Positions 1 through 64,000 of a stretch of DNA of 64,000 bases are shown here, in pieces (positions within the stretch are counted from its first letter, which is position 1; each line of letters opens with the position of its first letter). The translations under genes were made by a program, and so were the position numbers. The notes under the pieces were generated by a model. It was given only the letters and a program-made list of their open reading frames with translations. It did no database searches and was not told the DNA's origin. The stretch is taken from positions 1 through 64,000 of the forward strand of contig JAHJQE010000027.1 of assembly GCA_018819205.1 (NCBI GenBank), read 5' to 3'. Origin of the DNA: Gammaproteobacteria bacterium. Its GTDB lineage: Bacteria; Pseudomonadota; Gammaproteobacteria; Burkholderiales; Gallionellaceae.

Positions 1-1013
1 ATGTGCAGCATGCCGGCATAGGTCGCCACCGCACCGCCCATGCCGAAGGCGAAGGTGATCAGTCCCATATGTTCGATGGAGGAATAGGCGAACATGCGTT
101 TGATATCCTTCTGGCGCGACAGGAACAGCGCCGCCACCACCACCGACAGCAAGCCGAAACCTATCATCAGGTTGCCGGCGAAATGGTTGCCTAGCGAACC
201 GTCCACCAGCACCTTGCTGCGTACCACCGCGCACAGGGCTACGTTCAACAACAAGCCGGACAGCACCGCCGACACCGGCGTCGGACCCTCGGCGTGCGCA
301 TCCGGCAGCCAGCTGTGCAGCGGCACCAGCCCGATCTTGGTGCCATAGCCGACCAGCAGGAAGATGAACGCCAGCTTGAGCACGGTCGGTTCCAGCTCGC
401 CCTTCACCTCGTTGAGATGTGTCCACAGCAGGGCGGTACCGCCCTGCCCCAGCACGCGCTCGGCGGCGAAATACAGCAGGATGGTGCCGAACAGCGCCAG
501 CGCGATGCCTACGCCGCACAGGATAAAATATTTCCATGCCGCTTCCAGGCTGGCCGGGGTGCGGTACAGCGACACCAGCAGCACGGTGGTCAGCGTGGCC
601 GCTTCCATCGCCACCCACAGGATACCCATGTTGTTGGTGGTGAGTGCCACCAGCATGGCGAAGGTGAACAGCTGATACATGCTGTAGTACAGGTGCAGCA
701 TGCCGGTAGAGAGCCGGCCGTGGTGCTGCTCGATGCGCATGTAGGGGCGCGAGAACAGCGAGGTGGTAAAGGCGACGAAAGCGGTCAGCGCGACCAGGAA
801 CACGTTGAACGGATCGATGAAGAACTGCTCGTTGAAGGCCACCTGTCCGCCGCTGTCGACCACTTGCACAGTGAGCAGTACGGAGGCGGCGAAGGTGCAA
901 CCGCTCATGACCGAGTTGAGTTCCGCCGCCCACGGGCGCGAACCGAACACCGCCAGCATGCCGCCACCGAACAGCGGAATGAGCAGCAGCGCCAGGAGTT
1001 GCAGTTCAATCAT
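1..1013 (-). CDS. hyfF: Hydrogenase-4 subunit F, antiporter-like membrane subunit (partial)
   Basis: About 337 codons are visible; the 3' end runs off the window. The start is the ATG at 1013, which overlaps the hyfE stop by 8 bases. The translation (starting MIELQLLALLLIPLFGG) is a polytopic protein of the NuoL/MrpD-type antiporter family. It contains the conserved stretch KIGLVPLHSWLPDAHAEGPT followed by SAVLSGLLLN, typical of HyfF/HycC proteins that are thought to move protons in the membrane arm of group-4 hydrogenases. It follows hyfB, hyfC and hyfE on the same strand. The catalytic subunits (hyfG, hyfI) would be expected just outside the window, so whether this is a hydrogenase or a related complex cannot be seen here. 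Confidence 0.9.
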   Translation of the reverse strand, partial: MIELQLLALLLIPLFGGGMLAVFGSRPWAAELNSVMSGCTFAASVLLTVQVVDSGGQVAFNEQFFIDPFNVFLVALTAFVAFTTSLFSRPYMRIEQHHGRLSTGMLHLYYSMYQLFTFAMLVALTTNNMGILWVAMEAATLTTVLLVSLYRTPASLEAAWKYFILCGVGIALALFGTILLYFAAERVLGQGGTALLWTHLNEVKGELEPTVLKLAFIFLLVGYGTKIGLVPLHSWLPDAHAEGPTPVSAVLSGLLLNVALCAVVRSKVLVDGSLGNHFAGNLMIGFGLLSVVVAALFLSRQKDIKRMFAYSSIEHMGLITFAFGMGGAVATYAGMLH

Positions 1014-1668
1014 CCTTCAGCTTCTCCATATGCATGATGTCCAGGCTGTCGAAGGTCTCGCGGATCTGGAAGAAGAAGATGCCGAAGATGAAGGTGGCCA
1101 CCAGCACGTCCAGCGCGATGCCGAACTCGACCACCAGCGGCATGCCCTGGGTGGCGCTGGTGGCAGCGAAGAACAGGCTGTTCTCCAGCGACAGGAAGGC
1201 CACCACCTGGGTCACCGCCTTGCGCCTTGTCAGCATGATCAGCAGCGACATCAGCACGCACGCCAGCGCGATGCCGATCAAGCCGCGCGTGATGCCCTCG
1301 GCCAGCTGAGAGATCGGTGCCGCCAGATTGAACGAGAAGATGACCAGCGCGATGCCCACCAGCATGGTGGCGGGAATGTTGATCAGCGTCTCCACCTCCC
1401 AGCGCACGTTGAGCCGGTGAATCAGCCGGTACAGCAGCCAGGGCAGCAGCAGCACCTTGAGCGCCAATGTCAGCGCGGCCGAATAATACAGATGATGTTG
1501 CGCAGTGGAATAGGCGACCACCGCCGTACTCAGGGTAAGCAGCGCCCCCTGCCAGGCGAACAGTTTGATCAGTGACAGGATGCGCCGTTGCGCCAGCATG
1601 GCGAACACGATCAGCAGCAGGAGTGCCGCCAGCAGATTGATGAATTGCAGGATGAACGGTGTCTGCAT
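1006..1668 (-). CDS. hyfE: Hydrogenase-4 subunit E
   Basis: This 220-aa, very hydrophobic protein begins MQTPFILQFINLLAALLLL and has about six membrane spans. Its C-terminal half carries SLENSLFFAATSATQGMPLVVEFGIALDVL, a pattern shared by HyfE and NuoK-like subunits (here a glutamate in the membrane after SL and a second one in VEFG). Length agrees with E. coli HyfE (about 216 aa). It lies one base after hyfC and overlaps hyfF by 8 bases, so the genes are translationally coupled. It is a structural part of the proton-translocating arm of the complex. Confidence 0.9.
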   Translation of the reverse strand: MQTPFILQFINLLAALLLLIVFAMLAQRRILSLIKLFAWQGALLTLSTAVVAYSTAQHHLYYSAALTLALKVLLLPWLLYRLIHRLNVRWEVETLINIPATMLVGIALVIFSFNLAAPISQLAEGITRGLIGIALACVLMSLLIMLTRRKAVTQVVAFLSLENSLFFAATSATQGMPLVVEFGIALDVLVATFIFGIFFFQIRETFDSLDIMHMEKLKDD

Positions 1669-1669
1669 G

Positions 1670-2632
1670 TCAGGCGCCCAGCAGAAAGTGGATCAGCAGA
1701 CCCAGTACCGCGAGCAGGAACGCTGTGCCGAGGAACTCCGGTGCACGGAAGATGCGCATCTTGGCGCTGACCACTTCCAGCACGGCCAGTCCCGCGCCGG
1801 CCAGTATCAGTTTCAGCAGCAGCAGCGCGAGCGCCAGCGGCAGGGCCGCCCAGTTGCCCACCTCGGCGATACCGTGCGGCAGGAACAGCGCGATGCCGAT
1901 GGATACATAGGCGAACAGTTTCAGACTGCTGGCCCACTCGATCAGCGCCAGGTGGCGCGCGGAATATTCCAGGATCATCGCCTCGTGGATCATGGTCAGC
2001 TCAAGGTGGGTGTTCGGGTTGTCCACCGGGATACGCGCGTTCTCCGCCAGCAGCACGATGACAAAGGCCAGCGCGGCGAAAGCCAGACTGGGGTACAGCA
2101 CGAACTGGTGGTGCGCCAATGATTCGACGATGCGCGGCAGCTGGGTGGAATGGCTGATCATGGATGCGGTGAACAGCACCATCAGCAGCGCCGGCTCGGC
2201 GAGGAACGACACCAGCATCTCGCGCCGGGCGCCCAGCGAACCGAAGGCGGTGCCGATGTCCATCGCAGCCAGCGCGATGAACATGCGCGCCAGTGCGAAC
2301 ACGCCGACCAGCGCGATCACGTCGGCTGCCCGCGAGAACGGCAGGTCGACCGCGATGATGGGGATGATGGCGGCTGCCAGCCACATGCAGCCGAACACGA
2401 TATAGGGGGTGATGCGGAACAGCCAGGAAGCATTGTGCGCCAGCACCGCATCCTTGCGGAACAGCTTGTGCAGTACGCGGTACGGCTGCAGCACGCCGGC
2501 CCCGGAACGGTTCTGCAGCCAAGCCTGGCACTGGTTCACCCAGCCGGAAAGCAGCGGCGCGGCCAGCACCACCAGCAGCAACTGCGTCAGCTGGAACACG
2601 ATAGCAAGTATGATTTCAGGTGCGATCATCAT
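1670..2632 (-). CDS. hyfC: Hydrogenase-4 subunit C, NuoH-like membrane anchor
   Basis: The protein is 320 aa from the first ATG of a double ATG-ATG at 2632, which shares four bases with the hyfB stop; a longer upstream reading lies inside hyfB and is rejected. It is NuoH-like, with about eight membrane helices and the conserved loop ENARIPVDNPNTHLELTMIHEAM, which links the membrane arm to the hydrophilic hydrogenase module. In known group-4 complexes this subunit binds the peripheral arm next to HyfG/HyfI. The order hyfB-C-E-F lacks hyfA and hyfD between the genes, which is common in compact Hyf loci. Confidence 0.9.
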   Translation of the reverse strand: MMIAPEIILAIVFQLTQLLLVVLAAPLLSGWVNQCQAWLQNRSGAGVLQPYRVLHKLFRKDAVLAHNASWLFRITPYIVFGCMWLAAAIIPIIAVDLPFSRAADVIALVGVFALARMFIALAAMDIGTAFGSLGARREMLVSFLAEPALLMVLFTASMISHSTQLPRIVESLAHHQFVLYPSLAFAALAFVIVLLAENARIPVDNPNTHLELTMIHEAMILEYSARHLALIEWASSLKLFAYVSIGIALFLPHGIAEVGNWAALPLALALLLLKLILAGAGLAVLEVVSAKMRIFRAPEFLGTAFLLAVLGLLIHFLLGA

Positions 2633-4635
2633 ACGAACACCAGCAACACGACCAGCGTCGCAAACGTGTAGGCCAGATACAGATGGATGCGTCCGTGCTG
2701 CAGCAGCGATGCCCAGCCGGACAGTTTCTCGGTCAGGTCTTTCAGCGGCAGATACAGCAGGAACCACAGTTTGTCATCGCTGTGTCCGTGATATTTGGGA
2801 TGTGTGTCGAATGCGCCGGGCACTTCGCGCTCAATGCGGAAGAACGGTTCGAAGATGCGGCGTATCGGCTGACCGAACCCTTCTGCCGTATCCTGCATGC
2901 GCGCGGTCTGCGCAGGGAAGCCGCAGTCCCACGCCGCGCCACGGCGCAAGCGGCCGTGGTACAAGCGGCGCACCAGCAGCACGGAAAGCCCCATCACGCC
3001 CGCTACCGCCAACAGGAAATACATCGGACTGTAACTGGCACGACCGGTGTCCACCGGTGCCAGGAACATCCAGTCGGCGCTGGCATTGCCCAGTTGTGAG
3101 CCAAGCAGTGACAGCGCCACGAGATCGATCTGCCCCAGCACGAACACCGGGAACAGGCCCAAGGCCACGCAGGCCAGCGCCAGCCACACCATGCCGGCAC
3201 GTTCCATGCTGCCTGCATCATGAGCACGCGCCAGCGCCGGTTCGCGCCGCTGCCCCAGGAAGATCACTCCGTAGAACTTGACCATCACGTAAGCGGCCAG
3301 TGCCGCCGCCAGCGCGATCACGGCGGCTGCCACCGGTACCAGCATGTCGATGTAGCTGTTGGGCAGGCCGGGTGACAACAGAAAGGCCTGCAGCAGCAGC
3401 CATTCCGATACGAAACCGTTGAGAGGAGGCAGTCCGGCGATAGCCAGCACGCCCACCAGCATCAGCACCGACGCCCACGGCATGTGATGGATCAACCCCC
3501 CCAGTCGCCCCATGTTGCGCTCGCCGGTGGCATGCAGGATGGAGCCGGTGCCGACGAACAGCAGACTTTTGAAGCAGGCGTGGTTGAGGCTGTGATACAG
3601 CGTCGCTGCCAACGCCAGTGCCGCGAGTTCTGCCTTGCCATAGACATGGAAGATCAGCGTCAGGCCGATGCCAACCAGCAGCAGGCCGATGTTTTCGATG
3701 GAGGAATAGGCCAGCAGGCGCTTCATGTCACCCTGCACGGCGGCGAACATCACCCCGAACACGGCTGTGACCAGACCTAGGCCCAGCGCCAGCACGCCCC
3801 ACCACCATACTTGTTCGGGCAACAGATCGAAGGTGACGCGCAAGATGCCGTAGATCGCAGTCTTCAGCATCACCCCGCTCATCAGCGCCGATACAGGCGA
3901 CGGGGCTGCAGGGTGAGCCTCCGGCAGCCACACGTGCGTCGGCAACACGCCGGCCTTGGCGCCAAAACCGAACAGCGCCAGGAGGAACGCGGCCGAGGCC
4001 CAGAACGGCGTCAGCGGCGCGGCGCGCATGGCATCGAAGGTATAGGCGCCGATGCCGTTTCCGCCCTGCATCACACCGAAGGCAAGCAGGATGGCGATGG
4101 CACCGACATGGGCGATCAGCAGATAGAGGAAGCCAGCACGGCGGATATCGGGGATAGCATGGTCGGTGGTGACCAGGAAATAGGAGGACAGTGCCATCAT
4201 CTCCCAGGCCACCATGAACAGGTAAGCGTCGTCCGCAAGCAACACCAGCGCCATGCTGGCGAGGAAAAGATGGTATTCGAGACAGAGCAGCCCCAGTGTC
4301 TTGCCTTCCATGTGGCGGAAATAACCGCTTGCATAGAGCGAGACGCCGAACGAGGCTACGCCGAGCAGGATCAGGAAAAAGGTGGACAACGCATCCAGCC
4401 GCAGGTGGAACGGCAATTCGGGCAGACCCAGCGGCAGCACCAGCGTCTGCGCCTCACTGCCCAGCGCGGCGAACCCTGCGGCGGCCAGCAACAAGGCAGC
4501 CAGCGCGCCCAGCGGAAACAGGATGCGGGTGAGTGAGCGGGTATCGCGCCACCACAAGCCGACCGCGCCGAGCAAGATCCAGAACAGGATCACGCCATTG
4601 GTTATCTCAAGCGCCGATAGACTTGTTGCATTCAT
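2629..4635 (-). CDS. hyfB: Hydrogenase-4 subunit B, antiporter-like membrane subunit
   Basis: This 668-aa protein matches the usual HyfB length (about 670 aa). It has roughly 14-16 membrane helices with the NuoL/MrpA-type core. Visible motifs are SYFLVTTDHAIPDIRRAGFL, the conserved FGFGAKAGVLPTHVWLPEAH PAAPSPVSALMSG region (around residues 225-260) and the LLAYSSIENIG helix. It is the first gene of the visible operon; the 122 bases upstream contain no gene. As in formate hydrogenlyase-type complexes it should carry one proton channel. The role is established for the family; the electron donor in this organism is not shown by the sequence. Confidence 0.92.
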   Translation of the reverse strand: MNATSLSALEITNGVILFWILLGAVGLWWRDTRSLTRILFPLGALAALLLAAAGFAALGSEAQTLVLPLGLPELPFHLRLDALSTFFLILLGVASFGVSLYASGYFRHMEGKTLGLLCLEYHLFLASMALVLLADDAYLFMVAWEMMALSSYFLVTTDHAIPDIRRAGFLYLLIAHVGAIAILLAFGVMQGGNGIGAYTFDAMRAAPLTPFWASAAFLLALFGFGAKAGVLPTHVWLPEAHPAAPSPVSALMSGVMLKTAIYGILRVTFDLLPEQVWWWGVLALGLGLVTAVFGVMFAAVQGDMKRLLAYSSIENIGLLLVGIGLTLIFHVYGKAELAALALAATLYHSLNHACFKSLLFVGTGSILHATGERNMGRLGGLIHHMPWASVLMLVGVLAIAGLPPLNGFVSEWLLLQAFLLSPGLPNSYIDMLVPVAAAVIALAAALAAYVMVKFYGVIFLGQRREPALARAHDAGSMERAGMVWLALACVALGLFPVFVLGQIDLVALSLLGSQLGNASADWMFLAPVDTGRASYSPMYFLLAVAGVMGLSVLLVRRLYHGRLRRGAAWDCGFPAQTARMQDTAEGFGQPIRRIFEPFFRIEREVPGAFDTHPKYHGHSDDKLWFLLYLPLKDLTEKLSGWASLLQHGRIHLYLAYTFATLVVLLVFV

Positions 4636-4728
4636 GCGGTGTTACTTGTACACCTCGCAAAATAGGGCCGTATACAGAAGGCGGCGATTCTACTCTTACC
4701 ATCGGCATTTGTTCAATTCGCCGTGCAG

Positions 4729-4751
4729 ATCGGGCAGTCCGACTGCCCGAT
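4729..4751. terminator. Perfect hairpin after the small lipoprotein gene
   Basis: Ten-base arms (ATCGGGCAGT and its complement) flank a 3-base loop, 6 bases beyond the stop of the 55-aa lipoprotein gene. There is no T-run on the minus strand, so this is either an imperfect intrinsic terminator or an RNA-protecting hairpin at the end of the envelope operon. It separates that operon from hyfB. Confidence 0.5.
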
Positions 4752-4757
4752 GCAGCA

Positions 4758-4925
4758 TCAGGGCGTGTTGCCCTGCACTTCTTTCGACAGTTCTTCCTGC
4801 CCTTTTTGTGAACGATATTGCTGCCAGTCGTCGCTATCCTTGTGATCCTTGCTGTTGTCGCTGGCGCAACCCGCCATGACTGACAGGAACAGGGCCGCCA
4901 TCATCAGACTCGATATTCTTCGCAT
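4758..4925 (-). CDS. 55-aa lipoprotein sharing its tail with the LPP20 lipoprotein
   Basis: The start is the ATG at 4925, 6 bases after a clean GGAGG; a longer reading from 4949 has no advantage. Residues 1-20 are a lipoprotein signal (MRRISSLMMAALFLSVMAGC) with the lipobox VMAGC and acceptor Cys20. The mature protein is only 35 residues, charged (DNSKDHKDSDD), followed by WQQYRSQKGQEELSKEV. That tail matches the C-terminal end of the upstream 194-aa protein (WQQFRSQKSQDELATEI). It is the last gene of a six-gene envelope operon, 37 bases after its neighbour. I do not know its function; it probably sits in the outer or inner membrane. Confidence 0.78.
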   Translation of the reverse strand: MRRISSLMMAALFLSVMAGCASDNSKDHKDSDDWQQYRSQKGQEELSKEVQGNTP

Positions 4926-4962
4926 GATGCCTCCATGATTTGCTTGCATTCACATACCCGTA

Positions 4963-5547
4963 TCATTGTGCGGGCGGTTGATTGGCGATCTCGGTAGCCA
5001 GCTCATCCTGGCTCTTCTGCGAGCGGAACTGTTGCCACGCTGCCTGATCGTTGTTCATGCTGCTCTTCAGCGCGGTCGCGGCGAGCTGCTGTGCACTGGC
5101 TTCATCCAGACCGACCAGCGCATACAAGGTGCCGTCCGGCCCGGTGATGGTACGCAGCAGTTTGCTGCCGACCAGCATCTCGTCGGTGATCTGCTTGGTT
5201 ACCGAGGTGTTGACCTGATCCACGGTCTCCTGATCTGCGGAACCGGTCGATTCGGCATACTGCTTGACCATGTTGGTCACTCTGGTACGTATTGTCTGCG
5301 CCAGCTGTACCCGCGCATCGGTCATCGCCATCTGCTTCATGAAAGACATGCCCGCAGCGGACTTGGCAGCCATCCCGACTGCTGTCACGGAAGTACCTTC
5401 TACCGGCATGTTGCATACCCAGAGCGGTGCTGCCTGCTGCGAGTTGGGGAACACGCATTCCGGCGCTGCGACCTTGGGTGCGCTGGCACATCCACCCAGC
5501 CCCAGCATGCCCAATGCAAGCAACGACATAACGTAACGATTAGTCAT
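4963..5547 (-). CDS. LPP20-family lipoprotein
   Basis: It is 194 aa from the ATG at 5547, which follows AAGGAGA at good spacing; the longer frame from 5607 adds 20 unlikely residues. The signal peptide ends in the lipobox GLGGC (Cys at about residue 20). The mature part has the LPP20 pattern: a short N-terminal piece with PLWVCNMP, then VTAVGMAAKSAAGMSFMKQMAMTDARVQLAQTIRTRVTNMV and a closing strand GTLYALVGLD. LPP20 proteins include Helicobacter Lpp20 and the flagellar outer-membrane FlgP; no flagellar gene is visible here. The C-terminal 25 residues are repeated in the downstream 55-aa lipoprotein. Confidence 0.8.
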   Translation of the reverse strand: MTNRYVMSLLALGMLGLGGCASAPKVAAPECVFPNSQQAAPLWVCNMPVEGTSVTAVGMAAKSAAGMSFMKQMAMTDARVQLAQTIRTRVTNMVKQYAESTGSADQETVDQVNTSVTKQITDEMLVGSKLLRTITGPDGTLYALVGLDEASAQQLAATALKSSMNNDQAAWQQFRSQKSQDELATEIANQPPAQ

Positions 5548-5603
5548 GATGCCATCTCCTTTTGGTTTGTTATTGCCATTCATCCAACTATCACAGTACT
5601 GCT

Positions 5604-6341
5604 TCAATCACGCACCTTGCTCAGCCATTCCGCCGCGAACTGCTCCAGCCCAGCCATCTCGTTCCTGGTCGTTGCGCTCAGCGCCGTTTCGGTCACGCGC
5701 CGTCCACTGAAGGCCACCATGCGGTCGGTCTGCAGACTGAATTCACGCTTGAACTCCACGAACTCGCGTTGCGTTCTAGCCTGATATTCTTTGAATGCCT
5801 GGCGTTCGCGGGCGACCGCATCCTTGCCTTCTTTCCTGAACGCGGCGAACTCATCCGTCACCTGCTGGCGGTGGATCTCGAACTCCTCGGCCGGACTGAT
5901 CACGCGCACCTCGCCCTTGCGCATGCCGATCTCCTGTCGTTCTGGCTGCTCGACCACCATGAAACGGGTGCCGCGCACGCCGATCACCGCAGTTTTCGTC
6001 CTGACTTCGGCAGCGCGCATGGATCGATCTATCTTGTTCATCGCGTAGTAGATCATGCCGCTAATCTGGCGGAACACTTCCACCGGCCCGGAACGGTCGA
6101 TCTCGACCGTACTGTTCTGCTCGACCACGATAAAACCCGTAGCGCCTACACTCACCACGGCACGCCCGCCTGCACCCGTATTGACACGGTACTGCCCGGG
6201 CGCCCCTTCTATGTCGCCCGACGTGACATGTCCGGTGGATTTGACGACCTCCATCCCTTCCGCGGCGTGCGCAGGGGTTGTCAGACACAACAGCAGCAGG
6301 CAAATACTCAGGCCCGATATCGCTTGCAGGGATGCGCGCAT
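5604..6341 (-). CDS. FecR-domain periplasmic protein
   Basis: This 245-aa protein starts with a Sec signal (MRASLQAISGLSICLLLLCLTTPAHA). Residues 28-145 form a FecR-like beta domain: EGMEVVKSTGHV, GGRAVVSVGATGFIVVEQNSTVEI, and the hallmark VRTKTAVIGVRGTRFMV, followed by KGEVRVISP. The rest (about 150-245) is charged and alpha-helical, rich in FEIHRQQVTDEFAAFRKEG-type heptads, probably a coiled coil. It lacks the inner-membrane span of true FecR anti-sigma partners, and no sigma factor is near. It therefore belongs to the stand-alone periplasmic FecR group of unknown function. It is 13 bases after its upstream neighbour. Confidence 0.8.
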   Translation of the reverse strand: MRASLQAISGLSICLLLLCLTTPAHAAEGMEVVKSTGHVTSGDIEGAPGQYRVNTGAGGRAVVSVGATGFIVVEQNSTVEIDRSGPVEVFRQISGMIYYAMNKIDRSMRAAEVRTKTAVIGVRGTRFMVVEQPERQEIGMRKGEVRVISPAEEFEIHRQQVTDEFAAFRKEGKDAVARERQAFKEYQARTQREFVEFKREFSLQTDRMVAFSGRRVTETALSATTRNEMAGLEQFAAEWLSKVRD

Positions 6342-6354
6342 CGCTTACTCCCGT

Positions 6355-7866
6355 TCATTGTTCCGTTTTCTGGCGCAGGAATCCGGAGGTCTTGCCCCGC
6401 CAGCGCTTGACCATATTGATCGCCAGCACGTCCATCACCATCTCTTCGGAGACGGGGTTCCAGCCGGTCACGCCTTTGAACCTGTCTGCGAGCACCAGCT
6501 CACCTTTATCCAGCAGCAGACTGCCCATCGTGCCATTGAATTGGTATTCGCGGCTGCCTGACTGTGGATCGCGTCCGGCGCGTTCCACCATCCTGCCGTC
6601 GGCCAGCATGACCAGCTCCAGCGCTTCGCCATCCCGCCTTGCGGAAGGCACCTCCCCGCGCAGCATCGCATCCAGTTGTGCCGCATCCATGACTGCGCTG
6701 CTGATTGTGACCTGTGCCCCCAAGGGACGGATGAGGGCGTTCAATGCATCGCAGGCTTTATGCCAGACCGCCACATTGCCAGCAGTCCGATAGTTGCAGC
6801 GCAGGGTAACGGCACGTCCTTCGAAATACTGGCGCCATGCGGCCTGCTCCAGTTCCGCCTCGGAACACTGCAGAGCGGCGGCACGGTTCCGTGCCAGTTC
6901 ATTGCGTTCACTCAGCTGTTTCGATTCGCCGGCCTGCTGGAAGTAGTTCTTCGCGTCGCAGACGTTGGCGCGCGCCGTTTCCAGTTCACCCAGCCTGTAC
7001 AGGATGTCGCCGCTCTCGAACAACCCGGCGATCCCTTGTCCATATTGCGCCAGCAGCCGTTTGTAGGTGCTCGCTGCCCCGGACAGCATCCGGGCACGCT
7101 GTCCTTGATCGGTTTGCGATGCCGCTTCCGCCACCTGCAAGTCGGCTGCCTGCAGCGCGGACCGTGCCTGTTCGAGCGATGACAGCGCAGATCGCAAGCC
7201 CTTCAGTATGCTCTCATAGAGCGCCGCCGAACCTGCCTCCGGCACCAGCTCCAGCGAGATGCGCGGCAATATATCCTGCGCAGCTTCCAGCGCCGCGCCG
7301 CGCTTATCCGGCATGGCAGCTGCATCTTGCGCGACGGCGATCTGTGCCTTCAGTTCTGCGAACAGCATCCTCGAAAGTCCCTCGCGCTTGCCCTTGTCGA
7401 CATCGCGCTTCGATACCCTGGCGCGCAACCAAAGGTCGCAACTCCTCGGGTCTTCCCAGGTTTCGATGATCTCTACGTTGCGCAGTGAGGCGCTGGTCGA
7501 GGTCTGAGTGACCAGGTTCAGGCTCGAGTCCGTGAATTCGCTGCCCCAGGTCTTGCGGCTCGACTGCTCCAGCACGATGGCGTTCTTGACCGAGACCTCT
7601 ATCATCTCCGACAGGCTCTTCAAGGCGTTCTGCTTGGCGGTCGCGATACGCTCGGACAGCGCAGCCTTGGCACTGGCCGACACGCCCGCTGCCAGAAAGT
7701 ACTCGGACGTCACCGTCTCCGGGCTATCTATCCAGTCCGGTCGCGGTCCGCCGCCCGCGCAGGATGCTGCCCAAATCGGCATAGCCAGCAGCCATGCAAG
7801 CGACAGCAGCAGGACGCGTCCACCGCGTTGCGACCATCCTTTCTTGTCCTGTATCTTCATGTTCAT
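6355..7866 (-). CDS. Large LPP20-like periplasmic protein with helical middle and C-terminal domain
   Basis: The 503-aa product has a long signal sequence ending near WAASCAGG (residues 33-40). Residues 42-160 resemble the LPP20 fold: PDWIDSPE, YFLAAGVSASAKAALSERIATAKQNAL, then DLWLRARVSK. Residues 160-350 are helical, including a TPR-like segment (YKRLLAQYGQGIAGLFESGDILYRLGELETA). Residues 355-500 form a second globular domain with VTLRCNYR and QVTISSAVMDAAQLDAMLRGE. Its ATG overlaps the upstream stop in an ATGA, so the two are translated together. The pairing of two LPP20-type proteins with a CsgG-like and a FecR protein is the notable feature; the function is unknown to me. Confidence 0.72.
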   Translation of the reverse strand: MNMKIQDKKGWSQRGGRVLLLSLAWLLAMPIWAASCAGGGPRPDWIDSPETVTSEYFLAAGVSASAKAALSERIATAKQNALKSLSEMIEVSVKNAIVLEQSSRKTWGSEFTDSSLNLVTQTSTSASLRNVEIIETWEDPRSCDLWLRARVSKRDVDKGKREGLSRMLFAELKAQIAVAQDAAAMPDKRGAALEAAQDILPRISLELVPEAGSAALYESILKGLRSALSSLEQARSALQAADLQVAEAASQTDQGQRARMLSGAASTYKRLLAQYGQGIAGLFESGDILYRLGELETARANVCDAKNYFQQAGESKQLSERNELARNRAAALQCSEAELEQAAWRQYFEGRAVTLRCNYRTAGNVAVWHKACDALNALIRPLGAQVTISSAVMDAAQLDAMLRGEVPSARRDGEALELVMLADGRMVERAGRDPQSGSREYQFNGTMGSLLLDKGELVLADRFKGVTGWNPVSEEMVMDVLAINMVKRWRGKTSGFLRQKTEQ

Positions 7867-8969
7867 TCCCGCACGATCTGGAACAAGGCCCTGCGCGCAC
7901 CTTCGGTCACGGACAGGAAGTCGTCAGTCTTGCCGTGCAGATGGGCCAGCGCGGGTTTGTCGAACGGTTCGCTGAAATAGTGCCGCCCCAACTCCACCCC
8001 GCGTTCGGTGTCCGCAAAGATCAGATGACTCTGCGAGACTGCCGCCACATAACGCCAGCTGCGCAGGAACAGGCAATCCGTGATGCGCGATCCGCCCCGC
8101 TGGTAGCGCGGGTCCTTCACCGAAACCTCGAAACGCTCGACTTCGCCACGCGTATCGGCATCGACCACATGCAGGTAGGAGGCATACGCGCGCGTCGGCC
8201 GCCCGAAATTGAATGACGTGCGCATCAGATAGGTACCGACCACACCCATGCGCCCGTCCGGCGAGGCTCGGACACAAGTCGGTTCTTCCGAGGTCCAGTC
8301 ATCCGCCTGCAGCCTGGCATAGCCGGCCCATTCGCTGGCCATGCCCAATGCCGGCGTGGCGGGCACCGCAGCCGCATCTTCCGACAGCATCTCCACCTGC
8401 TTGAGGGTCAGTCTGACCAGGCGCGGATGGGTGACATCCATCACTTGCATGCCGATCTTCCCGGCTGAATGGTCGACTGCACGCTGGATCGCGTTGTTGA
8501 GCGCGGCGGATTCGGTCAGACCGTCGGAGGGGGGCATGCCCTTGGTTCCCATCGGTGCAGAGGCAGCTGCCTTGACCTGGGCCTCTGCATCGACAAAACG
8601 GATATCGGCGCTCGCCGTGGCGGTGAAGGTGGCTGCAAGGCCGACCGCCTTACCTGCCGAGAGGTAGATACGATAGATACCGGATATCTCGTATTTGCCC
8701 GCGTTCTCCACGAAGTCTTCAGCGGTAATGAGCGCGCCGGGATCACTCAATCGGCCCCAGGTATCCTTCAGCTCCTCCGCCTTGTCCTGATCGAGTACCA
8801 CGACGCCATTGTCCGCGAGCAGCTGTTCGAAGCGTGTCTGTGCAACACGCTGATAGCGACTGGCGACCTCGTCCTGGCCGTAGACCACGACAGCCACCTT
8901 GTCCTGCGCCGCACCGGCCGGGAAAGCCGTCAGCAGCAGAAACAAGTAGAGCGAACAGCGCAACCTCAT
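7863..8969 (-). CDS. Secreted protein with CsgG/LpoB-like N-terminal domain
   Basis: It is 368 aa from the ATG at 8969 (MRLRCSLYLFLLLTAFPAGAAQDKV, a signal peptide); starts at 8978 or 8990 are also possible since no strong ribosome site decides. Residues 23-175 follow a CsgG/LpoB/FlgT-like plan: KVAVVVYG, then a helix YQRVAQTRFEQLLADNGVVVLDQDKAEELK, then YEISGIYRIYLS, and a closing helix ALNNAIQRAVDHSAGKI. Residues 200-368 look like a beta-rich, possibly propeller-type domain (VRASPDGRMGVVGTYLM, YLHVVDADTRGEVERFEV, RYVAAVSQSHLIFAD). The fold assignment is by eye and uncertain. It sits between a beta-barrel gene and the LPP20-like gene. Confidence 0.65.
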   Translation of the reverse strand: MRLRCSLYLFLLLTAFPAGAAQDKVAVVVYGQDEVASRYQRVAQTRFEQLLADNGVVVLDQDKAEELKDTWGRLSDPGALITAEDFVENAGKYEISGIYRIYLSAGKAVGLAATFTATASADIRFVDAEAQVKAAASAPMGTKGMPPSDGLTESAALNNAIQRAVDHSAGKIGMQVMDVTHPRLVRLTLKQVEMLSEDAAAVPATPALGMASEWAGYARLQADDWTSEEPTCVRASPDGRMGVVGTYLMRTSFNFGRPTRAYASYLHVVDADTRGEVERFEVSVKDPRYQRGGSRITDCLFLRSWRYVAAVSQSHLIFADTERGVELGRHYFSEPFDKPALAHLHGKTDDFLSVTEGARRALFQIVRE

Positions 8970-9027
8970 AAGAACCATCCGACTGAGCATCAAGCAGCAG
9001 GCGGCCTGAGCCGCCCGCCTATACAGA

Positions 9028-9585
9028 TCAGTATCTGGCAGTGAGGCCGAACAGCATGCGCACCCCGCTTTGGGTGATGTCCGTGCCGTAATCATCGGTC
9101 AACCCGTCCCCGAACCCCTGTATGGACAAGTCGGCTGAAACATCTTCAGTGATGAAATACGATGCGCCAACACCTGCCGATAAACCGCCACCGGTCATGG
9201 TCGAAGTGATGTTCGAGGTTGTCGATGAGAGCAGCACCATATGCAACTCCCCCTCCACAAAGGGGACGAGAGCCGACTTGGCTGCGCCATCAAGATAATA
9301 TTTGAGCCCGAATCCCAGATTCGTACCCACGTTCGAAGATGCTCCACCATTGCTGCTGGTTCCGAACAGCGAGACGTTGCCGGACATGACCATCTGGGAA
9401 GTCAGATACTGTCCCATCCGGAAGTAAAAGAATGTACTGGTCGCATCGGAAGTGAAGCCTCCCACATCAGTCGTTGTCGCCGTCATGTTGCCGGCGATCG
9501 AGACTTCCGATTTGCCCTCCTGCGCCATCGCTGTACCTGCCATGAGCATCGACAGCATCGCAGCCATCACTACACGCTTTGTCAT
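9028..9585 (-). CDS. Small outer-membrane beta-barrel protein
   Basis: The 185-aa protein starts at the ATG at 9585 behind GGGAGC; the longer frame to 9645 is not supported. A signal peptide (MTKRVVMAAMLSMLMAGTAMA) precedes alternating strands such as TSTFFYFRMGQYLTSQMVMSGNVSLFG, LGFGLKYYLDG and VGASYFITEDVSADLSIQGFGD. It ends in LFGLTARY, with the terminal aromatic residue recognised by the BAM machinery. The size suggests an eight-stranded barrel like OmpW/OmpX. It is the first gene of the envelope operon, 58 bases before the CsgG-like gene, and may be the membrane partner of the periplasmic proteins. Confidence 0.75.
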   Translation of the reverse strand: MTKRVVMAAMLSMLMAGTAMAQEGKSEVSIAGNMTATTTDVGGFTSDATSTFFYFRMGQYLTSQMVMSGNVSLFGTSSNGGASSNVGTNLGFGLKYYLDGAAKSALVPFVEGELHMVLLSSTTSNITSTMTGGGLSAGVGASYFITEDVSADLSIQGFGDGLTDDYGTDITQSGVRMLFGLTARY

Positions 9586-9689
9586 TTTGAGCTCCCAAGA
9601 ATGGTTGATTGGAATGAAGTCAGCGCAATGTCGCGCTGCGTTCAATCTAAGCTCTTTTCGGGCAATAGATATAGCCCCGAGGTGTTATT

Positions 9690-12600
9690 TCACTGATAGA
9701 TGATACGCACTTTGTCGCGCCCGATCTCATCGTTCAGCGTCGCGATCAATTCTTCCGGCAGAGTGACCTTCCACTCGTCCCCCAGACGCAACGGCGCGGC
9801 GCCGATCAGGTTGCGGTAGTTGATCTGTACCGTACATTCTCCGCCGCAGTACGGCTTGAGCATCTCGGCCAAACGAGTAGTGCAGACCTTGTCGTCCATG
9901 CTGCACTCGATATCCAGACGCTTGGCGAACACCGCACGCGCCGAGGCGAAGTCGAACAGTGCGTCGGCACTGATGCGCATGCCGCCGGAATATTCGTCCA
10001 TGCTGGCGCGACCGCGCGCCACCACCAGCTGGTCGTCGCGCAGCCAGTTGCGGTTCGGCTCGAACAGGTCGTTGAACACCGTCATCTCGATCTGCGCGCT
10101 GCCGTCGTCCAGCGTGAGCACCGCCATGCGGCCGCGCCGCGTCTGCAGGATGCGGATGCCGCTGATGATGCCGGCCAGCACCAGTTCTTTTTCCTGGCGG
10201 CGTGACCTGCCGTTGGCAGCGGGCAATATCTCGGGCGTGACCTTGTCCAGCCGCATGCTGACGAAATTGGACAGCTCCTGTTCGAACTCCTGATAAGGGT
10301 GGCCGGACAGATAGAAGCCGAGCGCGGTCTTCTCCTGTTGCAGCTGTTCACGCAGTTTCCAGCGCGGAACGTCCGCCAGTGGCAGCGTCATATCCTCCGC
10401 CGGATCGTCGCCGAACAGGCTGACCTGATTGGCCGCGCGCGCATGTTGTTCGGCACTGCCCAGCGCGGAATCGAGCGAGGCCAGCAACTGGTAACGATGG
10501 TCGTTGATGCTGTCGAACGCACCCGCCTTGATCAGCGCCTCGATGGCGCGGCGGTTGACCACGCGCTTGTCCACGCGGCGGCAGAAGTCGAACAGGTCGG
10601 TGAACGGCCCGCCTTCCTTGCGCGCCGCCACGATGTTCTCCACCGCTGCTTCGCCCGTGCCTTTCACCGCACCGAGGCCGTAGGCCATGGTCTTCTCGTC
10701 GGTTGGCGTGAAGCGGTACAGCGAGCTGTTGATGTCCGGCGGCAGGATCTGCACGCCCTGCAACGCCGTGTCCTGATAGAAGAAGCTCACCTTGTCGGTG
10801 TTGTCCATTTCCGAGGACAGCGTGGCGGCCATGAACGCGGCCGGGTAGTGGCACTTCAGGTAGGCGGTCTGATAGGCGACTACGGAGTAGGCGGCGGCGT
10901 GCGACTTGTTGAAGCCGTAACCCGCGAACTTCTCCATGGTGTCGAAGATCTCGTTCGCCTTCTTCTCGTCGATGTCGTTCCTGGCCGCGCCCGCCACGAA
11001 GATGGCGCGCTGTTCGGCCATCTCTTCGGCTTTCTTCTTACCCATCGCGCGGCGCAGCATGTCGGCGCCGCCCAGCGTGTAGCCGGCCACCGCCTGCGCG
11101 GCCTGCATCACCTGCTCCTGATACACCATGATGCCGTAGGTGCTGCGCACCACCTTGTCCAGCAGCGGGTGCGGGATGATCACCTTCTCGCGGCCGTGCT
11201 TGCGGTTGATGTAGTCCGGGATGAAGTCCATCGGGCCGGGACGGTACAAGGCGTTCAGCGCGATCAGATCGTCGATGCAGTCCGGCTGCGCTTTCACCAG
11301 CGTGTCCTTCATGCCGCGCGATTCGAACTGGAACACGGCGGTGGTGTTCGCGTTGCGGAAGATGGTGTCGTAGGTGGGCTTGTCGTCGAGCGGAATCAGG
11401 TCGATGTTGAACGACGCTGTGCCTTCGATGCCGGACGCTTTGATGTAGCGCACCGCCCAGTCGATGATGGTCAGCGTGCGCAGACCCAGGAAGTCGAACT
11501 TCACCAGGCCGACGGCTTCCACATCGTCCTTGTCGAACTGGCTGACCGTGCTCTCGCTGCCTTCGGCACAATACAGCGGACAGAAATCAGTGAGCTTGCC
11601 CGGCGCGATCAACACACCGCCGGCGTGCATGCCGACGTTGCGCGTCAGGTCTTCCAGACGCTCGCCCAGCTCCATCAGCTCGTCCACGCCTTCTTCGCTG
11701 GCAATGATGGCGTTGAACTCGGGTTCCATTTCGCGTGCCTTGGCCAACGACACCGGCTTCACACCTTCCAGCGGCACCAGCTTGGACAGTCGGTCGCACA
11801 GCATGTAGGGGAAGTCCAGCACGCGGCCGACGTCGCGGATCACACCCTTGGAGGCCATAGTGCCGAAGGTGGCAATCTGCGACACGCAGGCCTCGCCGTA
11901 GTGATGGCGCACGTACTGGATCACCAGTTCGCGCCCGTCCTGGCAGAAGTCCACGTCGAAGTCGGGCATGGACACGCGCTCGGGATTGAGGAAGCGCTCG
12001 AACAGCAGTTCGTAACGCAACGGGTCGAGGTCGGTGATGCCGAGCGAATAAGCCACCAGCGAACCGGCACCGGAACCGCGCCCCGGCCCCACCGGCACGC
12101 CGTTGGGGAAGCGCTCGTGACGGTAGGATTTCGCCCAGCGGATGAAGTCCGACACGATCAGGAAGTAGCCCGGGAAGCCCATCTTGATGATGGTCTCGGT
12201 CTCGAATTCGAGGCGCGCCAGATATTCCGGCATCTTCTCTGCGCGCAGCGTCTCGTCCGGATACAGATGCAGCATGCGCTGCTCCAGTCCGCGCAGCGAT
12301 TCGTCGCGCAGGAACTGGTCCAGCGATTCGCCGTTCGGCGTGGGGAAATCGGGCAGGTAGTTGGTGCCGAGTTTGAGCGTGAGGTTGCAGCGTTTGGCGA
12401 TCTCCACGCTGTTCTGCAAAGCCTGCGGCAGATCGGCGAACAGTTCGGCCATCTCGGCCTGCGTCTTGAAATGCTGTTGCTCGGTGAACACACGTTGGCG
12501 GCGCTTGTCGTTCAGCACATAGCCTTCGGCGATGCACACGCGCGCCTCGTGTGCCTTGTAGTCGTCGGCTGCCAGGAACTGCACCGGGTGCGTCGCCACT

Positions 12601-13187
12601 ACCGGCAACGCCAGCACATTCGCCAGCAGCACCGTGTCGCGGATGAGTTCTTCCTCACGCGGGAAGCCGCAACGCTGGATCTCCAGATAGAAACGGTCGG
12701 GGAACAGCTCGGCATAGTCGAGGGCTGCCTGCTTCGCGGCATTGGCATTGCCGTTCTGCATCGCCACACCCACCTCGCCCAGCTGGAAGCTGGACAGCGC
12801 AATCAAACCCTCCGTGCCTTCGTTCAGCCATTCCTTGCGAATCTCGGGACGACCGCGGTACTGGTTGCCAAGATAGGCGCGCGTCAGCAGGTCGCACAGC
12901 TTCAGATAGCCGGCATTGGACTGGCACAGCAACAGCAAACGGTGCGGCTGGTCGCGCGCGGTATCGTTGGTGACGAACACATCACAACCGGCCACGGGTT
13001 TGATACCCGAGCCGCGCGCTTTCTTGTAGAACTTCACCAGCCCGAACACATTGGAGAGATCGGTCAGCGCCAGCGCGGGCTGTGCATCCGCCTGCGCCGC
13101 CGCCACCGCTTCATCGATGCGCACGATGCCGTCAGCGATGGAATACTCGCTATGGAGACGAAGATGGACGAAAGCGGGTTGCGGCAT
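9690..13187 (-). CDS. dnaE: DNA polymerase III alpha subunit
   Basis: This 1165-aa protein is full length for bacterial DnaE. The N-terminus (FVHLRLHSEYSIADGIV) is the PHP domain (about 1-270). The palm holds the catalytic aspartates in PDFDVDFCQDGRE (about residue 405). Then come the fingers, the tandem HhH region around ALIKAGAFDSIN (about 880) and an OB domain near residues 985-1060 (ELVLAGIISGIRILQTRRGRMAVLTLDDG). It is the replicative polymerase. It stands alone here, with 44 bases to the stop and no obvious partner gene. Confidence 0.97.
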   Translation of the reverse strand: MPQPAFVHLRLHSEYSIADGIVRIDEAVAAAQADAQPALALTDLSNVFGLVKFYKKARGSGIKPVAGCDVFVTNDTARDQPHRLLLLCQSNAGYLKLCDLLTRAYLGNQYRGRPEIRKEWLNEGTEGLIALSSFQLGEVGVAMQNGNANAAKQAALDYAELFPDRFYLEIQRCGFPREEELIRDTVLLANVLALPVVATHPVQFLAADDYKAHEARVCIAEGYVLNDKRRQRVFTEQQHFKTQAEMAELFADLPQALQNSVEIAKRCNLTLKLGTNYLPDFPTPNGESLDQFLRDESLRGLEQRMLHLYPDETLRAEKMPEYLARLEFETETIIKMGFPGYFLIVSDFIRWAKSYRHERFPNGVPVGPGRGSGAGSLVAYSLGITDLDPLRYELLFERFLNPERVSMPDFDVDFCQDGRELVIQYVRHHYGEACVSQIATFGTMASKGVIRDVGRVLDFPYMLCDRLSKLVPLEGVKPVSLAKAREMEPEFNAIIASEEGVDELMELGERLEDLTRNVGMHAGGVLIAPGKLTDFCPLYCAEGSESTVSQFDKDDVEAVGLVKFDFLGLRTLTIIDWAVRYIKASGIEGTASFNIDLIPLDDKPTYDTIFRNANTTAVFQFESRGMKDTLVKAQPDCIDDLIALNALYRPGPMDFIPDYINRKHGREKVIIPHPLLDKVVRSTYGIMVYQEQVMQAAQAVAGYTLGGADMLRRAMGKKKAEEMAEQRAIFVAGAARNDIDEKKANEIFDTMEKFAGYGFNKSHAAAYSVVAYQTAYLKCHYPAAFMAATLSSEMDNTDKVSFFYQDTALQGVQILPPDINSSLYRFTPTDEKTMAYGLGAVKGTGEAAVENIVAARKEGGPFTDLFDFCRRVDKRVVNRRAIEALIKAGAFDSINDHRYQLLASLDSALGSAEQHARAANQVSLFGDDPAEDMTLPLADVPRWKLREQLQQEKTALGFYLSGHPYQEFEQELSNFVSMRLDKVTPEILPAANGRSRRQEKELVLAGIISGIRILQTRRGRMAVLTLDDGSAQIEMTVFNDLFEPNRNWLRDDQLVVARGRASMDEYSGGMRISADALFDFASARAVFAKRLDIECSMDDKVCTTRLAEMLKPYCGGECTVQINYRNLIGAAPLRLGDEWKVTLPEELIATLNDEIGRDKVRIIYQ

Positions 13188-13488
13188 GTTCGGCGACAGT
13201 CAATTCAGGCGAGGATTTTAACACCGCCCTCGTCTCAGTCCCGCAAGAAATCCTGAATGCGATGAGTGCACGCTGTTATTGGCTTGCGTACCTGACTTGC
13301 TCACTAGACACCCGAGTCATCGAGGCGACCGGTACGGGAATATCTTGTTTGTGCAGACCGCCAGAGATGAGCTTCGCGTCTAATTCAGATACTTCGCTCT
13401 GCGTTCGGGACCGCCTGACGGCGTCCTGCGCGAGCGGTACTCGCTGGTCGAACCCAAGAGGCTCCGTCCACACTTCCTTTCAGCCAAA
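13188..13488. other. Gene-free interval between dnaE and the tRNA-Ser terminator
   Basis: These 301 bases hold the dnaE upstream region and no convincing gene. A 65-codon open frame at 13276-13473 on the minus strand has no ribosome site and no family features. I see no integrase remnant or attachment-site repeat next to the tRNA. Confidence 0.6.
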
Positions 13489-13513
13489 CAAAAACCGCCC
13501 TCAAGGGGCGGTT
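13489..13513 (-). terminator. Intrinsic terminator of tRNA-Ser
   Basis: On the minus strand AACCGCCC and GGGCGGTT pair around a 5-base loop and run into a T-tract, 6 bases beyond the CCA end of the tRNA. It is a textbook rho-independent terminator. Confidence 0.85.
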
Positions 13514-13519
13514 CGTGTT

Positions 13520-13607
13520 TGGCGGAGAGGGAGGGATTCGAACCCTCGATACCTTGCGGTATGCCTGATTTCGAGTCAGGTACATTCGACCACTCTGCCA
13601 CCTCTCC
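13520..13607 (-). tRNA. tRNA-Ser(CGA)
   Basis: The 88-base class II tRNA has a 7-bp acceptor stem (GGAGAGG with CCTCTCC), an encoded GCCA end, the T-arm GGGTTCGAATCCC and a long variable arm. The anticodon stem CCTGA/TCAGG encloses CTCGAAA, giving anticodon CGA, which reads UCG serine codons. Open frames across it in several phases are by-products. Confidence 0.95.
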
Positions 13608-13728
13608 GAGACTCTGTTCGAATGCGGAATAACCATCTTCCACACTGCGAAGGGCGCGCATTTTACCAGCAACATCCTTTTTCGGGCAGAATGTTACACA
13701 GTCCATCCTGAATCGCACGCAATCGAGA

Positions 13729-15090
13729 ATGCGCAGCCTCTATCCTCTGCGGGTGGTCGTTCTGATCGGCCTGTTCGCCTGGCTGGTGATCAAGGCCATC
13801 GAAACCCCGCCCCTGCCTGATTGGCGGTCAGGGGAACTGGTCGCGGTGGTGCCAGACGCCTCCATGGTCACAGATTCGGCATTCGAATCCGATCTGGTCA
13901 CCCTGTTCGCCAAGCATCTCAACGTGCGTGTGCGATTGATCAAGCAGCCTTCCGATAAGGCCGTCGCAACCCTGCTGGCAGGGAATGCACATCTGGTCGC
14001 CGGCTTCCGTTCCCAGTCCAATCCCTCACTGCGCTATAGCGACGGCTATCACAAGCTGGATGAACGCGTGGTCTGCAATGGCAAGCAGCCCCGCAAGCTG
14101 GAAGAACTCACCTCGCGCGAACTGGTGGTGGCACGTGAATCGGCACAGGAGGCTGCCTTGCGCAAGCTGCGTGAAGAACTGGATCGGCTGGATTGGGAAT
14201 CGCGCAAGGACAGCTCTCCCATCGAGTTGCTGAAAGAACTGGCGGAAGAGCAAATCGACTGCACGGTAGCCAATGAAGAGCAGATCACCACCATGCGCAA
14301 CTACTATCCGGAGATCGGCAGAGGCCTGAGCCTGAACCTCGATTCGGACATGAGCTGGGCCATCAGTGCCGAAGGTGACGAAGAGTTACTGGATACGGTG
14401 AATCGTTTTCTCGCCGAGAGCCGCAAGAACCGTGCGCTGCACTACGCGATCGATCGCCACTACGGCCACAATGACAGATTGGGCAGCATCGACGTGTCAG
14501 CATTCATCGCCGATACGCGTACTGTGCTGCCGCATTATCGCCAGTGGTTTCAGGACGCCGCCGACCTGACCGGCATCGATTGGCGCTTGATCGCAGCGCT
14601 GGCCTATCGCGAGTCGCGCTGGGATCCGAATGCCGTCTCCTTCACCAACGTGCGCGGCCTGATGATGCTCACCGAGACCACCGCCGACCGCATGGGCGTG
14701 GACAATCGCCTGGACCCCAAGGAAAGCATCATGGCCGGCGCACGTTACCTGCAACTGTTAAAGGAGCAATTGCCGCTACGTATCACCGAGCAGAATCGCC
14801 TGTGGATGGCCTTGGCCGCCTATAACCAGGGCATGGGACACCTTGAGGATGCGCGCATCATGACCAGACAACGCGGTCTCAATCCCGATGTGTGGGTCGA
14901 TGTGAGACGCGTGATGCCCCTGTTGTCACAACCCGAGTATTACGAGAACACCAGATTCGGTCGCGCGCGCGGCGGCGAGGCCGTGGTGCACGTGGAGACG
15001 GTGCGCCTGTATCACGACATGCTGAAGCGACTGGATGCGGAAGGGAAGCTTCCGAAGACGACGCGCTTCCCTTTCGGGATAGGGCAGTAA
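13729..15090 (+). CDS. mltF: Membrane-bound lytic murein transglycosylase F
   Basis: The 453-aa protein has an N-terminal signal or anchor (VVVLIGLFAWLVIKAI), a solute-binding-like regulatory domain (about residues 33-260, beginning GELVAVVPDASMV) and a C-terminal lysozyme-like SLT domain (about 275-440). The catalytic glutamate is E295 in ALAYRESRWDP, followed by GLMMLTETTADRMGV and the AAYNQGMGHL motif. MltF cleaves the glycan strands of peptidoglycan in the periplasm. It is one of three plus-strand genes and converges with the LytTR regulator 9 bases downstream, so the two probably share termination. Confidence 0.94.
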   Translation: MRSLYPLRVVVLIGLFAWLVIKAIETPPLPDWRSGELVAVVPDASMVTDSAFESDLVTLFAKHLNVRVRLIKQPSDKAVATLLAGNAHLVAGFRSQSNPSLRYSDGYHKLDERVVCNGKQPRKLEELTSRELVVARESAQEAALRKLREELDRLDWESRKDSSPIELLKELAEEQIDCTVANEEQITTMRNYYPEIGRGLSLNLDSDMSWAISAEGDEELLDTVNRFLAESRKNRALHYAIDRHYGHNDRLGSIDVSAFIADTRTVLPHYRQWFQDAADLTGIDWRLIAALAYRESRWDPNAVSFTNVRGLMMLTETTADRMGVDNRLDPKESIMAGARYLQLLKEQLPLRITEQNRLWMALAAYNQGMGHLEDARIMTRQRGLNPDVWVDVRRVMPLLSQPEYYENTRFGRARGGEAVVHVETVRLYHDMLKRLDAEGKLPKTTRFPFGIGQ

Positions 15091-15099
15091 TTGCCAGAC

Positions 15100-15840
15100 T
15101 CACATCTGCCGGAACAGATGCGCATAACTGCGGCTCACGGCAAGTTTTTCAGTCCTGTCGCGCAGTTCCAGTGTGACCTTTCCCATCAGGCCGTGATGTG
15201 CGTTGACGATCTGCGCGACATTGACCAGTGTGCCTCTGTGCACCTGCCAGAACCGGTCGGGATCGAGCTGGGTGACGAGTTCCTTGAGCGGAGTGCGCAG
15301 CAGGAGCTCTGCATCACGCGTGAGCACGGCGGTGTATTTATCGGCGGACTGGAAGTAGCACACCTCTTCCGCCGCCACCATGCGTACGGTCTGGCCGACC
15401 TGGATGCGCAACCAGCGTAGCGGCTCAGCCTTGGCGGGGGAGGCAAGCATGTTCTGCAGACGGGCAAGCAATACCTCAGGTGCGGTTTCGCTGTGCTGTT
15501 TCAATCTTTCCACGCAACGCGCAAGACGTTCGTCCGATACCGGTTTCAGCAGGTAATCCACGGCGGCCTGTTCGAACGCCGCGACGGCATGGTCGTCATA
15601 GGCGGTGACGAATACCACGCGGCACTTGGTCGGTGCAGCCCGTGCGGCGTCCAGTCCGCTCTGGCCCGGCATGCGGATATCGAGGAAGGCCATGTCGGGC
15701 TGTAGCGCCTGTAACGCCTGCTCCGCCGCGAGGCCGTCGTGCACCACTGCGGCGATCTGCAATTCCGGCCACAAGGTCTCCAGCCGCCGTCGCAGGTCTT
15801 GCGCCAGATTGATCTCGTCGTCGGCGATGATGGCCTTCAT
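15100..15840 (-). CDS. LytTR-type response regulator
   Basis: The 246-aa protein has a receiver domain (1-120) with phospho-acceptor D54 in AFLDIRMPG, acidic pocket DDE at residues 7-9, and KPVS at the end. A LytTR DNA-binding domain follows (about 140-246): WLRIQVGQTVRMVAAEEVCYFQSADKYTAV, then RFWQVHRGTLVNV. This is the AlgR/LytR arrangement. Its ATG overlaps the stop of the histidine kinase gene in an ATGA, so they form a cognate pair. It is the last gene of the long Lol-like ABC operon, which suggests it responds to or controls envelope functions; that link is inferred from position. Confidence 0.93.
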   Translation of the reverse strand: MKAIIADDEINLAQDLRRRLETLWPELQIAAVVHDGLAAEQALQALQPDMAFLDIRMPGQSGLDAARAAPTKCRVVFVTAYDDHAVAAFEQAAVDYLLKPVSDERLARCVERLKQHSETAPEVLLARLQNMLASPAKAEPLRWLRIQVGQTVRMVAAEEVCYFQSADKYTAVLTRDAELLLRTPLKELVTQLDPDRFWQVHRGTLVNVAQIVNAHHGLMGKVTLELRDRTEKLAVSRSYAHLFRQM

Positions 15841-16829
15841 CGTGGCAACTCCAGTATCGCCGTCACACCGCCATCGGCATTGCCCTGCAGATGCAAACGT
15901 CCCTGTTTGCCGTAGAGCGCGCCCAGTCTTTCACGCACATTCTCCAGCCCCGTACCCGACTCGCCTTTGGCCTGCAGGCCGACGCCGCTGTCGCTGACTG
16001 TGATACGCAGCGTTTCATCTGCCTGTTCGGCACGGATGACGATCTCCCCGCCGCCCACCTTGGGTTCGATACCGTGGCGCACGGCGTTCTCCACCAGCGG
16101 TTGCAGCAACATGGGCGGGAACTGCAATCGCCGCATTTCTGCGTCGGCGCTGATATTCCAGCGCAAGCGTTCGCCGAAACGGATCTTCAGTATCTGCAGG
16201 AAGTTCTCCAGCATGTCCAACTCGTCGCCCAGCGTTGTCTGCATGCTGCGCGTGCGCTGCAGTGCGATGCGCAGCCAGTCGTTGAGGCGTTCCAGCAAAC
16301 GCCTGGCCTGAGCAGGATCGCTGTCGATCAGGCTGTCGACGTTGGCCAGCGTGTTGAACAGGAAGTGCGGCTCGATCTGCGCCTGCAACATCTTGAGCTG
16401 CGCCTCCGTCTGCCGACGCTCGCTCTCCATCTCGTTCAGGCGACGCTGCTTCACCTCGTCATCCAGTTGCTCGATACGCAGGCCGAGGAAATAGGTAATG
16501 CCGCCAATGCCGCCGAAGAACAGACCGATGACCACGGCGATCCACGCCTGCGGATCGCTCCAATCACCGACACCGGTCAGCAACGACCCCATCTGCACGC
16601 CGAACAGGATGCTGCCGGGGAAGCTCAGCAACAGGATCAGGCTGCGTCTGCGCACATCCGCGCTGTGATAGATCACCGCGGCATTGATGGCGTAGATGGA
16701 CAGGCCGATACATTGCGAGAACACGAAATTGACCCAGAACCCTTCGAAGCCGACCAGCGTGAGCAGGCCGGCGATCGCCGTGTTGAACAGCAGCGAGGAG
16801 ATCGTTGAGATCAGCAGGTTGCGGCGCAT
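15837..16829 (-). CDS. LytS/YehU-type sensor histidine kinase
   Basis: It is 330 aa from the ATG at 16829; upstream in-frame sequence is out-of-frame translation of the preceding gene. The N-terminal half (residues 5-118) has four or five membrane spans. A linker coiled coil follows, then the His_kinase domain with H155 in QIEPHFLFNTL and the ATPase part PPMLLQPLVENAVRHGIEP and SGTGLENVRERL. No periplasmic sensor domain is visible, so it probably senses within the membrane or through the preceding 134-aa membrane protein, whose gene overlaps it by 19 bases. Confidence 0.92.
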   Translation of the reverse strand: MRRNLLISTISSLLFNTAIAGLLTLVGFEGFWVNFVFSQCIGLSIYAINAAVIYHSADVRRRSLILLLSFPGSILFGVQMGSLLTGVGDWSDPQAWIAVVIGLFFGGIGGITYFLGLRIEQLDDEVKQRRLNEMESERRQTEAQLKMLQAQIEPHFLFNTLANVDSLIDSDPAQARRLLERLNDWLRIALQRTRSMQTTLGDELDMLENFLQILKIRFGERLRWNISADAEMRRLQFPPMLLQPLVENAVRHGIEPKVGGGEIVIRAEQADETLRITVSDSGVGLQAKGESGTGLENVRERLGALYGKQGRLHLQGNADGGVTAILELPR

Positions 16830-17215
16830 GGGGGAGACAGCTTCATACACAGGTAGGCAGCTATGAAGACTTCCAGCAGACTCAGCGGCAGCGCGAAGGT
16901 CAGCAGCCCGGCCGGCATCACCAGCAGGTTCCAGATGACGATCCACATCAGCACGAAGGCCATCAGCCAGCAGATCAGGGTGGTCTGCAGCAGATCGAAG
17001 CGACGCGACACCGCAAGGATCATTGCGGCGAACACAAAACCCCACAGCATCCACAACATGCCGTTCACCGGCGCAGATGGGAAGGCCAAGCCCAGTGACC
17101 GGTAGTGCTCGGCCCACAGGTCTTTGATCAGCACTTCATTGCGAAAGAACTCGGAGGCATTGATCCATGTGCCGGCTGCCATGACGGCCAGGATGTTGCG
17201 CTTGGTCGGATTCAT
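16811..17215 (-). CDS. Small polytopic membrane protein next to the LytS kinase
   Basis: The 134-aa protein starts at the ATG at 17215 behind AGGGAGATGG. It has about four membrane helices (for example MLWMLWGFVFAAMILAV and TTLICWLMAFVLMWIVIWNLLVM) and no enzymatic motif. Its 3' end overlaps the kinase start by 19 bases. I do not recognise the family. Tight coupling to the kinase suggests an accessory membrane partner or sensor, which is inference only. Confidence 0.6.
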   Translation of the reverse strand: MNPTKRNILAVMAAGTWINASEFFRNEVLIKDLWAEHYRSLGLAFPSAPVNGMLWMLWGFVFAAMILAVSRRFDLLQTTLICWLMAFVLMWIVIWNLLVMPAGLLTFALPLSLLEVFIAAYLCMKLSPPCAATC

Positions 17216-17234
17216 TCCATCTCCCTTCTGCGGG

Positions 17235-18446
17235 TCATGGTAGCGCAACCTTCAGCCCCAGCGTGAGGCTGCGCGTGAACAGTGCACCGGCTTCCTGTCT
17301 GGCGTCGCCGAAGGCGTACTGACCGACGACGAAGGCACTGATGCGTGTGCTCAGCGTGTGCTCGCCGTAGCCGCTCAGGCTGCCGCTGTGATCGGTGAGG
17401 TTGCGCGTCGCCATCAGCCGCCAGTAGCCTTCGCTTTCCATCAGATTGCTCTGCCACACCAGATGCAGATAGTCGCGGCCGAGCAGGCGCGGCGCCAGTC
17501 CCAGCGCCAGACCGGCCAGCACGGGCGCGGTGGCTGCGCGCGCGAAATAACTCTCCTGTTGCGCGGCGCTATAGCCGTGGCCGTCGTGCAGATACTCGGC
17601 ATTCAGGGTCTGGCCGTTGTCGAACGTGTAGGCGGCACCGATCGATGCGGTGCTGCGGCGCGGCGATTGCGTCTGCACGGTGAATGGCAGCGCCGCATCT
17701 TCCGGAGACTGCAAGGCATCACGCCGAACCGAGGAAGACAGTTCCCCATACAGCATCGCCGCATCGCTCACCGTCCATTGCCCGTGCGCAGCGTAGAAGC
17801 CAGGCAGATGCGGCGCATGCACGGCTACCAGCCCATATGCCCAGTCGTCGCCGCGCAGATCCATCTTCAGCAGCCAGCTGTCGCGCCAGACCGTGCCTTG
17901 CGCCTGCTCGTCCCCGGCGCGCACGATACGCATCAGGTTCGCGCTGAGCGCCCGATCCGGTGTCCAGGACAGCTTCAGCATGTCCATGCCGGTCAGTTCG
18001 CGCATCGGATCGCTGCGCCCGTTGTCGAAATAGAACGGACTGGACGGCGAACGGAACTGCGCCGCGCCCCAGTTCAGCACATCGCGCCCGGCGGCAAGAT
18101 GCCAGCCCTCCGCCGCCCGCACACGCACCTGCCACTGGCTGAGATAGGCGTCATGGTTAGACTGCGCCCCGAAACCGTTGCGCTGCTCACGTTTGCTGGC
18201 GATGCCGCGTGCCGTGAAGCGCAGCGCTTCACGCTCGGCCCTTGCATTCATGCGCAACTCGGCGGTATCGCTGCTCTGCGCCATGCGCGCGATCTGGTTG
18301 CCCGGATTCAGCACGCTGTCCTCGCGCAGCGCCATGTGGCCGGCATAACCGTACAGCGTGGCATCCCACGAGCTGCGCCATGCCTCCTCCGCCGCAGCAG
18401 GCGAAATGCAGTACACCAGCAGTAACAGGCTAATGCGCGACAGCAT
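17235..18446 (-). CDS. Outer-membrane beta-barrel protein of the Lol-like ABC operon
   Basis: The 403-aa product has a signal peptide (MLSRISLLLLVYCISPAAA) and then strands with alternating polar and hydrophobic residues: WDATLYGYAGHMAL, AYLSQWQVRVRAAEGWHLAAGRDVLNWGAA, LLKMDLRGDDWAYGLVAVHAP, and SLTLGLKVALP at the end. GRDVLNWG resembles large porin-like barrels. It overlaps the preceding gene by 17 bases and is followed 19 bases later by the small membrane protein. Placed in an operon with a LolA-like carrier and an ABC exporter, it could be the destination or exit point of that pathway. Confidence 0.72.
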   Translation of the reverse strand: MLSRISLLLLVYCISPAAAEEAWRSSWDATLYGYAGHMALREDSVLNPGNQIARMAQSSDTAELRMNARAEREALRFTARGIASKREQRNGFGAQSNHDAYLSQWQVRVRAAEGWHLAAGRDVLNWGAAQFRSPSSPFYFDNGRSDPMRELTGMDMLKLSWTPDRALSANLMRIVRAGDEQAQGTVWRDSWLLKMDLRGDDWAYGLVAVHAPHLPGFYAAHGQWTVSDAAMLYGELSSSVRRDALQSPEDAALPFTVQTQSPRRSTASIGAAYTFDNGQTLNAEYLHDGHGYSAAQQESYFARAATAPVLAGLALGLAPRLLGRDYLHLVWQSNLMESEGYWRLMATRNLTDHSGSLSGYGEHTLSTRISAFVVGQYAFGDARQEAGALFTRSLTLGLKVALP

Positions 18447-19086
18447 GGCGATGTTTATCCACCCAATAGCCCCACAGCACCAGCAGCCACTGTGCCTGCC
18501 CCACCCAGGCGATGGCTTGGGTGTTCGGTGGCGGTGCGCCGAACACGTTGCCGGCGTAGATCAAAGCGAGGAAGGCGAGCAATGCATAGCATCCCCAGCG
18601 TCCTTTGGCATCCAATGCAACCGTGGCACGCGTGTACAGCCATACCCCCGCCGCGAACAGCGTTCCTTCCAGCAACAGGGTGAGCGGCAGCGACGACCAG
18701 CCATTCAATCCGACCATCAACTCGCCACCGGGCACCAAAGGCAGGTCGGGACGGTGCACCAACACATCCAGCAACCAGTGGCTGACCACCAGCGCCCCCA
18801 GGATCAGCGCTTCGCGCGGAACACGCTTGAACCACAGGTGGATCGTGGCGATCAGCGCCGCCCAGCCGATCACGGCCAGCAGGCTGTGCGAGATGGGGTA
18901 GTTCTCGAACAGCAAGGGTGTGACCACAGTCGCACCCGGCTGTATGCGCACCTGTTCCAGATCCAGCAACAACAGGGTCGGCCACAGCAGGTCGATGAAT
19001 TGCGCTGCAAGGAACAGCGTACCCAGCGAGACCTCAGGGGCGATCTTCTTCGCGCCGAAACCGACGCCGAAATGGGCGATGAACAT
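18430..19086 (-). CDS. Polytopic membrane protein, YdjM/YbcI-like
   Basis: It is 218 aa from the ATG at 19086, which shares one base with the previous stop (TAATG). The upstream part of the open frame is another-frame reading of the LolA-like gene. The protein has about six membrane helices and histidine/aspartate motifs near the membrane face (MFIAHFGVGFGAKK, QFIDLLWP, YPISHSLL, VVSHWLLDVLVH). This arrangement recalls the YdjM/YbcI family of predicted membrane metal-dependent hydrolases. The family match is by pattern only; what it does in this operon is unknown. Confidence 0.6.
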   Translation of the reverse strand: MFIAHFGVGFGAKKIAPEVSLGTLFLAAQFIDLLWPTLLLLDLEQVRIQPGATVVTPLLFENYPISHSLLAVIGWAALIATIHLWFKRVPREALILGALVVSHWLLDVLVHRPDLPLVPGGELMVGLNGWSSLPLTLLLEGTLFAAGVWLYTRATVALDAKGRWGCYALLAFLALIYAGNVFGAPPPNTQAIAWVGQAQWLLVLWGYWVDKHRHAVAH

Positions 19087-19814
19087 TATTGCATCTGCCC
19101 CAGGTCGAATTCCGATGCGGCGATCCTGTGCACTTTGACCGTGCCGAATTCCATCACCGTCTCGGCATCGATCAGTGCATCGCGGATGGTCATCCTGCTG
19201 ACGAAGGGGATTTGCTTGCCTTGATAGGCTATGGTGTTCGCATATTCGAAGCGCGCGGTCTTCAACAGTTTTCCGCTCAGTGAATTGAATTCCGCACTGA
19301 CGCCGACGCCGCGTTTGACCGACACCCAGTAGCGTATCTTGTCGTAGGTCGCGCGCTTGTGCTTCGCACTCAGGTTCAGCACGTAACAGGGTTCGCCGTC
19401 CACGCTCTGCGTGCCATCCATTTCCGCCGTGTAATCGCCCGCATAGTTGGTTGCCGCGATGTCGCCATTGGAGGCCTGCCCGCTCATGCGCTGGCGCGGC
19501 GAAATGGGGATGGGTTTGGACAGACCGGGCCGGATCAGCCACATGTTTCGCCCGACCTGCAGCAGCTTCGATCCCTTGAAGCGCACCGGTTCCTGCGTCT
19601 CGGCCACGCTGGATTCGTCCACCGCCTTGACGACCAGGCGCTGCGGCTCGTCCACCTTGTCGCCGTCGCGTGAACGCAGGGTGATCTCCCACACGATGCC
19701 GGGCAGGCCGCCGCCGCGCGCCTGGTCGGAATGTTTCAGGATGCTCTGCGCATCGGGTGCGGCGTATACCGAACCGACAAAGCAAAGTAGCGCGAATACG
19801 ATCCGTCTTTTCAT
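19086..19814 (-). CDS. LolA-like outer-membrane lipoprotein-sorting protein
   Basis: The 242-aa protein has a signal peptide (MKRRIVFALLCFVGSVYA) and a LolA-like half-barrel: AQSILKHSDQARGG, WEITLRSRDGDK, RFKGSKLLQVGRNMWLIRPGLSKPIPISPRQRMSGQAS, YAGDYTAEMDG, CYVLNLSAK, YDKIRYWVS. This is the COG2834-type family of periplasmic lipid or lipoprotein carriers that accompany MacB/LolC-type transporters, distinct from the housekeeping LolA at 25718. It lies 8 bases after the permease gene, and its stop touches the next start. It probably accepts a cargo from the ABC transporter and takes it across the periplasm. Confidence 0.82.
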   Translation of the reverse strand: MKRRIVFALLCFVGSVYAAPDAQSILKHSDQARGGGLPGIVWEITLRSRDGDKVDEPQRLVVKAVDESSVAETQEPVRFKGSKLLQVGRNMWLIRPGLSKPIPISPRQRMSGQASNGDIAATNYAGDYTAEMDGTQSVDGEPCYVLNLSAKHKRATYDKIRYWVSVKRGVGVSAEFNSLSGKLLKTARFEYANTIAYQGKQIPFVSRMTIRDALIDAETVMEFGTVKVHRIAASEFDLGQMQ

Positions 19815-19822
19815 ATGACCTC

Positions 19823-21085
19823 CTAAACGTGACCGAGTGCGTCGATGATGTCTTTCTTCGCCGCGCGCCGTGCCGGCATGTAGGCGGCCAGCGTGCCGAC
19901 CAGCCCCATCAGGAAGAAGGCGAACACGCTACGCGCCACATCCAGATCGACCAGCAACGGTACCGGACTGGCGCTGTTGGGCGGCACATAGGAGATATCC
20001 GCCGCGTTCACGCCCCAGCGCACCAGCAAGGAGATCAGCAGCCCGCTGACACAGCCGATCAGCGACAACAGCATCGATTCCAGGGTGAACAGCCGTATCA
20101 CGCCGCTGCGCTTGAGGCCGATGGCGCGCAGCGTGCCGATCTCGCGCGTGCGCTCGACCACAGTCATGCCCATGGAGTTGGCGACGCTCATCAGCACCAC
20201 GGTCAACACGATCATGAAGATGAAACCGAAGATCATGTCGAACATGCCGTGCACCTGATTGTAGAAATCGGACAGCTCCTGCCAGGTGAGTATCTCCACG
20301 TCGTAGCCCGCGGCTTGCAGTTTCGTTCGCAATACATCGCGCATCATCTCCGTATTGCCGGTGCGATCGAGCAGGACAGTCAGACGCGCGGCACGTGCAC
20401 CGGCATCCAGCAGGCTGCGCGCCAGCGACAGTGACACGAAGGCGAACTTGTCGTTGCTGCCCGCGTTGCCGGTATTGAACGACTTGCCCAGCGTTATGTC
20501 GGCGGCATTGGCCTGCCCGCTCAAGGTATTCACCAGCACCTGCGCCTGCTCGCCTTCCCGCAGATGCAGCATCTCGACCAGTCCTTCGCTCAGACCGACG
20601 ACATCAGGCCTGTCCTTGTCCAGCCGCATCTTCATGTTGTCGTACATGCCGCTCGCGCGTTCGGCATCGGTCAGCGCACCGGCGCGCAATCTCTCTACCG
20701 CTTCAGGCTCGATACCTTCCGCGATGAAGATGGTGCTGACGCGGCCGTTGCTCACCAGACCGCTCATGCCGATGCGCGGCGCGACCAGTTCGACATGCGC
20801 CTCCTGCTGCACCAGCTTGCTGATGTCCGTCACTTCCTGCGCGGTGAGCAGGTAGCGTTCGGGATCGAGCTTGCCTTCCGTGCGCATGCCCTGTTTATAG
20901 ATGGTCAGGTGGCCCAGCATCTCGCCATGGATGGACTGGCGCCCCAGACCGTCGTAGATGTTGTGCGTATAGCCCGCGAACAGCACGATGGCGGAATAAC
21001 CGAAGGCGATGGCGAGCAGCGTGACCAGTGAACGGCGGCGGTTGCGCAGCAGGCCGCGCAGGGCGAGTTTTAACAGCTTCCTCAT
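19823..21085 (-). CDS. ABC transporter permease, MacB/LolC-like
   Basis: The 420-aa protein has one N-terminal membrane helix (near residues 20-40), a large periplasmic domain (about 40-280, MacB-PCD type: GHLTIYKQGMRTEGKLDPERY, EVTDISKLVQQEAHVELVAPRIGMSGL) and three C-terminal helices forming an FtsX domain (FGFIFMIVLTVVLMSVANSMGM, then the ERTREIGTLRAIGLKRS coupling helix). This is the mechanotransmission type of exporter that extracts substrates from the inner membrane. The ATG overlaps the ATPase stop as ATGA. Confidence 0.9.
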   Translation of the reverse strand: MRKLLKLALRGLLRNRRRSLVTLLAIAFGYSAIVLFAGYTHNIYDGLGRQSIHGEMLGHLTIYKQGMRTEGKLDPERYLLTAQEVTDISKLVQQEAHVELVAPRIGMSGLVSNGRVSTIFIAEGIEPEAVERLRAGALTDAERASGMYDNMKMRLDKDRPDVVGLSEGLVEMLHLREGEQAQVLVNTLSGQANAADITLGKSFNTGNAGSNDKFAFVSLSLARSLLDAGARAARLTVLLDRTGNTEMMRDVLRTKLQAAGYDVEILTWQELSDFYNQVHGMFDMIFGFIFMIVLTVVLMSVANSMGMTVVERTREIGTLRAIGLKRSGVIRLFTLESMLLSLIGCVSGLLISLLVRWGVNAADISYVPPNSASPVPLLVDLDVARSVFAFFLMGLVGTLAAYMPARRAAKKDIIDALGHV

Positions 21086-21777
21086 GGCATCACCTCGTCA
21101 CTTTCGATATTGCCGTCGCGCAGCAGGATCTTCCTGTCCACATGATCGAGCAGGCGCGGATCGTGCGTGGTGAACACGAAGGTCACCTTGCGTGAGCGAT
21201 TCATCTCGCGCATCAGCTCGACCACCATGCGGCTGTTCTCGGAATCCAGGTTGGCGGTGGGTTCGTCTGCAATCACCAGTTTCGGATCAACCACCAGCGC
21301 GCGCGCGATGGCGACACGCTGGCGCTGTCCGCCGGAAAGTTTGTCGGGCAGGGAATGGATGAATCGCTCCAGTCCCACATCCACCAGCGCGGCGGCGGCG
21401 CGCTCGCGTACCGCTGCCTCCTTCTCGCCCTGTATCTGCAGCGGTAGCATCACGTTCTCCAGCGCGGACAGCACCGGCACCAGATTGAAGTTCTGGAACA
21501 CGAAGCCCAGTTTCCGGCTGCGGAACTCGGTCAGCGCATCGTCATTCAGCAGATGTGTATCCTGGCCGTCGAAATTCACCGTGCCTGCGGTCGGCGCATC
21601 GATCAGACCGATGATGTTCATCAAGGTGGATTTGCCGCTGCCGGACGGCCCCCACACGGCGAGGAACTCGCCCGCACGGATGTCCAGCGAGATGCCACTC
21701 AATGCATCGATGTGGGTCTCGCCCAGCATGAAGCGGCGGCGGATGTTGCGCAGTTTGAGTATCGCTTGTTCGCTCAT
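21082..21777 (-). CDS. ABC transporter ATP-binding protein, LolD-like
   Basis: It is 231 aa from the ATG at 21777, behind AGTGAGG; the longer frame to 21900 lies in the DUF2141 gene. Walker A is GPSGSGKST, the Q-loop region is FVFQNFNLVPVLSALENVMLPL, the signature is LSGGQRQR and Walker B is VIADEPTANLDSE. This matches the LolD/MacB ATPase family. It energises the adjacent permease. The gene is 7 bases after the DUF2141 gene and overlaps the permease. Confidence 0.93.
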   Translation of the reverse strand: MSEQAILKLRNIRRRFMLGETHIDALSGISLDIRAGEFLAVWGPSGSGKSTLMNIIGLIDAPTAGTVNFDGQDTHLLNDDALTEFRSRKLGFVFQNFNLVPVLSALENVMLPLQIQGEKEAAVRERAAAALVDVGLERFIHSLPDKLSGGQRQRVAIARALVVDPKLVIADEPTANLDSENSRMVVELMREMNRSRKVTFVFTTHDPRLLDHVDRKILLRDGNIESDEVMP

Positions 21778-21784
21778 GTCTGCC

Positions 21785-22198
21785 TCACTTGATATGGATG
21801 GTTTGCGTGGTCGTACCATCGCCCACTGAAAACACTGCGTCCTTGAATTTCGGCGGGCCGAAGTGCGCCGGTGCATCGTGTGATGCCCCGGTCGGTTCAT
21901 TGGGGATACCGATGAAGTTGCTGTCCAGCTTGCCGTTGCCGTTCATGTCGGCATAGACCGCGACAGCATATTCACCGGCGGGGATATCCGATATCTTCAG
22001 TTCGGTCGTGTCACCGATGGCCAGCACAGTGCGGCGCAGCGCCTTGTCGTCCCGCATCGGGAAGTCCGCGGCGGAGGTATGCAGGGCGACGTGCAGCGTC
22101 TTCCCGTCCAGTCTGTCACCGTGCAGTGTCAGCCAGAGCTCGCCGGCATCGGCAAGGCATGGCAGCAATACTGCCAGCAGTACAAAAAGATGTTGCAT
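21785..22198 (-). CDS. DUF2141-domain secreted protein
   Basis: The 137-aa protein has a signal peptide (MQHLFVLLAVLLPCLADA) followed by a single Ig-like domain: GELWLTLHGDRLDGKTLHVALHTSAADFP, then ISDIPAGEYAVAVYADMNGNGKLDSNFIGIPNEPTG and FGPPKFKDAVFSV. AVYADMNGNGKLD with the GIP-P loop is diagnostic of DUF2141. The domain function is not established. It is the first gene of the Lol-like ABC operon, so it may be a cargo or an envelope partner. Confidence 0.85.
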   Translation of the reverse strand: MQHLFVLLAVLLPCLADAGELWLTLHGDRLDGKTLHVALHTSAADFPMRDDKALRRTVLAIGDTTELKISDIPAGEYAVAVYADMNGNGKLDSNFIGIPNEPTGASHDAPAHFGPPKFKDAVFSVGDGTTTQTIHIK

Positions 22199-22305
22199 GG
22201 CACCTCCCGTGTAATGACGGAACGTACTTTAAGAAAGTCTGGGGCGCAGGTGGAGCAGTTTGCGACGAACTGCGCGAAACGCGGAATGAATTGCAGCGGA
22301 GGGCT

Positions 22306-23088
22306 TCAGTCGCGCTTGTCCTGCTGTGATTGCAGCATCCGCTCGATGTGATCGAGGCGAGCTGAGATTACCTTCAGCAAGCGCTCAGACTCCTTTTCTT
22401 CTGTCTCGATCTTTTCCACATCCCCGCCAATGAAGAAGGCCGCCAGATTGGCCGTGAGCAGGGAGATGAGCACCACACCGAACAGCACCACCAGCGAGGC
22501 GAACAGCCGACCGGCGCCGGTGTGCGGCACCACATCGCCGTAGCCTACGGTGGCCATGGTGACCCAGGCCCACCACATGCCGTCCCACACGTCGCCGATC
22601 GAGGGGTCGACGCGCGACATGATGATGCCCGACAGGACCATGGCGCAGAAGGCGACGATCAGGGTGGTGCCCAGCTTGTGCTGCGACAGCAGTTTGCGCG
22701 CCGAACGCGACATGCGCAGCAGCAGCGCCACCACCAGCACCAGCCGCACGCTGCGCAGCAGGCCGATCAAGGGCGCGAACTGCCAGAAATACGGAAAGCC
22801 GGCGGTGATGATGAGCAGGTTCAGCCAGTTGCCGAACAGGTAGCGACGCTTGTCGCGCACCTGCGCGGTAAGCAGCACGGTCTCCAGCAGGAAGGCCAGC
22901 CACACCAGCCAGTCTGCGACACGGGCGACAACGTGGGAGATACCGCCGGTCTCTTCCAGGTACCACTGCAGCACGATCCACAGTGCCACCCCCACCATCG
23001 GCCATTCCAGCCTTTGCGCCCACAGCCGCGCTTCATCGTTCTCTTTTTCGGAGACACCGGCGATACCGAGCAGGTGGACGACTTTCAT
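22306..23088 (-). CDS. Voltage-gated-type potassium channel
   Basis: The 260-aa protein has six predicted membrane helices. An S4-like helix carries spaced arginines (LLRSVRLVLVVALLLRMSRSARKLL), and a pore loop with the K+ selectivity filter sits in WAWVTMATVGYGDVVPHTGAG. The C-terminus is a short coiled coil (EKESERLLKVISARLDHIERMLQ), probably for tetramer assembly. Its stop is 107 bases from the DUF2141 start. It begins 9 bases after the serS stop, so it may be the distal gene of the ftsK-lolA-rarA-serS operon. Confidence 0.9.
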   Translation of the reverse strand: MKVVHLLGIAGVSEKENDEARLWAQRLEWPMVGVALWIVLQWYLEETGGISHVVARVADWLVWLAFLLETVLLTAQVRDKRRYLFGNWLNLLIITAGFPYFWQFAPLIGLLRSVRLVLVVALLLRMSRSARKLLSQHKLGTTLIVAFCAMVLSGIIMSRVDPSIGDVWDGMWWAWVTMATVGYGDVVPHTGAGRLFASLVVLFGVVLISLLTANLAAFFIGGDVEKIETEEKESERLLKVISARLDHIERMLQSQQDKRD

Positions 23089-23097
23089 ATCTGCGCC

Positions 23098-25717
<2,620 letters not shown>

Positions 25718-25718
<1 letters not shown>

Positions 25719-26338
25719 TATTCGCCCAGAACGTCAGCGCCTTGGGGCGGCACGAAACGGAACAGCGACGGTGCCAGCTGCGGATTGCGCTGCAGCTGTG
25801 CGAAACGCAAGATGGTGGTGTTGCCGAACGCATCGTTCAGTTCCATTGCGGCCAGTTCCGACTGTGCATTGAAGCCCATGCGAATGGCGGAGAAAGTGGA
25901 TTCCCTGCTGCGCGGCTTGGCGGCCAGCCAGTGCAAACCATACTGCTCGCCCGCTTCTTCCAGCAGGAAGTCGCGCTCGATCTCGTTGTTGCCGGAAAGC
26001 AATGCCGCCGGACTGCTGCCCAGTGCGGCGTCCAGTTTGCGTACGGTGACCTGTTCCAGATCTGCGTCGTACAGCCAGAACTTCTCGCCGTCGCCGACGA
26101 TGAGTTGTTCATACGGCTTGCGGTATTCCCAGCGGAACTTGCCGGGGCGCACGAACTGCATGGTGCCGGATGCGCTTTGCATCTTGCGGCCCTTGCTGTC
26201 GAGCACGGTCTGGGTGAATTCGGCCTGCGCGGAACGGGTGCCGGAGATGAAGGATTTGAGCTGGTCGACGGCACCGGCATGGGCTTGGAACGCTGCCAGA
26301 CACAGCAAGAGCGAGAGCACTCTTTTCAGCATGTTCAC
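25718..26338 (-). CDS. lolA: Outer-membrane lipoprotein carrier LolA
   Basis: The 206-aa protein has a signal peptide ([21 protein letters not shown]) and the LolA body: [66 protein letters not shown]. It ferries lipoproteins from LolCDE to LolB across the periplasm. This is the housekeeping copy, in the conserved ftsK-lolA-rarA context; a divergent LolA-like protein is encoded at 19086. Its ATG overlaps the ftsK stop. Confidence 0.96.
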
Positions 26339-28608
26339 TCCTGCCGTGCCGGTGCCAGTACTTCGCGGTTGCCGTTGCTCTGCATGGGCGATACCAGCCC
26401 TGCCTGCTCCATCGCCTCGATCAGGCGCGCAGCGCGGTTGTAGCCGATGCGCAGATGACGCTGCACCAGCGAGATAGAGGGGCGGCGCGTCTTGAGCACG
26501 ATCTCCACCGCCTGATCGTACAGTGCGTCGGCTTCGGCGCTGCCGCCCCCGCCGTCGTATTCGCCTTCGGCCGGCTCATCCATCGAGGTGAGGATGCCTT
26601 CGATGTAGTTCGGCTCGCCCTGCGCCTTGAGGTGCTCGGTGACGCGGTGCACTTCCTGGTCGGAGACGAAGGCGCCGTGCACGCGCTGCGGAAAGCCGCT
26701 GCCCGGTGGCAGATAGAGCATGTCGCCCTGCCCCAGCAGCGACTCGGCGCCCATCTGGTCAAGGATGGTGCGCGAGTCGATCTTGCTCGATACCTGGAAC
26801 GCGACGCGCGTCGGCACGTTGGCCTTGATCAGGCCGGTGATGACATCCACCGAGGGGCGCTGCGTGGCCAGCACCAGATGGATACCGGCGGCGCGCGCTT
26901 TCTGCGCCAGACGCGCGATGAGTTCTTCCACCTTTTTGCCCACCACCATCATCAGATCGGCCAGTTCGTCGATGAAGATGACGATGTACGGCAGTTCTTC
27001 CAGCGGCTCGGGTGATTCCGGCGTGATGCTGAACGGATTGGTCAGCGGCTTGCCGTCCTTGATCGCTTCGCGCACCTTCTGGTTGTAGCCGGCAATGTTG
27101 CGCACGCCGAGTGCGGACATCAGCTTGTAACGCTTGTCCATCTCCTGCACGCCCCAATTGAGCGCGGAAGCTGCCTGACGCATGTCGGTGACCACCGGTG
27201 CCAGCAGGTGCGGTATGCCTTCGTACACTGACAGCTCCAGCATCTTGGGATCGATCAGGATCAGGCGCACTTGTTGCGGCGAGGACTTGTACAGCAACGA
27301 CAGGATCATGGCGTTGATCGCCACCGATTTGCCTGAGCCGGTGGTTCCGGCCACCAGCACGTGCGGCATCCTGGCCAGGTCGGCCACCACCGGCTTGCCG
27401 GAGATGTCCTTGCCCATGGCGATGGTCAACGGCGAATGCATGTCGGCATACACCTGCGAGCCGAGTATCTCGGACAGATGCACCATCTGCCGTTTCGGAT
27501 TCGGCAGCTCCAGCGCCATATAGGTTTTGCCGGGGATGGTCTCCACCACACGGATACTGACCACGGACAAGGCACGTGCCAGGTCGCGCACCAGATTGAC
27601 GATCTGGCTGCCCTTCACGCCCACGTCGGGTTCGATCTCGTAGCGCGTGATGACCGGTCCGGGGTAGGCACCGACCACCTTGACGGTGACGCCGAAGTCG
27701 TTGAGCTTGCGCTCGATCAGACGCGAGGTGAATTCCAGCGTCTCGGCAGAGACCACTTCGACCTGCTTGGTGGCCTGATCGAGGATGTGCAGCGGCGGCA
27801 AAGGCGAATCGGACAGGTCGGCGAACAACGAGACCTGCTTCTCCTTATCCACCCGCTTCGACTTCGGCACCTCGACCACCTGCATCTCGATGTGGATGGG
27901 CTGATGGTCTTCGACGCGTTTCTTCTCTTCTTCCACGCTCACTTCGCGCTTCTGCAGGGCTTGCACGCCGATGCGCTTGTCCTGCCAGGTCTGCCAGCGG
28001 TTGCGCGCCCACAGGTAGCCATCCTCTATCCACTCACCGAGACGATCGATGAAGCGCAGCCAGGACAGGCCGGTGTAGAGGCTGAAACTGACTGCCATGA
28101 TCGTCAGCAGGAACAGGGTCGCGCCGATGTAGCCCAACACCTGCGCCAGCCAGCCGCCCAGCACCGCACCCAGCATGCCGCCCGGTGCCTGCGGCAGTTC
28201 GACCTGCCAGGTGTAGAGGCGCAATGCCTCCAGTGCGCTGCTGGATACCAGCAGGATGAAGAATCCGCTCAGTGACAGCCACAGGGTGCGCACATCGAAC
28301 AGGCTGTCGGCACGCATGCGGCGATAGCTGGCCCACACACGTTGCAACAGGAGCGTGACCAACCACCAGGCTGAGAAACCAAACACATAGAGCAGTACGT
28401 CGGACAGCCATGCACCGAAAGCGCCACCCGGATTCTGCGTGACGGCGGTACTCGCCTCGTGCGACCAGGCGGTGTCGTTATGGTCGTAGCCGGCGAGGAT
28501 CAGGATCAGGTAGGCGGCCAGCGCCACCAGCAACAGCCAGCGCGATTCGCGCAACAGATGCAGCATCCGCTCGGGTAGCGGCGCCCGCGCGTTATCCGCC
28601 ACGGCCAT
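26335..28608 (-). CDS. ftsK: DNA translocase FtsK
   Basis: The 757-aa protein has an N-terminal membrane domain (four helices, about 20-190), a short linker and the RecA-like motor with Walker [16 protein letters not shown] (about residue 415-425) and Walker [15 protein letters not shown]. The C-terminal gamma winged helix that reads KOPS sites is present ([28 protein letters not shown]). It pumps DNA at the septum and activates XerCD. The linker is much shorter than in E. coli (1329 aa), as in many betaproteobacteria. Its start shares one base with the upstream regulator stop. Confidence 0.97.
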
Positions 28609-29315
28609 CAGGCGCCCCCGGCAGATTTGGTATCTTCAGTCTCTTCATCGCCGTTTTCCGAGATGAAGCCGAAGCGGCGCGCCGTCTCCACCGCCTCGAC
28701 GCGGGAATTGACGTGCAGGGTCTGGTAGATGGCGGCGACATGGATCTTGACCGTGCCTTCCGCGAGGTTGAGCTCGCGCGATATGTCCTTGTTGCTCATG
28801 CCGGCACCGATCAGTTGCAGCACCTGCAACTGGCGCGGGGTGAGTCCGTACTTGCTGGCACGCTGACTGCGTTTGTCGTTGAGTGCCTGGCCGTGCTCCA
28901 GCTTGGATACGGCTTGCTGCAGCAACTGCGGCGGAACGTACACACCACCTTCCAGCACCATGCGCAGGGCGGACAACATGGACTTGCTGGGTGACATCTT
29001 GGAGATGAAGCCCATTGCACCGAGGTTCATCACGCTTTCGATGTCGTCGCGCTGATCGGAGCCGGACACCACGACCAGCGGTACCGAAGGGAAACGCTGG
29101 TGGAACAGTTGCAGAGAGGAGACACCGTTGCTGTCCGGCATGTGCAGATCCAGCAACGCCAGATCAAGGTCGGGGTTGGCCATGACCAGTTGCAACGCCT
29201 CGGTGAAATTGCCGGTATCAAGTATCTCCACCTCGTCGGCCAATTGCTGTAGCACATAGCGCATGCCATCGCGGAACAGCGCGTGATCATCCACCAGCAG
29301 TACCTTGATCTTCAT
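28608..29315 (-). CDS. NarL/LuxR-family response regulator
   Basis: The 235-aa protein has a receiver domain (acidic DDH at residues 9-11, phospho-acceptor D56 in [10 protein letters not shown] in FISKMSP) and a C-terminal LuxR helix-turn-helix ([42 protein letters not shown]). It is 60 bases after the hybrid kinase gene, its likely partner. It touches the ftsK start, so ftsK is probably transcribed at least in part from here. Targets are not evident. Confidence 0.92.
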
Positions 29316-29375
29316 TGTTGAATCTCCCTATGCATCGCCCGCAATCATATCACTCCGGTCATGGCCATTCAGCCG

Positions 29376-31190
29376 CTAATGCTTGCCGGTCAGCACGAAA
29401 TACATCATCGCGCGCAGCCGGATCGGCGCGATGGGTTTATGCAGCAGGATGGCTCCGCTGGCATGTATCGCATGCAGCGTCTCAGTGGCGGTATCACCGG
29501 TCAGCACCACGGCCGGCAGTTCCGCCCCCCACAGTTCGCGCATACGCTGAATGACATGGATGGCCGTCATTCCTTGCGGCAGCCGGTAGTCGCATACCAG
29601 CACATCCGGGCGCTGGCCGGCCACATCCAGTTCTCGCATCACCTCGTCTGCGGATTCAGAGGTGAAGACCTTGCACCCCCATTGCCGCATCAGTTCGGCC
29701 GTCGATTCACGGATGTCCGGGTCGTCCTCGACAAAGGCGACCACCCTGCCACTTAGGTCATATTCGGAATGCGGGATGACAAAAGGCTGCTCCAGTTGCG
29801 TGGCATCTCCCTTGGTGACGCTGAATGAGAAGGTAGAACTGACCCCGGGCTCTGAACTGACCTGCAGTCCGCTACTCAGTAATTGATCGATACGACGCAC
29901 GATGGTGAGCCCCAGACCCAGCCCCTTGCGCCGGTCACGATGCGGATTACCCACCTGGTAATACTCATCGAAGATGTGCGGCAAGGATTCCGGCTTGATG
30001 CCGATGCCGCTGTCCACAACCTCCAGCATCACTTTGTCATCAGAACATGTGCGGCGCACCGACACGCCGCCACTGTCTGTATAGCGGATGGCATTGGAGA
30101 TAAGATTGCGCAGCATACGTTCCAGCAGGAAGGGGTCGCTGCATACCACCGCGCCGCAATCCGTGCCCTTGCACTTATCTCCGACGTTAGGCATATCGAA
30201 ACTGAGCCCCTTGGTCTGGGCGATGGGTGCGAAATCGCCATAGAGACGGTCCATCAACGGCTCAAGCGCAAAATGCTGCCAGCGTGGCTCGACGATGCCC
30301 GCATCCAGACGCGACACGTCCAGCAAGTCATCGAACATGTCTACCAGCGCATCGACAGACTTGCCTATCTGTCCGGCCAAACGCACTGGCTCTTTCTCTT
30401 TAGTGGTCTCCTGCAAGGCCTCAGTGAACAGGCGCAAGGCTTGCAAGGGCTGTCGCAAGTCATGACTGGCCGTCGCCAGGAACTTCGACTTGGCGCGACT
30501 GGCCGCTTCTGCCTGCTCCAGCGCTTCGGCGATATCCGCCTCACGCTGACGCAACTCGCGCAGCAATCCTTCTTTCTCAAAGCGCTGCCGTAACGAAAGC
30601 TCGAAGGTGTACATCAACCGCATCGCCGCATTCAGCATGAATACGATGAACACGACGAGCATCAGCGCCAGGAACCAGTGCTGCTTGTCGTTATCCATCG
30701 CCAGTCGGGCAATAAGCGGAACAAGCAGGAAGATCAGATACAGGAACAGGGAAGGTCGGTGTACCGGATTAATGGTCACACCACCAGTGGCAAATCCCAT
30801 CGCGACACAGATGATGATGATCTGGTAGGCCAGATTACCGGGCAGATACATCAGCAACCAGGCCACGCCCCATACCGAGGCGCCGAGAATGGTATTGATC
30901 TTGAAGCGCCGGTTCCAGAGACGGCACTCCTTCAGGCTGAAAGCCGCATTGCGGAAACGCCACCATTGCGACATCTCGAACGTCTGCACGGCGAAGGCGA
31001 ACACCATCCATGCCAGCAAAGTGTCGTGAGAAATCATGTCCCACATCAGCCACATCATCAGCGGCACCATGAACATAGGCGGCACGACCATGGTCGGATA
31101 GCTGGCGATACGCGCGCGTACCTGCTCGCGACGAACCTGCAGGTTATCCTCGCTGATGTCGAACCGCAGCAGGTCGCTCAGCAAGCTCAT
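29376..31190 (-). CDS. Hybrid sensor histidine kinase with C-terminal receiver
   Basis: The 604-aa protein has about six N-terminal membrane helices (residues 30-195), a coiled linker, then HisKA with H243 in ATASHDLRQPLQAL and HATPase_c (NLISNAIRYTDSGG, DSGIGI, GLGLGLTIVRRI). A receiver domain with D534 in LVCDYRLPQG ends the protein. HDLRQPL is typical of a hybrid family paired with LuxR regulators, as here. Its ATG overlaps the SCO gene stop as ATGA, which suggests a link to copper or respiratory sensing; that is inference from arrangement. Confidence 0.92.
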   Translation of the reverse strand: MSLLSDLLRFDISEDNLQVRREQVRARIASYPTMVVPPMFMVPLMMWLMWDMISHDTLLAWMVFAFAVQTFEMSQWWRFRNAAFSLKECRLWNRRFKINTILGASVWGVAWLLMYLPGNLAYQIIIICVAMGFATGGVTINPVHRPSLFLYLIFLLVPLIARLAMDNDKQHWFLALMLVVFIVFMLNAAMRLMYTFELSLRQRFEKEGLLRELRQREADIAEALEQAEAASRAKSKFLATASHDLRQPLQALRLFTEALQETTKEKEPVRLAGQIGKSVDALVDMFDDLLDVSRLDAGIVEPRWQHFALEPLMDRLYGDFAPIAQTKGLSFDMPNVGDKCKGTDCGAVVCSDPFLLERMLRNLISNAIRYTDSGGVSVRRTCSDDKVMLEVVDSGIGIKPESLPHIFDEYYQVGNPHRDRRKGLGLGLTIVRRIDQLLSSGLQVSSEPGVSSTFSFSVTKGDATQLEQPFVIPHSEYDLSGRVVAFVEDDPDIRESTAELMRQWGCKVFTSESADEVMRELDVAGQRPDVLVCDYRLPQGMTAIHVIQRMRELWGAELPAVVLTGDTATETLHAIHASGAILLHKPIAPIRLRAMMYFVLTGKH

Positions 31191-31774
31191 CTCATCGCCA
31201 ACAGCAGGCGAATATCCTGTGCCAGATATTCAGGTCGCTGCGCAAAGGGTGACAACAACACCGGACTGCCGGAGGGTGCGATCAGGAACGTGCCGGCAGA
31301 GTGGTCGAGCGTATAGCTGCCACTCTTGGTCGCTTGTTTCTGGTAGATGATGTCGAATGCCCTGGCCGCTTGCGCGGTCTCCTGCGCATCACCGTACAGG
31401 CCGAGAAAGGATGGGTAAAAGGCCGGCGCATATTGCGCCAGCAACTCTGGTTTGTCTCGCTCCGGATCCAGTGTAACGAACAGCACCTGTACCTTTTCGG
31501 ATTCCTTGCCCAGCATGCGCATCACCTGCGCCATATCCGCCAGCGTGGTCGGACATACATCAGGGCAGTGGATATAACCAAAGAACAAGGCGACCGCCTT
31601 GCCGCGGAAATCGGCCAGCGTCACGGCCTTGCCGGACGGATCGTGCAAACTGAAATCAGCCTGCACATATTTGGCAGTGACTTCGTTCGCCTTGAACGGC
31701 GAAGGCAGTTTGGGTTCGCCGCACGCCGAGAGCAAAAGCAGTGATGACAGCAACCAGATGTTACGCAGCAACAT
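31187..31774 (-). CDS. SCO1/SenC-family lipoprotein, copper chaperone for cytochrome oxidase
   Basis: It is 195 aa from the ATG at 31774; the longer frame to 31801 overlaps the neighbour more. A lipobox (LLSAC, Cys18) anchors it to the membrane. The thioredoxin-like fold has the copper-binding CPDVC (C70, C74) and H158 in YTLDHSAG. SCO proteins deliver copper to, or reduce, the CuA centre of cytochrome c oxidase. The gene overlaps the TauE/SafE-type gene by 14 bases and the hybrid kinase by 4. Confidence 0.92.
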   Translation of the reverse strand: MLLRNIWLLSSLLLLSACGEPKLPSPFKANEVTAKYVQADFSLHDPSGKAVTLADFRGKAVALFFGYIHCPDVCPTTLADMAQVMRMLGKESEKVQVLFVTLDPERDKPELLAQYAPAFYPSFLGLYGDAQETAQAARAFDIIYQKQATKSGSYTLDHSAGTFLIAPSGSPVLLSPFAQRPEYLAQDIRLLLAMR

Positions 31775-32471
31775 GACACGCTCCAGTCCATCCATGCACA
31801 TAGAATGTGTACGAGACCTTGATCAGCCCGTACACCCCGAATCCGGTCACCAGCAATCCTGCCGCCAGTCGTACGCGCGGCGATTGTACCCAACCACGGA
31901 CGCTTTCCCAGAACATGCCGATGGCCAGCAGGTTGGGCAATGTTCCCAAGCCGAACGCCAGCATGATCAGGCCTCCCTGCATCACATCGCCGCTGGCCAA
32001 CGCGGCGAGCAGCACGCTGTATACGAGTCCGCACGGCAACCATCCCCACAGCATGCCCAGCCCCAGCGCGCGCGATACGGTGTTCACCGGCAACAGTCTG
32101 GTCGTGAATGGCTGCAAGTGCTTCCACAAGCCGCTGCCCAGCTGCTCCAGACGCCGCACCGCGCCCCACACGCCGGCCAGATATAACCCCAGCAGCACCA
32201 GCATCAGACTGGACAGCGCGAACAGCAGGTGTTGCACCGGCACCGCATCGCGCATCAACAGACCTGCCTGCCCCACCGCACCGACCAGCGCACCCGCGAC
32301 CGCGTAGCTTGCGATGCGGCCGCTGCTGTAGGCCAGATGGAAAGGCCAGCGCGCACGCTGTTGCGGCACTTGCGAAGTGAATACGCCTACGATGCTGCCG
32401 CACATGCCCAGACAATGCACACCGCCCAGCAGGCCCACCATGAACACCGAGAAGATGCTGAACTCACTCAT
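31761..32471 (-). CDS. TauE/SafE-type (DsbD-like) membrane protein, probable copper handling
   Basis: The 236-aa protein has six or seven membrane helices. The N-terminal motif GGVHCLGMCGSIVG and the mid-protein WGWLPCGLVYSVLLAAL belong to the sulfite exporter TauE/SafE-2 family often found beside cbb3 oxidase assembly genes. The paired cysteines within membrane helices suggest metal passage. It overlaps bioD upstream by 8 bases and the SCO gene downstream by 14, so a copper-insertion pair is likely. Confidence 0.85.
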   Translation of the reverse strand: MSEFSIFSVFMVGLLGGVHCLGMCGSIVGVFTSQVPQQRARWPFHLAYSSGRIASYAVAGALVGAVGQAGLLMRDAVPVQHLLFALSSLMLVLLGLYLAGVWGAVRRLEQLGSGLWKHLQPFTTRLLPVNTVSRALGLGMLWGWLPCGLVYSVLLAALASGDVMQGGLIMLAFGLGTLPNLLAIGMFWESVRGWVQSPRVRLAAGLLVTGFGVYGLIKVSYTFYVHGWTGACHVAA

Positions 32472-33150
32472 TCCTTGACTCGCGCTCCAATAATTCCAGA
32501 TCCAGATACTGTGTTACCAGCTTCGCATCGGGCGATGCAAGATGCGGCACGATACCGAGCAGAGGTGCCGCGATGCGTTCCCGCAGCGTCTCGATGTTCT
32601 CCTGCAGCGCCGGCATGGTTTCATCCAGTACGTTGGCTATCCAGCCTGCGCATTCTAGTTGATGAGCCTCGATCGCGGCCATGGTCAACAAGGCATGATT
32701 GATGCAGCCCAATCGCATACCCACCACCAGGATCACCGGAATATCCAGTTCACCCGCCATGTCGGCGAAGCTGTGTTCTTCGCTCAGAGGCACCAGAAAA
32801 CCGCCCGCCCCTTCCACAATGACCTCGTCTGCTTGCCCAGCCAGTTCTTCATAGCAGGTCAGAATGCGCTGCATCTCGACGCGCACGCCGGCATGGCGTG
32901 CCGCAAGGTGCGGTGCGATGGCGTGCGGAAAACAGTAAGGATTCACCTGCCCGTATCTGAGTTGCAGCGTGCCAGCCGCACGCAGCGCGAGAGCGTCTTC
33001 GTTATGTTGATGCTCATCACATCCTGCTGCGACAGGCTTGAAGCCTGCCACCTGCCTGCCCAGCGCTGCGAAACCGTGCAGTAGTGCGCAACTGACCAGC
33101 GTCTTGCCGACACCGGTGTCGGTGCCGGTGATGAAATAACCCACTTTCAA
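32464..33150 (-). CDS. bioD: Dethiobiotin synthetase
   Basis: The 228-aa protein starts MKVGYFITGTDTGVGKTLVS, with a P-loop at residues 9-17, and contains VEGAGGFLVPL for substrate binding. BioD closes the ureido ring of dethiobiotin from DAPA, CO2 and ATP. It follows bioC after an 82-base gap that holds an inverted CACAGAG repeat element. BioA (DAPA synthase) is not in this window. Confidence 0.95.
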   Translation of the reverse strand: MKVGYFITGTDTGVGKTLVSCALLHGFAALGRQVAGFKPVAAGCDEHQHNEDALALRAAGTLQLRYGQVNPYCFPHAIAPHLAARHAGVRVEMQRILTCYEELAGQADEVIVEGAGGFLVPLSEEHSFADMAGELDIPVILVVGMRLGCINHALLTMAAIEAHQLECAGWIANVLDETMPALQENIETLRERIAAPLLGIVPHLASPDAKLVTQYLDLELLERESRNE

Positions 33151-33159
33151 AACCTTTCA

Positions 33160-33220
33160 GCCACAGAGATCACAGAGAAGAACGGCTGGCTTTCTCTGTG
33201 ACCTCTGTAATCTCTGTGGC
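33160..33220. repeat. Inverted CCACAGAG repeat element, copy 1 (bioC-bioD gap)
   Basis: The element begins with GCCACAGAGATCACAGAGAA and ends with its near complement (TTCTCTGTGACCTCTGTAAT then CTCTGTGGC). It can fold into a long hairpin. A related copy lies between bioB and bioF at 36083. Confidence 0.75.
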
Positions 33221-33232
33221 AATTCTGGATTT

Positions 33233-34102
33233 TCACAACTTGAAATCCGTCTTGATGATCGCCCGCCCGTCCGGCGCAGCCTTCGGTGCCGGCTTCCATG
33301 CATGACCATAGACGATCTCGAACGTGGCCGGCAGTTTGCCGTTGCGGCGCAAGGTCTCGTAATTCTCTGTCACGCGTCGCCATGCGACCTTGCCCATCAT
33401 GCCGGGCGCACGCCCTGCGGTGGCATTGTGTGCGCCGATACTCTTCAGATCCTGCATCACTGCTCGCGCATCCTCATAGGTCAAAGTGAGTGTCTCCATC
33501 TCCATCACCGGATCGGCGAAACCTGCCGCCACCAGCATATCGCCGACATCATGCATGTCCACAAAACGATTGAGGTGATTGTAGCCGTCCACGTCGCGAA
33601 AGGCGACGCGCAATTCCTTGAGCGTATCCACGCCGAAGCAGGAGAACATCAGCAGACCATCGGTGTTCAAGATGCGGTTCAGTTCAACAAAGGTAGCAGG
33701 CAGGTCGTTGCACCATTGCAATGCAAGGTTGGACCACACCATATCGATGCTGCCGGACGCAACGGGTAGTGCTTCCACATCGGCGCACAGGAACTGTTCG
33801 CGCCGGCCCTGAAACAGCTTCTGCCACCAGTTCGATGTGCCGCGCGCATGTTGCAACATGCCGAGCGCGATATCGAGCGCGGTGATCTCCGCTTTGGGAT
33901 AACGCTCGCCCAGTTGCCGTGTGCCCCAGCCGGTACCACTGCCCACATCAAGCAGTCGTGCCGGTTGCAGCTTGATGTAGTCCAGTTTCTCCAGCATGCG
34001 TATGCATACCTCGCGCTGCATCACTGCCGCTGCGTCGTAATCCGAAGCGGCGCGACTGAACGCGCGGCGTACTTGCTTCTTGTCTATCTCGAATTCATTC
34101 AT
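33233..34102 (-). CDS. bioC: Malonyl-ACP O-methyltransferase
   Basis: The 289-aa SAM-dependent methyltransferase has the glycine-rich motif I LLDVGSGTGWGTRQL, motif post-I ITALDIALGML and the BioC-typical IDMVWSNLALQWCNDLP. BioC methylates malonyl-ACP so that it can be extended to pimeloyl-ACP methyl ester. The N-terminus FEIDKKQVRRAFSRAASDYD is characteristic. Its start overlaps the bioH stop by 8 bases. Confidence 0.95.
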   Translation of the reverse strand: MNEFEIDKKQVRRAFSRAASDYDAAAVMQREVCIRMLEKLDYIKLQPARLLDVGSGTGWGTRQLGERYPKAEITALDIALGMLQHARGTSNWWQKLFQGRREQFLCADVEALPVASGSIDMVWSNLALQWCNDLPATFVELNRILNTDGLLMFSCFGVDTLKELRVAFRDVDGYNHLNRFVDMHDVGDMLVAAGFADPVMEMETLTLTYEDARAVMQDLKSIGAHNATAGRAPGMMGKVAWRRVTENYETLRRNGKLPATFEIVYGHAWKPAPKAAPDGRAIIKTDFKL

Positions 34103-34856
34103 GCAGGAATTTCTTTATAAGTTGAACCACGGTTTCGGCATGGGACAGGAACGGTGCATGGGCTGCGCCGGCGATTTCTACCACCTGCGCATGCGGCATC
34201 ACCTGCGCCAGATAATACGAAGCTTCCGGCGGTGTCAGTTTGTCGCGCTGACCGGCGATGATCAGGGTAGGTTGTGTGACGGCGGACGCACTCGCGCGCA
34301 GATCGGCGTCGCGCAAAATATCCAGCCCGCCACGCAATGCAGCCAGATCAGGTTCACCCCGGCTGAACAATGCTCCGCGCAACGTGGTCAGCAACTCGCG
34401 TTCATGTTCACTGCCGCGTACCTGCAAGGCGAGAAAGCGGCGCAGGGTAGCGGCATGGTTCTTTTCCAGTTCGGTAGCGAATTGCTGCAAGGTCTCGGCT
34501 GCCATACCGAACTGCCAGCCCTCACGCTCGGTGAAGCAGGGCGTGCTCGCCATCAGTATCAGACGCCCGACCTTGTGCGGCGAACGTGCCGCCCAATGCT
34601 GCGCGATGATACCGCCCAGCGACCAGCCCAGTACGGTGGCGGTCTGCCCGAAATGGGCATCCAGTTGCGCAACGAAGTCATCCAACGCGAACACCCCTTG
34701 CAGCTCGCTCGCGCCATGCCCCGGCAGATCTACGCTGTGCACTTCGAAATCGTCTGCCAAGCGTCCCAACATGTCGCCCCAGATGCCGCCGTGCATGCCC
34801 CAGCCATGCAGCATGACCAGAGGCCGGCCCTGCCCTGTCACTTCAATGTGCATCAC
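34095..34856 (-). CDS. bioH: Pimeloyl-ACP methyl ester carboxylesterase
   Basis: The 253-aa alpha/beta hydrolase has the oxyanion motif LHGWGMHGGIW, nucleophile S79 in VLGWSLGG, and a late histidine in AGAAHAPFLSH. BioH removes the methyl ester from pimeloyl-ACP and ends the BioC detour through fatty-acid synthesis. It is 60 bases after bioF; the gap holds a CCCTCTCCC-type repeat. Nothing is odd in its length. Confidence 0.94.
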   Translation of the reverse strand: MMHIEVTGQGRPLVMLHGWGMHGGIWGDMLGRLADDFEVHSVDLPGHGASELQGVFALDDFVAQLDAHFGQTATVLGWSLGGIIAQHWAARSPHKVGRLILMASTPCFTEREGWQFGMAAETLQQFATELEKNHAATLRRFLALQVRGSEHERELLTTLRGALFSRGEPDLAALRGGLDILRDADLRASASAVTQPTLIIAGQRDKLTPPEASYYLAQVMPHAQVVEIAGAAHAPFLSHAETVVQLIKKFLHE

Positions 34857-34874
34857 ACATTTCCCCCACCCGAA

Positions 34875-34896
34875 CCCTCCCCCAGTGGGAGAGGGG
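34875..34896. repeat. CCCTC-type palindromic repeat in the bioF-bioH gap
   Basis: CCCTCC..CCAGTGGGAGAGGG forms a short GC-rich hairpin. Sequences of this type are common dispersed intergenic elements in proteobacteria. It fills most of a 60-base gap inside the bio operon. Confidence 0.6.
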
Positions 34897-34916
34897 CCAA
34901 ACGCCGCTGCGCGGAT

Positions 34917-36077
34917 TCATGGTTCCTGTGCAAGTTCATGTAACGCCCCGATCAAACATTGCACATCCGCTTCCGTATGCGCTGCCGACAAAGTGATGCG
35001 CAGTCGAGCCGTGCCCTGCGGCACGGTGGGCGGGCGGATCGCCGCGACCCAGATGCCGCGCGCGCGCAGACCTTCACTTAGTGCGAGTGCCTGCTTGTTG
35101 TCGCCAATGAGCAAAGGCTGAATTGCCGTATCGGAAGGCATCAACTGCCAGGGCAGGTCACTCATACCTTTGCGCAGCATTGCAATCAGACCGCCCAGAT
35201 GCATACGCAACGTATCGCCCTGCTCGATCAGTTGCAGACTGGCCAGTAAAGCCACCGACAGTGCAGGCGGTGTTGCGGTGGTGTACACATAACTGCGCGC
35301 ACTGTTCACCAGCGTATCGATCACCACCTGCTCGGCTGCCACGAAGGCACCGGAAACACCAGCCGCCTTGCCCAGCGTCCCCATCAGGATGATGCGCGGC
35401 GAAGCCAGGCCGAAATGCGCAAGTGAACCTCTCCCCTGCGCGCCCAGCACCCCAAAGCCGTGTGCATCATCCACCAGCAGCCAGGCATCGTGCTGCTCGC
35501 ACAACGCCAGCAACTCTGCAAGCTGCGCAAGGTCTCCGTCCATGCTGAACACGGCATCGGTGATCACCAGCTTCCTTCCGCTTTGCTTTTTCGCCAGCAA
35601 GCTATCCAGTTGCACCGTATCACCATGACGGTAGCGCTGCACTGTCGCTCGCGACAGCAGCATCGCATCATTCAGCGAAGCGTGATTGAGTTTGTCGGCA
35701 AACACCGTATCGTCTTTACCGACCAACGCCTGCACCACACCAAGATTGGCCATGAAGCCGGTCGAGAACAGCAGGGCGGCAGGTTTGCCGACGAAAGCGG
35801 CAAGGCTTTGTTCGAGTTCGTGGTGCGGTGTGAAATGTCCGTTCACCAGATGGGCCGCCCCTGCGCCCACGCCCCACTTTGCCGCGCCCTGTTGCAGGGC
35901 AGCGATCAGTTGCGGATTGTTGGCGAGGCCGAGATAGTCGTTGCTGCTGAAGGCGAGATAGGGTTTGCCGTCGACGACGATATGCGGCGACTGCGGTGTT
36001 TGCAGCGTGCGACGCTGGCGCAGCAGCCCCTGTGCGGCGCGCTCATCGAGTTCATTTTGTAGTTGATGAAAAATCAT
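34917..36077 (-). CDS. bioF: 8-amino-7-oxononanoate synthase
   Basis: The 386-aa PLP enzyme has YLAFSSNDYLGLANNPQLI, the HNHASLNDAM-like region (NHASLNDAML), the cofactor-binding DDAHGFGVLG and the Schiff-base lysine K237 in MGTLGKAAGVSGAF. BioF condenses pimeloyl-ACP with alanine. It lies 73 bases after bioB, a gap almost completely filled by a repeat element. Confidence 0.96.
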   Translation of the reverse strand: MIFHQLQNELDERAAQGLLRQRRTLQTPQSPHIVVDGKPYLAFSSNDYLGLANNPQLIAALQQGAAKWGVGAGAAHLVNGHFTPHHELEQSLAAFVGKPAALLFSTGFMANLGVVQALVGKDDTVFADKLNHASLNDAMLLSRATVQRYRHGDTVQLDSLLAKKQSGRKLVITDAVFSMDGDLAQLAELLALCEQHDAWLLVDDAHGFGVLGAQGRGSLAHFGLASPRIILMGTLGKAAGVSGAFVAAEQVVIDTLVNSARSYVYTTATPPALSVALLASLQLIEQGDTLRMHLGGLIAMLRKGMSDLPWQLMPSDTAIQPLLIGDNKQALALSEGLRARGIWVAAIRPPTVPQGTARLRITLSAAHTEADVQCLIGALHELAQEP

Positions 36078-36082
36078 TATTT

Positions 36083-36151
36083 GCCACAGAGATCACAAAA
36101 CGCACAGAGCAAAGCAAAACAGAGCGTATTCCTCTCTGTGGTCTCTGTGGC
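36083..36151. repeat. Inverted CCACAGAG repeat element, copy 2 (bioB-bioF gap)
   Basis: It has the same end sequences as the 33160 copy (GCCACAGAGATCACA at one end; CTCTCTGTGGTCTCTGTGGC at the other) and a different centre. It reaches the last base of the bioB stop codon and stops 5 bases short of the bioF start. Confidence 0.75.
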
Positions 36152-37152
36152 TAGTGTTTTTCTGCAAACGGGTACATGCCCAATTTGTCCATCAACGCAC
36201 GGTCGCGCTCGACATCCGGATTGCCGGTAGTCAGCAACTGCTCGCCGTAGAAGATGGAGTTGGCACCTGCGAGAAAGCACAGGGCCTGCACGGCATCACT
36301 CATCTGCTGCCGTCCGGCGGACAGGCGCACACGCGCAGTGGGCATGGTGATGCGGGCGACGGCGATGGTGCGCACGAAATCCAGCGGATCGATGTCTTGC
36401 TGTTGCGCCAGCGGCGTCCCCTCCACTTTCACCAGATTATTGATCGGCACGCTCTCCGGGTATGGCTCCATGTTGGCCAGTTGTGCGATCAGTCCTGCGC
36501 GCTGCGTAAGGTTCTCGCCCATGCCGACGATGCCGCCGCTGCACACATGCATGCCGGCATTGCGCACGCGTTCCAGCGTGTCGATGCGATCCTGATAGTC
36601 GCGTGTGCTGATGATGTCGCCGTAGAACTCCGGCGCGGTATCCAGATTGTGGTTGTAGTAGTCGAGTCCAGCTTGGCGCAGCTGCTCGGTCTGCTCGTCA
36701 TTGAGCATGCCCAGCGTGGCGCAAGTCTCCATGCCCAGCGCCTTGACCTCTTTCACCATCTCCACCACGGCTGCCATGTCTTCCTTGCTCGGCTCGCGCC
36801 AGGCGGCGCCCATGCAGAAGCGGTCGGCACCGGCGTCCTGCGCGGCCTTGGCCGCTTTGATCACTTCCTGCACTTCCAGCATCTTGCGGTTCTCCACACC
36901 CGCGTCGTGGAACGCGGATTGCGGGCAGTAGCCGCAGTCCTCGGAACAGCCGCCTGTCTTGATCGACAACAGGGTGGAGAGCTGTACCGCGTTCGGATCG
37001 AAGTGCTCGCGATGCACTTGCTGCGCCTGGAACAGCAGATCCGAGAACGGCAGCCTGAACAACTTTTCAATGTCTTCAACGCTCCAGCGTTGCGGCGTGG
37101 TCGATGCTTTTGTTTGGACGGGTCGCACGAGGGTGATGGGTTGGCTTTGCAT
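36151..37152 (-). CDS. bioB: Biotin synthase
   Basis: It is 333 aa from the ATG at 37152 ([13 protein letters not shown]); a frame to 37341 crosses the divergent comF and is rejected. The radical-SAM cluster is CSEDCGYC (C69, C73, C76), and the [2Fe-2S] ligands lie in [11 protein letters not shown], the [10 protein letters not shown] loop and [13 protein letters not shown]. BioB inserts sulfur into dethiobiotin. It is first in the bioBFHCD order and diverges from comF across 55 bases; I find no clear BirA operator there. Confidence 0.96.
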
Positions 37153-37207
37153 TTTGGTGTTTGCTTTCAGGGAATTCGGCGCTAAATTGCGGCATGCATG
37201 TTCGTTG

Positions 37208-37945
37208 ATGGAGGGCGCATTGTCAATTTTACCGGCTGGATTATTGAACATCCGTCCATATTTTGCCCGCCTGCTGCCTGCCCAGCCCTGTTTCCTGTGC
37301 GGCGAATCCAGCCCCGACGGACTGCTCTGTGCCGCCTGCACCCGCGACCTGCCTCATCACGCCGGCCCTTGTTGCGCTGTGTGTGCTGCGCCGCTCCCCA
37401 CAGGTGAAGTCTGCGGACGCTGCCTGCGGCATCCCCCCGCCTTCACTCGAACGGTCGCTGCATTTCGCTACGAATTCCCTCTGGACAGTTTGATCAAGGC
37501 CCTCAAATTCGACGAGCGACTGATTCTCGTCAACTTCCTCGCCGATGCTCTTGCCGGGAAAGTTACGGAGTACCCGGACTTCCTTCTCGCTTTGCCCCTG
37601 CATCCGGCACGCTTGCGCGAGCGTGCTTTCAACCAATCACAATTGCTCGCCGCGCGTCTCGCCCATACCCTGCGATTGCCTTTGCTCAATCATGCGGCTC
37701 TCCGAGTGCGCGACACGCCTCCGCAATCATCATTGCCATGGCGAGCACGCAAGCGCAACATGCGCAAGGCTTTCTCACTATCACCCGATATTGACGTGCA
37801 GGACAAACACATCGCTATCGTGGATGACGTGATGACTACCGGTGCTTCGATCGATGTTTTGGCCGGCCTGCTAAAGAAGGCCGGCGCCAGGGAGGTCAGT
37901 GCGTGGGTGGTGGCTCGGACTTTGCCGCATCGCGGGAAAGTTTAA
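37208..37945 (+). CDS. comF: ComF-family phosphoribosyltransferase-like protein
   Basis: It is 245 aa from the ATG at 37208, chosen because upstream sequence belongs to bioB. The N-terminal part has zinc-type cysteines ([35 protein letters not shown]). The C-terminal phosphoribosyltransferase-like domain contains NMRKAFSL and the PRPP motif [13 protein letters not shown]. ComF/GntX proteins take part in DNA uptake or use of extracellular DNA. Its last 50 bases overlap the 3' end of mshN on the other strand. Confidence 0.92.
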
Positions 37946-38984
37946 GACCGTCCAGTTTCTGCTGCACGAAGGCAGTCAACTCCGGAGAGAGTGTGTGCGT
38001 CGCTAACGCCTGTTTGTATGCCAGCGCCGCATCTTCATTGCGCTCTACCGCCTGCAGCGAGATGGCATAACCTACGCGCCACACTCCGTTACGTGGCACC
38101 AGTTGCAACGCTATCTGGAAATGGTTTGCCGCTTCCTTGTGTCTATCCTGTCTTTGCAGCAGGGCGGCATAGAAGGCCTGATAGTCGGCATTGTTGTCTG
38201 CTGCAACCAGATGTGATTGCAGCGTTTTCAAGGCCTGATCCAGCTGATCGCGCTCAAGCTGCATCCTCGCCAGCGCCATGGCATATGACAAATGCAGGGG
38301 CTTCAGACGCAGACCGGCTTGCAGGATGCGTTCTGCAGACCCTTGCTGCCCGTTCTCTTGCAACAAGGCAGCCATCGCAAGCCGGGTCGCCTCATGTTGC
38401 TCATCCAACTTCAGAGCCGCTTCATAGGCAGCTATCGCCTCGGGAATCCTGCCCTGCTGCTGAGCTTGCACCCCTTTGCGATAATCCGAATCAGCGCGTT
38501 GCTTGGGACTGACCTGTTTGAGAGGTGGCGATGGCTCTCGATTTGTAATGGCAGGCGGGCTTATCGGCGGTGCCGGTTTGGGGGCCGGCACCGGTTCAGC
38601 ATCGATAGCCTTCACCAAAGGACGTTCCGGCACTGGCGGCGTTGCCGACTCTCGCTCTCGCAGTGGTTCGGGCAGTGGCAATACGCTTAACTCATAGCTG
38701 AGTCGCGTTGCGGGGCCCGGGTCTTGGTCTGCATTCGAAGTGTCGACTTCCACCGCAGGCGATGGTGAGATGCTGCCCTGTACCTCCGGTTCCAAACGTA
38801 CTTCTCTATGCTGCCACACCCAGGCGCCCAACCCCACCAGCATGAGGGCGGCTGCGCCCGATGCCACTGGTTTGATCCAGTCTCGTTTTGGAAGTGCCGG
38901 CACGGCCCGGATCTGCGTCTGATTTGGGGAGGTATGGGCCCCGCGCTGCTCCAGCTGATTCAGAACCTGATTGATAAGGCTCAT
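37896..38984 (-). CDS. mshN: MSHA biogenesis protein MshN, TPR protein
   Basis: It is 362 aa from the ATG at 38984, which overlaps the mshM stop as ATGA. It begins MSLINQVLNQLEQRGA, the usual MshN start, has a membrane helix (AAALMLVGLGAWVW, about 60-75), a proline-rich linker and at least four TPR units (about 170-350: YRKGVQAQQQGRIPEAIAAYEAALKLDEQ and following). MshN is thought to join the inner-membrane assembly to the secretin. It is the last gene of the MSHA locus here and overlaps comF convergently. Confidence 0.85.
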   Translation of the reverse strand: MSLINQVLNQLEQRGAHTSPNQTQIRAVPALPKRDWIKPVASGAAALMLVGLGAWVWQHREVRLEPEVQGSISPSPAVEVDTSNADQDPGPATRLSYELSVLPLPEPLRERESATPPVPERPLVKAIDAEPVPAPKPAPPISPPAITNREPSPPLKQVSPKQRADSDYRKGVQAQQQGRIPEAIAAYEAALKLDEQHEATRLAMAALLQENGQQGSAERILQAGLRLKPLHLSYAMALARMQLERDQLDQALKTLQSHLVAADNNADYQAFYAALLQRQDRHKEAANHFQIALQLVPRNGVWRVGYAISLQAVERNEDAALAYKQALATHTLSPELTAFVQQKLDGLKLSRDAAKSEPPPTH

Positions 38985-39931
38985 GACCAGAGCACCAGTG
39001 CAATGATGCTCAATGCCACGGTAATGACCAGGCCGGACAGCGCCCAGGGTAACCAATCGCGCTTCACCTCGGGTGTGTCGGCTGCCGCCTGCGCCACATG
39101 TTTGCTGCCGACCTGTTGCCGACCTTCGGCGAACGCCAGCATCAAGGCCTTGTGCGCCAGGATGTTCACCAACCTCGGCGTGCCGCCCGTCACGCGATGC
39201 ATCTTACCCACCGCGCTTCCGGCGAACAGCGTCTCGCCCGCATATCCCGCCACGGCGACGCGATGGCGCAGGTAGCGCTCCAATTCGTCGCGACGCAGAC
39301 CTTTCAGATCGTATTGAAAACTGATGCGTTGGCGCAGTTGACGTATCGAATTGTGGCGTAAACGTTCGTTCAACTCCGGCTGACCGAACAACACCACCTG
39401 CAGCAACTTGCGCTTCTCGGTCTCGAGGTTCGTCAGCAGCCGCAACACCTCAAGGCTTTCCAGCGGCATCGCTTGTGCTTCGTCCAGACAAACCAGTACC
39501 CGCTTGTTGTCCCGCGCGAAGTTCAGCAGGGCACGCGTCAACTCTTTCAGCAGAATGTGCTGATCGACATTCGGATCCAGTGTGATGCGGAATTCGTCCG
39601 CCAGCGCCAGCAGCAGGCTGCGCGGTTCGAGATAGGGGTTGGGCAGGTAAGCGGTGACGAAATTCGTACCAGCAGACTGGCTACCGGCATCCTGGGTACC
39701 GATCAGGGTTGTGGCTTGCTTGCCCTGACTCAGGGTGGCGAGGAATTTTCGGCACAACAAGGTTTTCCCGTTACCCACTTCGCCGGTGATCTTGATGAAT
39801 CCTTCGCCGTTGCGAGCCGCGACCAACAGGGTGTTCAGTCCCTCCTGGTAATTCGTGCAGGCAAAAAAGAAGCTGGTATCCGGTGTCAGCGAAAAGGGAG
39901 GTTCACGTAGTCCGAAATGCCGCAGGTACAT
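38981..39931 (-). CDS. mshM: MSHA biogenesis ATPase MshM (ExeA-like)
   Basis: The 316-aa AAA protein starts MYLRHFGLREPPFSLTPDTSFFF, the ExeA/GspA family signature. It has Walker A GEVGNGKT (residues 50-57), Walker B VLVCLDEAQAM, sensor LLTNLETEKRKLLQVVLFGQPEL and a single C-terminal membrane helix (LSGLVITVALSIIALVLW). ExeA-type ATPases help place the secretin in the outer membrane. It is 3 bases after mshL. Confidence 0.92.
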   Translation of the reverse strand: MYLRHFGLREPPFSLTPDTSFFFACTNYQEGLNTLLVAARNGEGFIKITGEVGNGKTLLCRKFLATLSQGKQATTLIGTQDAGSQSAGTNFVTAYLPNPYLEPRSLLLALADEFRITLDPNVDQHILLKELTRALLNFARDNKRVLVCLDEAQAMPLESLEVLRLLTNLETEKRKLLQVVLFGQPELNERLRHNSIRQLRQRISFQYDLKGLRRDELERYLRHRVAVAGYAGETLFAGSAVGKMHRVTGGTPRLVNILAHKALMLAFAEGRQQVGSKHVAQAAADTPEVKRDWLPWALSGLVITVALSIIALVLWS

Positions 39932-39934
39932 CGT

Positions 39935-41611
39935 TTATCTGGTCATGCTCTTGATGCGATCGCGACTGCGCGTGATGTCATCCGCCCAATCCTTGTCACT
40001 GTTGATGATAGTCGGCTTGATCAGGATGACCAGCTCTCGTTTCTGAGAGGTCTGACTGGTCTGGCCGAACACCGACTTGGGCAGTCCGGGCAACCCTGAC
40101 TGGTTGTCGTAGGTCGCTTGCCGCATCAATCCGCCGATGGCGACGATCTGGCCATCACGTGCACGCACGATGCTGTCGGTCTCTGATACCGAACTGGAAG
40201 CAAGCGGCAGGTTCAGTGTGCCGCCCACGCCGCCCACATCGACAGTCTTGTTGACGGTGCTGACCAGGCTGACCGCCGGATGTACATGCAGGATGATCTC
40301 GCCGTTCTGATCGATACGCGGCGTCACGTCCAGCGCAATGCCGGAAAAGAACGGTTGCAGCGTCACACTGGGCGTGCTGGTGGTCGCTGTGCCGGTGGTC
40401 GTGGTATTGGTCACGTTGGTCACGAAGAACTCGTCCGTCCCCACTTTCAGCACCGCCTTCTGGTTGTTCAACGTCGCGATGCGCGGGCTGGACAACACAT
40501 GTACGTCACCCTGCGACTCAAGGAAACTCAGCAACGCCGCGAAGTTGGCGGTCTGGAATGCCAAGCCGAACAGTGAGCCGGACACACCCGTAGTTGCGGC
40601 CGTGATCGAAGCGCCGGGTGTTGCGGTCAGCAATGCATCGCTGATGGATTGTGCATTACCGTTGGCATTAGGCAGCAAGGTTGCGCCTGGCGACAGCACG
40701 CCCAGCGAACCGCTGCTGCTCGAACTGCCACTTGGCCTACCGAAGGTAGACCAGTTCACGCCTGACTGGAACGAGTTATTCAATTGCACTTCGACAATCT
40801 TTGCTTCCAGCATCACCTGACGTTCAATGGAGATCTGCGAGGCTTTCAGATAAGCCGCGACATTCTTCAATTCGTCAGGCATAGCCCGAACCACTATCAC
40901 GCCGCTCATCGGGCTGATCACCACGCTGCGCCCTTTTTCCGCACCTACGATAGCTGTCAACGAAGCGCTCAATTCCTCCCAGAAGTCCGCTTTCGAGGTC
41001 ATGCTGACGTTGCTGCTGTCCATCCCGCGCGCCCGGTTGCTATTGGTGGTCGTGCTGGTCGTGGTCGTTCCACCCACACCTGACATGAGGCCGGTAGGAC
41101 TATCCGAGACCGAGCCGGAAGACACGCGCAAAGAAGATTTTCCATCGCGCTGCCCGGTCAGATAATTCACCTGGTAGATACGCGTCTGCAAACCTACGGG
41201 TTGGATGTAGATACGCGAACCGTCAATCTTGTATTCGTAGCCGTACATCTCGCGGATGGATTCCAGCGCATCAAAAACGGTGACGTCTTTCAGATTCAGC
41301 GAGATGTTTCCGCTGACATCCGGATGCAACAGCATGCTATAGCGTGTGCCGGATACGATAGCCATGAAAACCTGCTGAGCAGGCGTGTTGTTCACTGAAA
41401 GGTCAAACTTGGCCTCAGCTGCCGCAGCATCCACTGGAGCAATCGCGGCTGGCATTGGCGGCAACAAGGCATCGTATACCTCTGTCTCCGTGCTGGCTTT
41501 GACTGCCGCATCAAGCTCGGTATTGATCTGTTGCTTGACGTTCTGGCTGGCCCCGTTCGTCGCACAGCCGGCGAACGCGAACAGACTCAGCGCGATGAAT
41601 AATTGCCTCAT
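39935..41611 (-). CDS. mshL: MSHA secretin MshL
   Basis: The 558-aa lipoprotein has the lipobox FAFAGC (Cys16), a secretin/TonB short N-terminal domain (SVNNTPAQQVFMAIVSGTRYSMLLHPDVSGNISLNLKDVTVFDAL), an N1-type domain, a Ser/Thr-rich linker (GGTTTTSTTTNSN, about 185-200) and the secretin barrel (VMLEAKIVEVQLNN to RELVILIKPTII). It forms the outer-membrane pore through which the pilus passes. It overlaps mshK by 4 bases. Confidence 0.94.
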   Translation of the reverse strand: MRQLFIALSLFAFAGCATNGASQNVKQQINTELDAAVKASTETEVYDALLPPMPAAIAPVDAAAAEAKFDLSVNNTPAQQVFMAIVSGTRYSMLLHPDVSGNISLNLKDVTVFDALESIREMYGYEYKIDGSRIYIQPVGLQTRIYQVNYLTGQRDGKSSLRVSSGSVSDSPTGLMSGVGGTTTTSTTTNSNRARGMDSSNVSMTSKADFWEELSASLTAIVGAEKGRSVVISPMSGVIVVRAMPDELKNVAAYLKASQISIERQVMLEAKIVEVQLNNSFQSGVNWSTFGRPSGSSSSSGSLGVLSPGATLLPNANGNAQSISDALLTATPGASITAATTGVSGSLFGLAFQTANFAALLSFLESQGDVHVLSSPRIATLNNQKAVLKVGTDEFFVTNVTNTTTTGTATTSTPSVTLQPFFSGIALDVTPRIDQNGEIILHVHPAVSLVSTVNKTVDVGGVGGTLNLPLASSSVSETDSIVRARDGQIVAIGGLMRQATYDNQSGLPGLPKSVFGQTSQTSQKRELVILIKPTIINSDKDWADDITRSRDRIKSMTR

Positions 41612-42108
41612 TTTCCACTCCCATTCTTGGTGTCGTCATCCACGCAGGTCACGACCTTTTTCTTTGCCTTGGCGGGCTTCTTCTTTGGCTTCTTTCTTGC
41701 CGCTACCTTGCGTATGGTCGACAGACCGCTTCGGCCAGCACAAGCCTGTTCTGTCTTGGAAAGATTGACCGTAGGATACATATGCATCACCTTGCGCCCC
41801 TCGGGGCCGAGCAGCACGACGCAAGTCTCATTCACGACTGCCAGTGTCGCACCACCATACTTCTGTCCGACTTCCACCTCAACGCCATTGATGATGGCGG
41901 CCTCGCGTTTGCCTGCCAGAATCACGGACTGCAAGCCACTGGGTGCAACCGGAGTTGATTCCGGCCCCACCGGTTGCCCATCCAGCCCCGGCACCAGGTC
42001 GAATGCCGGACGCGTTGGATCTTCCAGACCGGACGCTGCCCAGACGCTCACGCTCGGCAGCATGTAGAGCAACAAAACGCTTGCGAATCTTATCAAACCT
42101 GTAGCCAT
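41608..42108 (-). CDS. mshK: MSHA biogenesis protein MshK (PilP-like)
   Basis: The 166-aa protein has a signal (about 1-25), the LEDPTRP motif typical of MshK, a compact domain LQSVILAGKREAAIINGVEVEVGQKYGGATLAVVNETCVVLL and a very basic C-terminal tail (ARKKPKKKPAKAKKKV). The lysine-rich tail is unusual and could contact nucleic acid or membrane phosphates. It overlaps mshJ by 16 bases. Confidence 0.85.
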   Translation of the reverse strand: MATGLIRFASVLLLYMLPSVSVWAASGLEDPTRPAFDLVPGLDGQPVGPESTPVAPSGLQSVILAGKREAAIINGVEVEVGQKYGGATLAVVNETCVVLLGPEGRKVMHMYPTVNLSKTEQACAGRSGLSTIRKVAARKKPKKKPAKAKKKVVTCVDDDTKNGSGK

Positions 42109-42761
42109 GTCTTGTCCAAGCTAAGTGTATACAGCGTCAACGTAAGTTCTGCTTGGGGATATTTCACTACCTTCATGCTGGCCATGCCCCAGAACATCTC
42201 GGCAGGCAATTTCTCCAGCGCAGTCAGATATTGCAACAGATCAAGATAGCTTCCGCGCACGGTGAGCTTCACACCATGCTTGAATATCTGGCGCCCGACA
42301 GTGTGCCCTGCCGCATTCGCGTCGCCACTTGTCTCGATGAGCTGCGACACCGGCAATGTATTCAATTCCACCAACTGAAGGCGTGAGTTTTTGCTCAGCA
42401 CCTGTTCCAGCAACACCGCCATCTTTTCTGGCGGCACCAGTCGATCTCCCGTTTCCTTCAGATAGGCTTCGCTCGCTGCAATCTGCTCTTTCAACTGCAT
42501 CATCCTCGCACGTTGCGGCGCATGTTCATCTGCTTGCTTGGCCTGCAACAGACTGGCAAGCTGAGCCTGTACTTCCTTCATCTTCTCCTGCTGCTGCACC
42601 ACCTGCGATGACAGACGTTTCTGCTGCGCCAGTAACGGATCGAGCAAAATGGTATTGATGAGCGAAACCAACGCAAAAGCTACTGCAGCGAAGATCAGCG
42701 CACGCTCCCGCAGCGACATCTCGTCGATCTTGGCAATCGCCGCTTCGATACGCGCATTCAT
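42093..42761 (-). CDS. mshJ: MSHA biogenesis protein MshJ (PilO-like)
   Basis: The 222-aa protein has one N-terminal membrane helix (ALIFAAVAFALVSLINTILL), a coiled coil (residues 50-110, QQEKMKEVQAQLASLLQAKQ) and a C-terminal alpha/beta domain (HGVKLTVRGSYLDLLQYLTALEKLPAEMFWG), the PilO/GspM plan. It forms the inner-membrane alignment complex with the PilN-like and MshI proteins. It overlaps the neighbouring genes on both sides. Confidence 0.87.
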   Translation of the reverse strand: MNARIEAAIAKIDEMSLRERALIFAAVAFALVSLINTILLDPLLAQQKRLSSQVVQQQEKMKEVQAQLASLLQAKQADEHAPQRARMMQLKEQIAASEAYLKETGDRLVPPEKMAVLLEQVLSKNSRLQLVELNTLPVSQLIETSGDANAAGHTVGRQIFKHGVKLTVRGSYLDLLQYLTALEKLPAEMFWGMASMKVVKYPQAELTLTLYTLSLDKTWLQV

Positions 42762-43381
42762 CGCTTATCCTCCTCTGCGCCGACCGAGTGCAAGCTGAAC
42801 TCGACATAACCTGGAGTAGCGCCCGCTGCATTATCCGGCTTTTTCATCTGCAAGGCCGCGAACGACTTGCCGCGCATGACAACTTCGCGGTTCATGCGCT
42901 GTATGTAGGATGCAACAAGTCGCGGATCGGTCACCGCGCCCTGCAACACCATCTGTTCACCGTCGCCGGAGATGTCGAAGCCGGTCAGCCACAAACCACT
43001 CACCGTTTGGCGTGCAAACGCCCTCATGTATTCCGAATATCCACGCGTGTTGCCGATGGCGCTGCTCTTCAAAGTGTTCAGCAACAGTTGCTGGGCATCG
43101 CGTTTCGCCTCAAGTGAGCGTAGTTCTTCATTCAGCATCTGGATGGCCTTTTGCGGCGAGAACTCGTTGGCATAGCTAATCAGCCGTTGTTGTTCGACAG
43201 CATAGCGTGCCGTCATCTCCTGCGTCTGCCTGGCCAATTCCTGCACCTGATACCAGGCAAATCCGTAGAACGCCAGCGAACCCAGCAGGATCAGTCCCAG
43301 CGCCTGCGACATCGTGACGACAGAAAAATACTTCTTCTGTTTGAGGAAGATCGGGTTGAACAGGTTGATCTGCTGGCTCAT
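42758..43381 (-). CDS. PilN-like MSHA alignment protein
   Basis: The 207-aa protein begins MSQQINLFNPIFLKQKKYFS, a short cytoplasmic tail with the INLFNP motif of PilN/MshI2 proteins that docks on PilM-like partners. A membrane helix (ALGLILLGSLAFYGFAW), a coiled coil and a ferredoxin-like domain follow (TVSGLWLTGFDISGDGEQMVLQGAVTDP). In Vibrio this is called MshI2 or is part of MshI. It overlaps mshI and mshJ by 4 bases each. Confidence 0.86.
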   Translation of the reverse strand: MSQQINLFNPIFLKQKKYFSVVTMSQALGLILLGSLAFYGFAWYQVQELARQTQEMTARYAVEQQRLISYANEFSPQKAIQMLNEELRSLEAKRDAQQLLLNTLKSSAIGNTRGYSEYMRAFARQTVSGLWLTGFDISGDGEQMVLQGAVTDPRLVASYIQRMNREVVMRGKSFAALQMKKPDNAAGATPGYVEFSLHSVGAEEDKR

Positions 43382-44334
43382 AGCGCCTTCTTCTCCTGAC
43401 GCAACGCCGCCCCCAGCGCATGCAGTGCATAGCTGGCGAACTCGCTGTCGGCCAGTTCCGGCACATGGACGATGTCCATGCCCTGCGCCAGATCAAGCTG
43501 CTCTACCCGCACCCCCAGATTATGGGACAGCATCTCGGCCAGCCCCAATTCCACTGGCGCCGAAACCAGCATCCGATCGATCGAAATGTGGTGAAACTGG
43601 CGATCGAAATAATCCAGCGAGCGTTGCACTTCAAGTTCGACACGATCACGATATTGCTGCCGTATCTGTTCGTCCGCGTCCGAGAGCTGTCCAAGCGCGA
43701 TCTCAAGACGGCGTGCCAGGAACAGCTCGCCATCGCTGGTAATGGTCAGCATGCCACCCTCGTCGTTGAACGCAAGCATGGCCAATCCACGGCCTTCAGT
43801 CTCATACAGTACGGAAATATTGCGCTGCGCGGTTTCCTCGATATCGATCACGCTCAGGTCGATCTTGGCCTTTTCGAACAGATTGATGCGTTTGCGCACA
43901 GTCTCGTTCGAAGCGGCGACCGCATACAGGGATTGCGGGCGTTCGCTGCCATACTTACCGAGCGGAATCTGCAACACATCGATAGTCGCATCATCGATAT
44001 GGTAATTAAGTGCGTCCTTGATCTTCCAGCGGATCGCTGTCTTCAGTTCGTCCACCGGCACGTTCGGCGCCTCAACCATCAATAGCTGGTATTCGTTGGC
44101 AGACAACACAGTGGTGTATTTCCCACCTTCCAGTTGCGCATCCTTGCGCACCCTCTCCAGCGTAGTGGGATTGATCTCGCCGACAGGGAAGAAAGCACAT
44201 CGCGTTACATGCGGACGGGCTCCCACGTACTTGGCTTCCGCGACATAAACACCGTCCTTACCTAGAGACACTGATACCCAACCGCCGTCGCGGTTGCCAC
44301 GTTGAAACATAGACAAAAATTTAGGTATCTCCAT
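43378..44334 (-). CDS. mshI: MSHA biogenesis protein MshI (PilM-like actin fold)
   Basis: The 318-aa protein has an actin-like fold of the PilM/GspL-N type: WVSVSLGKDGVYVAEAKY, YQLLMVEAPNVPVDELKTAIRWKIKDALNYHIDDATIDVL, and LSVIDIEETAQRNISVLYE. It docks to the PilN-like tail. The ATG at 44334 has no Shine-Dalgarno sequence; an inverted repeat abuts it. A second ATG (MFQRGNRDGG, nine residues on) is preceded by GGAG only at long distance, so the start is not secure. Confidence 0.86.
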   Translation of the reverse strand: MEIPKFLSMFQRGNRDGGWVSVSLGKDGVYVAEAKYVGARPHVTRCAFFPVGEINPTTLERVRKDAQLEGGKYTTVLSANEYQLLMVEAPNVPVDELKTAIRWKIKDALNYHIDDATIDVLQIPLGKYGSERPQSLYAVAASNETVRKRINLFEKAKIDLSVIDIEETAQRNISVLYETEGRGLAMLAFNDEGGMLTITSDGELFLARRLEIALGQLSDADEQIRQQYRDRVELEVQRSLDYFDRQFHHISIDRMLVSAPVELGLAEMLSHNLGVRVEQLDLAQGMDIVHVPELADSEFASYALHALGAALRQEKKAL

Positions 44335-44353
44335 AATTAAGATGAACTTAATT
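44335..44353. promoter_or_regulatory. Inverted repeat abutting the mshI start codon
   Basis: Seven-base arms AATTAAG and CTTAATT flank ATGAA, directly against the ATG of mshI, in the place of a ribosome site. It may be an operator or an RNA hairpin that controls translation of the second msh block. The 145 bases between it and the mshQ stop show no gene. Confidence 0.5.
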
Positions 44354-44498
44354 TACTAACCCTTTGCTGTCAAGGATAAATTTCATTCCACCACGTCCAA
44401 CATCCGGCATTTTGCTGCCAATTTTGTCGCATTTCCGACGCGCAATAGACAAACGACCACACCCAAGGCATGGCCGTCTGACGAATTCCCGACTTCCA

Positions 44499-47400
44499 TC
44501 AATACGCTTCGCGCTGATAGATAAAGTGCGGCGCCCCACCATAGACGCCAAAAGTCACTGTACCCGCCACCAATCCCATATATGGATGAGCGGAAGGCAT
44601 TATTGTCGCAACGCCCTCGACGCCCGGCTTACTCAATCTAACAGATAGTATCCCGCCTGACATTGTTCCATTTTGAGGGGTCGGTGATGTAGATCCCGTT
44701 CCCACCGCATAACTTGCAGCCAAACCAAGTATGGTTGCATTGTCCGTCAAACTGTTTGTCCAGCCACTTGTGCCGTAATACTGAGCACTGACACCTAATG
44801 TTAGCGGCAACAACTCAGAACCATAGGCGTTGGGCAAATTGATTCGCCCATAGGCGACTTTGAGCGCACTTTCATCCGCTCCCGAAGACTGCGCGGTTGC
44901 GCTCACCCCGGTGCCGGTGGCGCGAACTATGATATCTGCGGGTGCTGCGGGGCCTGCCGCACTGAATGTGAACGCAGGCAGGGAAGTTGTAGTTCCCGCA
45001 CCCAATGTAAAGTTAGATGCCAATATCAACGGGTTAGACAATGTACCTGCAGCGCCCACGCCGCTCAAAGTCACACCTTGGGCGAAGGCATCGTGATAGT
45101 TGACAGTAGTTGCACCTGCCAGATTCTTCGCCGTCACCTTCACGCTGAACGGCTGCCCGGAATATACCATGCCGCTCGTGCCGAGGATATTTACCGGGCA
45201 CGAAGCATCCGGACAGGTCATCGGCACACCCCCTGCACTCACGATCTCGGTCGTGTAATGGTCGGGAATGAACGTTGTGGGAGCGGCCGTCGCGCCACTA
45301 GTAGTCAAACCGCTGGCCAAGTAATCACCGCTGGTCAGCGCCGCATCCAGATTGATGGCACCCACTTCAGCCCAAGTCAGGTTGCTGACGGTGGCCGCGC
45401 CGTTCACAAACGAAGCGCCGGGGATCACTGTCGTGCCACCGAGCGCGGGACTCGCCCAAGTACCTGCCCCCATGGCCAGAACACGATCCAGGGTTACCCC
45501 TTCCGCTTCCTTGCCGAAATTCGCTGTGGCGTTGCCCGCTGCATTCAATGCCGTCACGGTCGCGCTGAACTGGCTACCCGCAATGATCGGGCCTGCAGTC
45601 ACCCCTGTTACCGAGAATGATGCGGGTGCGGTAATGAAACTGCCGCTACCTGTCATCACCAGCCCGGCATCCATGCTTCCCGATGTGCCGGAGTAGCTGG
45701 CGGACACATTCATCTGACCGACATCCGCATACTGCAACGATGGCGTAGCGATGCCGCTGGCATTGAAGGTCAGGCTAACGTTAGCGCCGCCCGCATCGCA
45801 GGCCGCTGCGGCATCGTTGCCCGCATTCAAGGCCGTGCCGCCCACGCGCACCGCTTGCGTGCCGCTGGCCGGATTGGTGTAACCGCATTTCAGGTTCAAT
45901 GTCTTGGTGCCCGTCATGCCGGGCACGCACACCAGCGGATTGCCGGGCGCAGATTTCACCGCTTGGATAGTTAGCGTGGATGCACTCTCGGCAAGATGAT
46001 TTGGTGCGGACACCAACAGCGCAGAATCCGCTGACGTGAAGGTGCACGCCCCCCACGAGCAGGTGGTGACCGCCGAGGGCGCTGGCGTACTGGTCGCGTC
46101 CAGTGTGACGCTGCCCACCGTCGTCACCTGAATGTCATGCGTCACACTGCTGCTACCTGCTGGAATCGTAAAGGCATTACTGCCGCCGCCCCAGTTCACC
46201 GTCGGTGTACCGGTCGCGCTCAAATTGCCGGAAACCCCCGCCGTGTAGGGCGTGCAGGGAACCGCATTATCCGCGCATGCCTTGATCGTCAATGTAGAGG
46301 GTGTGCAGGTCACGCCTTGACCATCGGCATGCTGGATCTCGAAATGGTGCGGGCCGACACCCAATATCGTGTTTGCGCAAACCCTCACGCGTTTAAACTC
46401 GTGGTTGTTGGTTGCGCCGCCGGTCGATCCGGTGAAAGAAACCAGCCAGTTGGCCGGCACCGCCGCCTGTCCGCTGTTGGGTCCTTTGACATCGAACTGC
46501 GGCACCAGCGTGGCATAGCTGCCGCCCGTGCCCGTAGTGTCGCGCTCCACCGTGACATAGGCGTGGACATTGTCGCTGTGGTCGAGGGTGAAGCGGAAGC
46601 GGTAAGGCGTGTCACCCGCCGCGCCCGTAGGCGGGGCCACTGCGGTCGCCAGCACGCCGGTGTTGGCCAGCAAGGCATAACCGGTTTGCGCGCTGCCGCT
46701 GCCGCGCACGGAAACATTTGTTTTATAAAACCCGGCTGCCGAATTGGCGGTCACCGGCGCAGTCCAACCCGCCGGATAGCCGCTGCGCCCTTCCGTCGGG
46801 TTGGGGAAGTTGCCGTATTCGTCCAGCCCGATGCCCAGCCAGCCACCGCCGAAACCGTCGTTGGTTCCGTTCGGGGCATAACCTAAGGAACCACCGAAAC
46901 CCCCGGTGGTAGAAGAAATGGCCGAATCCGAAAAAGTTACGGCAATACCATCCGCACCAGTGCCGCCATATGCAAAATAGTCAATCTCCATCACTACCTT
47001 GTTACCCGCCCCCGGGAACGTGCTCTTGAGCTGTGCAAAAGTCGCTTCATTGCCGCCGGTATCGGTCAGCCGCAAACGGAAATCGCCACCGCCGACATCA
47101 ACCACTTGCGGGGTAAAAGCGCCCATGATGGTTCTAACCGTCCACAGGGAGGGATCCAGCGTGCCGGTGCTGAAGGTATCGGTAAGACAAGTCATCGCCG
47201 CTTCTACGGTATATATCGCGCCCGTGAAGTTGCCGTTGCCTGCGCCGATGCCGCCCAGAGGTCGGCCTCCGCTCACGATACTGTCGTTATCCACCAGATT
47301 CAATCCCAGCGTGCCTGTGCCGCTGCCGGTGTTGGCCGTCACCGTCCAGATAGTGCCGCTACCCGCTACTCCGGTAATCGCCGCACCCGTCACGCCGCCC

Positions 47401-48878
47401 ACCGACACCAAAGCGAAATCGGTCGAATCGACACCCGTTACGCTCATATCGAAAGTCACCGTCCACGTAACCACGGTGGCAGGGTTGGTCGGGTTTATGC
47501 TGCCCAGGTTAATCGAGGCAACGTGCGGAATCGAGCAACCATGCGCCACCGATGCCCCGGCGTTGTATGTCAAAGTGAAGTCCGTCGGACAAGTCGAGGT
47601 AAGGTTGACCGTGCCGCTCAGCGTTCCGGTCACATTCACATTGGTTGTCAGTGTTATGTTCGGGTTCGCCGCATTGGTCACGGTCAGGTTGTTGAAGTTG
47701 AGCGGGCTGTTACCGCTGATCGTTTGCGCCGCCGTGCCAATTAATGTCACCGTGCCCGCACCCGGCGTGAACGTATTACCCGCGCCGATGGTGAAATCGC
47801 CTCCGACCGCTAGTGCCGCCGGAGCGGTCACAGTCGCCGTGCCGGACATGGTGAAATTCTCGGTGACCGTGAGACCCGTCGGCACGGTATGGACTCCGCT
47901 GCCGCTTATTGTCAGGTTGGCATAAGTTGCACCGCTTGGCGTTAAGACCGTCTGCGCTGCTCCGCTGTAATTGACGGTATTGCCCGCAGCCGACGCGTTG
48001 AAGGTGCATGGATTGGCCGCGTCGCATGCCGTGAGATTGATGTTCAGCGTGGAATTCGCCCCTTGTGTAAACACGGGAGCTGGTGTTCTGTTGCGACCGC
48101 GCAAATCACCGATGGTAATCGTGCCGTTGTTGGTTACCGTTGCTCCATCACGCACATCCAATCTGGAATTGGGCGCATTGACTACACCGGTTGTGCCCAC
48201 TGTCAGCGCACCGCCGTTTGAAACGCGAATAATACGATCACGCGCCGCCTGCGCCGTGCCGTCTATCGTGCCGTTAACCGTCAAGCTGCCGGCATTGTTG
48301 GCACCCACATCTATTTCCGAGTTGGCATCGAATACCAAGTTTGCTCCGGCGGGAACCGACACGCCGGCCGCATCAATCTCAATCGTGGTATTGGCAATAT
48401 TGCCCGTGCCCGATAAGACTGTTCCGGCTCCGGTCATCTGAATATTGTCGCCGCCGGACGACAGCGTGCCGTTGACCGCGACGTTGCCATTGATGGCCGC
48501 ATTGCCGTTATTGAAATCGAAAGTGCCACCTGCATTCACGGTCAGCGCCCCACCGCCGGTCGTAGTCAGGTCACCCCCGCCAGTGTTGTAAATCCCATTG
48601 ATAATGACCGGGCCGCTTACGGTCAGATTGCGATTGCCCCCGCTGAGCGTCGCTCCGGCATTGACGGTCACTCCCGCTACTGTACGATTTGCTGCCAGAC
48701 TGATATCCCGCGTGATCACCACCGTATCCGTCGCCAGCGGTACATGCCCGCAAGACCAAGTGGATGCTGTGCCCCAGCCTGACGTTCCGGCATTGGTCGT
48801 ACACACCGCCGCTTCAGCAGACCAAGCTGCCGACAGCATCGCAACACCCCACATTAATAATTGCACCTGCTTCTTCAT
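44499..48878 (-). CDS. mshQ: MshQ-like adhesin with beta-helix, lectin-like domain and DUF6701
   Basis: The protein is 1459 aa from the ATG at 48878, behind GGAG. It has a signal peptide (to about residue 24), a long repetitive beta-helix region to about residue 470 (VTVNAGATLSGGNRNLTVSG, GGALTVNAGGTFDFNNGNA), an Ig-like stretch, an L-type lectin-like domain (about 590-860, with DTFSTGTLDPSLWTV, FAYGGTGADGIAVTFSD, GGWLGIGLDEYGNF) and a C-terminal DUF6701 region ending HFIYQREAY, the MshQ hallmark. It probably sits at the pilus tip or cell surface. The repeats and lectin domain suggest carbohydrate adhesion. Confidence 0.88.
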   Translation of the reverse strand: MKKQVQLLMWGVAMLSAAWSAEAAVCTTNAGTSGWGTASTWSCGHVPLATDTVVITRDISLAANRTVAGVTVNAGATLSGGNRNLTVSGPVIINGIYNTGGGDLTTTGGGALTVNAGGTFDFNNGNAAINGNVAVNGTLSSGGDNIQMTGAGTVLSGTGNIANTTIEIDAAGVSVPAGANLVFDANSEIDVGANNAGSLTVNGTIDGTAQAARDRIIRVSNGGALTVGTTGVVNAPNSRLDVRDGATVTNNGTITIGDLRGRNRTPAPVFTQGANSTLNINLTACDAANPCTFNASAAGNTVNYSGAAQTVLTPSGATYANLTISGSGVHTVPTGLTVTENFTMSGTATVTAPAALAVGGDFTIGAGNTFTPGAGTVTLIGTAAQTISGNSPLNFNNLTVTNAANPNITLTTNVNVTGTLSGTVNLTSTCPTDFTLTYNAGASVAHGCSIPHVASINLGSINPTNPATVVTWTVTFDMSVTGVDSTDFALVSVGGVTGAAITGVAGSGTIWTVTANTGSGTGTLGLNLVDNDSIVSGGRPLGGIGAGNGNFTGAIYTVEAAMTCLTDTFSTGTLDPSLWTVRTIMGAFTPQVVDVGGGDFRLRLTDTGGNEATFAQLKSTFPGAGNKVVMEIDYFAYGGTGADGIAVTFSDSAISSTTGGFGGSLGYAPNGTNDGFGGGWLGIGLDEYGNFPNPTEGRSGYPAGWTAPVTANSAAGFYKTNVSVRGSGSAQTGYALLANTGVLATAVAPPTGAAGDTPYRFRFTLDHSDNVHAYVTVERDTTGTGGSYATLVPQFDVKGPNSGQAAVPANWLVSFTGSTGGATNNHEFKRVRVCANTILGVGPHHFEIQHADGQGVTCTPSTLTIKACADNAVPCTPYTAGVSGNLSATGTPTVNWGGGSNAFTIPAGSSSVTHDIQVTTVGSVTLDATSTPAPSAVTTCSWGACTFTSADSALLVSAPNHLAESASTLTIQAVKSAPGNPLVCVPGMTGTKTLNLKCGYTNPASGTQAVRVGGTALNAGNDAAAACDAGGANVSLTFNASGIATPSLQYADVGQMNVSASYSGTSGSMDAGLVMTGSGSFITAPASFSVTGVTAGPIIAGSQFSATVTALNAAGNATANFGKEAEGVTLDRVLAMGAGTWASPALGGTTVIPGASFVNGAATVSNLTWAEVGAINLDAALTSGDYLASGLTTSGATAAPTTFIPDHYTTEIVSAGGVPMTCPDASCPVNILGTSGMVYSGQPFSVKVTAKNLAGATTVNYHDAFAQGVTLSGVGAAGTLSNPLILASNFTLGAGTTTSLPAFTFSAAGPAAPADIIVRATGTGVSATAQSSGADESALKVAYGRINLPNAYGSELLPLTLGVSAQYYGTSGWTNSLTDNATILGLAASYAVGTGSTSPTPQNGTMSGGILSVRLSKPGVEGVATIMPSAHPYMGLVAGTVTFGVYGGAPHFIYQREAY

Positions 48879-48919
48879 CTTCACTCCGCTAAACGTTTGC
48901 GACATATCGGATTCAATAT

Positions 48920-49078
48920 CTAGCACGCTTGCATGCAAGCGCACCCTGCGACAACAGAAAACTTATTGGTGGGCCATGTACCGGTGGCAGTGATGGTTTC
49001 CATAACCGCCGCAACCGCACCGGCAACGCACAGCGGAACAAATGCCGGAAATGTAATAACGCGTCCAATCATGTTCAT
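48920..49078 (-). CDS. Candidate 52-aa Cys-rich small protein between mshP and mshQ
   Basis: The ORF is preceded by TTGAGGAATAATAAGC and ATG, giving a GAGG site 10 bases upstream. The product starts MNMIGRVITFPAFVPLCVAG and has one hydrophobic segment (about 5-27), a middle ETITATGTWPTNKFSVV and four cysteines, three of them at the end (GCACMQAC). It ends 41 bases before the mshQ start on the same strand. I recognise no family. The codon pattern is compatible with coding, but a chance ORF cannot be excluded. Confidence 0.45.
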   Translation of the reverse strand: MNMIGRVITFPAFVPLCVAGAVAAVMETITATGTWPTNKFSVVAGCACMQAC

Positions 49079-49107
49079 GCTTATTATTCCTCAATACTAA
49101 TATCAGC

Positions 49108-49135
49108 AAGTTGCCGCCTTCTGGGGGGCGAACTT
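49108..49135. other. Hairpin in the leader of the small ORF
   Basis: On the minus strand AAGTTCGCC pairs with GGCG and AACTT, with a two-base bulge and an 8-base loop. It lies 29 bases upstream of the 52-aa ORF and could slow transcription between mshP and mshQ. There is no T-run. Confidence 0.4.
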
Positions 49136-49204
49136 ACCTTAATACAGCGACTATAAACAATACCCTTCTGACAATCCGGGAATTCATTCTGCAACAAGGA
49201 CGTG

Positions 49205-49630
49205 CTACTGGCCCAGTTTCACGCTGAGGACCCGCTCGACATAACCCTGGTCCCCCGGCGCCCCCCCGGCCGTGGCCGTCGAAGTGATGTCGTAGATCCA
49301 GATGGTGTTCGCACCTTCCACATGCGAGGCCGCTGCGCAATCCACTGTCACCGGGCTGAACGGTGCCAGCACACCGGCAACAGGAATTGCCGCGCCAACC
49401 CCGCAACCCGCCCATGCGACCGGTGAATTAGTCGGGCTTGCCGCCACATGGAAAGACGCCCATTCGATCCCGGCGCGTGCCGCCTGATAGGCTCGCGAAC
49501 CCATCAAGTCCATCGCTGCACTCTCGTGCTGGCTGGTGGAAAAGGTGACCATCGCCACGCCCAGGAAAGACAACACCACCAGCAGAAAGATGGCGCTGAC
49601 GATGCTGAAACCGCGTTGCAAGGCTCTCAT
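49205..49630 (-). CDS. mshP: MSHA biogenesis protein MshP
   Basis: The 141-aa protein has a class III-like N-terminus, MRALQRGFSIVSAIFLLVVLSFLGVAMVTFS, resembling PilX/MshP minor pilins that lack the usual glutamate at +5. The remainder holds HESAAMDLMGSRAYQAARAGIEWASF, typical of MshP and GspK-like proteins. It overlaps mshO by 4 bases. Confidence 0.88.
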   Translation of the reverse strand: MRALQRGFSIVSAIFLLVVLSFLGVAMVTFSTSQHESAAMDLMGSRAYQAARAGIEWASFHVAASPTNSPVAWAGCGVGAAIPVAGVLAPFSPVTVDCAAASHVEGANTIWIYDITSTATAGGAPGDQGYVERVLSVKLGQ

Positions 49631-50484
49631 GGTGCGTTGTCCACATGGATCTCGTTGTACAGGGTCACGCTCTCGCCACCGCGTGTCAATTTGAGGCGCA
49701 CCGACAGCAGGCCGAATCTTGCATAAACCGGAGCAAGGTTATAGTCCATGGTGCATTCTTCCACATTGTCGGCCAGGATCGCCGGCGTCCCGCCCGGCAC
49801 CACATTGAAGCCGTAATTCCAGTAGCGCCGCAACACGCCGGTGCCATTGCCGTTGGCATCCAAGCCCAGTGTCTCGCAGGCATAGGTAACGGCTTTTTGT
49901 GTCCCGTCGACCACATCGAAACGCTGCGTGGGCAGCCTGGCCGTGGTCTGGAATCCGACAGCATTGGTGATCACCACATTGGTCTGCACCCCTGCGCCAC
50001 CGGCATAGGCACGCAATACACCTGTTGCTGTTGTGTCATATGGCAGCGAGCCATCCGATTGCGTGCTGCCGACCACGATATAATCTCCCGCAGCAAAATT
50101 GACACCCGTACCGACGATATCGAAACTGCCATCCGGTCCACCGAAGGACAATACATCGCCGGGAAGTTCCGCACGATAACGCCCACCGTTCTTGGTCGGG
50201 ATGAACTCCACGCAGGGCGCAGTGCAGTTCGTCATGCGCACGCTGTTCGGCACGGCACTGCGCACGTCCCGTGCCATGCGGCGGAAGGCGGTGTCGGCGA
50301 TATCGGTCAGCTCGGCACGGCGGGCGCTGTCCACATAACCCTGCACCGGCGCCTTGATGAAGATTGCCACCATGCCGGCGATGATGCCGGTGATGACGAT
50401 CACGATGATCATCTCCACCAGGGTAAAGCCGCCCTGTCGCACTGAAGCCCGACCTGTGGTCATCTTTTGTAATCTGTTTTCCAT
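49627..50484 (-). CDS. mshO: MSHA minor prepilin MshO
   Basis: The 285-aa prepilin has the processing site RQGG before FTLVEMIIVIVITGIIAGMVAIF (around residue 20). The mature protein begins with the conserved helix VQGYVDSARRAELTDIADTAFRRMARDVR, characteristic of MshO. Its start shares one base with the mshD stop. It is a minor pilin that likely primes assembly together with MshC, MshD and MshP. Confidence 0.9.
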   Translation of the reverse strand: MENRLQKMTTGRASVRQGGFTLVEMIIVIVITGIIAGMVAIFIKAPVQGYVDSARRAELTDIADTAFRRMARDVRSAVPNSVRMTNCTAPCVEFIPTKNGGRYRAELPGDVLSFGGPDGSFDIVGTGVNFAAGDYIVVGSTQSDGSLPYDTTATGVLRAYAGGAGVQTNVVITNAVGFQTTARLPTQRFDVVDGTQKAVTYACETLGLDANGNGTGVLRRYWNYGFNVVPGGTPAILADNVEECTMDYNLAPVYARFGLLSVRLKLTRGGESVTLYNEIHVDNAP

Positions 50485-51137
50485 CAGTACGCCGTCCTGT
50501 AGCCGTCGATCGTGATGGCCGTACCTTGCGGGTCGGTGACCGTGACCGTGATGCGCACCGCATTGCCCGCCGCCACATCGTTCAGCGCTTCCGATGTCAG
50601 TGTCACCGTTGACGAATAGTTTTCCAGGCCGACGATGGCAGCCCCGGCCAGATCGGAGATACCCGCCATGTTGAAACCGTTATAGCAATCGACGATGTGA
50701 TAGTCGGTTGCACGATTGGCAGCGGTCACTGCGCTGGCAACCGGACACGCCGTGGTCACTCCATCGTTCTGGTCGATGAAATCCTGCAGTTCAACTTCTT
50801 CCAGCAACGACTCCGCCACCGCCAGCGCCTGCTTGTGCAAGAGCGGATCGGCACTGTGCGCGGTGGTCTGGTTCATCACCAGCAGGATGCCGGTAACGCC
50901 GATACTGACAATGACGATGAACATGATCAGCTCGATCAGGCTGATGCCGCGCTGCTTCACAGACAACTGGCTCGCAGGCATCTCACCTTTTTCAGTCCCC
51001 AGCAAGCCAAACAATTGCTGGATACGCGGCTCGGTACGTTTCAGTAGTTCCGGATTCTGCTCATACGCGGCCAGCAAGAAATCCCGACCGGCCTCGATCT
51101 CTTGCAGCAATTGGAGATTTTGTTCGGCAATATTCAT
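50484..51137 (-). CDS. mshD: MSHA minor prepilin MshD fused in frame to an upstream small protein
   Basis: The full frame is 217 aa. Residues 53-217 are a normal MshD: leader MPASQLSVKQRG, then ISLIELIMFIVIVSIGVTGILLVMNQTTAHSADPLLHKQALAVAESLLEEVELQDF. An internal ATG at 50981, preceded by AAGGTGAG, would start the 165-aa prepilin. Residues 1-52 (MNIAEQNLQLLQEIEAGRDF and on to LFGLLGTEKGE) are an amphipathic helical piece with no pilin character. Its ATG overlaps the nucleotidyltransferase stop (ATGA), so it looks like the downstream partner of that gene, joined to mshD without a stop. Confidence 0.85.
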   Translation of the reverse strand: MNIAEQNLQLLQEIEAGRDFLLAAYEQNPELLKRTEPRIQQLFGLLGTEKGEMPASQLSVKQRGISLIELIMFIVIVSIGVTGILLVMNQTTAHSADPLLHKQALAVAESLLEEVELQDFIDQNDGVTTACPVASAVTAANRATDYHIVDCYNGFNMAGISDLAGAAIVGLENYSSTVTLTSEALNDVAAGNAVRITVTVTDPQGTAITIDGYRTAY

Positions 51138-51622
51138 TGTTGCGACTGAATCTTTCTCAACTCTTCGATATCAAGCAAATCCTTGCTGCGGCCCGTGCCG
51201 GACTTCATTTCGATCAGGTGGGCTATGGACGCCACCGGCACTTCAATCTCCCCCACCTTCACCATCGATGCATCCTGACGCAATTGGGCAAACGGCACCA
51301 CTGGTTTCACCAGCACATCCAGCGTCAGCGCTCTGGCTTCACCGGTGCGCAGACTGAATGCCAGCATACCTTTTTCGCGATGCCATTGATCAATCAATTC
51401 GGGTCGGGCCAGCGTGTCCAGCGGTACAGGAATGCCCGGGCGTAGACCGGCGGATTTGGCGGCGGCAATGAATCGTTGCAGATTCGCCTCGTCCATCGCC
51501 AGCACCACATCGACATCCAAGGTTACCCGCTGATACCCTTGCAAGGCGACCGCCAACCCGCCCACCAACACAAAATCAACTTCCGATCTCGTCAGCAGTT
51601 TGAGCAAGTCGAACATCTTCAT
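51134..51622 (-). CDS. Nucleotidyltransferase-fold protein inserted in the MSHA operon
   Basis: It is 162 aa from the ATG at 51622; a longer frame to 51676 translates a repeat arm. The fold signature is FVLVGGLAVALQGYQRVTLDVDVVLA (GG and the D-V-D pair of the Pol-beta superfamily), then LDVLVKPVVPF and IASIAHLIEMK-like VASIAHLIEMKSGTGRSKDLLDIEEL. This resembles MNT/AbiEii-type nucleotidyltransferases found in toxin-antitoxin pairs. Its stop overlaps the start of the 52-residue piece fused to mshD. It has no known role in pili. Confidence 0.75.
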   Translation of the reverse strand: MKMFDLLKLLTRSEVDFVLVGGLAVALQGYQRVTLDVDVVLAMDEANLQRFIAAAKSAGLRPGIPVPLDTLARPELIDQWHREKGMLAFSLRTGEARALTLDVLVKPVVPFAQLRQDASMVKVGEIEVPVASIAHLIEMKSGTGRSKDLLDIEELRKIQSQQ

Positions 51623-51632
51623 GCCGAATATC

Positions 51633-51759
51633 CCGTCATTCCGGCGCAGGCCGGAATCCAGCCCATTAAATGACACTTGCGAAGCAAGACAAAACCATGG
51701 ACTTGTCCGCTTTGCGGTGATTTTGTATTGCTGGATTCCGGCCTGCGCCGGAATGACGG
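51633..51759. repeat. MITE-like element with 30-bp perfect inverted repeats
   Basis: Arms 51633-51662 and 51730-51759 are perfect reverse complements, built on CGTCATTCCGGCGCAGGCC, with 67 bases between. Repeats of this type are widely dispersed in proteobacteria. One arm ends 1 base from the mshC stop and the other 10 bases from the nucleotidyltransferase start. Confidence 0.85.
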
Positions 51760-51760
51760 C

Positions 51761-52174
51761 TTAGTGCACATAGCCCGTCTCGCCCTCGATGGTGATGATC
51801 GTGGTACCGACCGTGAATGAACCCGTTGCCGAGGTGCGCCTGCCCAGTGCATCGAACGTCACCGTCTGCGGCAAGGCTGGCGCGACAGCGACCGTATTCA
51901 CGATCACGCAATTCACATTCCCGCCTGCCAGCACAGTGCTGCAATCGGGATTTGCCGCTGCGGTCAGGTTCACATCCACAGAACGACGCTGCGCCACCGC
52001 AACCTTCTGGCCAAAACGCAATGCCGACGACACTTGATCAGCCGTAGCGCGCGCGCGAAAAGCGTCGTTATCCGCAAACCGTGGCAACGCAACCACCGCC
52101 AGGATGCCGACGATGATCATGATGGTGATCAGTTCGGTCAGCGTGAAGCCACATTGTCTATAGGTACGATGCAT
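51761..52174 (-). CDS. mshC: MSHA minor prepilin MshC
   Basis: The 137-aa prepilin starts at the ATG at 52174 with leader MHRTYRQCG before FTLTELITIMIIVGILAVVALPRF; the longer frame to 52261 is a read-through of a palindrome. MshC-like features are ADQVSSALRFGQKVAVAQRRSVDVNL and two cysteines (NPDCST, VNCVIV). There is no strong ribosome site, consistent with a low-level minor pilin after the terminator-like palindromes that follow mshA. Confidence 0.85.
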   Translation of the reverse strand: MHRTYRQCGFTLTELITIMIIVGILAVVALPRFADNDAFRARATADQVSSALRFGQKVAVAQRRSVDVNLTAAANPDCSTVLAGGNVNCVIVNTVAVAPALPQTVTFDALGRRTSATGSFTVGTTIITIEGETGYVH

Positions 52175-52207
52175 CTCGTGTGAAATATGGGCTCTAGAAC
52201 TACATAG

Positions 52208-52235
52208 AACAAAGGAGGCCATGGCCTCCTTTGTT
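52208..52235. terminator. Perfect 28-base palindrome between mshA and mshC
   Basis: The sequence AACAAAGGAGGCCA is followed directly by its exact complement. It can form a strong stem and probably attenuates transcription after the major pilin gene, lowering expression of the minor pilin genes. Confidence 0.7.
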
Positions 52236-52241
52236 GTTTGC

Positions 52242-52260
52242 TGCTTTTTTGCAAAAAGCA
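52242..52260. terminator. Second hairpin between mshA and mshC
   Basis: TGCTTTTT and AAAAAGCA pair around TGC, 6 bases from the perfect palindrome. Together they give tandem stem-loops after the pilin gene. A GGGGTCAG...CTGACC pair lies further upstream near 52264-52305. Confidence 0.55.
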
Positions 52261-52322
52261 AGGTCAGAATCGTCTCATCAAAATAATTGCGAAGCTGACC
52301 CCTTAGGTACTTAGATGGTGCC

Positions 52323-52709
52323 TTATGGAATTATGCCAACACAAGCAACCAAATCGCCGACAGCTGCAGTCGGTGTAGCACAACCATTGTCAGTGAACGT
52401 TGGTACTGTATAGTTGGTACCATTAATCTGAACTTGAACACCAGTTGCTACAGCCACTGCTGCCGGCTGTGTATCGATAGCAGCAGCCAGAACCGTCACA
52501 GATGGATTTCCAGGTGTGCCCGCAGCGGCATTTCTGGCGACCTCTATGCTACGAGCCGACCTAACTGCGCCACTCATCCCCGCCTTTGCAGCTACCAGCG
52601 CTTGACCCGACAAATCCAAAAATCTAGGCATCGCCGTCGCTGCCAGGATACCCAAAATCACGATCACCACGATCAGTTCGATCAGTGTAAAACCTTGTTG
52701 CTTTTTCAT
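52323..52709 (-). CDS. mshA: MSHA major pilin MshA-like
   Basis: The 128-aa prepilin has the short leader MKKQQG, then FTLIELIVVIVILGILAATAMPRFLDLSGQALVAAKAGMSGAVRSARSIEVAR, which is the MshA pattern. A disulfide loop closes the C-terminus (NGCATPTAAVGDLVACVGIIP). The ribosome site AAGGAGAG is the strongest in the locus, as expected for the main subunit. The promoter below and the hairpins after the gene set it apart from the minor pilin genes. An Ala/Thr-rich central loop could carry O-glycans. Confidence 0.9.
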   Translation of the reverse strand: MKKQQGFTLIELIVVIVILGILAATAMPRFLDLSGQALVAAKAGMSGAVRSARSIEVARNAAAGTPGNPSVTVLAAAIDTQPAAVAVATGVQVQINGTNYTVPTFTDNGCATPTAAVGDLVACVGIIP

Positions 52710-52809
52710 AGCTCTCTCCTTGGAAAATGGGGCCGCAGCCCCGTTGGTTCACCTACCCGCTGGTTCGCAATGCACGCCGCAACGCCAATGCCGTAACCAG
52801 CTTGGCGAA

Positions 52810-52838
52810 ATATAAACATAGAAACACCATGTTAGCAA
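52810..52838 (-). promoter_or_regulatory. Candidate sigma-70 promoter of mshA
   Basis: On the minus strand TTGCTA and TTATAT are separated by 17 bases, about 100 bases before the mshA start. The leader RNA would contain a GGGGC/GCCCC hairpin (52729-52742) just ahead of the ribosome site. No other signal is seen in the 191-base gap. Confidence 0.4.
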
Positions 52839-52900
52839 GCGACATTTACTTACAGGCGGGCTGTATCAAAGCTCCCAGACTGCCGAGCGTTGCTGCAAAC

Positions 52901-53518
52901 TTAACCGACCAGATACCACGACAGCAATGCTATCGTGTAAATCCCCCCCAGAATCAGGAATATACCTGTTTGCCTGGCATACAACCCCACAAAACGATTC
53001 AGGTTGTCGCGCTCAATTTCCGCCGGCTTCAAGGCCTTGCGCAAAGATATCCACCGATTGACCTCCTCCTCGCTGGCTTTCAGCAGACTGGGCCTGAACA
53101 ATATGAACAACGCAACGATGATCGCACTGAGTGAGCCCAGTAAAGCGCTCATCACCAGCGCATCCAGTAAACCTTCGATCAATTGCGGCGGATAAGCGAA
53201 GTGTTGGGACAGACCCTGAATGGCCATACCGCGATCCAGTGCCACGGTGAAGTAATACAGCACAAACAATGCCCCCAAAATCAACAGAGACCCGGTCAAT
53301 ATCCTATTCCGGTAAAACCATGAATCCAGCGTAATGTTGCGTTCCAACACCCGATCGATTCGCCGGGTGGAAACCCATCGGTCAAGTATGCCACTCAACC
53401 GCACAACACTTCCCGGCCTGAAGACCAGCAAGGCGCCGATTGCGATCCCCGCCAGACTGCCGATAGACAGCAGGATGAAACCGGATTGCATAAACCAGGA
53501 TTGAATAGTCGGATGCAT
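52901..53518 (-). CDS. Membrane protein of unknown function between mshB and mshA
   Basis: The 205-aa protein starts at the ATG at 53518 behind GGAG, 2 bases after the mshB stop. It has four membrane helices (SGFILLSIGSLAGIAIGALLVF, ILTGSLLILGALFVLYYFTVAL, ALVMSALLGSLSAIIVALFILF, TGIFLILGGIYTIALLSWYLV) and basic cytoplasmic loops. I do not recognise the family. Classical loci have mshF near this position, but I see no similarity that would justify the name. Confidence 0.65.
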   Translation of the reverse strand: MHPTIQSWFMQSGFILLSIGSLAGIAIGALLVFRPGSVVRLSGILDRWVSTRRIDRVLERNITLDSWFYRNRILTGSLLILGALFVLYYFTVALDRGMAIQGLSQHFAYPPQLIEGLLDALVMSALLGSLSAIIVALFILFRPSLLKASEEEVNRWISLRKALKPAEIERDNLNRFVGLYARQTGIFLILGGIYTIALLSWYLVG

Positions 53519-53520
53519 GA

Positions 53521-54147
53521 TCACTCCAGCCAATGATAAGGTTCAGTCGGCTCGAACAGGGCGCTGGCCAATTCCTTTTCCGATGGCCGCCCCACCGAGG
53601 GTTCATATCCCAGACGCACATGGAAACGAATCCACCTGTTGCCATCCTTGCCCGGGATGAAGTTGTCGCTCTGGTTCAACACGAAAATCAATTCGCGCGT
53701 CTTGAGATCGAACATCCAGTTGCCGGGTGCCACCGTGCGCGGCGTGGGATCATAATATTCCCCTTTGTAGTTTGTTGGCAATTTCTGCAACCAGGTAACA
53801 GGGTTATCTGTAGCAAGAATACTCAGCGTTTGTTCGTTGATCGCACCACGCGTCATCAACGCGCCATACCGCAACGTCAAGGCACTCTGAATCGCCCCTT
53901 CCACCTGCTGCATCGCAGCCTTTTCGGCTTGCTCCTGGTAGAGTGGGATGCGCACCATAAACAGCCCGGCCAGCACCACGATGATGATGATGATAACGAC
54001 GAACTCGATCAGGGTAAAACCTTTCGAGTGCTGAGTGCCGAGTACTGAGTGCTGAGTGCGGGGTGCCGGGGAACACGTGATACTCGCTGCCGCTCGGGGA
54101 CGGCATGTACTGCTCAGCACTCGGAACTCGGAACTCATTGCTTTCAT
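53521..54147 (-). CDS. mshB: MSHA prepilin MshB-like with repeat-expanded leader
   Basis: The 208-aa frame starts at the ATG at 54147, in an ATGA overlap with mshG. The processing site is SKG before FTLIEFVVIIIIIVVLAGLFMVRI. The leader is about 42 residues instead of 6-15, because a heptamer repeat element (54026-54138) lies inside the coding sequence: SSEFRVLSSTCRPRAAASIT is followed by RTQHSVLGTQHS. The mature part (LYQEQAEKAAMQQVEGAIQSALTLRYGAL, then WLQKLPTNYKGEYYD and GNWMFDLKTRELIFVLNQ) is MshB-like. Confidence 0.82.
   Translation of the reverse strand: MKAMSSEFRVLSSTCRPRAAASITCSPAPRTQHSVLGTQHSKGFTLIEFVVIIIIIVVLAGLFMVRIPLYQEQAEKAAMQQVEGAIQSALTLRYGALMTRGAINEQTLSILATDNPVTWLQKLPTNYKGEYYDPTPRTVAPGNWMFDLKTRELIFVLNQSDNFIPGKDGNRWIRFHVRLGYEPSVGRPSEKELASALFEPTEPYHWLE
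54026..54138. repeat. Heptamer repeat element inside the mshB leader
   Basis: The left block has five GAGTGCT-type heptamers (54026-54060) and the right block inverted copies (CAGCACT, CGGAACT twice; about 54113-54138), with a unique GC-rich centre. The frame stays open throughout. The second copy of the family is at 57651-57744. Confidence 0.8.
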
Positions 54148-55382
54148 TTATGCAGGGCCGCCTTGCCCAGATCCCACATCGGCAGGAAGATGCCGAGCGC
54201 CAGGATCAGCACAAGAATGCCCAACGCCACGATCATGATAGGCTCAATCTGCGCACTCAGGGTTTTGACCTCGTATTCGACGTCGCGCTCGTACATGCCG
54301 GCCACCTCGAACATGAGGCCATCCAGATCGCCCGTCTCTTCCCCCACTGCGATCATCTGTAACACCGTAGGATTGAACACGCCGGTTGCGTGTGCGGTAC
54401 GCAAGATGCTCTCGCCGCGCTCGACCCCGTCGCGCATCTGCTCGATCTTGCTGCGCATATATTCATTGTCCACCACCATGCCCACAGTATTGAGCCCCTG
54501 CACAATAGGGATGCCGCTCTTGAAGGACAAAGCCAGGCTGCGCGCAAAACGGGCCAGGGTACCTTTCAGGATGATCTTGCCGGCGATGGGCAACTTGAAC
54601 TTGTAGCGATCCCATTTGTAACGCCCATCCACGGTATTGATCCAGGCACGGAAGGCGGCGACCGCACCGATCAGCCCGGCCAGCAGCAACGGCCAGGAAT
54701 TCACCATGAAGTTGGAAAAGCCCATCAGCAGCTTGGTCATGAACGGCAATTCAGCATGGAAACCCGCGAACACCTTGGCGAAGGAAGGGATGACGAAGAT
54801 GTTGACGATGACGATGGCGATGGCCATGGCGATCACCACAAACATCGGGTAGCGCAAAGCGGACTTGATGCGCTCGCGCATGTCTTTCTCGAATTCGAGG
54901 TGTTCGTACAGTCGCATGAAGGTCTGGTCCAGCATGCCGGTCATCTCGCCGACCTGCACCATGCTCAGATAAAAAGGCGAGAAGATCTTCGGGTGGCGGC
55001 GCATCGCGGTGGATAGTTCGCGGCCGCTGTCCAGGCTCTCGCGCAGATCCTGCAGCATGGCGACGAAAGCCGGGTTCTGCGAAGATTCCTGCAGGCCGGC
55101 CAAGGCCCGCATGATGGGTACGCCGGATTTGAGCAAGGTATACATCTGGCGCGAGAACAGCATCAGTTCCAGCGGATCGATGGTCTGCTTCTGCGTCAAC
55201 CGCTGCCATAGTGACGGGCTCTCGTCCTTGCTGCGTGTATCGCGCGAGATTTTGATTTCGGTTGGCGTGATACCGGTATTCAGCAACTGGTCGGCGATGG
55301 CTCCACTATCCACCCCTTCCAGCGTACCCTGCACCAATTCCCCGCCGCGCGCGCTTCTGCCTTTATATGCAAAAACCGGCAC
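54144..55382 (-). CDS. mshG: MSHA inner-membrane platform protein MshG (GspF/PilC-like)
   Basis: The 412-aa protein starts MPVFAYKGRSARGGELVQGTLEG and has two GspF domains (about 70-195 and 275-400) with three membrane helices. DPLELMLFSRQMYTLLKSGVPIMRALAGLQESS and YLSMVQVGEMTGMLDQTFMRL are typical. The platform anchors the assembly ATPase. It is 2 bases after mshE and overlaps mshB. Confidence 0.94.
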   Translation of the reverse strand: MPVFAYKGRSARGGELVQGTLEGVDSGAIADQLLNTGITPTEIKISRDTRSKDESPSLWQRLTQKQTIDPLELMLFSRQMYTLLKSGVPIMRALAGLQESSQNPAFVAMLQDLRESLDSGRELSTAMRRHPKIFSPFYLSMVQVGEMTGMLDQTFMRLYEHLEFEKDMRERIKSALRYPMFVVIAMAIAIVIVNIFVIPSFAKVFAGFHAELPFMTKLLMGFSNFMVNSWPLLLAGLIGAVAAFRAWINTVDGRYKWDRYKFKLPIAGKIILKGTLARFARSLALSFKSGIPIVQGLNTVGMVVDNEYMRSKIEQMRDGVERGESILRTAHATGVFNPTVLQMIAVGEETGDLDGLMFEVAGMYERDVEYEVKTLSAQIEPIMIVALGILVLILALGIFLPMWDLGKAALHK

Positions 55383-55384
55383 GC

Positions 55385-57088
55385 CTAGTCCTCGACCTGA
55401 TTGCTGATGCGCATCACTTCCGCAACACTGGTATGGCCCAGCCGCATTTCACCCAGCGCGGCATCCAGCAGGGTCCGGCCTTTGAGGTGATCGCGGGCCG
55501 CCTGCATGAAGACGCTGTTGTCGGCATGGGCCGCCGCATCTACCAGGCCCTGCGTCATTTCCAGCATCTCATAGACACCCATGCGGCCGTGAAAGCCGGT
55601 GCCATTGCAGTGCGAACAGCCGCGTCCATGCTTCAATGTGCCCCAATCGCCACGCGCCACGCCTTCCGCTTCCAGCCACTCGATCTCTTGCGGGGTAGGC
55701 AGATGGACCTCGCCGCAACTCTCGCACACGCGGCGCAGCAGACGCTGCGCGAGCACGCACTGCACGGAAGAGGTGACCATGTACTTGGGCACCTCCATAT
55801 CCACCAGGCGGAACAGTGTGCCGGCAGAATCGCGGGTATGCAGCGTGGAGAACACGAGGTGGCCGGTCATGGCGGCACGCATACCGATCTGGGATGTCTC
55901 GGCATCGCGCATCTCGCCCACCAGGATCACGTCCGGGTCCTGACGCAGGACAGAGCGCAGCACCCGGGAAAAAGTAAGATCGATCTTCTCGTTCACCTGC
56001 ACCTGGTTGATGCCGGGCAGACGGTATTCAACAGGGTCCTCGACAGTGATGATCTTCTGGTCGATGGTGTTGATCTCGGCCAACGCGGCATACAGCGTGG
56101 TGGTCTTGCCGGAACCGGTCGGGCCGGTCACCAGCACCATGCCGTTGCTGCGCTTGATGATCTCTCGGAAGCGCTTGAGCATATCGGGCGGCATGCCCAG
56201 CTTGTCCAGCGTCAGGAAACCGCCGCTCTGGTTGAGCAGACGCATGACCACTGATTCGCCGTACTGCGTGGGCATGGTGGAGATACGTACATCGATAGCC
56301 TGTTCGCGCACGCGCACATTGAAGCGACCGTCTTGCGGCATGCGTTTTTCGGAAATGTCCAGACCGGACATCAGTTTCAGACGCAGGGCGATGGCGCCGG
56401 CGATCTTGCTGTCGGCCTCGGTCTGCAGGTGCAGCGCACCGTCGATGCGGAATCGGATCTGCAGGCGTGTCTCTTGCGGTTCGATATGCACGTCGGATGC
56501 CCCGACCTGCGCCGCATCTTCGAACACGGTTTGCAGCAGCTTCACCACCGGCGCTTCTTCCGTGCCAACGGTGTCGCTCAGCGCCCCGAAGTCGATGTAG
56601 CCTTCGCCCAGCTCTTCCGAGATCTCGCGCGCCAGTCCGCTGATCTCGTCGGTGCGGCGATAGACGCGGTCGATGGTCTCCAGCAACTGGCCTTCAGTCA
56701 CGACCGCCACGTCGATGTCGCGTTTGAGGAGGCGCGATATCTCGTCGAATGCAAACAGATCGGTTGGATCGGTCATGCCGACCAGGATGGCACCGTTACG
56801 CTCTTCCAAAGCCAAGGCACGGAAACGGCGCGCCTGATTCTCGGGCATGCTGCGCACGATCTCCAGATTCGGGTTGTAATACTTCAGATTGATGTAGGGG
56901 ATGCTAAGCTGCTGAGCCAGCGTTTCAGAGATCTTGTCTTCACTGATGAAGCCGTTATCCACCAGCACACGCCCCAGTTTGCGGCCGCTGCGCTTTTGCT
57001 GCTCCAGCACGAATTGCAACTGGTCTAGCGAGATGAGTTTTTGCTGTACCAGCAAGTCGCCTAAGCGAACTTTTTCCGGACGCGCCAT
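55385..57088 (-). CDS. mshE: MSHA assembly ATPase MshE with c-di-GMP-binding domain
   Basis: The 567-aa protein begins with an MshEN domain: RLGDLLVQQKLISLDQLQFVLEQQ, then KLGRVLVDNGFISEDKISETLAQQLSIPYINL. These match the known paired c-di-GMP motif (RLGxxL-L-L-Q). The motor has Walker A GPTGSGKTTT (about residue 322-330), the Asp box ITVEDPVEYRL, Walker B VILVGEMRDAET, the His box and a C4 zinc site (CESC, CSHC). It powers pilus extension. It is the first gene of the locus; 105 bases separate it from the divergent trmL. Confidence 0.95.
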   Translation of the reverse strand: MARPEKVRLGDLLVQQKLISLDQLQFVLEQQKRSGRKLGRVLVDNGFISEDKISETLAQQLSIPYINLKYYNPNLEIVRSMPENQARRFRALALEERNGAILVGMTDPTDLFAFDEISRLLKRDIDVAVVTEGQLLETIDRVYRRTDEISGLAREISEELGEGYIDFGALSDTVGTEEAPVVKLLQTVFEDAAQVGASDVHIEPQETRLQIRFRIDGALHLQTEADSKIAGAIALRLKLMSGLDISEKRMPQDGRFNVRVREQAIDVRISTMPTQYGESVVMRLLNQSGGFLTLDKLGMPPDMLKRFREIIKRSNGMVLVTGPTGSGKTTTLYAALAEINTIDQKIITVEDPVEYRLPGINQVQVNEKIDLTFSRVLRSVLRQDPDVILVGEMRDAETSQIGMRAAMTGHLVFSTLHTRDSAGTLFRLVDMEVPKYMVTSSVQCVLAQRLLRRVCESCGEVHLPTPQEIEWLEAEGVARGDWGTLKHGRGCSHCNGTGFHGRMGVYEMLEMTQGLVDAAAHADNSVFMQAARDHLKGRTLLDAALGEMRLGHTSVAEVMRISNQVED

Positions 57089-57193
57089 AATTCCCCCTGA
57101 AGTTTTCTGCGATGCGTCGACGATTGCATCAATGATGGGAGCGGAAGTTAGCCGCTTTCCCTATATCTGACAAGACCTTTCACAACTTTTCAC

Positions 57194-57664
57194 ATGTTCA
57201 ACATCATTCTTTTTCAGCCCGAGATACCGCCCAACACGGGCAATGTCATTCGCCTGTGCGCCAACACGGGCGCGCAACTGCATCTGATCCGTCCTCTGGG
57301 ATTCGAACTGGATGACAAGCAGTTGCGTCGTGCCGGCCTGGATTACCACGAGTATGCCGCGCTGCAGGTGCACGATGACCTGCCGCAATGCTTGAGCGCG
57401 CTGGGCCACCCGCGCTTGTTCGCGTTGACGACCAAAGGCTCGCAACCGTTCTTTGAAATGCAGTTCAGGGCGGGAGATGCTTTTCTGTTCGGCCCGGAGA
57501 GTCGCGGCTTGCCTGCTGAAATCTTGGAATCACTACCAGCTGGGCAACGTGTACGCCTGCCGATGAAGCCCAACAATCGCAGCCTCAACCTGTCCAACGC
57601 GGTCGCTGTGACAGTGTTCGAAGCCTGGCGGCAGAACGGATTCAAAGACAGTACTGAGTTCTGA
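57194..57664 (+). CDS. trmL: tRNA (cytidine(34)-2'-O)-methyltransferase
   Basis: The 156-aa SPOUT enzyme has [39 protein letters not shown] and the knot motif [28 protein letters not shown]. It methylates the wobble base of tRNA-Leu. The final codons, ending STEF, and the stop come from the inverted heptamer element that follows. Confidence 0.95.
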
Positions 57665-57744
57665 GTTCCCAGTCCCGAGCCGCCGCACTCAGCACTCAGC
57701 ACTCAGCACTCAGCACTCAGCACTCAGAACTCAGAACTCAGTAC
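57651..57744. repeat. Heptamer tandem repeat with 17-bp inverted arms at the trmL/gpsA junction
   Basis: Arms 57651-57667 (GTACTGAGTTCTGAGTT) and 57728-57744 are perfect complements. Between them lie six exact CACTCAG units (57686-57727); two AACTCAG units form most of the right arm. Both stop codons of the convergent genes lie in the arms. It could act as a bidirectional terminator. Confidence 0.88.
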
Positions 57745-58717
57745 CCGGCTCTCGGCTCAGCAGCATCTCGACAGCCTTGTCGGCATCCAGCTCTTCGTAC
57801 AAAACGCGGTAGACCGCCTGACAGATCGGCATATCCGCCTGATATTGCCGTGCGACGCTTTGCACCTCGCGCGCGGTGTAAACACCCTCCGCCACATGGC
57901 CAAGCTCTTTGAGGATGTTGGGCAAGGAATGATGGCGGGCCAGCAACATGCCGACCTGGCGATTGCGCGACAGGTCGCCGGTGCAGGTGAGAATGAGATC
58001 ACCCACACCGGACAGCCCTCCCAGCGTCTCGGCCTTGCCACCCATCAGCAAACCGAGGCGGGTCATCTCGGCCAGACCGCGCGTAAGCAGCGCCGCGCGC
58101 GCGTTCAAACCCATCTGCATGCCGTCGCAGATACCTGCGGCGATCGCCAATACGTTCTTGATCGCCCCGCCGATCTCAACGCCGACCACATCGGTACTCG
58201 AGTAGATGCGCAGACGCGAATGATGCAATGCCCTGGCAGTTCGCTGCGCAAAGTCCCCGTCGCTGGACGCCAGGGTCAACGCAGTCGGCAGCCCGCGCGC
58301 CACTTCCTGTGCGAAGCTGGGACCGGTCAGCGCGCCGCGCGGAAAGGCGGCGGGCAATATCTCGTTGACGATCTGATGCGGCAGCAGTGAAGTCTCTGTT
58401 TCGAAACCTTTGCATAGCCAGATCACTCCGACAGGCTCTTGCAGTTCGGATATTTGCTGCAAAGTGACGCGCAGCCCGGACACCGGCACAGCCACAACGA
58501 TCAAGTTCGTGCGCCTCAAGACGGCTTGCAGATCATCACTGAGCTGCAGGTTGTCGGGCAGCGCAATGTCAGGCAGGTAACGACGGTTACGGCGTGTCTC
58601 GCGCATCCCCGCCACTTGTGCTGCGTCACGCGCCCAGAGCGTGACTTCATGGCGACCCGACAGGCTGATCGCCAGCGCTGTCCCCCATGCACCCGCACCC
58701 AATACCGCGATGTTCAT
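57731..58717 (-). CDS. gpsA: Glycerol-3-phosphate dehydrogenase [NAD(P)+]
   Basis: The 328-aa enzyme has the nucleotide motif AVLGAGAWGTALA (residues 4-16), LWARD, GVIWLCKGFE, the GPSFAQEVARGLPTALTLAS loop and the catalytic lysine region GGAIKNVLAIAAGICDGMQMG. It makes sn-glycerol-3-phosphate for phospholipids. Its C-terminus, GTEF, comes from the repeat arm, the same ending as TrmL. It is 3 bases after the SH3-like gene. Confidence 0.96.
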   Translation of the reverse strand: MNIAVLGAGAWGTALAISLSGRHEVTLWARDAAQVAGMRETRRNRRYLPDIALPDNLQLSDDLQAVLRRTNLIVVAVPVSGLRVTLQQISELQEPVGVIWLCKGFETETSLLPHQIVNEILPAAFPRGALTGPSFAQEVARGLPTALTLASSDGDFAQRTARALHHSRLRIYSSTDVVGVEIGGAIKNVLAIAAGICDGMQMGLNARAALLTRGLAEMTRLGLLMGGKAETLGGLSGVGDLILTCTGDLSRNRQVGMLLARHHSLPNILKELGHVAEGVYTAREVQSVARQYQADMPICQAVYRVLYEELDADKAVEMLLSREPGTEF

Positions 58718-58720
58718 ACT

Positions 58721-59152
58721 TCAGTCACCCCATACTTCCGATGCTTTGATATAGCCAGTTGAACCATCACGGTGGCGCACCTTGACCCAGTCGCCGCTGT
58801 TGCCCAGCCATTCCAGCCCCAGCTGGCGCGGCGCGACGAATTCCACTGCGGCGCTATTGCTCCAGCTGGCGCGCACCATTGCCGTCCGTGCCGTCACGAC
58901 AACATAACGCTTGCTGCTCAGGTTGCGTTTCTCGATCCAGAACACCTTGCCGGTGGAATCACGTGCTTTGACCCAGGCTTCCAGTACCACCAACTGCTCC
59001 AGTGGCAGAAAGCGCGTAGCGACATAGAGCTTTTTGGCTTTGAGTGAATTGGCGTCATACAGGATGGCCGGCTCCGCCACCGAGGCGAACTCGAAGGCCT
59101 GTGCCGCCAGGCACAGGCTGGACAACAACAGCATTGCCAGCAATCTAGCCAT
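58721..59152 (-). CDS. SH3-like domain periplasmic protein
   Basis: The 143-aa protein has a signal peptide (MARLLAMLLLSSLCLAAQA) and one or two SH3b-type modules: ILYDANSLKAKKLYVATRFLPLEQLVVLEAWVKARDSTGKVFWIEKRNL and TAMVRASWSNSAAVEFVAPRQLGLEWLGNSGDWVKVRHRDGSTGYIKASEVWG. Such domains often bind peptidoglycan or peptides. The gene lies between secB and gpsA with a 1-base overlap, a conserved position in betaproteobacteria. Confidence 0.8.
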   Translation of the reverse strand: MARLLAMLLLSSLCLAAQAFEFASVAEPAILYDANSLKAKKLYVATRFLPLEQLVVLEAWVKARDSTGKVFWIEKRNLSSKRYVVVTARTAMVRASWSNSAAVEFVAPRQLGLEWLGNSGDWVKVRHRDGSTGYIKASEVWGD

Positions 59153-59643
59153 TAGTGCTTGACCGTTGCACCCTCAGCTTGTGCTTGTGCTTGCGCCTGC
59201 TGCTTTTGTTGTTGATAGATCGCTTCGAAGTTGATCGGATTGAGCAGCACCGGAGCGAATCCGCCACGCACCGCCACATCGGAAACGACTTCGCGCAGAT
59301 AGGGATAAAGTATGTTCGGACACATCACCGCCAGTATGCCTTCCATCTCGGCAGCGGGCATGTTGCGTACCTGGAAGATACCGGCCTGTTTGGCTTCGAT
59401 CAGGAACATGGTTTGATCTTTTTCTGCGACCTTTGCCGTTACAGTAACGGTCACTTCCACCTCGAACACACCCTCTTCCAGTTGAGCCGCTTTGGTCTGC
59501 AGTTGCAGGTCGATCTGCGGATTTTCGCGTTGCAGGAAGATCGCCGGGGCATTGGGTATCTCCAGTGACATGTCCTTCACATACAGTTTTTCGATGTTGA
59601 AGATGGGGGCGTCATTCTTGGGGGTGGCTGTGTTCTCGGTCAT
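59152..59643 (-). CDS. secB: Protein-export chaperone SecB
   Basis: It is 163 aa from the ATG at 59643, behind AAGGAAAAG. Features are FNIEKLYVKDMSLEIPNAPAIFL, FEVEVTVTVTAK and the conserved MCPNILYPYLREVVSDVAVRGGFAPVLLNPINFEAIY. SecB keeps preproteins unfolded for SecA. The grxC-secB-gpsA order is conserved from E. coli. Confidence 0.97.
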   Translation of the reverse strand: MTENTATPKNDAPIFNIEKLYVKDMSLEIPNAPAIFLQRENPQIDLQLQTKAAQLEEGVFEVEVTVTVTAKVAEKDQTMFLIEAKQAGIFQVRNMPAAEMEGILAVMCPNILYPYLREVVSDVAVRGGFAPVLLNPINFEAIYQQQKQQAQAQAQAEGATVKH

Positions 59644-59660
59644 CTCTTTTCCTTGGTTGA

Positions 59661-59918
59661 TCATTGTTGAAGCAGGGGCAGCAAACCTCCGGCACGATCG
59701 AGCTCGGCCATATCATCGAATCCGCCGATGTGGCGGTCGTCGATGAATATCTGCGGCACGGTGCGCCGATTGCTGCGTGATTCCATGATGGCGCGCTGTT
59801 CCGGATCCAGATCGATACGTATCTTCTCGATCTCGGTGACGCCTCGATTTTTGAGCAGGCGCTCGGCATTGACGCAATACGGACAGACGGCAGTGCAATA
59901 CATCACGACTTTAGCCAT
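59661..59918 (-). CDS. grxC: Glutaredoxin 3
   Basis: It is 85 aa from the ATG at 59918 (MAKVVMYCTAVCPYC); the frame to 60059 crosses the rhodanese gene. The active site is CPYC (residues 12-15), followed by TVPQIFIDDRHIGGFDDM. It reduces disulfides with glutathione. It sits between the rhodanese gene and secB. Confidence 0.95.
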   Translation of the reverse strand: MAKVVMYCTAVCPYCVNAERLLKNRGVTEIEKIRIDLDPEQRAIMESRSNRRTVPQIFIDDRHIGGFDDMAELDRAGGLLPLLQQ

Positions 59919-59926
59919 GGCATTTC

Positions 59927-60346
59927 CTATTTCTTCTTTTCCAGGGGCAGCTTGGCTTTCTGCCAGGCCACTACGCCGCCGGACAGCAGATATACCTGAC
60001 CGAAGCCCTGCTTGCCCAGCCACGAGGCGATCGGCGTCGCGCGGGCGCCGCTGCGGCACACCAGGATGATGGGGCGCTCGCGATACTTTTCCAGCTCACC
60101 GACGCGATCTTTCAGTTTGGCAGCCGGGATCAGCTTGCTATTGATGATGTGGCCGCTGTCGTATTCGCTCTGTTCGCGCACATCGATCAACAGCGCGTCG
60201 TTACGATTGATCAGGTTCATTGCTTGCAGGGTGTCTGCTTCCTTGACGCCAAGGATGCGGTTGCCGAAATAGCTCCAGAACAGCATATAGCCGCTGATCA
60301 GCGTGATCGACAGGGTGAACAGGTTATCTAGCAGGAACTGCTGCAC
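59927..60346 (-). CDS. Rhodanese-like protein with N-terminal membrane anchor
   Basis: I place the start at the GTG at 60346 (139 aa), because GAGGAG lies 7 bases before it; an ATG at 60361 would add five residues. An N-terminal helix (LFTLSITLISGYMLFWSYF) is followed by a rhodanese domain with LLIDVREQSEYDSGHI and the active-site loop CRSGARA. It probably handles sulfane sulfur near the membrane. It overlaps the 3' end of the glycosyltransferase gene. Confidence 0.88.
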   Translation of the reverse strand: MQQFLLDNLFTLSITLISGYMLFWSYFGNRILGVKEADTLQAMNLINRNDALLIDVREQSEYDSGHIINSKLIPAAKLKDRVGELEKYRERPIILVCRSGARATPIASWLGKQGFGQVYLLSGGVVAWQKAKLPLEKKK

Positions 60347-62117
60347 GACGGTACTCCTCATAATTCCGGGCTGCGGATTCTAACAGAGGCTGGAACCGCG
60401 CGGGATGCCGCGCGGCCAGCGCCTCCATCTCCACACGCGCGGCCTCATAGTGACCCGGATAGCTCCACACAGTGTTCTCAAGTTGCTCCAGCGCAGCCTG
60501 CGGCTGGTTCGACAAGGCCAGGAAGTAAGCCTGGTGATAGCTGACGATAGCTGTAGGGATGTAGCGCAACGCGCGGGTATTGAGCGCCAGTTTTTCTGAA
60601 AGTCGATCTTCATCTGGCACCAGCATGCGCGCGATATACAGCTCTGAGTAACCATTGAACAGGGGGAATTGCAGGGTCGCCAACAATTCTTCACGTGCTC
60701 GTTCCGCATAGCTGGCGTCCCTGACGGCCAGACCACGCATATTTATCGCTGCCTCCAAGTGACGATACGCCTGCAAGCCTTGAAACAACGACAGCACCCC
60801 CAGCATCAGGATGACCGCTACGGAAAAACGCCCCACCCCGCGCAACTCAAGACGATGTGCCCCCGCATCCAGTGCGCCAAGCAGGATCGCTGCCACGGCG
60901 ATGAAATGCATATACCAGAGCGGATATTCCAGCATGGAATGAATACCCAGCACCGCCAGTACCGCGACTGACCACCATTGCTCTGGCGTATATGTCGCGT
61001 GGCGCACCAGCGTGTTCCAGATCCAGATGCCGACTGTCGAAAACAGGACCAGCAAACCCGCCAGCCCTGTTTCTGCCGCAAGCTGCATCACTATGTTGTG
61101 CGCATTGTTGTACAAGCCCACGATCTCGGGATTGCGCATTTCCGCCGCCAGCTGCAGATGCTGGTAGGCGAACTGCCCGAAACCCGCCCCCAGCAAGGGG
61201 AACTTCGCAAAGATCAGCAACGATTCTTGCCACAGATGCAGGCGGATGCCGCCGCTACGCGCCTCGCCGAACAGGCGCTCTGCCGCCGTCACACTGCCGG
61301 TACTCCCTTGCAACCATGGCAACTGAACCAGTCCGTGCATCAGCGCATAGGCGAGAATCAAGGTTAAGGTGTAATGCAACAGTGAGCGCAACGCAGGCTG
61401 TCTGCGCTGCCACCACCAGGCGAGTAGCAATGCTGCAACCAGATACAGCCAGCCGCTGCGCGAACCGGACAGCACCATCACGAACAGCATGGGAGATGCC
61501 AGCAGAGTCGTCTGCCAGATGCGCAGGCTGAACCGGTGTTGCAACAGACCGAGCGAGAGCAGGCCGAGTGCGACATAGTCCGCAAAATGATTGGGCTGTG
61601 CGATGTTGCCGTACACCGCGCTGGATGTTTTGACGGTTACTAGCGAATTGAGGAAAGTATCCCAGCGATAGTGCTGCAGCACGCCTGACAGGGTGTTCAG
61701 TTCTGCACCGATCAACAGACACACAGCCAACACTGTCGCCAATCTCGGCATGCCGAACTCTTCGCGCAAATGCCGACCCAGCATCATCAATAAGGCGGCG
61801 AGCAGCAGATACTGCGACAGCATCAGTACGTGATCGAAGTGGATGATGCGTTCCAGCATGAATTGCACCAGCATCACCAGCATCAGGCCGATAGGCAGCA
61901 ATACGATGCCGGGAACTTGCGGTGCCAGCCAGTAGCGCCGGGTCAGCAACAGCGGCAACGCGCACACGCCCAGCAGCGCCGCCAGCCATTCCTGATAGAA
62001 AGTGGTGAGCGGATAGGCGTGGTGGTAATACAGAAATGGAAAAACCCACATCAGGCCGACGAAGGCCAGACTGATGTGGGCTGATTTGGCGGGAAAGTTT
62101 ACGAGTCGGTTCAGCAA
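60324..62117 (-). CDS. PglL/Wzy-family O-oligosaccharyltransferase
   Basis: The 597-aa protein probably starts at a TTG at 62117, since AAGGG lies just upstream and the codon overlaps the DUF2892 stop by 7 bases. It has about 12 membrane helices. The PglL_A motif is VYGNIAQPNHFADYVALGLL, the central loop LSGSRSGWLY and the periplasmic GAGFGQFAYQHLQL, plus a C-terminal TPR-like Wzy_C2 region. PglL enzymes move glycans from lipid carrier to pilin. It lies near the MSHA locus. Confidence 0.85.
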   Translation of the reverse strand: MLNRLVNFPAKSAHISLAFVGLMWVFPFLYYHHAYPLTTFYQEWLAALLGVCALPLLLTRRYWLAPQVPGIVLLPIGLMLVMLVQFMLERIIHFDHVLMLSQYLLLAALLMMLGRHLREEFGMPRLATVLAVCLLIGAELNTLSGVLQHYRWDTFLNSLVTVKTSSAVYGNIAQPNHFADYVALGLLSLGLLQHRFSLRIWQTTLLASPMLFVMVLSGSRSGWLYLVAALLLAWWWQRRQPALRSLLHYTLTLILAYALMHGLVQLPWLQGSTGSVTAAERLFGEARSGGIRLHLWQESLLIFAKFPLLGAGFGQFAYQHLQLAAEMRNPEIVGLYNNAHNIVMQLAAETGLAGLLVLFSTVGIWIWNTLVRHATYTPEQWWSVAVLAVLGIHSMLEYPLWYMHFIAVAAILLGALDAGAHRLELRGVGRFSVAVILMLGVLSLFQGLQAYRHLEAAINMRGLAVRDASYAERAREELLATLQFPLFNGYSELYIARMLVPDEDRLSEKLALNTRALRYIPTAIVSYHQAYFLALSNQPQAALEQLENTVWSYPGHYEAARVEMEALAARHPARFQPLLESAARNYEEYRRAAVPAR

Positions 62118-62320
62118 GCGCCCTTGACGCCGAACTTGGCGAGGATGTTGTTCAACGGGCAGATCTGCGTGAAGCCGCTCTGGAACAGGTTCAAACCGAC
62201 AAAAGCGGTGAACAGCAGGAAGTACTCGCTGACGAACAGCGGGCTGGCCTGCGCACCCAGCGCCAACGACAGCAAGACAAAGAAACCGGCGACGATACGG
62301 ACGATACGTTCTGCATTCAT
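62111..62320 (-). CDS. DUF2892 (YgaP-type transmembrane) protein
   Basis: The 69-aa protein (MNAERIVRIVAGFFVLLSLA) has two membrane helices and the C-terminal GFTQICPLNNILAKFGVKGAC, the DUF2892 signature with cysteines. In YgaP such a region is fused to a rhodanese domain. Here the rhodanese gene is two genes downstream, with the glycosyltransferase between. Confidence 0.9.
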   Translation of the reverse strand: MNAERIVRIVAGFFVLLSLALGAQASPLFVSEYFLLFTAFVGLNLFQSGFTQICPLNNILAKFGVKGAC

Positions 62321-62343
62321 GTTTAAAGCTCCTTAATTAAAGT

Positions 62344-64000
62344 TTACGGGAATTTCTTATAAAGGGTTGCGTAATACAACACCGGGATCACGACCAGGGT
62401 CAGCACCGTCGAGACCAGGATGCCGAAGATCAATGCCAGCGCCAGACCGTTAAAGATCGGGTCGTCCAGGATGAACAGCGCGCCCAGCATTGCCGCCAAT
62501 CCGGTCAACAGGATAGGCTTGGCACGCGCTGCTGCGGCATTGACCACCGCGTGTTGCAAGTCCACGCCGTCGCGCAACTGCAGGTTGACGAAGTCCACCA
62601 GCAGGATCGAGTTGCGCACGATGATGCCGGCCAGCGCGATCATGCCGATCATCGAGGTCGCCGTGAACTGCGCACCGAACAGGGCATGGCCCGGCATCAC
62701 GCCGATGATGGTGAGCGGTATCGGTGCCATGATCACCAGCGGCACGACGTAGCTCTTGAACTGGGCGACCACCAACAGATAGATCAGGATCAGGCCGACG
62801 CCATAGGCGATACCCATGTCACGGAAGGTCTCAAACGTTACCTGCCATTCACCATCCCACTTCAGTGCATAACCCGCATACGGATCGGACGGCTGCTTGA
62901 AGAAGTAGGGCTCCAATGTGCCACCCTGCTCCAGCTGCATGCTGCCGGTCTTGCCGTGGATATCGAACATGCCATACAACGGGCTGTCCAGGTCACCGGC
63001 CATGTCTCCGGTCACATACACCACCGGCAGCAGATCCTTGTGATGGATCGGATAATCGCGCAGCGTCTTCACTACCTGCACCACTTCCGACAGCGGCACC
63101 AGTGCGCCGTCGCGCGAACGCACCTTCAGTTTCAGCACATCGTCTATGCGGCTGCGCTTCTCGGCGGACAACCCGAGGCGCAACGGTGGCGCGTATTTCG
63201 CATCGAGCGCATGCAATGCTGTCACATCCTGACCGGACAACGCGATCTGCACTGCATCCACGATATCGCTCTGCGCCACACCGAGCAGTGCTGCTTTGCT
63301 CTGCATCACGCGCAGGACCATCTTGGGTGCGGCTTCGCTCACCGTATCATCGATGCCGACGATATCGGCAGTCGCGACGAACTGATCGCGCACCTTGTTT
63401 GCCACGGCGCGTGCTCCCTCATAGTCCGGCCCATAGATCTCCGCCACGATAGGTGACATCACCGGCGGGCCCGGCGGCACTTCCACCACCTTCACCTTGG
63501 CGTTCCAGCGCTGGCCGATCTGCTCGATCGGCTCACGCACCGAGCTGGCGATCTCGTGACTGCTGCGGTCGCGCAGATGCTTGTCCTGCAGATTGACCTG
63601 AATATCTCCCTGCTCCGGTGTATTGCGCAGATAGTATTGGCGCACCAGCCCGTTGAAGTTGATAGGAGATGCGGTGCCCGCATAAGCCTGGTAGTCGGTG
63701 ACTTCCGGCACGGTCGCCAGATAGGCACCGAGCTCGCGCATCACGCCGGCAGTCTGCTCCACCGCCGTACCCGACGGCATATCCACCACCACCTGGAACT
63801 CGGATTTGTTGTCGAACGGCAGCATCTTCAGCACCACCAGTTTCACGACTGCCAAAGACACTGCGAACAGCAGCCCGCCCAAAATTGCCAGCCACAGCTT
63901 GCGGCGTGCCGATTTGCCATGCTCTCGATTCAGGAACGGGCCCAGGCGCATGCGGAAGAAGCGGGCGATCGCCGTGTCTTCTTCGTTCGTCACGACAGCA
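62344..64000 (-). CDS. RND-family efflux transporter permease (C-terminal part)
   Basis: About 552 codons are visible and the frame stays open past 64000, so the GTG at 63993 is not the true start. Visible are the second periplasmic region (VPPGPPVMSPIVAEIYGPDYEGAR), a pore-type loop and the last six helices (MGIAYGVGLILIYLLVVAQFKSY, TSMIGMIALAGIIVRNSILLVDFVN, ARAKPILLTGLAAMLGALFIL). IVRNSILLVDF and the PPGPPV stretch fit the AcrB-like group with unusual substrates. Its stop is 23 bases before the DUF2892 start. Confidence 0.88.
   Translation of the reverse strand, partial: AVVTNEEDTAIARFFRMRLGPFLNREHGKSARRKLWLAILGGLLFAVSLAVVKLVVLKMLPFDNKSEFQVVVDMPSGTAVEQTAGVMRELGAYLATVPEVTDYQAYAGTASPINFNGLVRQYYLRNTPEQGDIQVNLQDKHLRDRSSHEIASSVREPIEQIGQRWNAKVKVVEVPPGPPVMSPIVAEIYGPDYEGARAVANKVRDQFVATADIVGIDDTVSEAAPKMVLRVMQSKAALLGVAQSDIVDAVQIALSGQDVTALHALDAKYAPPLRLGLSAEKRSRIDDVLKLKVRSRDGALVPLSEVVQVVKTLRDYPIHHKDLLPVVYVTGDMAGDLDSPLYGMFDIHGKTGSMQLEQGGTLEPYFFKQPSDPYAGYALKWDGEWQVTFETFRDMGIAYGVGLILIYLLVVAQFKSYVVPLVIMAPIPLTIIGVMPGHALFGAQFTATSMIGMIALAGIIVRNSILLVDFVNLQLRDGVDLQHAVVNAAAARAKPILLTGLAAMLGALFILDDPIFNGLALALIFGILVSTVLTLVVIPVLYYATLYKKFP

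Follow-up and report, generated by a model that had tools for sequence, protein, structure and literature searches.

A six-gene locus in an iron-oxidizer-like host may specify a lipoprotein scaffold at the outer membrane that holds periplasmic enzymes in position, these probably acting on peptidoglycan, with the enzyme lost or replaced in the host's own lineage; we give this reading a probability of roughly 0.4. The scaffold would face the periplasm, with the lipoproteins LPP and mini as its two outer-membrane anchors, and be completed by a FecR-domain protein and the P2/P3 pair, with a small barrel (BB) alongside. In relatives it would recruit a secreted enzyme, TG, via a common aromatic-ladder helix, and in other lineages the recruited enzyme would be an MltC-like lytic transglycosylase bearing the same helix. 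The FecR helix would pair with the enzyme helix and the tail of LPP and mini would dock on a shared partner, so that an enzyme that modifies the wall or envelope would be kept beneath the outer membrane, with peptidoglycan or a wall-linked protein as the presumed substrate.

Organisation and conservation of the six-gene locus

The window, that is, the whole stretch of 64,000 nucleotides that was analysed, carries the six intact open reading frames between dnaE and hyfB, followed by a hairpin:

9028..9585, minus strand: BB, small outer-membrane beta-barrel protein of 185 aa (PF13505, E 2.4e-8)
7863..8978, minus strand: P2, TolB-like two-domain periplasmic protein of 371 aa (Pfam: none)
6355..7866, minus strand: P3, 503 aa, Lpp20 domain, TPR-like helices and HpaA/PelC/CsgG-like C-terminal domain
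5604..6341, minus strand: FecR, FecR-domain periplasmic protein of 245 aa with a helical C-terminal extension (PF04773, E 4.6e-9)
4963..5547, minus strand: LPP, Lpp20-type outer-membrane lipoprotein of 194 aa (LPP20, E 6.8e-11)
4758..4925, minus strand: mini, 55-aa lipoprotein consisting of a lipobox and an LPP-type tail
4729..4751, minus strand: hairpin after mini, 10-bp stem, no T run, possible transcript end

From BB to mini the intergenic gaps are 49, -4, 13, 56 and 37 nt. The ATGA coupling described in the initial annotation was borne out at P2/P3, where an ATGA overlap is present, but not elsewhere (1/5 junctions). Its view that all products are exported agrees with N-terminal signal sequences on 6/6 proteins, and the lipoboxes are LGGC in LPP and MAGC in mini, all read by eye. 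The 76-nt stretch folded for the hairpin gave -27.6 kcal/mol (z -2.7); the terminator scan raised no flag there on the minus strand, and promoter and terminator scans gave nothing above chance. PADLOC models of anti-phage defence matched 0/6 proteins at E<=0.01.

All six genes were found in identical order in five other Gallionellaceae species (genomes G006, G017, G009, G030 and G003; loci L020-L024), which confirmed the expected co-occurrence elsewhere, left no room for a species-restricted set, and indicates that the set is more than a chance arrangement. No description of the locus was found in the literature searched, in keeping with the proposal that the system is undescribed. The set is a composite of the P2-P3 pair and a FecR-LPP-mini module. 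Among 120 family genomes, P2 and P3 strictly co-occur (9/9 P2 genomes), and the pair is also found away from LPP and TG, while FecR-LPP-mini is part of a wider module that reaches into Gammaproteobacteria. BB lies upstream of P2 in 6/6 six-gene loci and heads P3 in L031. Forty-three homologous LPP loci were named, and FecR is carried by 20/44 LPP loci; mini is present in 6/6 six-gene loci, and other mini-like lipoproteins lie 5' of FecR in L026, L028, L036, L038, L057 and L059. Beyond the family, P3 was found at full length in 0/368 other genomes of the class, with four weak partial matches, and a single-sequence P3 scan of the genome_contigs set returned 29 stretches and no relative. Excluded from the co-occurrence counts were matches to LPP that were weaker than E 1e-50 (G010, G132, G098, G099), the match of G020 to TG (E 1.8e-7), and any P3 matches confined to the Lpp20 domain region (G035, G078, G084, G096).

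Putative docking elements and the missing enzyme

TG is a secreted transglutaminase-like protein of ~500 aa, encoded directly 3' of mini in 5/5 other six-gene loci and laid out as signal peptide, helix, Pro-rich linker and C/H/D transglutaminase-like domain. The triad positions were chosen from motifs of the superfamily, and the transglutaminase-like assignment depends on these motifs and one weak Pfam match. The triad is conserved as C in 28/30, H in 29/30 and D in 29/30 sequences, one mismatch row being a fragment, and PF01841 was matched weakly by 1/12 sequences (E 0.035). Of the 120 family genomes, LPP occurs in 29, TG in 26 and both in 20 (Fisher p 5e-11, uncorrected for descent); three family genomes carry TG without LPP (L070, L071, L072). 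Beyond the family TG was found in 15/369 genomes, one match being weak. The same TG profile that matches 27/120 family genomes gave 0 matches in the window and in the whole host genome. The host lineage thus seems to keep the scaffold without the enzyme, and the proposed output is impossible here unless the enzyme has been replaced.

It could be envisaged that a reduced-genome lineage simply lost TG and that the remaining genes are drifting. FlgI is absent as well as TG, and the host genome measures 2.15 Mb as against mostly 2.5-3.8 Mb for more complete genomes of the same genus; however, all six open reading frames are intact, and the FecR helix positions, the six cysteines of P3 and the LPP tail are all retained, leaving decay an improbable explanation.

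The hhalign comparisons concern three segments of the FecR-LPP-mini module:

5721..5852, minus strand: aromatic-ladder helix of FecR, FxxF/Y at +0, +18 and +29, aligned to the TG and MltC-like N-termini
4984..5046, minus strand: C-terminal tail of LPP, WQQFRSQKSQDELATEI, common to mini
4776..4832, minus strand: LPP-type tail inside mini

One aromatic-ladder helix is common to the C-terminus of FecR, the N-terminus of TG and the N-terminus of the MltC-like lytic transglycosylase, with hhalign probabilities of 94% for FecR-TG, 93% for FecR-MltC-like and 97% for TG-MltC-like (0/200 column shuffles each) and <1% where P3 and a coiled-coil protein served as controls. Across 14 genomes, all matches of the helix profile at E<0.05 fell within a FecR, TG or MltC-like frame or within a 253-aa frame of G093, which adjoins LPP and was taken as FecR; the training rows did not contribute to those in G104, G093 and G020. 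FecR is the sole match in the host genome, and four LPP genomes without TG (G023, G013, G029, G136) gave none at E<0.05. The profile offers a search handle for further members. The tail of LPP aligned with mini at 97.8% (E 1.1e-12, 0/200 shuffles), and mini is essentially the C-terminal tail of LPP with a lipobox of its own. Helix and tail are unrelated, the FecR helix scoring about 1% or less against the LPP tail or mini; a value of 22% for the TG helix against mini was not taken as evidence. Both are putative docking elements.

The MltC-like gene (SLT E 4.8e-25, Mltc_N 1.9e-10, MltC E 1.3e-51) adjoins LPP in 4/44 loci, and LpoB (E 3.3e-40) directly follows FecR-LPPs-TG in L036, LPPs being small LPP20-like proteins of relatives. 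The LpoB and MltC contexts are few in number. In 11/44 LPP loci, four of them with ~20 kb shown, FecR, TG and the MltC-like gene are all absent from the fetched DNA, which counts against the scaffold reading, as do the three family genomes with TG but not LPP and the four LPP genomes that lack a helix match.

A bolder version, which we put forward tentatively, pictures an undescribed modular envelope machine with two private 'plugs', the FecR-enzyme aromatic helix and the WQQ[FY]RxQKxQ[DE]EL tail, and the host genome as its naturally enzyme-free form. The helix would couple FecR to interchangeable enzymes, transglutaminase-like or lytic transglycosylase, and the stand-alone 55-aa mini would act as a competitor or spacer for the LPP-tail socket. 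The scaffold that we favour resembles NlpI and LpoA/LpoB in its proposed mode, in which a lipoprotein of the outer membrane holds wall enzymes or activates them (for NlpI, PMC7049810). It differs from them in that no sequence relation was found and in that docking here would be by an aromatic helix, with a transglutaminase-like enzyme. FecR likewise shares the PF04773 domain (37.0 bits against a cut-off of 24) with FecR anti-sigma/transducer proteins, but carries a signal sequence and the C-terminal aromatic helix; no sigma-factor gene was recognised in the mapped locus.

Predicted folds of P2 and P3

The structural models of P2 (AlphaFold2, pLDDT 71.7) and P3 (pLDDT 74.7) are of moderate confidence, the two pTM values being 0.46 and 0.54. 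Three domains were delimited on them:

7866..8411, minus strand: C-terminal partial beta-propeller of P2, residues 190-371, by structure match to WD40 propellers
7372..7746, minus strand: Lpp20/SHS2-like domain of P3, residues 41-165, by superposition on 5ok8_A
6364..6831, minus strand: C-terminal alpha/beta domain of P3, residues 346-501, by HpaA 8t8d and the Foldseek list

P2 had been considered CsgG-like, an assignment that sequence did not confirm: there was no CsgG sequence match, and the fold evidence points to TolB and a beta-propeller. No Pfam family matched P2 at E<=1, and matches of its seven orthologs at E<=10 name neither CsgG nor TolB. Residues ~190-371 align with WD40 propellers at Z 12.4-14.3 (114-158 aligned, rmsd 2.0-3.7); this search barely covered the N-domain, and the absence of TolB among the 50 matches listed excludes nothing. 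C235 and C302 are invariant in the seven orthologs. Against P3, LpoB and the TolB-N-like domain that is joined to LPP in L057/L059, P2 gave hhalign probabilities of <1%, so that a common fold with those partners stays a structural proposition.

The likeness to TolB allows a different account, in which the locus is a Tol-Pal-like stability device, P2 corresponding to TolB and LPP and mini to Pal-type lipoproteins in an enzyme-free outer-membrane tether or brace. The P2 model shows an N-terminal alpha/beta domain and, after it, a propeller-like part, its top Foldseek match is TolB in the TolB/Pal complex (4r40, E 9.7e-7), P2 and P3 keep together even away from LPP and TG, and the window version lacks TG. 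In contrast, that match has a TM of only 0.22 and an rmsd of 16, the propeller is incomplete, no TolB family match was obtained, and neither Tol genes nor inner-membrane TolQRA-like genes were seen in the locus; we regard this account as rather unlikely.

The initial annotation's two LPP20-type products were upheld, LPP (42.9 bits) and P3 (35.1 bits, E 1.8e-8) both exceeding the curated cut-off of 25.9 for PF02169, with 7/7 P3 orthologs matching at E<=10. Residues 41-165 of P3 superpose on Lpp20 5ok8_A with Z 12.2 and rmsd 2.3 over 108/114 residues, and residues 346-501 on HpaA 8t8d with Z 8.9 and rmsd 3.7 over 141. Small LPP20-like proteins of relatives gave nothing credible against solved structures. 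The Foldseek list for P3 holds HP0492, FlgT, PelC, LptE and CsgG (E 4e-4 to 0.05), and also the LPHT ring. By predicted fold, it would thus be P3, not P2, that carries the CsgG/PelC/HpaA-like domain. This domain, together with the barrel that precedes P3, could be read as an export channel for a polymer or protein. Yet CsgG ranks only 38th (E 0.049, TMt 0.27), PF03783 has no sequence match in P3 or its orthologs, BB is small at 185 aa, and no polymerase, curlin or substrate gene was recognised in the locus, which makes a secretion route quite improbable. A curli/CsgG identity was rejected on sequence, matches being absent from P2, P3 and their orthologs.

Ring formation and flagellar relatives

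The LPP20 domains, and the presence of FlgT and the LPHT ring in the P3 list, recall accessory flagellar rings of the FlgP/FlgT type, whose likeness lies in the SHS2/LPP20 fold of an outer-membrane-associated protein. According to PMC12222027, ring formation in this fold family tracks an insert, the beta-hairpin in FlgP, that separates the SHS2 helix from strand 2. The P3 model differs in having a helix (113-128) at the site of that hairpin, and the locus lacks flagellar context; LPP aligns to Lpp20 without a FlgP-type insert, as judged from the alignment alone. FlgI, used as the single flagellar marker, matched 92/120 family genomes but gave 0 matches in the host genome (G000) and is also absent from four other LPP genomes (G020, G104, G135, G136). 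It occurs in 24/29 genomes with LPP versus 68/91 without, so LPP and FlgI are not associated (p 0.46). A flagellar ring in the host genome was therefore ruled out, and the idea is highly improbable, refuted here except in the case that the sequence lacks parts in which flagellar genes are located. The earlier statement that the locus is neither flagellar nor curli accordingly stands, but the suggested outer-membrane ring is not supported, the hairpin being missing from the P3 model and FlgI from the genome, and neither is an envelope-spanning assembly, the six-gene set having no inner-membrane part. Lpp20-fold lipoproteins are widespread, and the locus would make the question of their non-flagellar role testable.

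H. pylori Lpp20 (HP1456) matches LPP and superposes on the first domain of P3; its gene set is unlike the present one, and here the flagellar marker is missing. To our knowledge, FecR, TG, P2 and P3 are not among its neighbours. In PMC11756786, HP1456 and HP1454 were found to partner FapH, a ring protein of the outer membrane. The LPP profile aligned with Lpp20 (5ok8) at E 1.8e-8 over most of the chain.

Gene content and predicted folds

The six genes lie intact on the minus strand between hyfB and dnaE, in the order BB (a small barrel), P2 (possibly TolB-like), P3 (an LPP20-domain protein), FecR, LPP (a lipoprotein) and mini (a 55-aa lipoprotein).

2629-4635, hyfB, one flank of the locus
9585 to 4758, minus strand, the six genes from BB to mini
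9690-13187, dnaE, the other flank

The initial annotation described ATGA coupling; since the intergenic gaps from BB to mini are 49, -4, 13, 56 and 37 nt, the ATGA overlap stands for the P2/P3 junction alone. Pfam searches matched BB to OMP_b-brl (E 2.4e-8), P3 and LPP to LPP20 (E 1.8e-8 and 6.8e-11) and FecR to its family (E 4.6e-9). With some hesitation (probability about 0.4), we read the locus as an outer-membrane lipoprotein scaffold which would hold periplasmic enzymes by helix-helix docking; a rival reading takes it for an exporter. By eye, the lipoboxes of LPP and mini carry Ala at +2; by the +2 rule, both would be expected to be sorted to the outer membrane. All six cysteines of P3, and C235 and C302 of P2, were invariant across seven orthologs, a pattern that would fit oxidised periplasmic proteins. 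The LPP C-terminus and the mini body proved to be a single motif (hhalign 97.8%, E 1.1e-12, 0/200 shuffles), and therefore mini, as judged from sequence, is a lipobox plus the LPP tail; mini-like lipoproteins also occur upstream of FecR in relatives (e.g. L026, L036, L038).

In the P3 model (pLDDT 74.7, pTM 0.46), residues 41-165 superposed on the Lpp20 structure of H. pylori (Z 12.2, rmsd 2.3, 108/114), residues 165-335 resembled TPR-type helices (Z ~9-11, a level flagged by the tool as possibly common) and residues 346-501 were HpaA-like (Z 8.9, rmsd 3.7), while Foldseek returned HP0492, FlgT, HP1454, PelC, LptE and CsgG (E 4e-4 to 0.05). The P2 model (pLDDT 71.7, pTM 0.54) gave propeller matches for residues 190-371 (Z 12-14), and its top Foldseek match was TolB (E 9.7e-7, TM just 0.22); a Tol-Pal-like brace is a second rival reading. 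The modelled succession of strands and helices at the P2 N-terminus would fit a TolB-N/CsgG domain, though no search confirmed one. Pfam gave no family for P2, and the proposed CsgG-like protein was unconfirmed by sequence.

Conservation of the gene set and the flagellar question

The assembly (2.15 Mb, 103 contigs, listed as 100% complete) has Sideroxydans, Sideroxyarcus and other Gallionellaceae as its nearest named relatives. P3 orthologs were found in six of 34 genomes of the genus, this one counted, and all six carry the order BB-P2-P3-FecR-LPP-mini, a co-occurrence that reaches beyond a single species. A seventh locus, L031, reads BB-P3-P2-FecR-LPP, without mini. Among 120 family genomes, matches at E<=0.001 numbered 33 for LPP, 27 for TG (a ~500-aa secreted protein encoded beside mini in relatives), 14 for P3 and 9 for P2; stricter cuts gave 29, 26, 10 and 9, at which P2 and P3 coincided in 9/9 and LPP occurred with TG in 20 genomes (p 5e-11, uncorrected for kinship). 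Since P2-P3 is separable from FecR-LPP, lying ~32 kb from it in G104 and, on a 6.6-kb G121 contig that has no LPP, preceding FecR, the six-gene set is a union of two modules. Outside the family, full-length P3 was found in 0/368 other class genomes and a TG profile match in 15/369.

Among species, the dnaE-hyfB stretch (2629-13187 in the window), or the region just past dnaE, is a variable island (L012-L017, L019, L070, L071). Its content is the six genes, a FecR-TG pair, a lone TG or a larger set, in some cases joined by a protein of ~1200 aa that is CheB-like by eye. A block of CC364 (coiled-coil-like; no Pfam or NCBIfam match for the one member examined), a BB2 barrel and a small LPP20 lipoprotein recurs after LPP in L025-L027, L029, L031 and L062.

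The initial annotation had likened the set to outer-membrane rings with FlgP and FlgT/CsgG-like parts, while noting the lack of flagellar and curli genes. FlgI had no match in this genome (G000, window on contig C79), against 92/120 family genomes with one; lacking this P-ring gene, which most relatives have, the organism is probably non-flagellated. Nor was LPP associated with FlgI (24/29 LPP genomes versus 68/91 others, p 0.46). PMC12222027 links ring formation in the SHS2/LPP20 fold family to an insert that separates the SHS2 helix from strand 2, whereas a helix occupies that position in the P3 model. On these three grounds a flagellar ring was judged very unlikely for this genome.

An absent neighbour gene and a shared aromatic helix

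Mini is directly followed by TG (490-513 aa) in each of the five named loci that have all six genes (L020-L024). TG combines a signal sequence with an aromatic helix, a linker rich in Pro and a domain whose conserved C, H and D lie in motifs that we take to be transglutaminase-like. These residues were kept in 28/30, 29/30 and 29/30 aligned rows, one row being a fragment and another having Y for C. Family libraries scarcely detect TG: one of 12 members matched PF01841 (E 0.035); three members examined gave no NCBIfam match, and no PDB match was found. TG is absent from the window, where mini and hyfB are 122 nt apart, and from the whole genome; the locus could also be read as a remnant. Across 44 loci (43 gathered with the LPP profile and then mapped, plus the window), TG occurred in 27, FecR in 20, an MltC-like lytic transglycosylase in four and LpoB in three; 11 lacked FecR, TG and MltC-like alike, several being short contigs and L048, L049, L052 and L060 ~20 kb.

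The docking element of the proposed scaffold would be an aromatic helix, with an FxxY register at +0, +18 and +29 common to the FecR C-terminal extension and the N-termini of TG and the MltC-like protein. Two of five MltC-like rows have extra 11-residue spacings, and FecR of L057 and L059 lacks the first pair. Pairwise profile-profile comparisons gave 93.9, 93.3 and 97.3%, with 0/200 column shuffles equalling the score for each pair; two unrelated helical proteins scored <1%. In 14 genomes (E <0.05) the helix profile matched only FecR, TG, the MltC-like protein of G020 (E 0.0034) and a 253-aa G093 frame adjoining LPP, taken for FecR. It matched nothing in four genomes picked as LPP-free (G025, G028, G064, G095) or in a further four that have LPP and lack TG (G023, G013, G029, G136); the latter, by sequence, seem to lack the helix altogether, which weighs against the docking proposal. 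In this genome FecR is its sole carrier.

Cell-wall neighbourhoods and other window genes

The MltC-like protein (SLT E 4.8e-25, Mltc_N E 1.9e-10; NCBIfam MltC E 1.3e-51, under the family cut-off) adjoins LPP or FecR in Gammaproteobacteria and G020 (L044, L045, L050, L055, L068). L036 reads LPP-mini-FecR-LPPs (small LPP20-like proteins)-TG-LpoB-TPR protein-LPP20 protein, LpoB being a peptidoglycan-synthase activator by its Pfam description. Directly after TG, L057 (9080-10501) and L059 (9056-10495) encode a fusion with a C-terminal LPP domain and an N-terminal domain that looks TolB-N-like by eye. These neighbourhoods suggest, without proving, a wall-related role. The proposed scaffold would work like the NlpI (PMC7049810) and Lpo regulators, although the locus proteins fall outside those families. 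No description of the six-gene locus appeared in listings of open-licence literature on LPP20, Sideroxydans lipoproteins and MltC/LpoB, and LPP20 and FecR are unmentioned in the main text of the Gallionellaceae papers term-searched.

Further window genes were:

13729-15090, plus strand, lytic transglycosylase (SLT) that also has a solute-binding domain
39935-41611, minus strand, secretin
44499-48944, minus strand, 1481-aa DUF6701 protein
55385-57088, minus strand, T2SSE/MshEN ATPase

The first, a few hundred bases past dnaE and a tRNA-Ser gene, presumably has an MltF-like arrangement and gave no match to the aromatic-helix profile. The other three (39935-57088) suggest a pilus locus of what we take to be the MSHA type.

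Follow-up and report, generated by a model that had tools for sequence, protein, structure and literature searches.

Insertion of a MenT1-like nucleotidyltransferase module into the mshD leader and in-frame fusion of its small partner to the MshD prepilin

Introduction

In the window (the whole 64,000-nucleotide stretch of DNA that was analysed), the msh operon lies on the minus strand and runs mshA, mshC, a nucleotidyltransferase (NTase) gene, a segment joined to mshD, mshO, mshP, and mshQ; it raises the question of what the segment is, how it came to be part of a prepilin, and what would become of it once the prepilin is processed. Prepilin leaders are usually regarded as short disposable tags. 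Here the leader is a conserved domain of another system, and one that would be expected to be released into the cytoplasm. An earlier note on this DNA was right about the coordinates (NTase 51622-51134; segment and MshD 51137-50484), about the ATGA overlap between the two genes, and about the single frame leading from the segment into MshD. That frame (51137-50484, minus strand) encodes 217 aa, with segment, linker, and MshD following one another without an intervening stop (Table 1).

Results

The NTase profile had a single sequence match in the PDB, MenT1 of M. tuberculosis (E 2.4e-7), and MenT1 (8an5) was also the top fold match (E 1.4e-7) of the NTase model, which was confident (pLDDT 90.5). 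In the alignment T39, D41, K137, and D152 of MenT1 correspond to T34, D36, K140, and D151 of the window NTase, the numbering of the PDB construct being read as one below that published for MenT1. Among 67 relatives T34, K140, and D151 never vary and D36 hardly does, so that the window protein has the DxD metal site (D36/D38), catalytic Lys (K140), and Asp (D151) of the NTase fold together with a Thr phosphoacceptor ahead of the DxD (T34, aligned with MenT1 T39). The DUF6036 Pfam model (PF19502) matched 66 of the 67 family members; the AbiEii model (PF08843) matched 38 of 67 (E<=0.001) and gave the window NTase 18.5 bits, the model cut-off being 22.5. The toxin-antitoxin (TA) flavour that the earlier note had perceived in this gene is thus supported by a MenT1-like profile and predicted fold, which make it a putative toxin gene. 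A search of plasmids and phages with the NTase returned zero matches, and dissemination of the module on such elements was rejected.

Scanning contigs of bacterial genomes with the NTase alignment yielded 80 loci, from Gallionellaceae, Rhodocyclaceae, Comamonadaceae, and others. A partner lay directly 3' of the NTase in all 80, across Betaproteobacteria, usually with an overlap of 4 or 8 nt, and in 63 it was a separate gene of 54-104 aa. The window segment was recognised through homology (E ~1e-22), by which it is the conserved partner protein of the NTase. Stand-alone homologues next to nucleotidyltransferases, which the earlier note had proposed to look for and which would have spoken against it if unrelated, were therefore found (the 63 separate genes) and were not of the unrelated kind. 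Helices are predicted at residues 3-27, 29-34, and 37-47; the 52-residue helical segment that had been described is accordingly a helical, conserved partner, but its conserved helical part is narrowed to ~46 residues, with the remainder as far as Gly64 forming a low-confidence linker in the structure prediction.

Partners occur in two forms, A and B, each paired with its own NTase clade; the forms can be aligned and share the core R-x-F...QNP-x-L. No model for the partner was found in Pfam or NCBIfam, and PHROGs gave no meaningful match, so a small NTase partner family is now defined for which neither Pfam nor NCBIfam was found to hold a model. RecA was rejected as a relative because its matches are summed weak repeats of ~5 bits each. 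MenA1 was absent among the partner's sequence matches up to E 10, and a Pfam search of the partner for the HEPN domain of HEPN-MNT (type VII) TA systems gave zero matches. No AbiEi winged-helix antitoxin gene stands beside the NTase, its neighbour being the partner, with a 46-residue core and no Pfam family. In a class-wide survey the partner occurred in just 2 of 369 genomes, and beyond a few families the module is thus rare. A third type of related NTase (C), which has a small downstream partner of its own (..RLRAFKALTPEQRLRWVEELANFLRLAK..), was seen at L015, L016, L018, L019, L020, and L022; it was not found in an msh operon.

Table 1. Positions of the features of the window locus and of the partner-B-MshP fusion
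Feature	Position	Strand	Remarks
mshC prepilin gene, upstream neighbour	51761..52174	-	C-term ..ETGYVH*
Native mshD ATG, stranded	51769..51771	-	8 nt 5' of mshC stop codon
Stranded mshD head, 50 codons (MCTKPSFRRRPESS..)	51619..51771	-	own TGA overlaps NTase ATG (ATGA)
REP-type inverted-repeat element	51633..51762	none	within stranded mshD head; 81 genome matches
MenT1/AbiEii-like NTase, 162 aa	51134..51622	-	T34, D36, D38, K140, D151 conserved
ATGA overlap	51134..51137	-	NTase stop / partner-MshD start
Partner (antitoxin-like) helical segment, 52 codons	50982..51137	-	first ~46 conserved
Internal in-frame ATG, possible second MshD start	50979..50981	-	AGGTGA (50988-50983) ahead
Predicted prepilin peptidase site G64/I65 (KQRG/ISLIEL)	50943..50948	-	Gly codon 50948-50946; sequence, PF07963, general rule PMC4471445
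Mature MshD minor pilin, 153 aa + stop	50484..50945	-	
mshO	49627..50484	-	begins at mshD stop
Partner-B-MshP fusion, G114	L267:1996-2649	+	NTase 1473-2012

To place the module within the operon, 96 mshD loci were read, 93 of one family, taken as the iron-oxidising Gallionellaceae on the strength of contigs that match named Sideroxydans, Gallionella, and Sideroxyarcus records, and three of other families. An mshD ATG lies 4-14 nt 5' of the mshC stop and reads into MshD in 58 of 61 partner-free loci. Among 34 partner-bearing loci with a readable mshC, 31 keep this native ATG but end at a stop or out of frame, and wherever an NTase is present and mshC is readable, the native mshD start is cut off. 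In the window the native ATG (51771-51769) is followed by a REP-type element, which has many copies in the genome, and then by a TGA overlapping the NTase start. Because the native ATG is stranded upstream, the module sits within the mshD leader and separates mshD from its own start; this anatomy and history of insertion and fusion is well supported by the sequences compared. The earlier placing of the cassette between mshC and mshD therefore holds for the position of the NTase, but the capture lies inside the mshD leader, the native start having been overlooked. We rejected the idea that the window mshD starts at the -11 ATG of its relatives: that codon overlaps mshC in the relatives and is stranded in the window, whose own -11 ATG is another codon.

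In 28 of the 35 Gallionellaceae mshD loci with a partner, the partner is in frame with MshD (form A, 16; form B, 12), and with 28 loci carrying it the fusion was rejected as a one-off of the window assembly; seven mshC/mshD loci keep the partner separate from MshD. In 11 of the 28 fusions the linker contains no ATG, GTG, or TTG, so that any MshD begun there with a usual start codon would have to include part of the segment. It is extremely improbable that the arrangement is an artefact of sequencing or assembly or a remnant that has decayed: the genomes are mostly metagenome assemblies and some copies have decayed, yet the arrangement recurs across several genera, in many genomes that were assembled independently, and the segment shows purifying selection. 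Most pairwise Ka/Ks values of the segment lie in the range 0.1-0.3, alike in fused and separate copies, and by this measure fused segments are under purifying selection.

Related fusions in the genomes surveyed are non-independent events. On the MshD tree partner presence changes 23 times, with 39 of 93 inner branches unresolved, and in the pair G002/G012 a segment Ks of 0.98 versus an MshD Ks of 0.16 makes recombination evident. Given the unresolved branches and recombination, only three independent fusions were counted as safe (A-MshD, B-MshD, and B-MshP). The last of these belongs to G114, where a second module lies between mshO and mshP and partner-B is fused in frame to the prepilin-like MshP, independently of the MshD fusions.

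Prepilins were the only fusion partners found (MshD 28, MshP 1), and no fusion was found among the 63 separate partner genes of the 80-locus scan. Of 48 partner copies in the family, about 40 are located in msh operons, and in Rhodocyclales this module is found at other joints of the operon (mshP/mshQ and mshO/mshP). This restriction to prepilins, the preference for msh operons, and the second joining, to MshP in G114, would all be in keeping with a fusion selected to tie toxin control to pilus assembly, such that blocked biogenesis would free the NTase. We nevertheless regard such functional coupling as unlikely: with the native mshD start cut off, rescue of mshD expression explains the fusion without regulation, seven mshC/mshD loci have a separate partner, and repeats in the leaders of other MshD proteins point to plain tolerance. 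The enrichment in msh operons, at several joints, could also suggest that the NTase is a pilus-related modifying enzyme rather than a toxin, with the segment serving as a docking tag on MshD. This we consider very unlikely, since the module also occurs after yebC or der, before trpF or sucA, between rluD and yfiH, and beside thiolase genes, its closest solved relative is a tRNA-modifying toxin, and unrelated toxin-antitoxin-like genes occupy the msh operon too.

The msh operons form a hot spot, with unrelated toxin-antitoxin-like genes among their inserts as well. In a Rhodocyclaceae MAG (L232:136-1097, plus strand), an AbiEii-type NTase and a 98-aa upstream companion lie at the mshC/mshD joint, the companion's ATG falling within the mshC end, the usual place of the mshD start. 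In G061 (L268:1659-1907, plus strand), an Unstab_antitox (addiction module) protein is encoded between mshO and mshP along with an orphan partner-B, and in G163 (L272:2554-3128, reverse complement of the locus), a small nucleotidyltransferase-domain protein and a 116-aa companion beside mshQ form a pair that resembles MNT/HEPN, the HEPN part being putative. An ORF6N-domain gene is inserted between partner and mshD at L121 (G031) and L054 (G030). Unusually long prepilin leaders, which appear to be built of dispersed repeats (WIPACAGMT, RIQDSGFRIQDSG), were seen in the window at 53521-54147 and in MshD of G127, G078, G133, G094, G139, and G086. Judging from these sequences, prepilin leaders seem able to take up inserted DNA.

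In three genomes (G024, G111, and G163) the segment is present in the MshD leader and the NTase is absent. The native ATG again reads through a relic of the segment into MshD in G111 and G163, and in G024 this is done by an ATG overlapping an extended mshC end. The earlier note had named the same MshD extension in genomes lacking the NTase as a finding that would tell against it; the extension exists, but it is relic-like, the NTase being gone and an mshC-end ATG reading through. In G178 (L101) the head of the NTase, the tail of the segment, and MshD have been brought together by an in-frame deletion, and at this locus, L112 (G063), and L052 (G011), an in-frame deletion or a frameshift has disrupted an NTase that is still joined to the segment-MshD frame. 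The NTase is missing or broken for 15 partner copies of the family, eight of which have no pilin fusion, and no A- or B-type NTase that is intact was found there without a partner. Such a 15-versus-none asymmetry would be expected if prior loss of the partner were harmful; it is an indirect, antitoxin-like pattern, which lends the possible antitoxin of the earlier note some support.

The fused MshD has the features of a class III signal peptide, namely Gly at -1, a hydrophobic stretch, and Glu at +5 (KQRG/ISLIELIMFIVIVSIG); its prepilin motif is matched by N_methyl (PF07963) with a score at the model cut-off, and a prepilin peptidase gene was found in the same genome. The leaders of characterised type IV pilins measure 6-26 residues (PMC4471445). 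The predicted leader would be 64 aa if translated from 51137, outside this range, and 12 aa if translated from 50981. The ribosome site at 51137 is weak (duplex energy -0.9 kcal/mol), which fits re-initiation at ATGA, and the ATG at 50981 has AGGTGA ahead of it at workable spacing (-8.2 kcal/mol). From these sites, both starts may be used; the internal ATG could supply extra MshD, and much of the MshD in the window strain may be made unfused. Fusion and an internal start at 50981 had been offered by the earlier note as alternatives, and both are possible, but they are not mutually exclusive, and the segment would be produced only in fused form. As it has no stop of its own, the segment, if translated, would be made fused to MshD, and a free segment would be possible only through cleavage.

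It is conceivable, though somewhat unlikely, that MshD in the window strain comes mainly from the ATG at 50981 and that the segment made by read-through is either a minor by-product or of use only when fused. The stronger duplex at AGGTGA and the resulting 12-residue leader, which is of the usual length in the genus, agree with this. Yet besides the 11 of 28 fused relatives whose linkers have no start codon, eight more have only weak ones, and a segment under purifying selection and lacking its own stop has a product that is necessarily fused.

Discussion

We consider it probable that a TA-like module was inserted in the mshD leader, that mshD was rescued by fusion, and that PilD-type cleavage frees a partner that restrains the NTase. 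A small mobile module consisting of a MenT1-like NTase followed by a helical partner of ~55-65 aa would have entered the leader-coding part of mshD, severing the gene from its start codon inside the mshC end, and what remained of mshD downstream would have been rescued by joining in frame to the module's last gene. Ribosomes that terminate at the end of the NTase gene would then restart at the overlapping ATG to make the 217-aa partner-linker-MshD protein, in which the membrane stretch of MshD should set the topology and leave the partner in the cytoplasm. Cutting by prepilin peptidase after Gly64 would produce mature MshD and a free 64-residue partner, and the latter would presumably bind and restrain the NTase. 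Such a fusion would be tolerated because prepilin leaders are removed anyway.

Homology, position in the leader, reading frame, conservation, and the pattern of loss were all read directly from the sequences. We infer the release of the partner by prepilin peptidase from the processing of class III signal peptides in general (PMC4471445, PMC10191384). A role in toxin control is hypothetical, and a simpler reading is that mshD was rescued and the fusion tolerated since leaders are cut off. The relics in G024, G111, and G163 show that the fusion itself does not require the toxin. It is doubtful that prepilin peptidase serves as the maturation protease of a TA system, with restraint of a MenT-like toxin depending on the state of the pilus machinery. 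The locus nonetheless provides a natural test case of whether a pilus protease can mature an antitoxin, and it suggests how mobile modules can settle in tightly overlapping operons without breaking them, by seizing a start codon and hiding in the part that is cut off.

We found no description, in the open literature searched, of a TA partner within a prepilin leader, nor did the name DUF6036 appear there. The DUF6036 NTases (PF19502), whose model nearly all members of the NTase family match, have no function recorded in Pfam, and no partner family is described for them. With AbiE (AbiEi/AbiEii) the likeness is a distant match of the NTase to AbiEii (PF08843), and the difference is the lack of an adjacent winged-helix AbiEi in the window. 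The prepilin part resembles MSHA MshD and class III signal peptides in its Gly at -1, Glu at +5, hydrophobic stretch, and place in the msh operon, but its leader of 64 aa, versus 6-26 aa, is made of a domain of another protein. Enterococcal sex pheromones derived from lipoprotein precursors (cAD1; PMC7074142) likewise illustrate a processed precursor part with a function of its own; however, they are short, exported, and of a different signal class, whereas the window product would stay cytoplasmic.

The closest likeness is to MenAT1 (Rv0078A/Rv0078B) of M. tuberculosis, which combines a MenT/AbiEii-type NTase with matching catalytic residues and, encoded by the adjoining gene, a helical partner of very small size whose N-terminal helix is long, the antitoxin in MenAT1. 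For the partners the likeness lies in build: their sequences are unrelated, the toxin comes first in the window, the reverse of the menAT1 order, the window NTase has 162 aa versus 196 aa for MenT1, and the window partner is fused to a prepilin. MenA1, the antitoxin of MenT1, has 68 aa with an unresolved C-terminal tail, and its long N-terminal helix alone inhibits MenT1 and induces MenT1 auto-phosphorylation (PMC10435456, PMC11375011).
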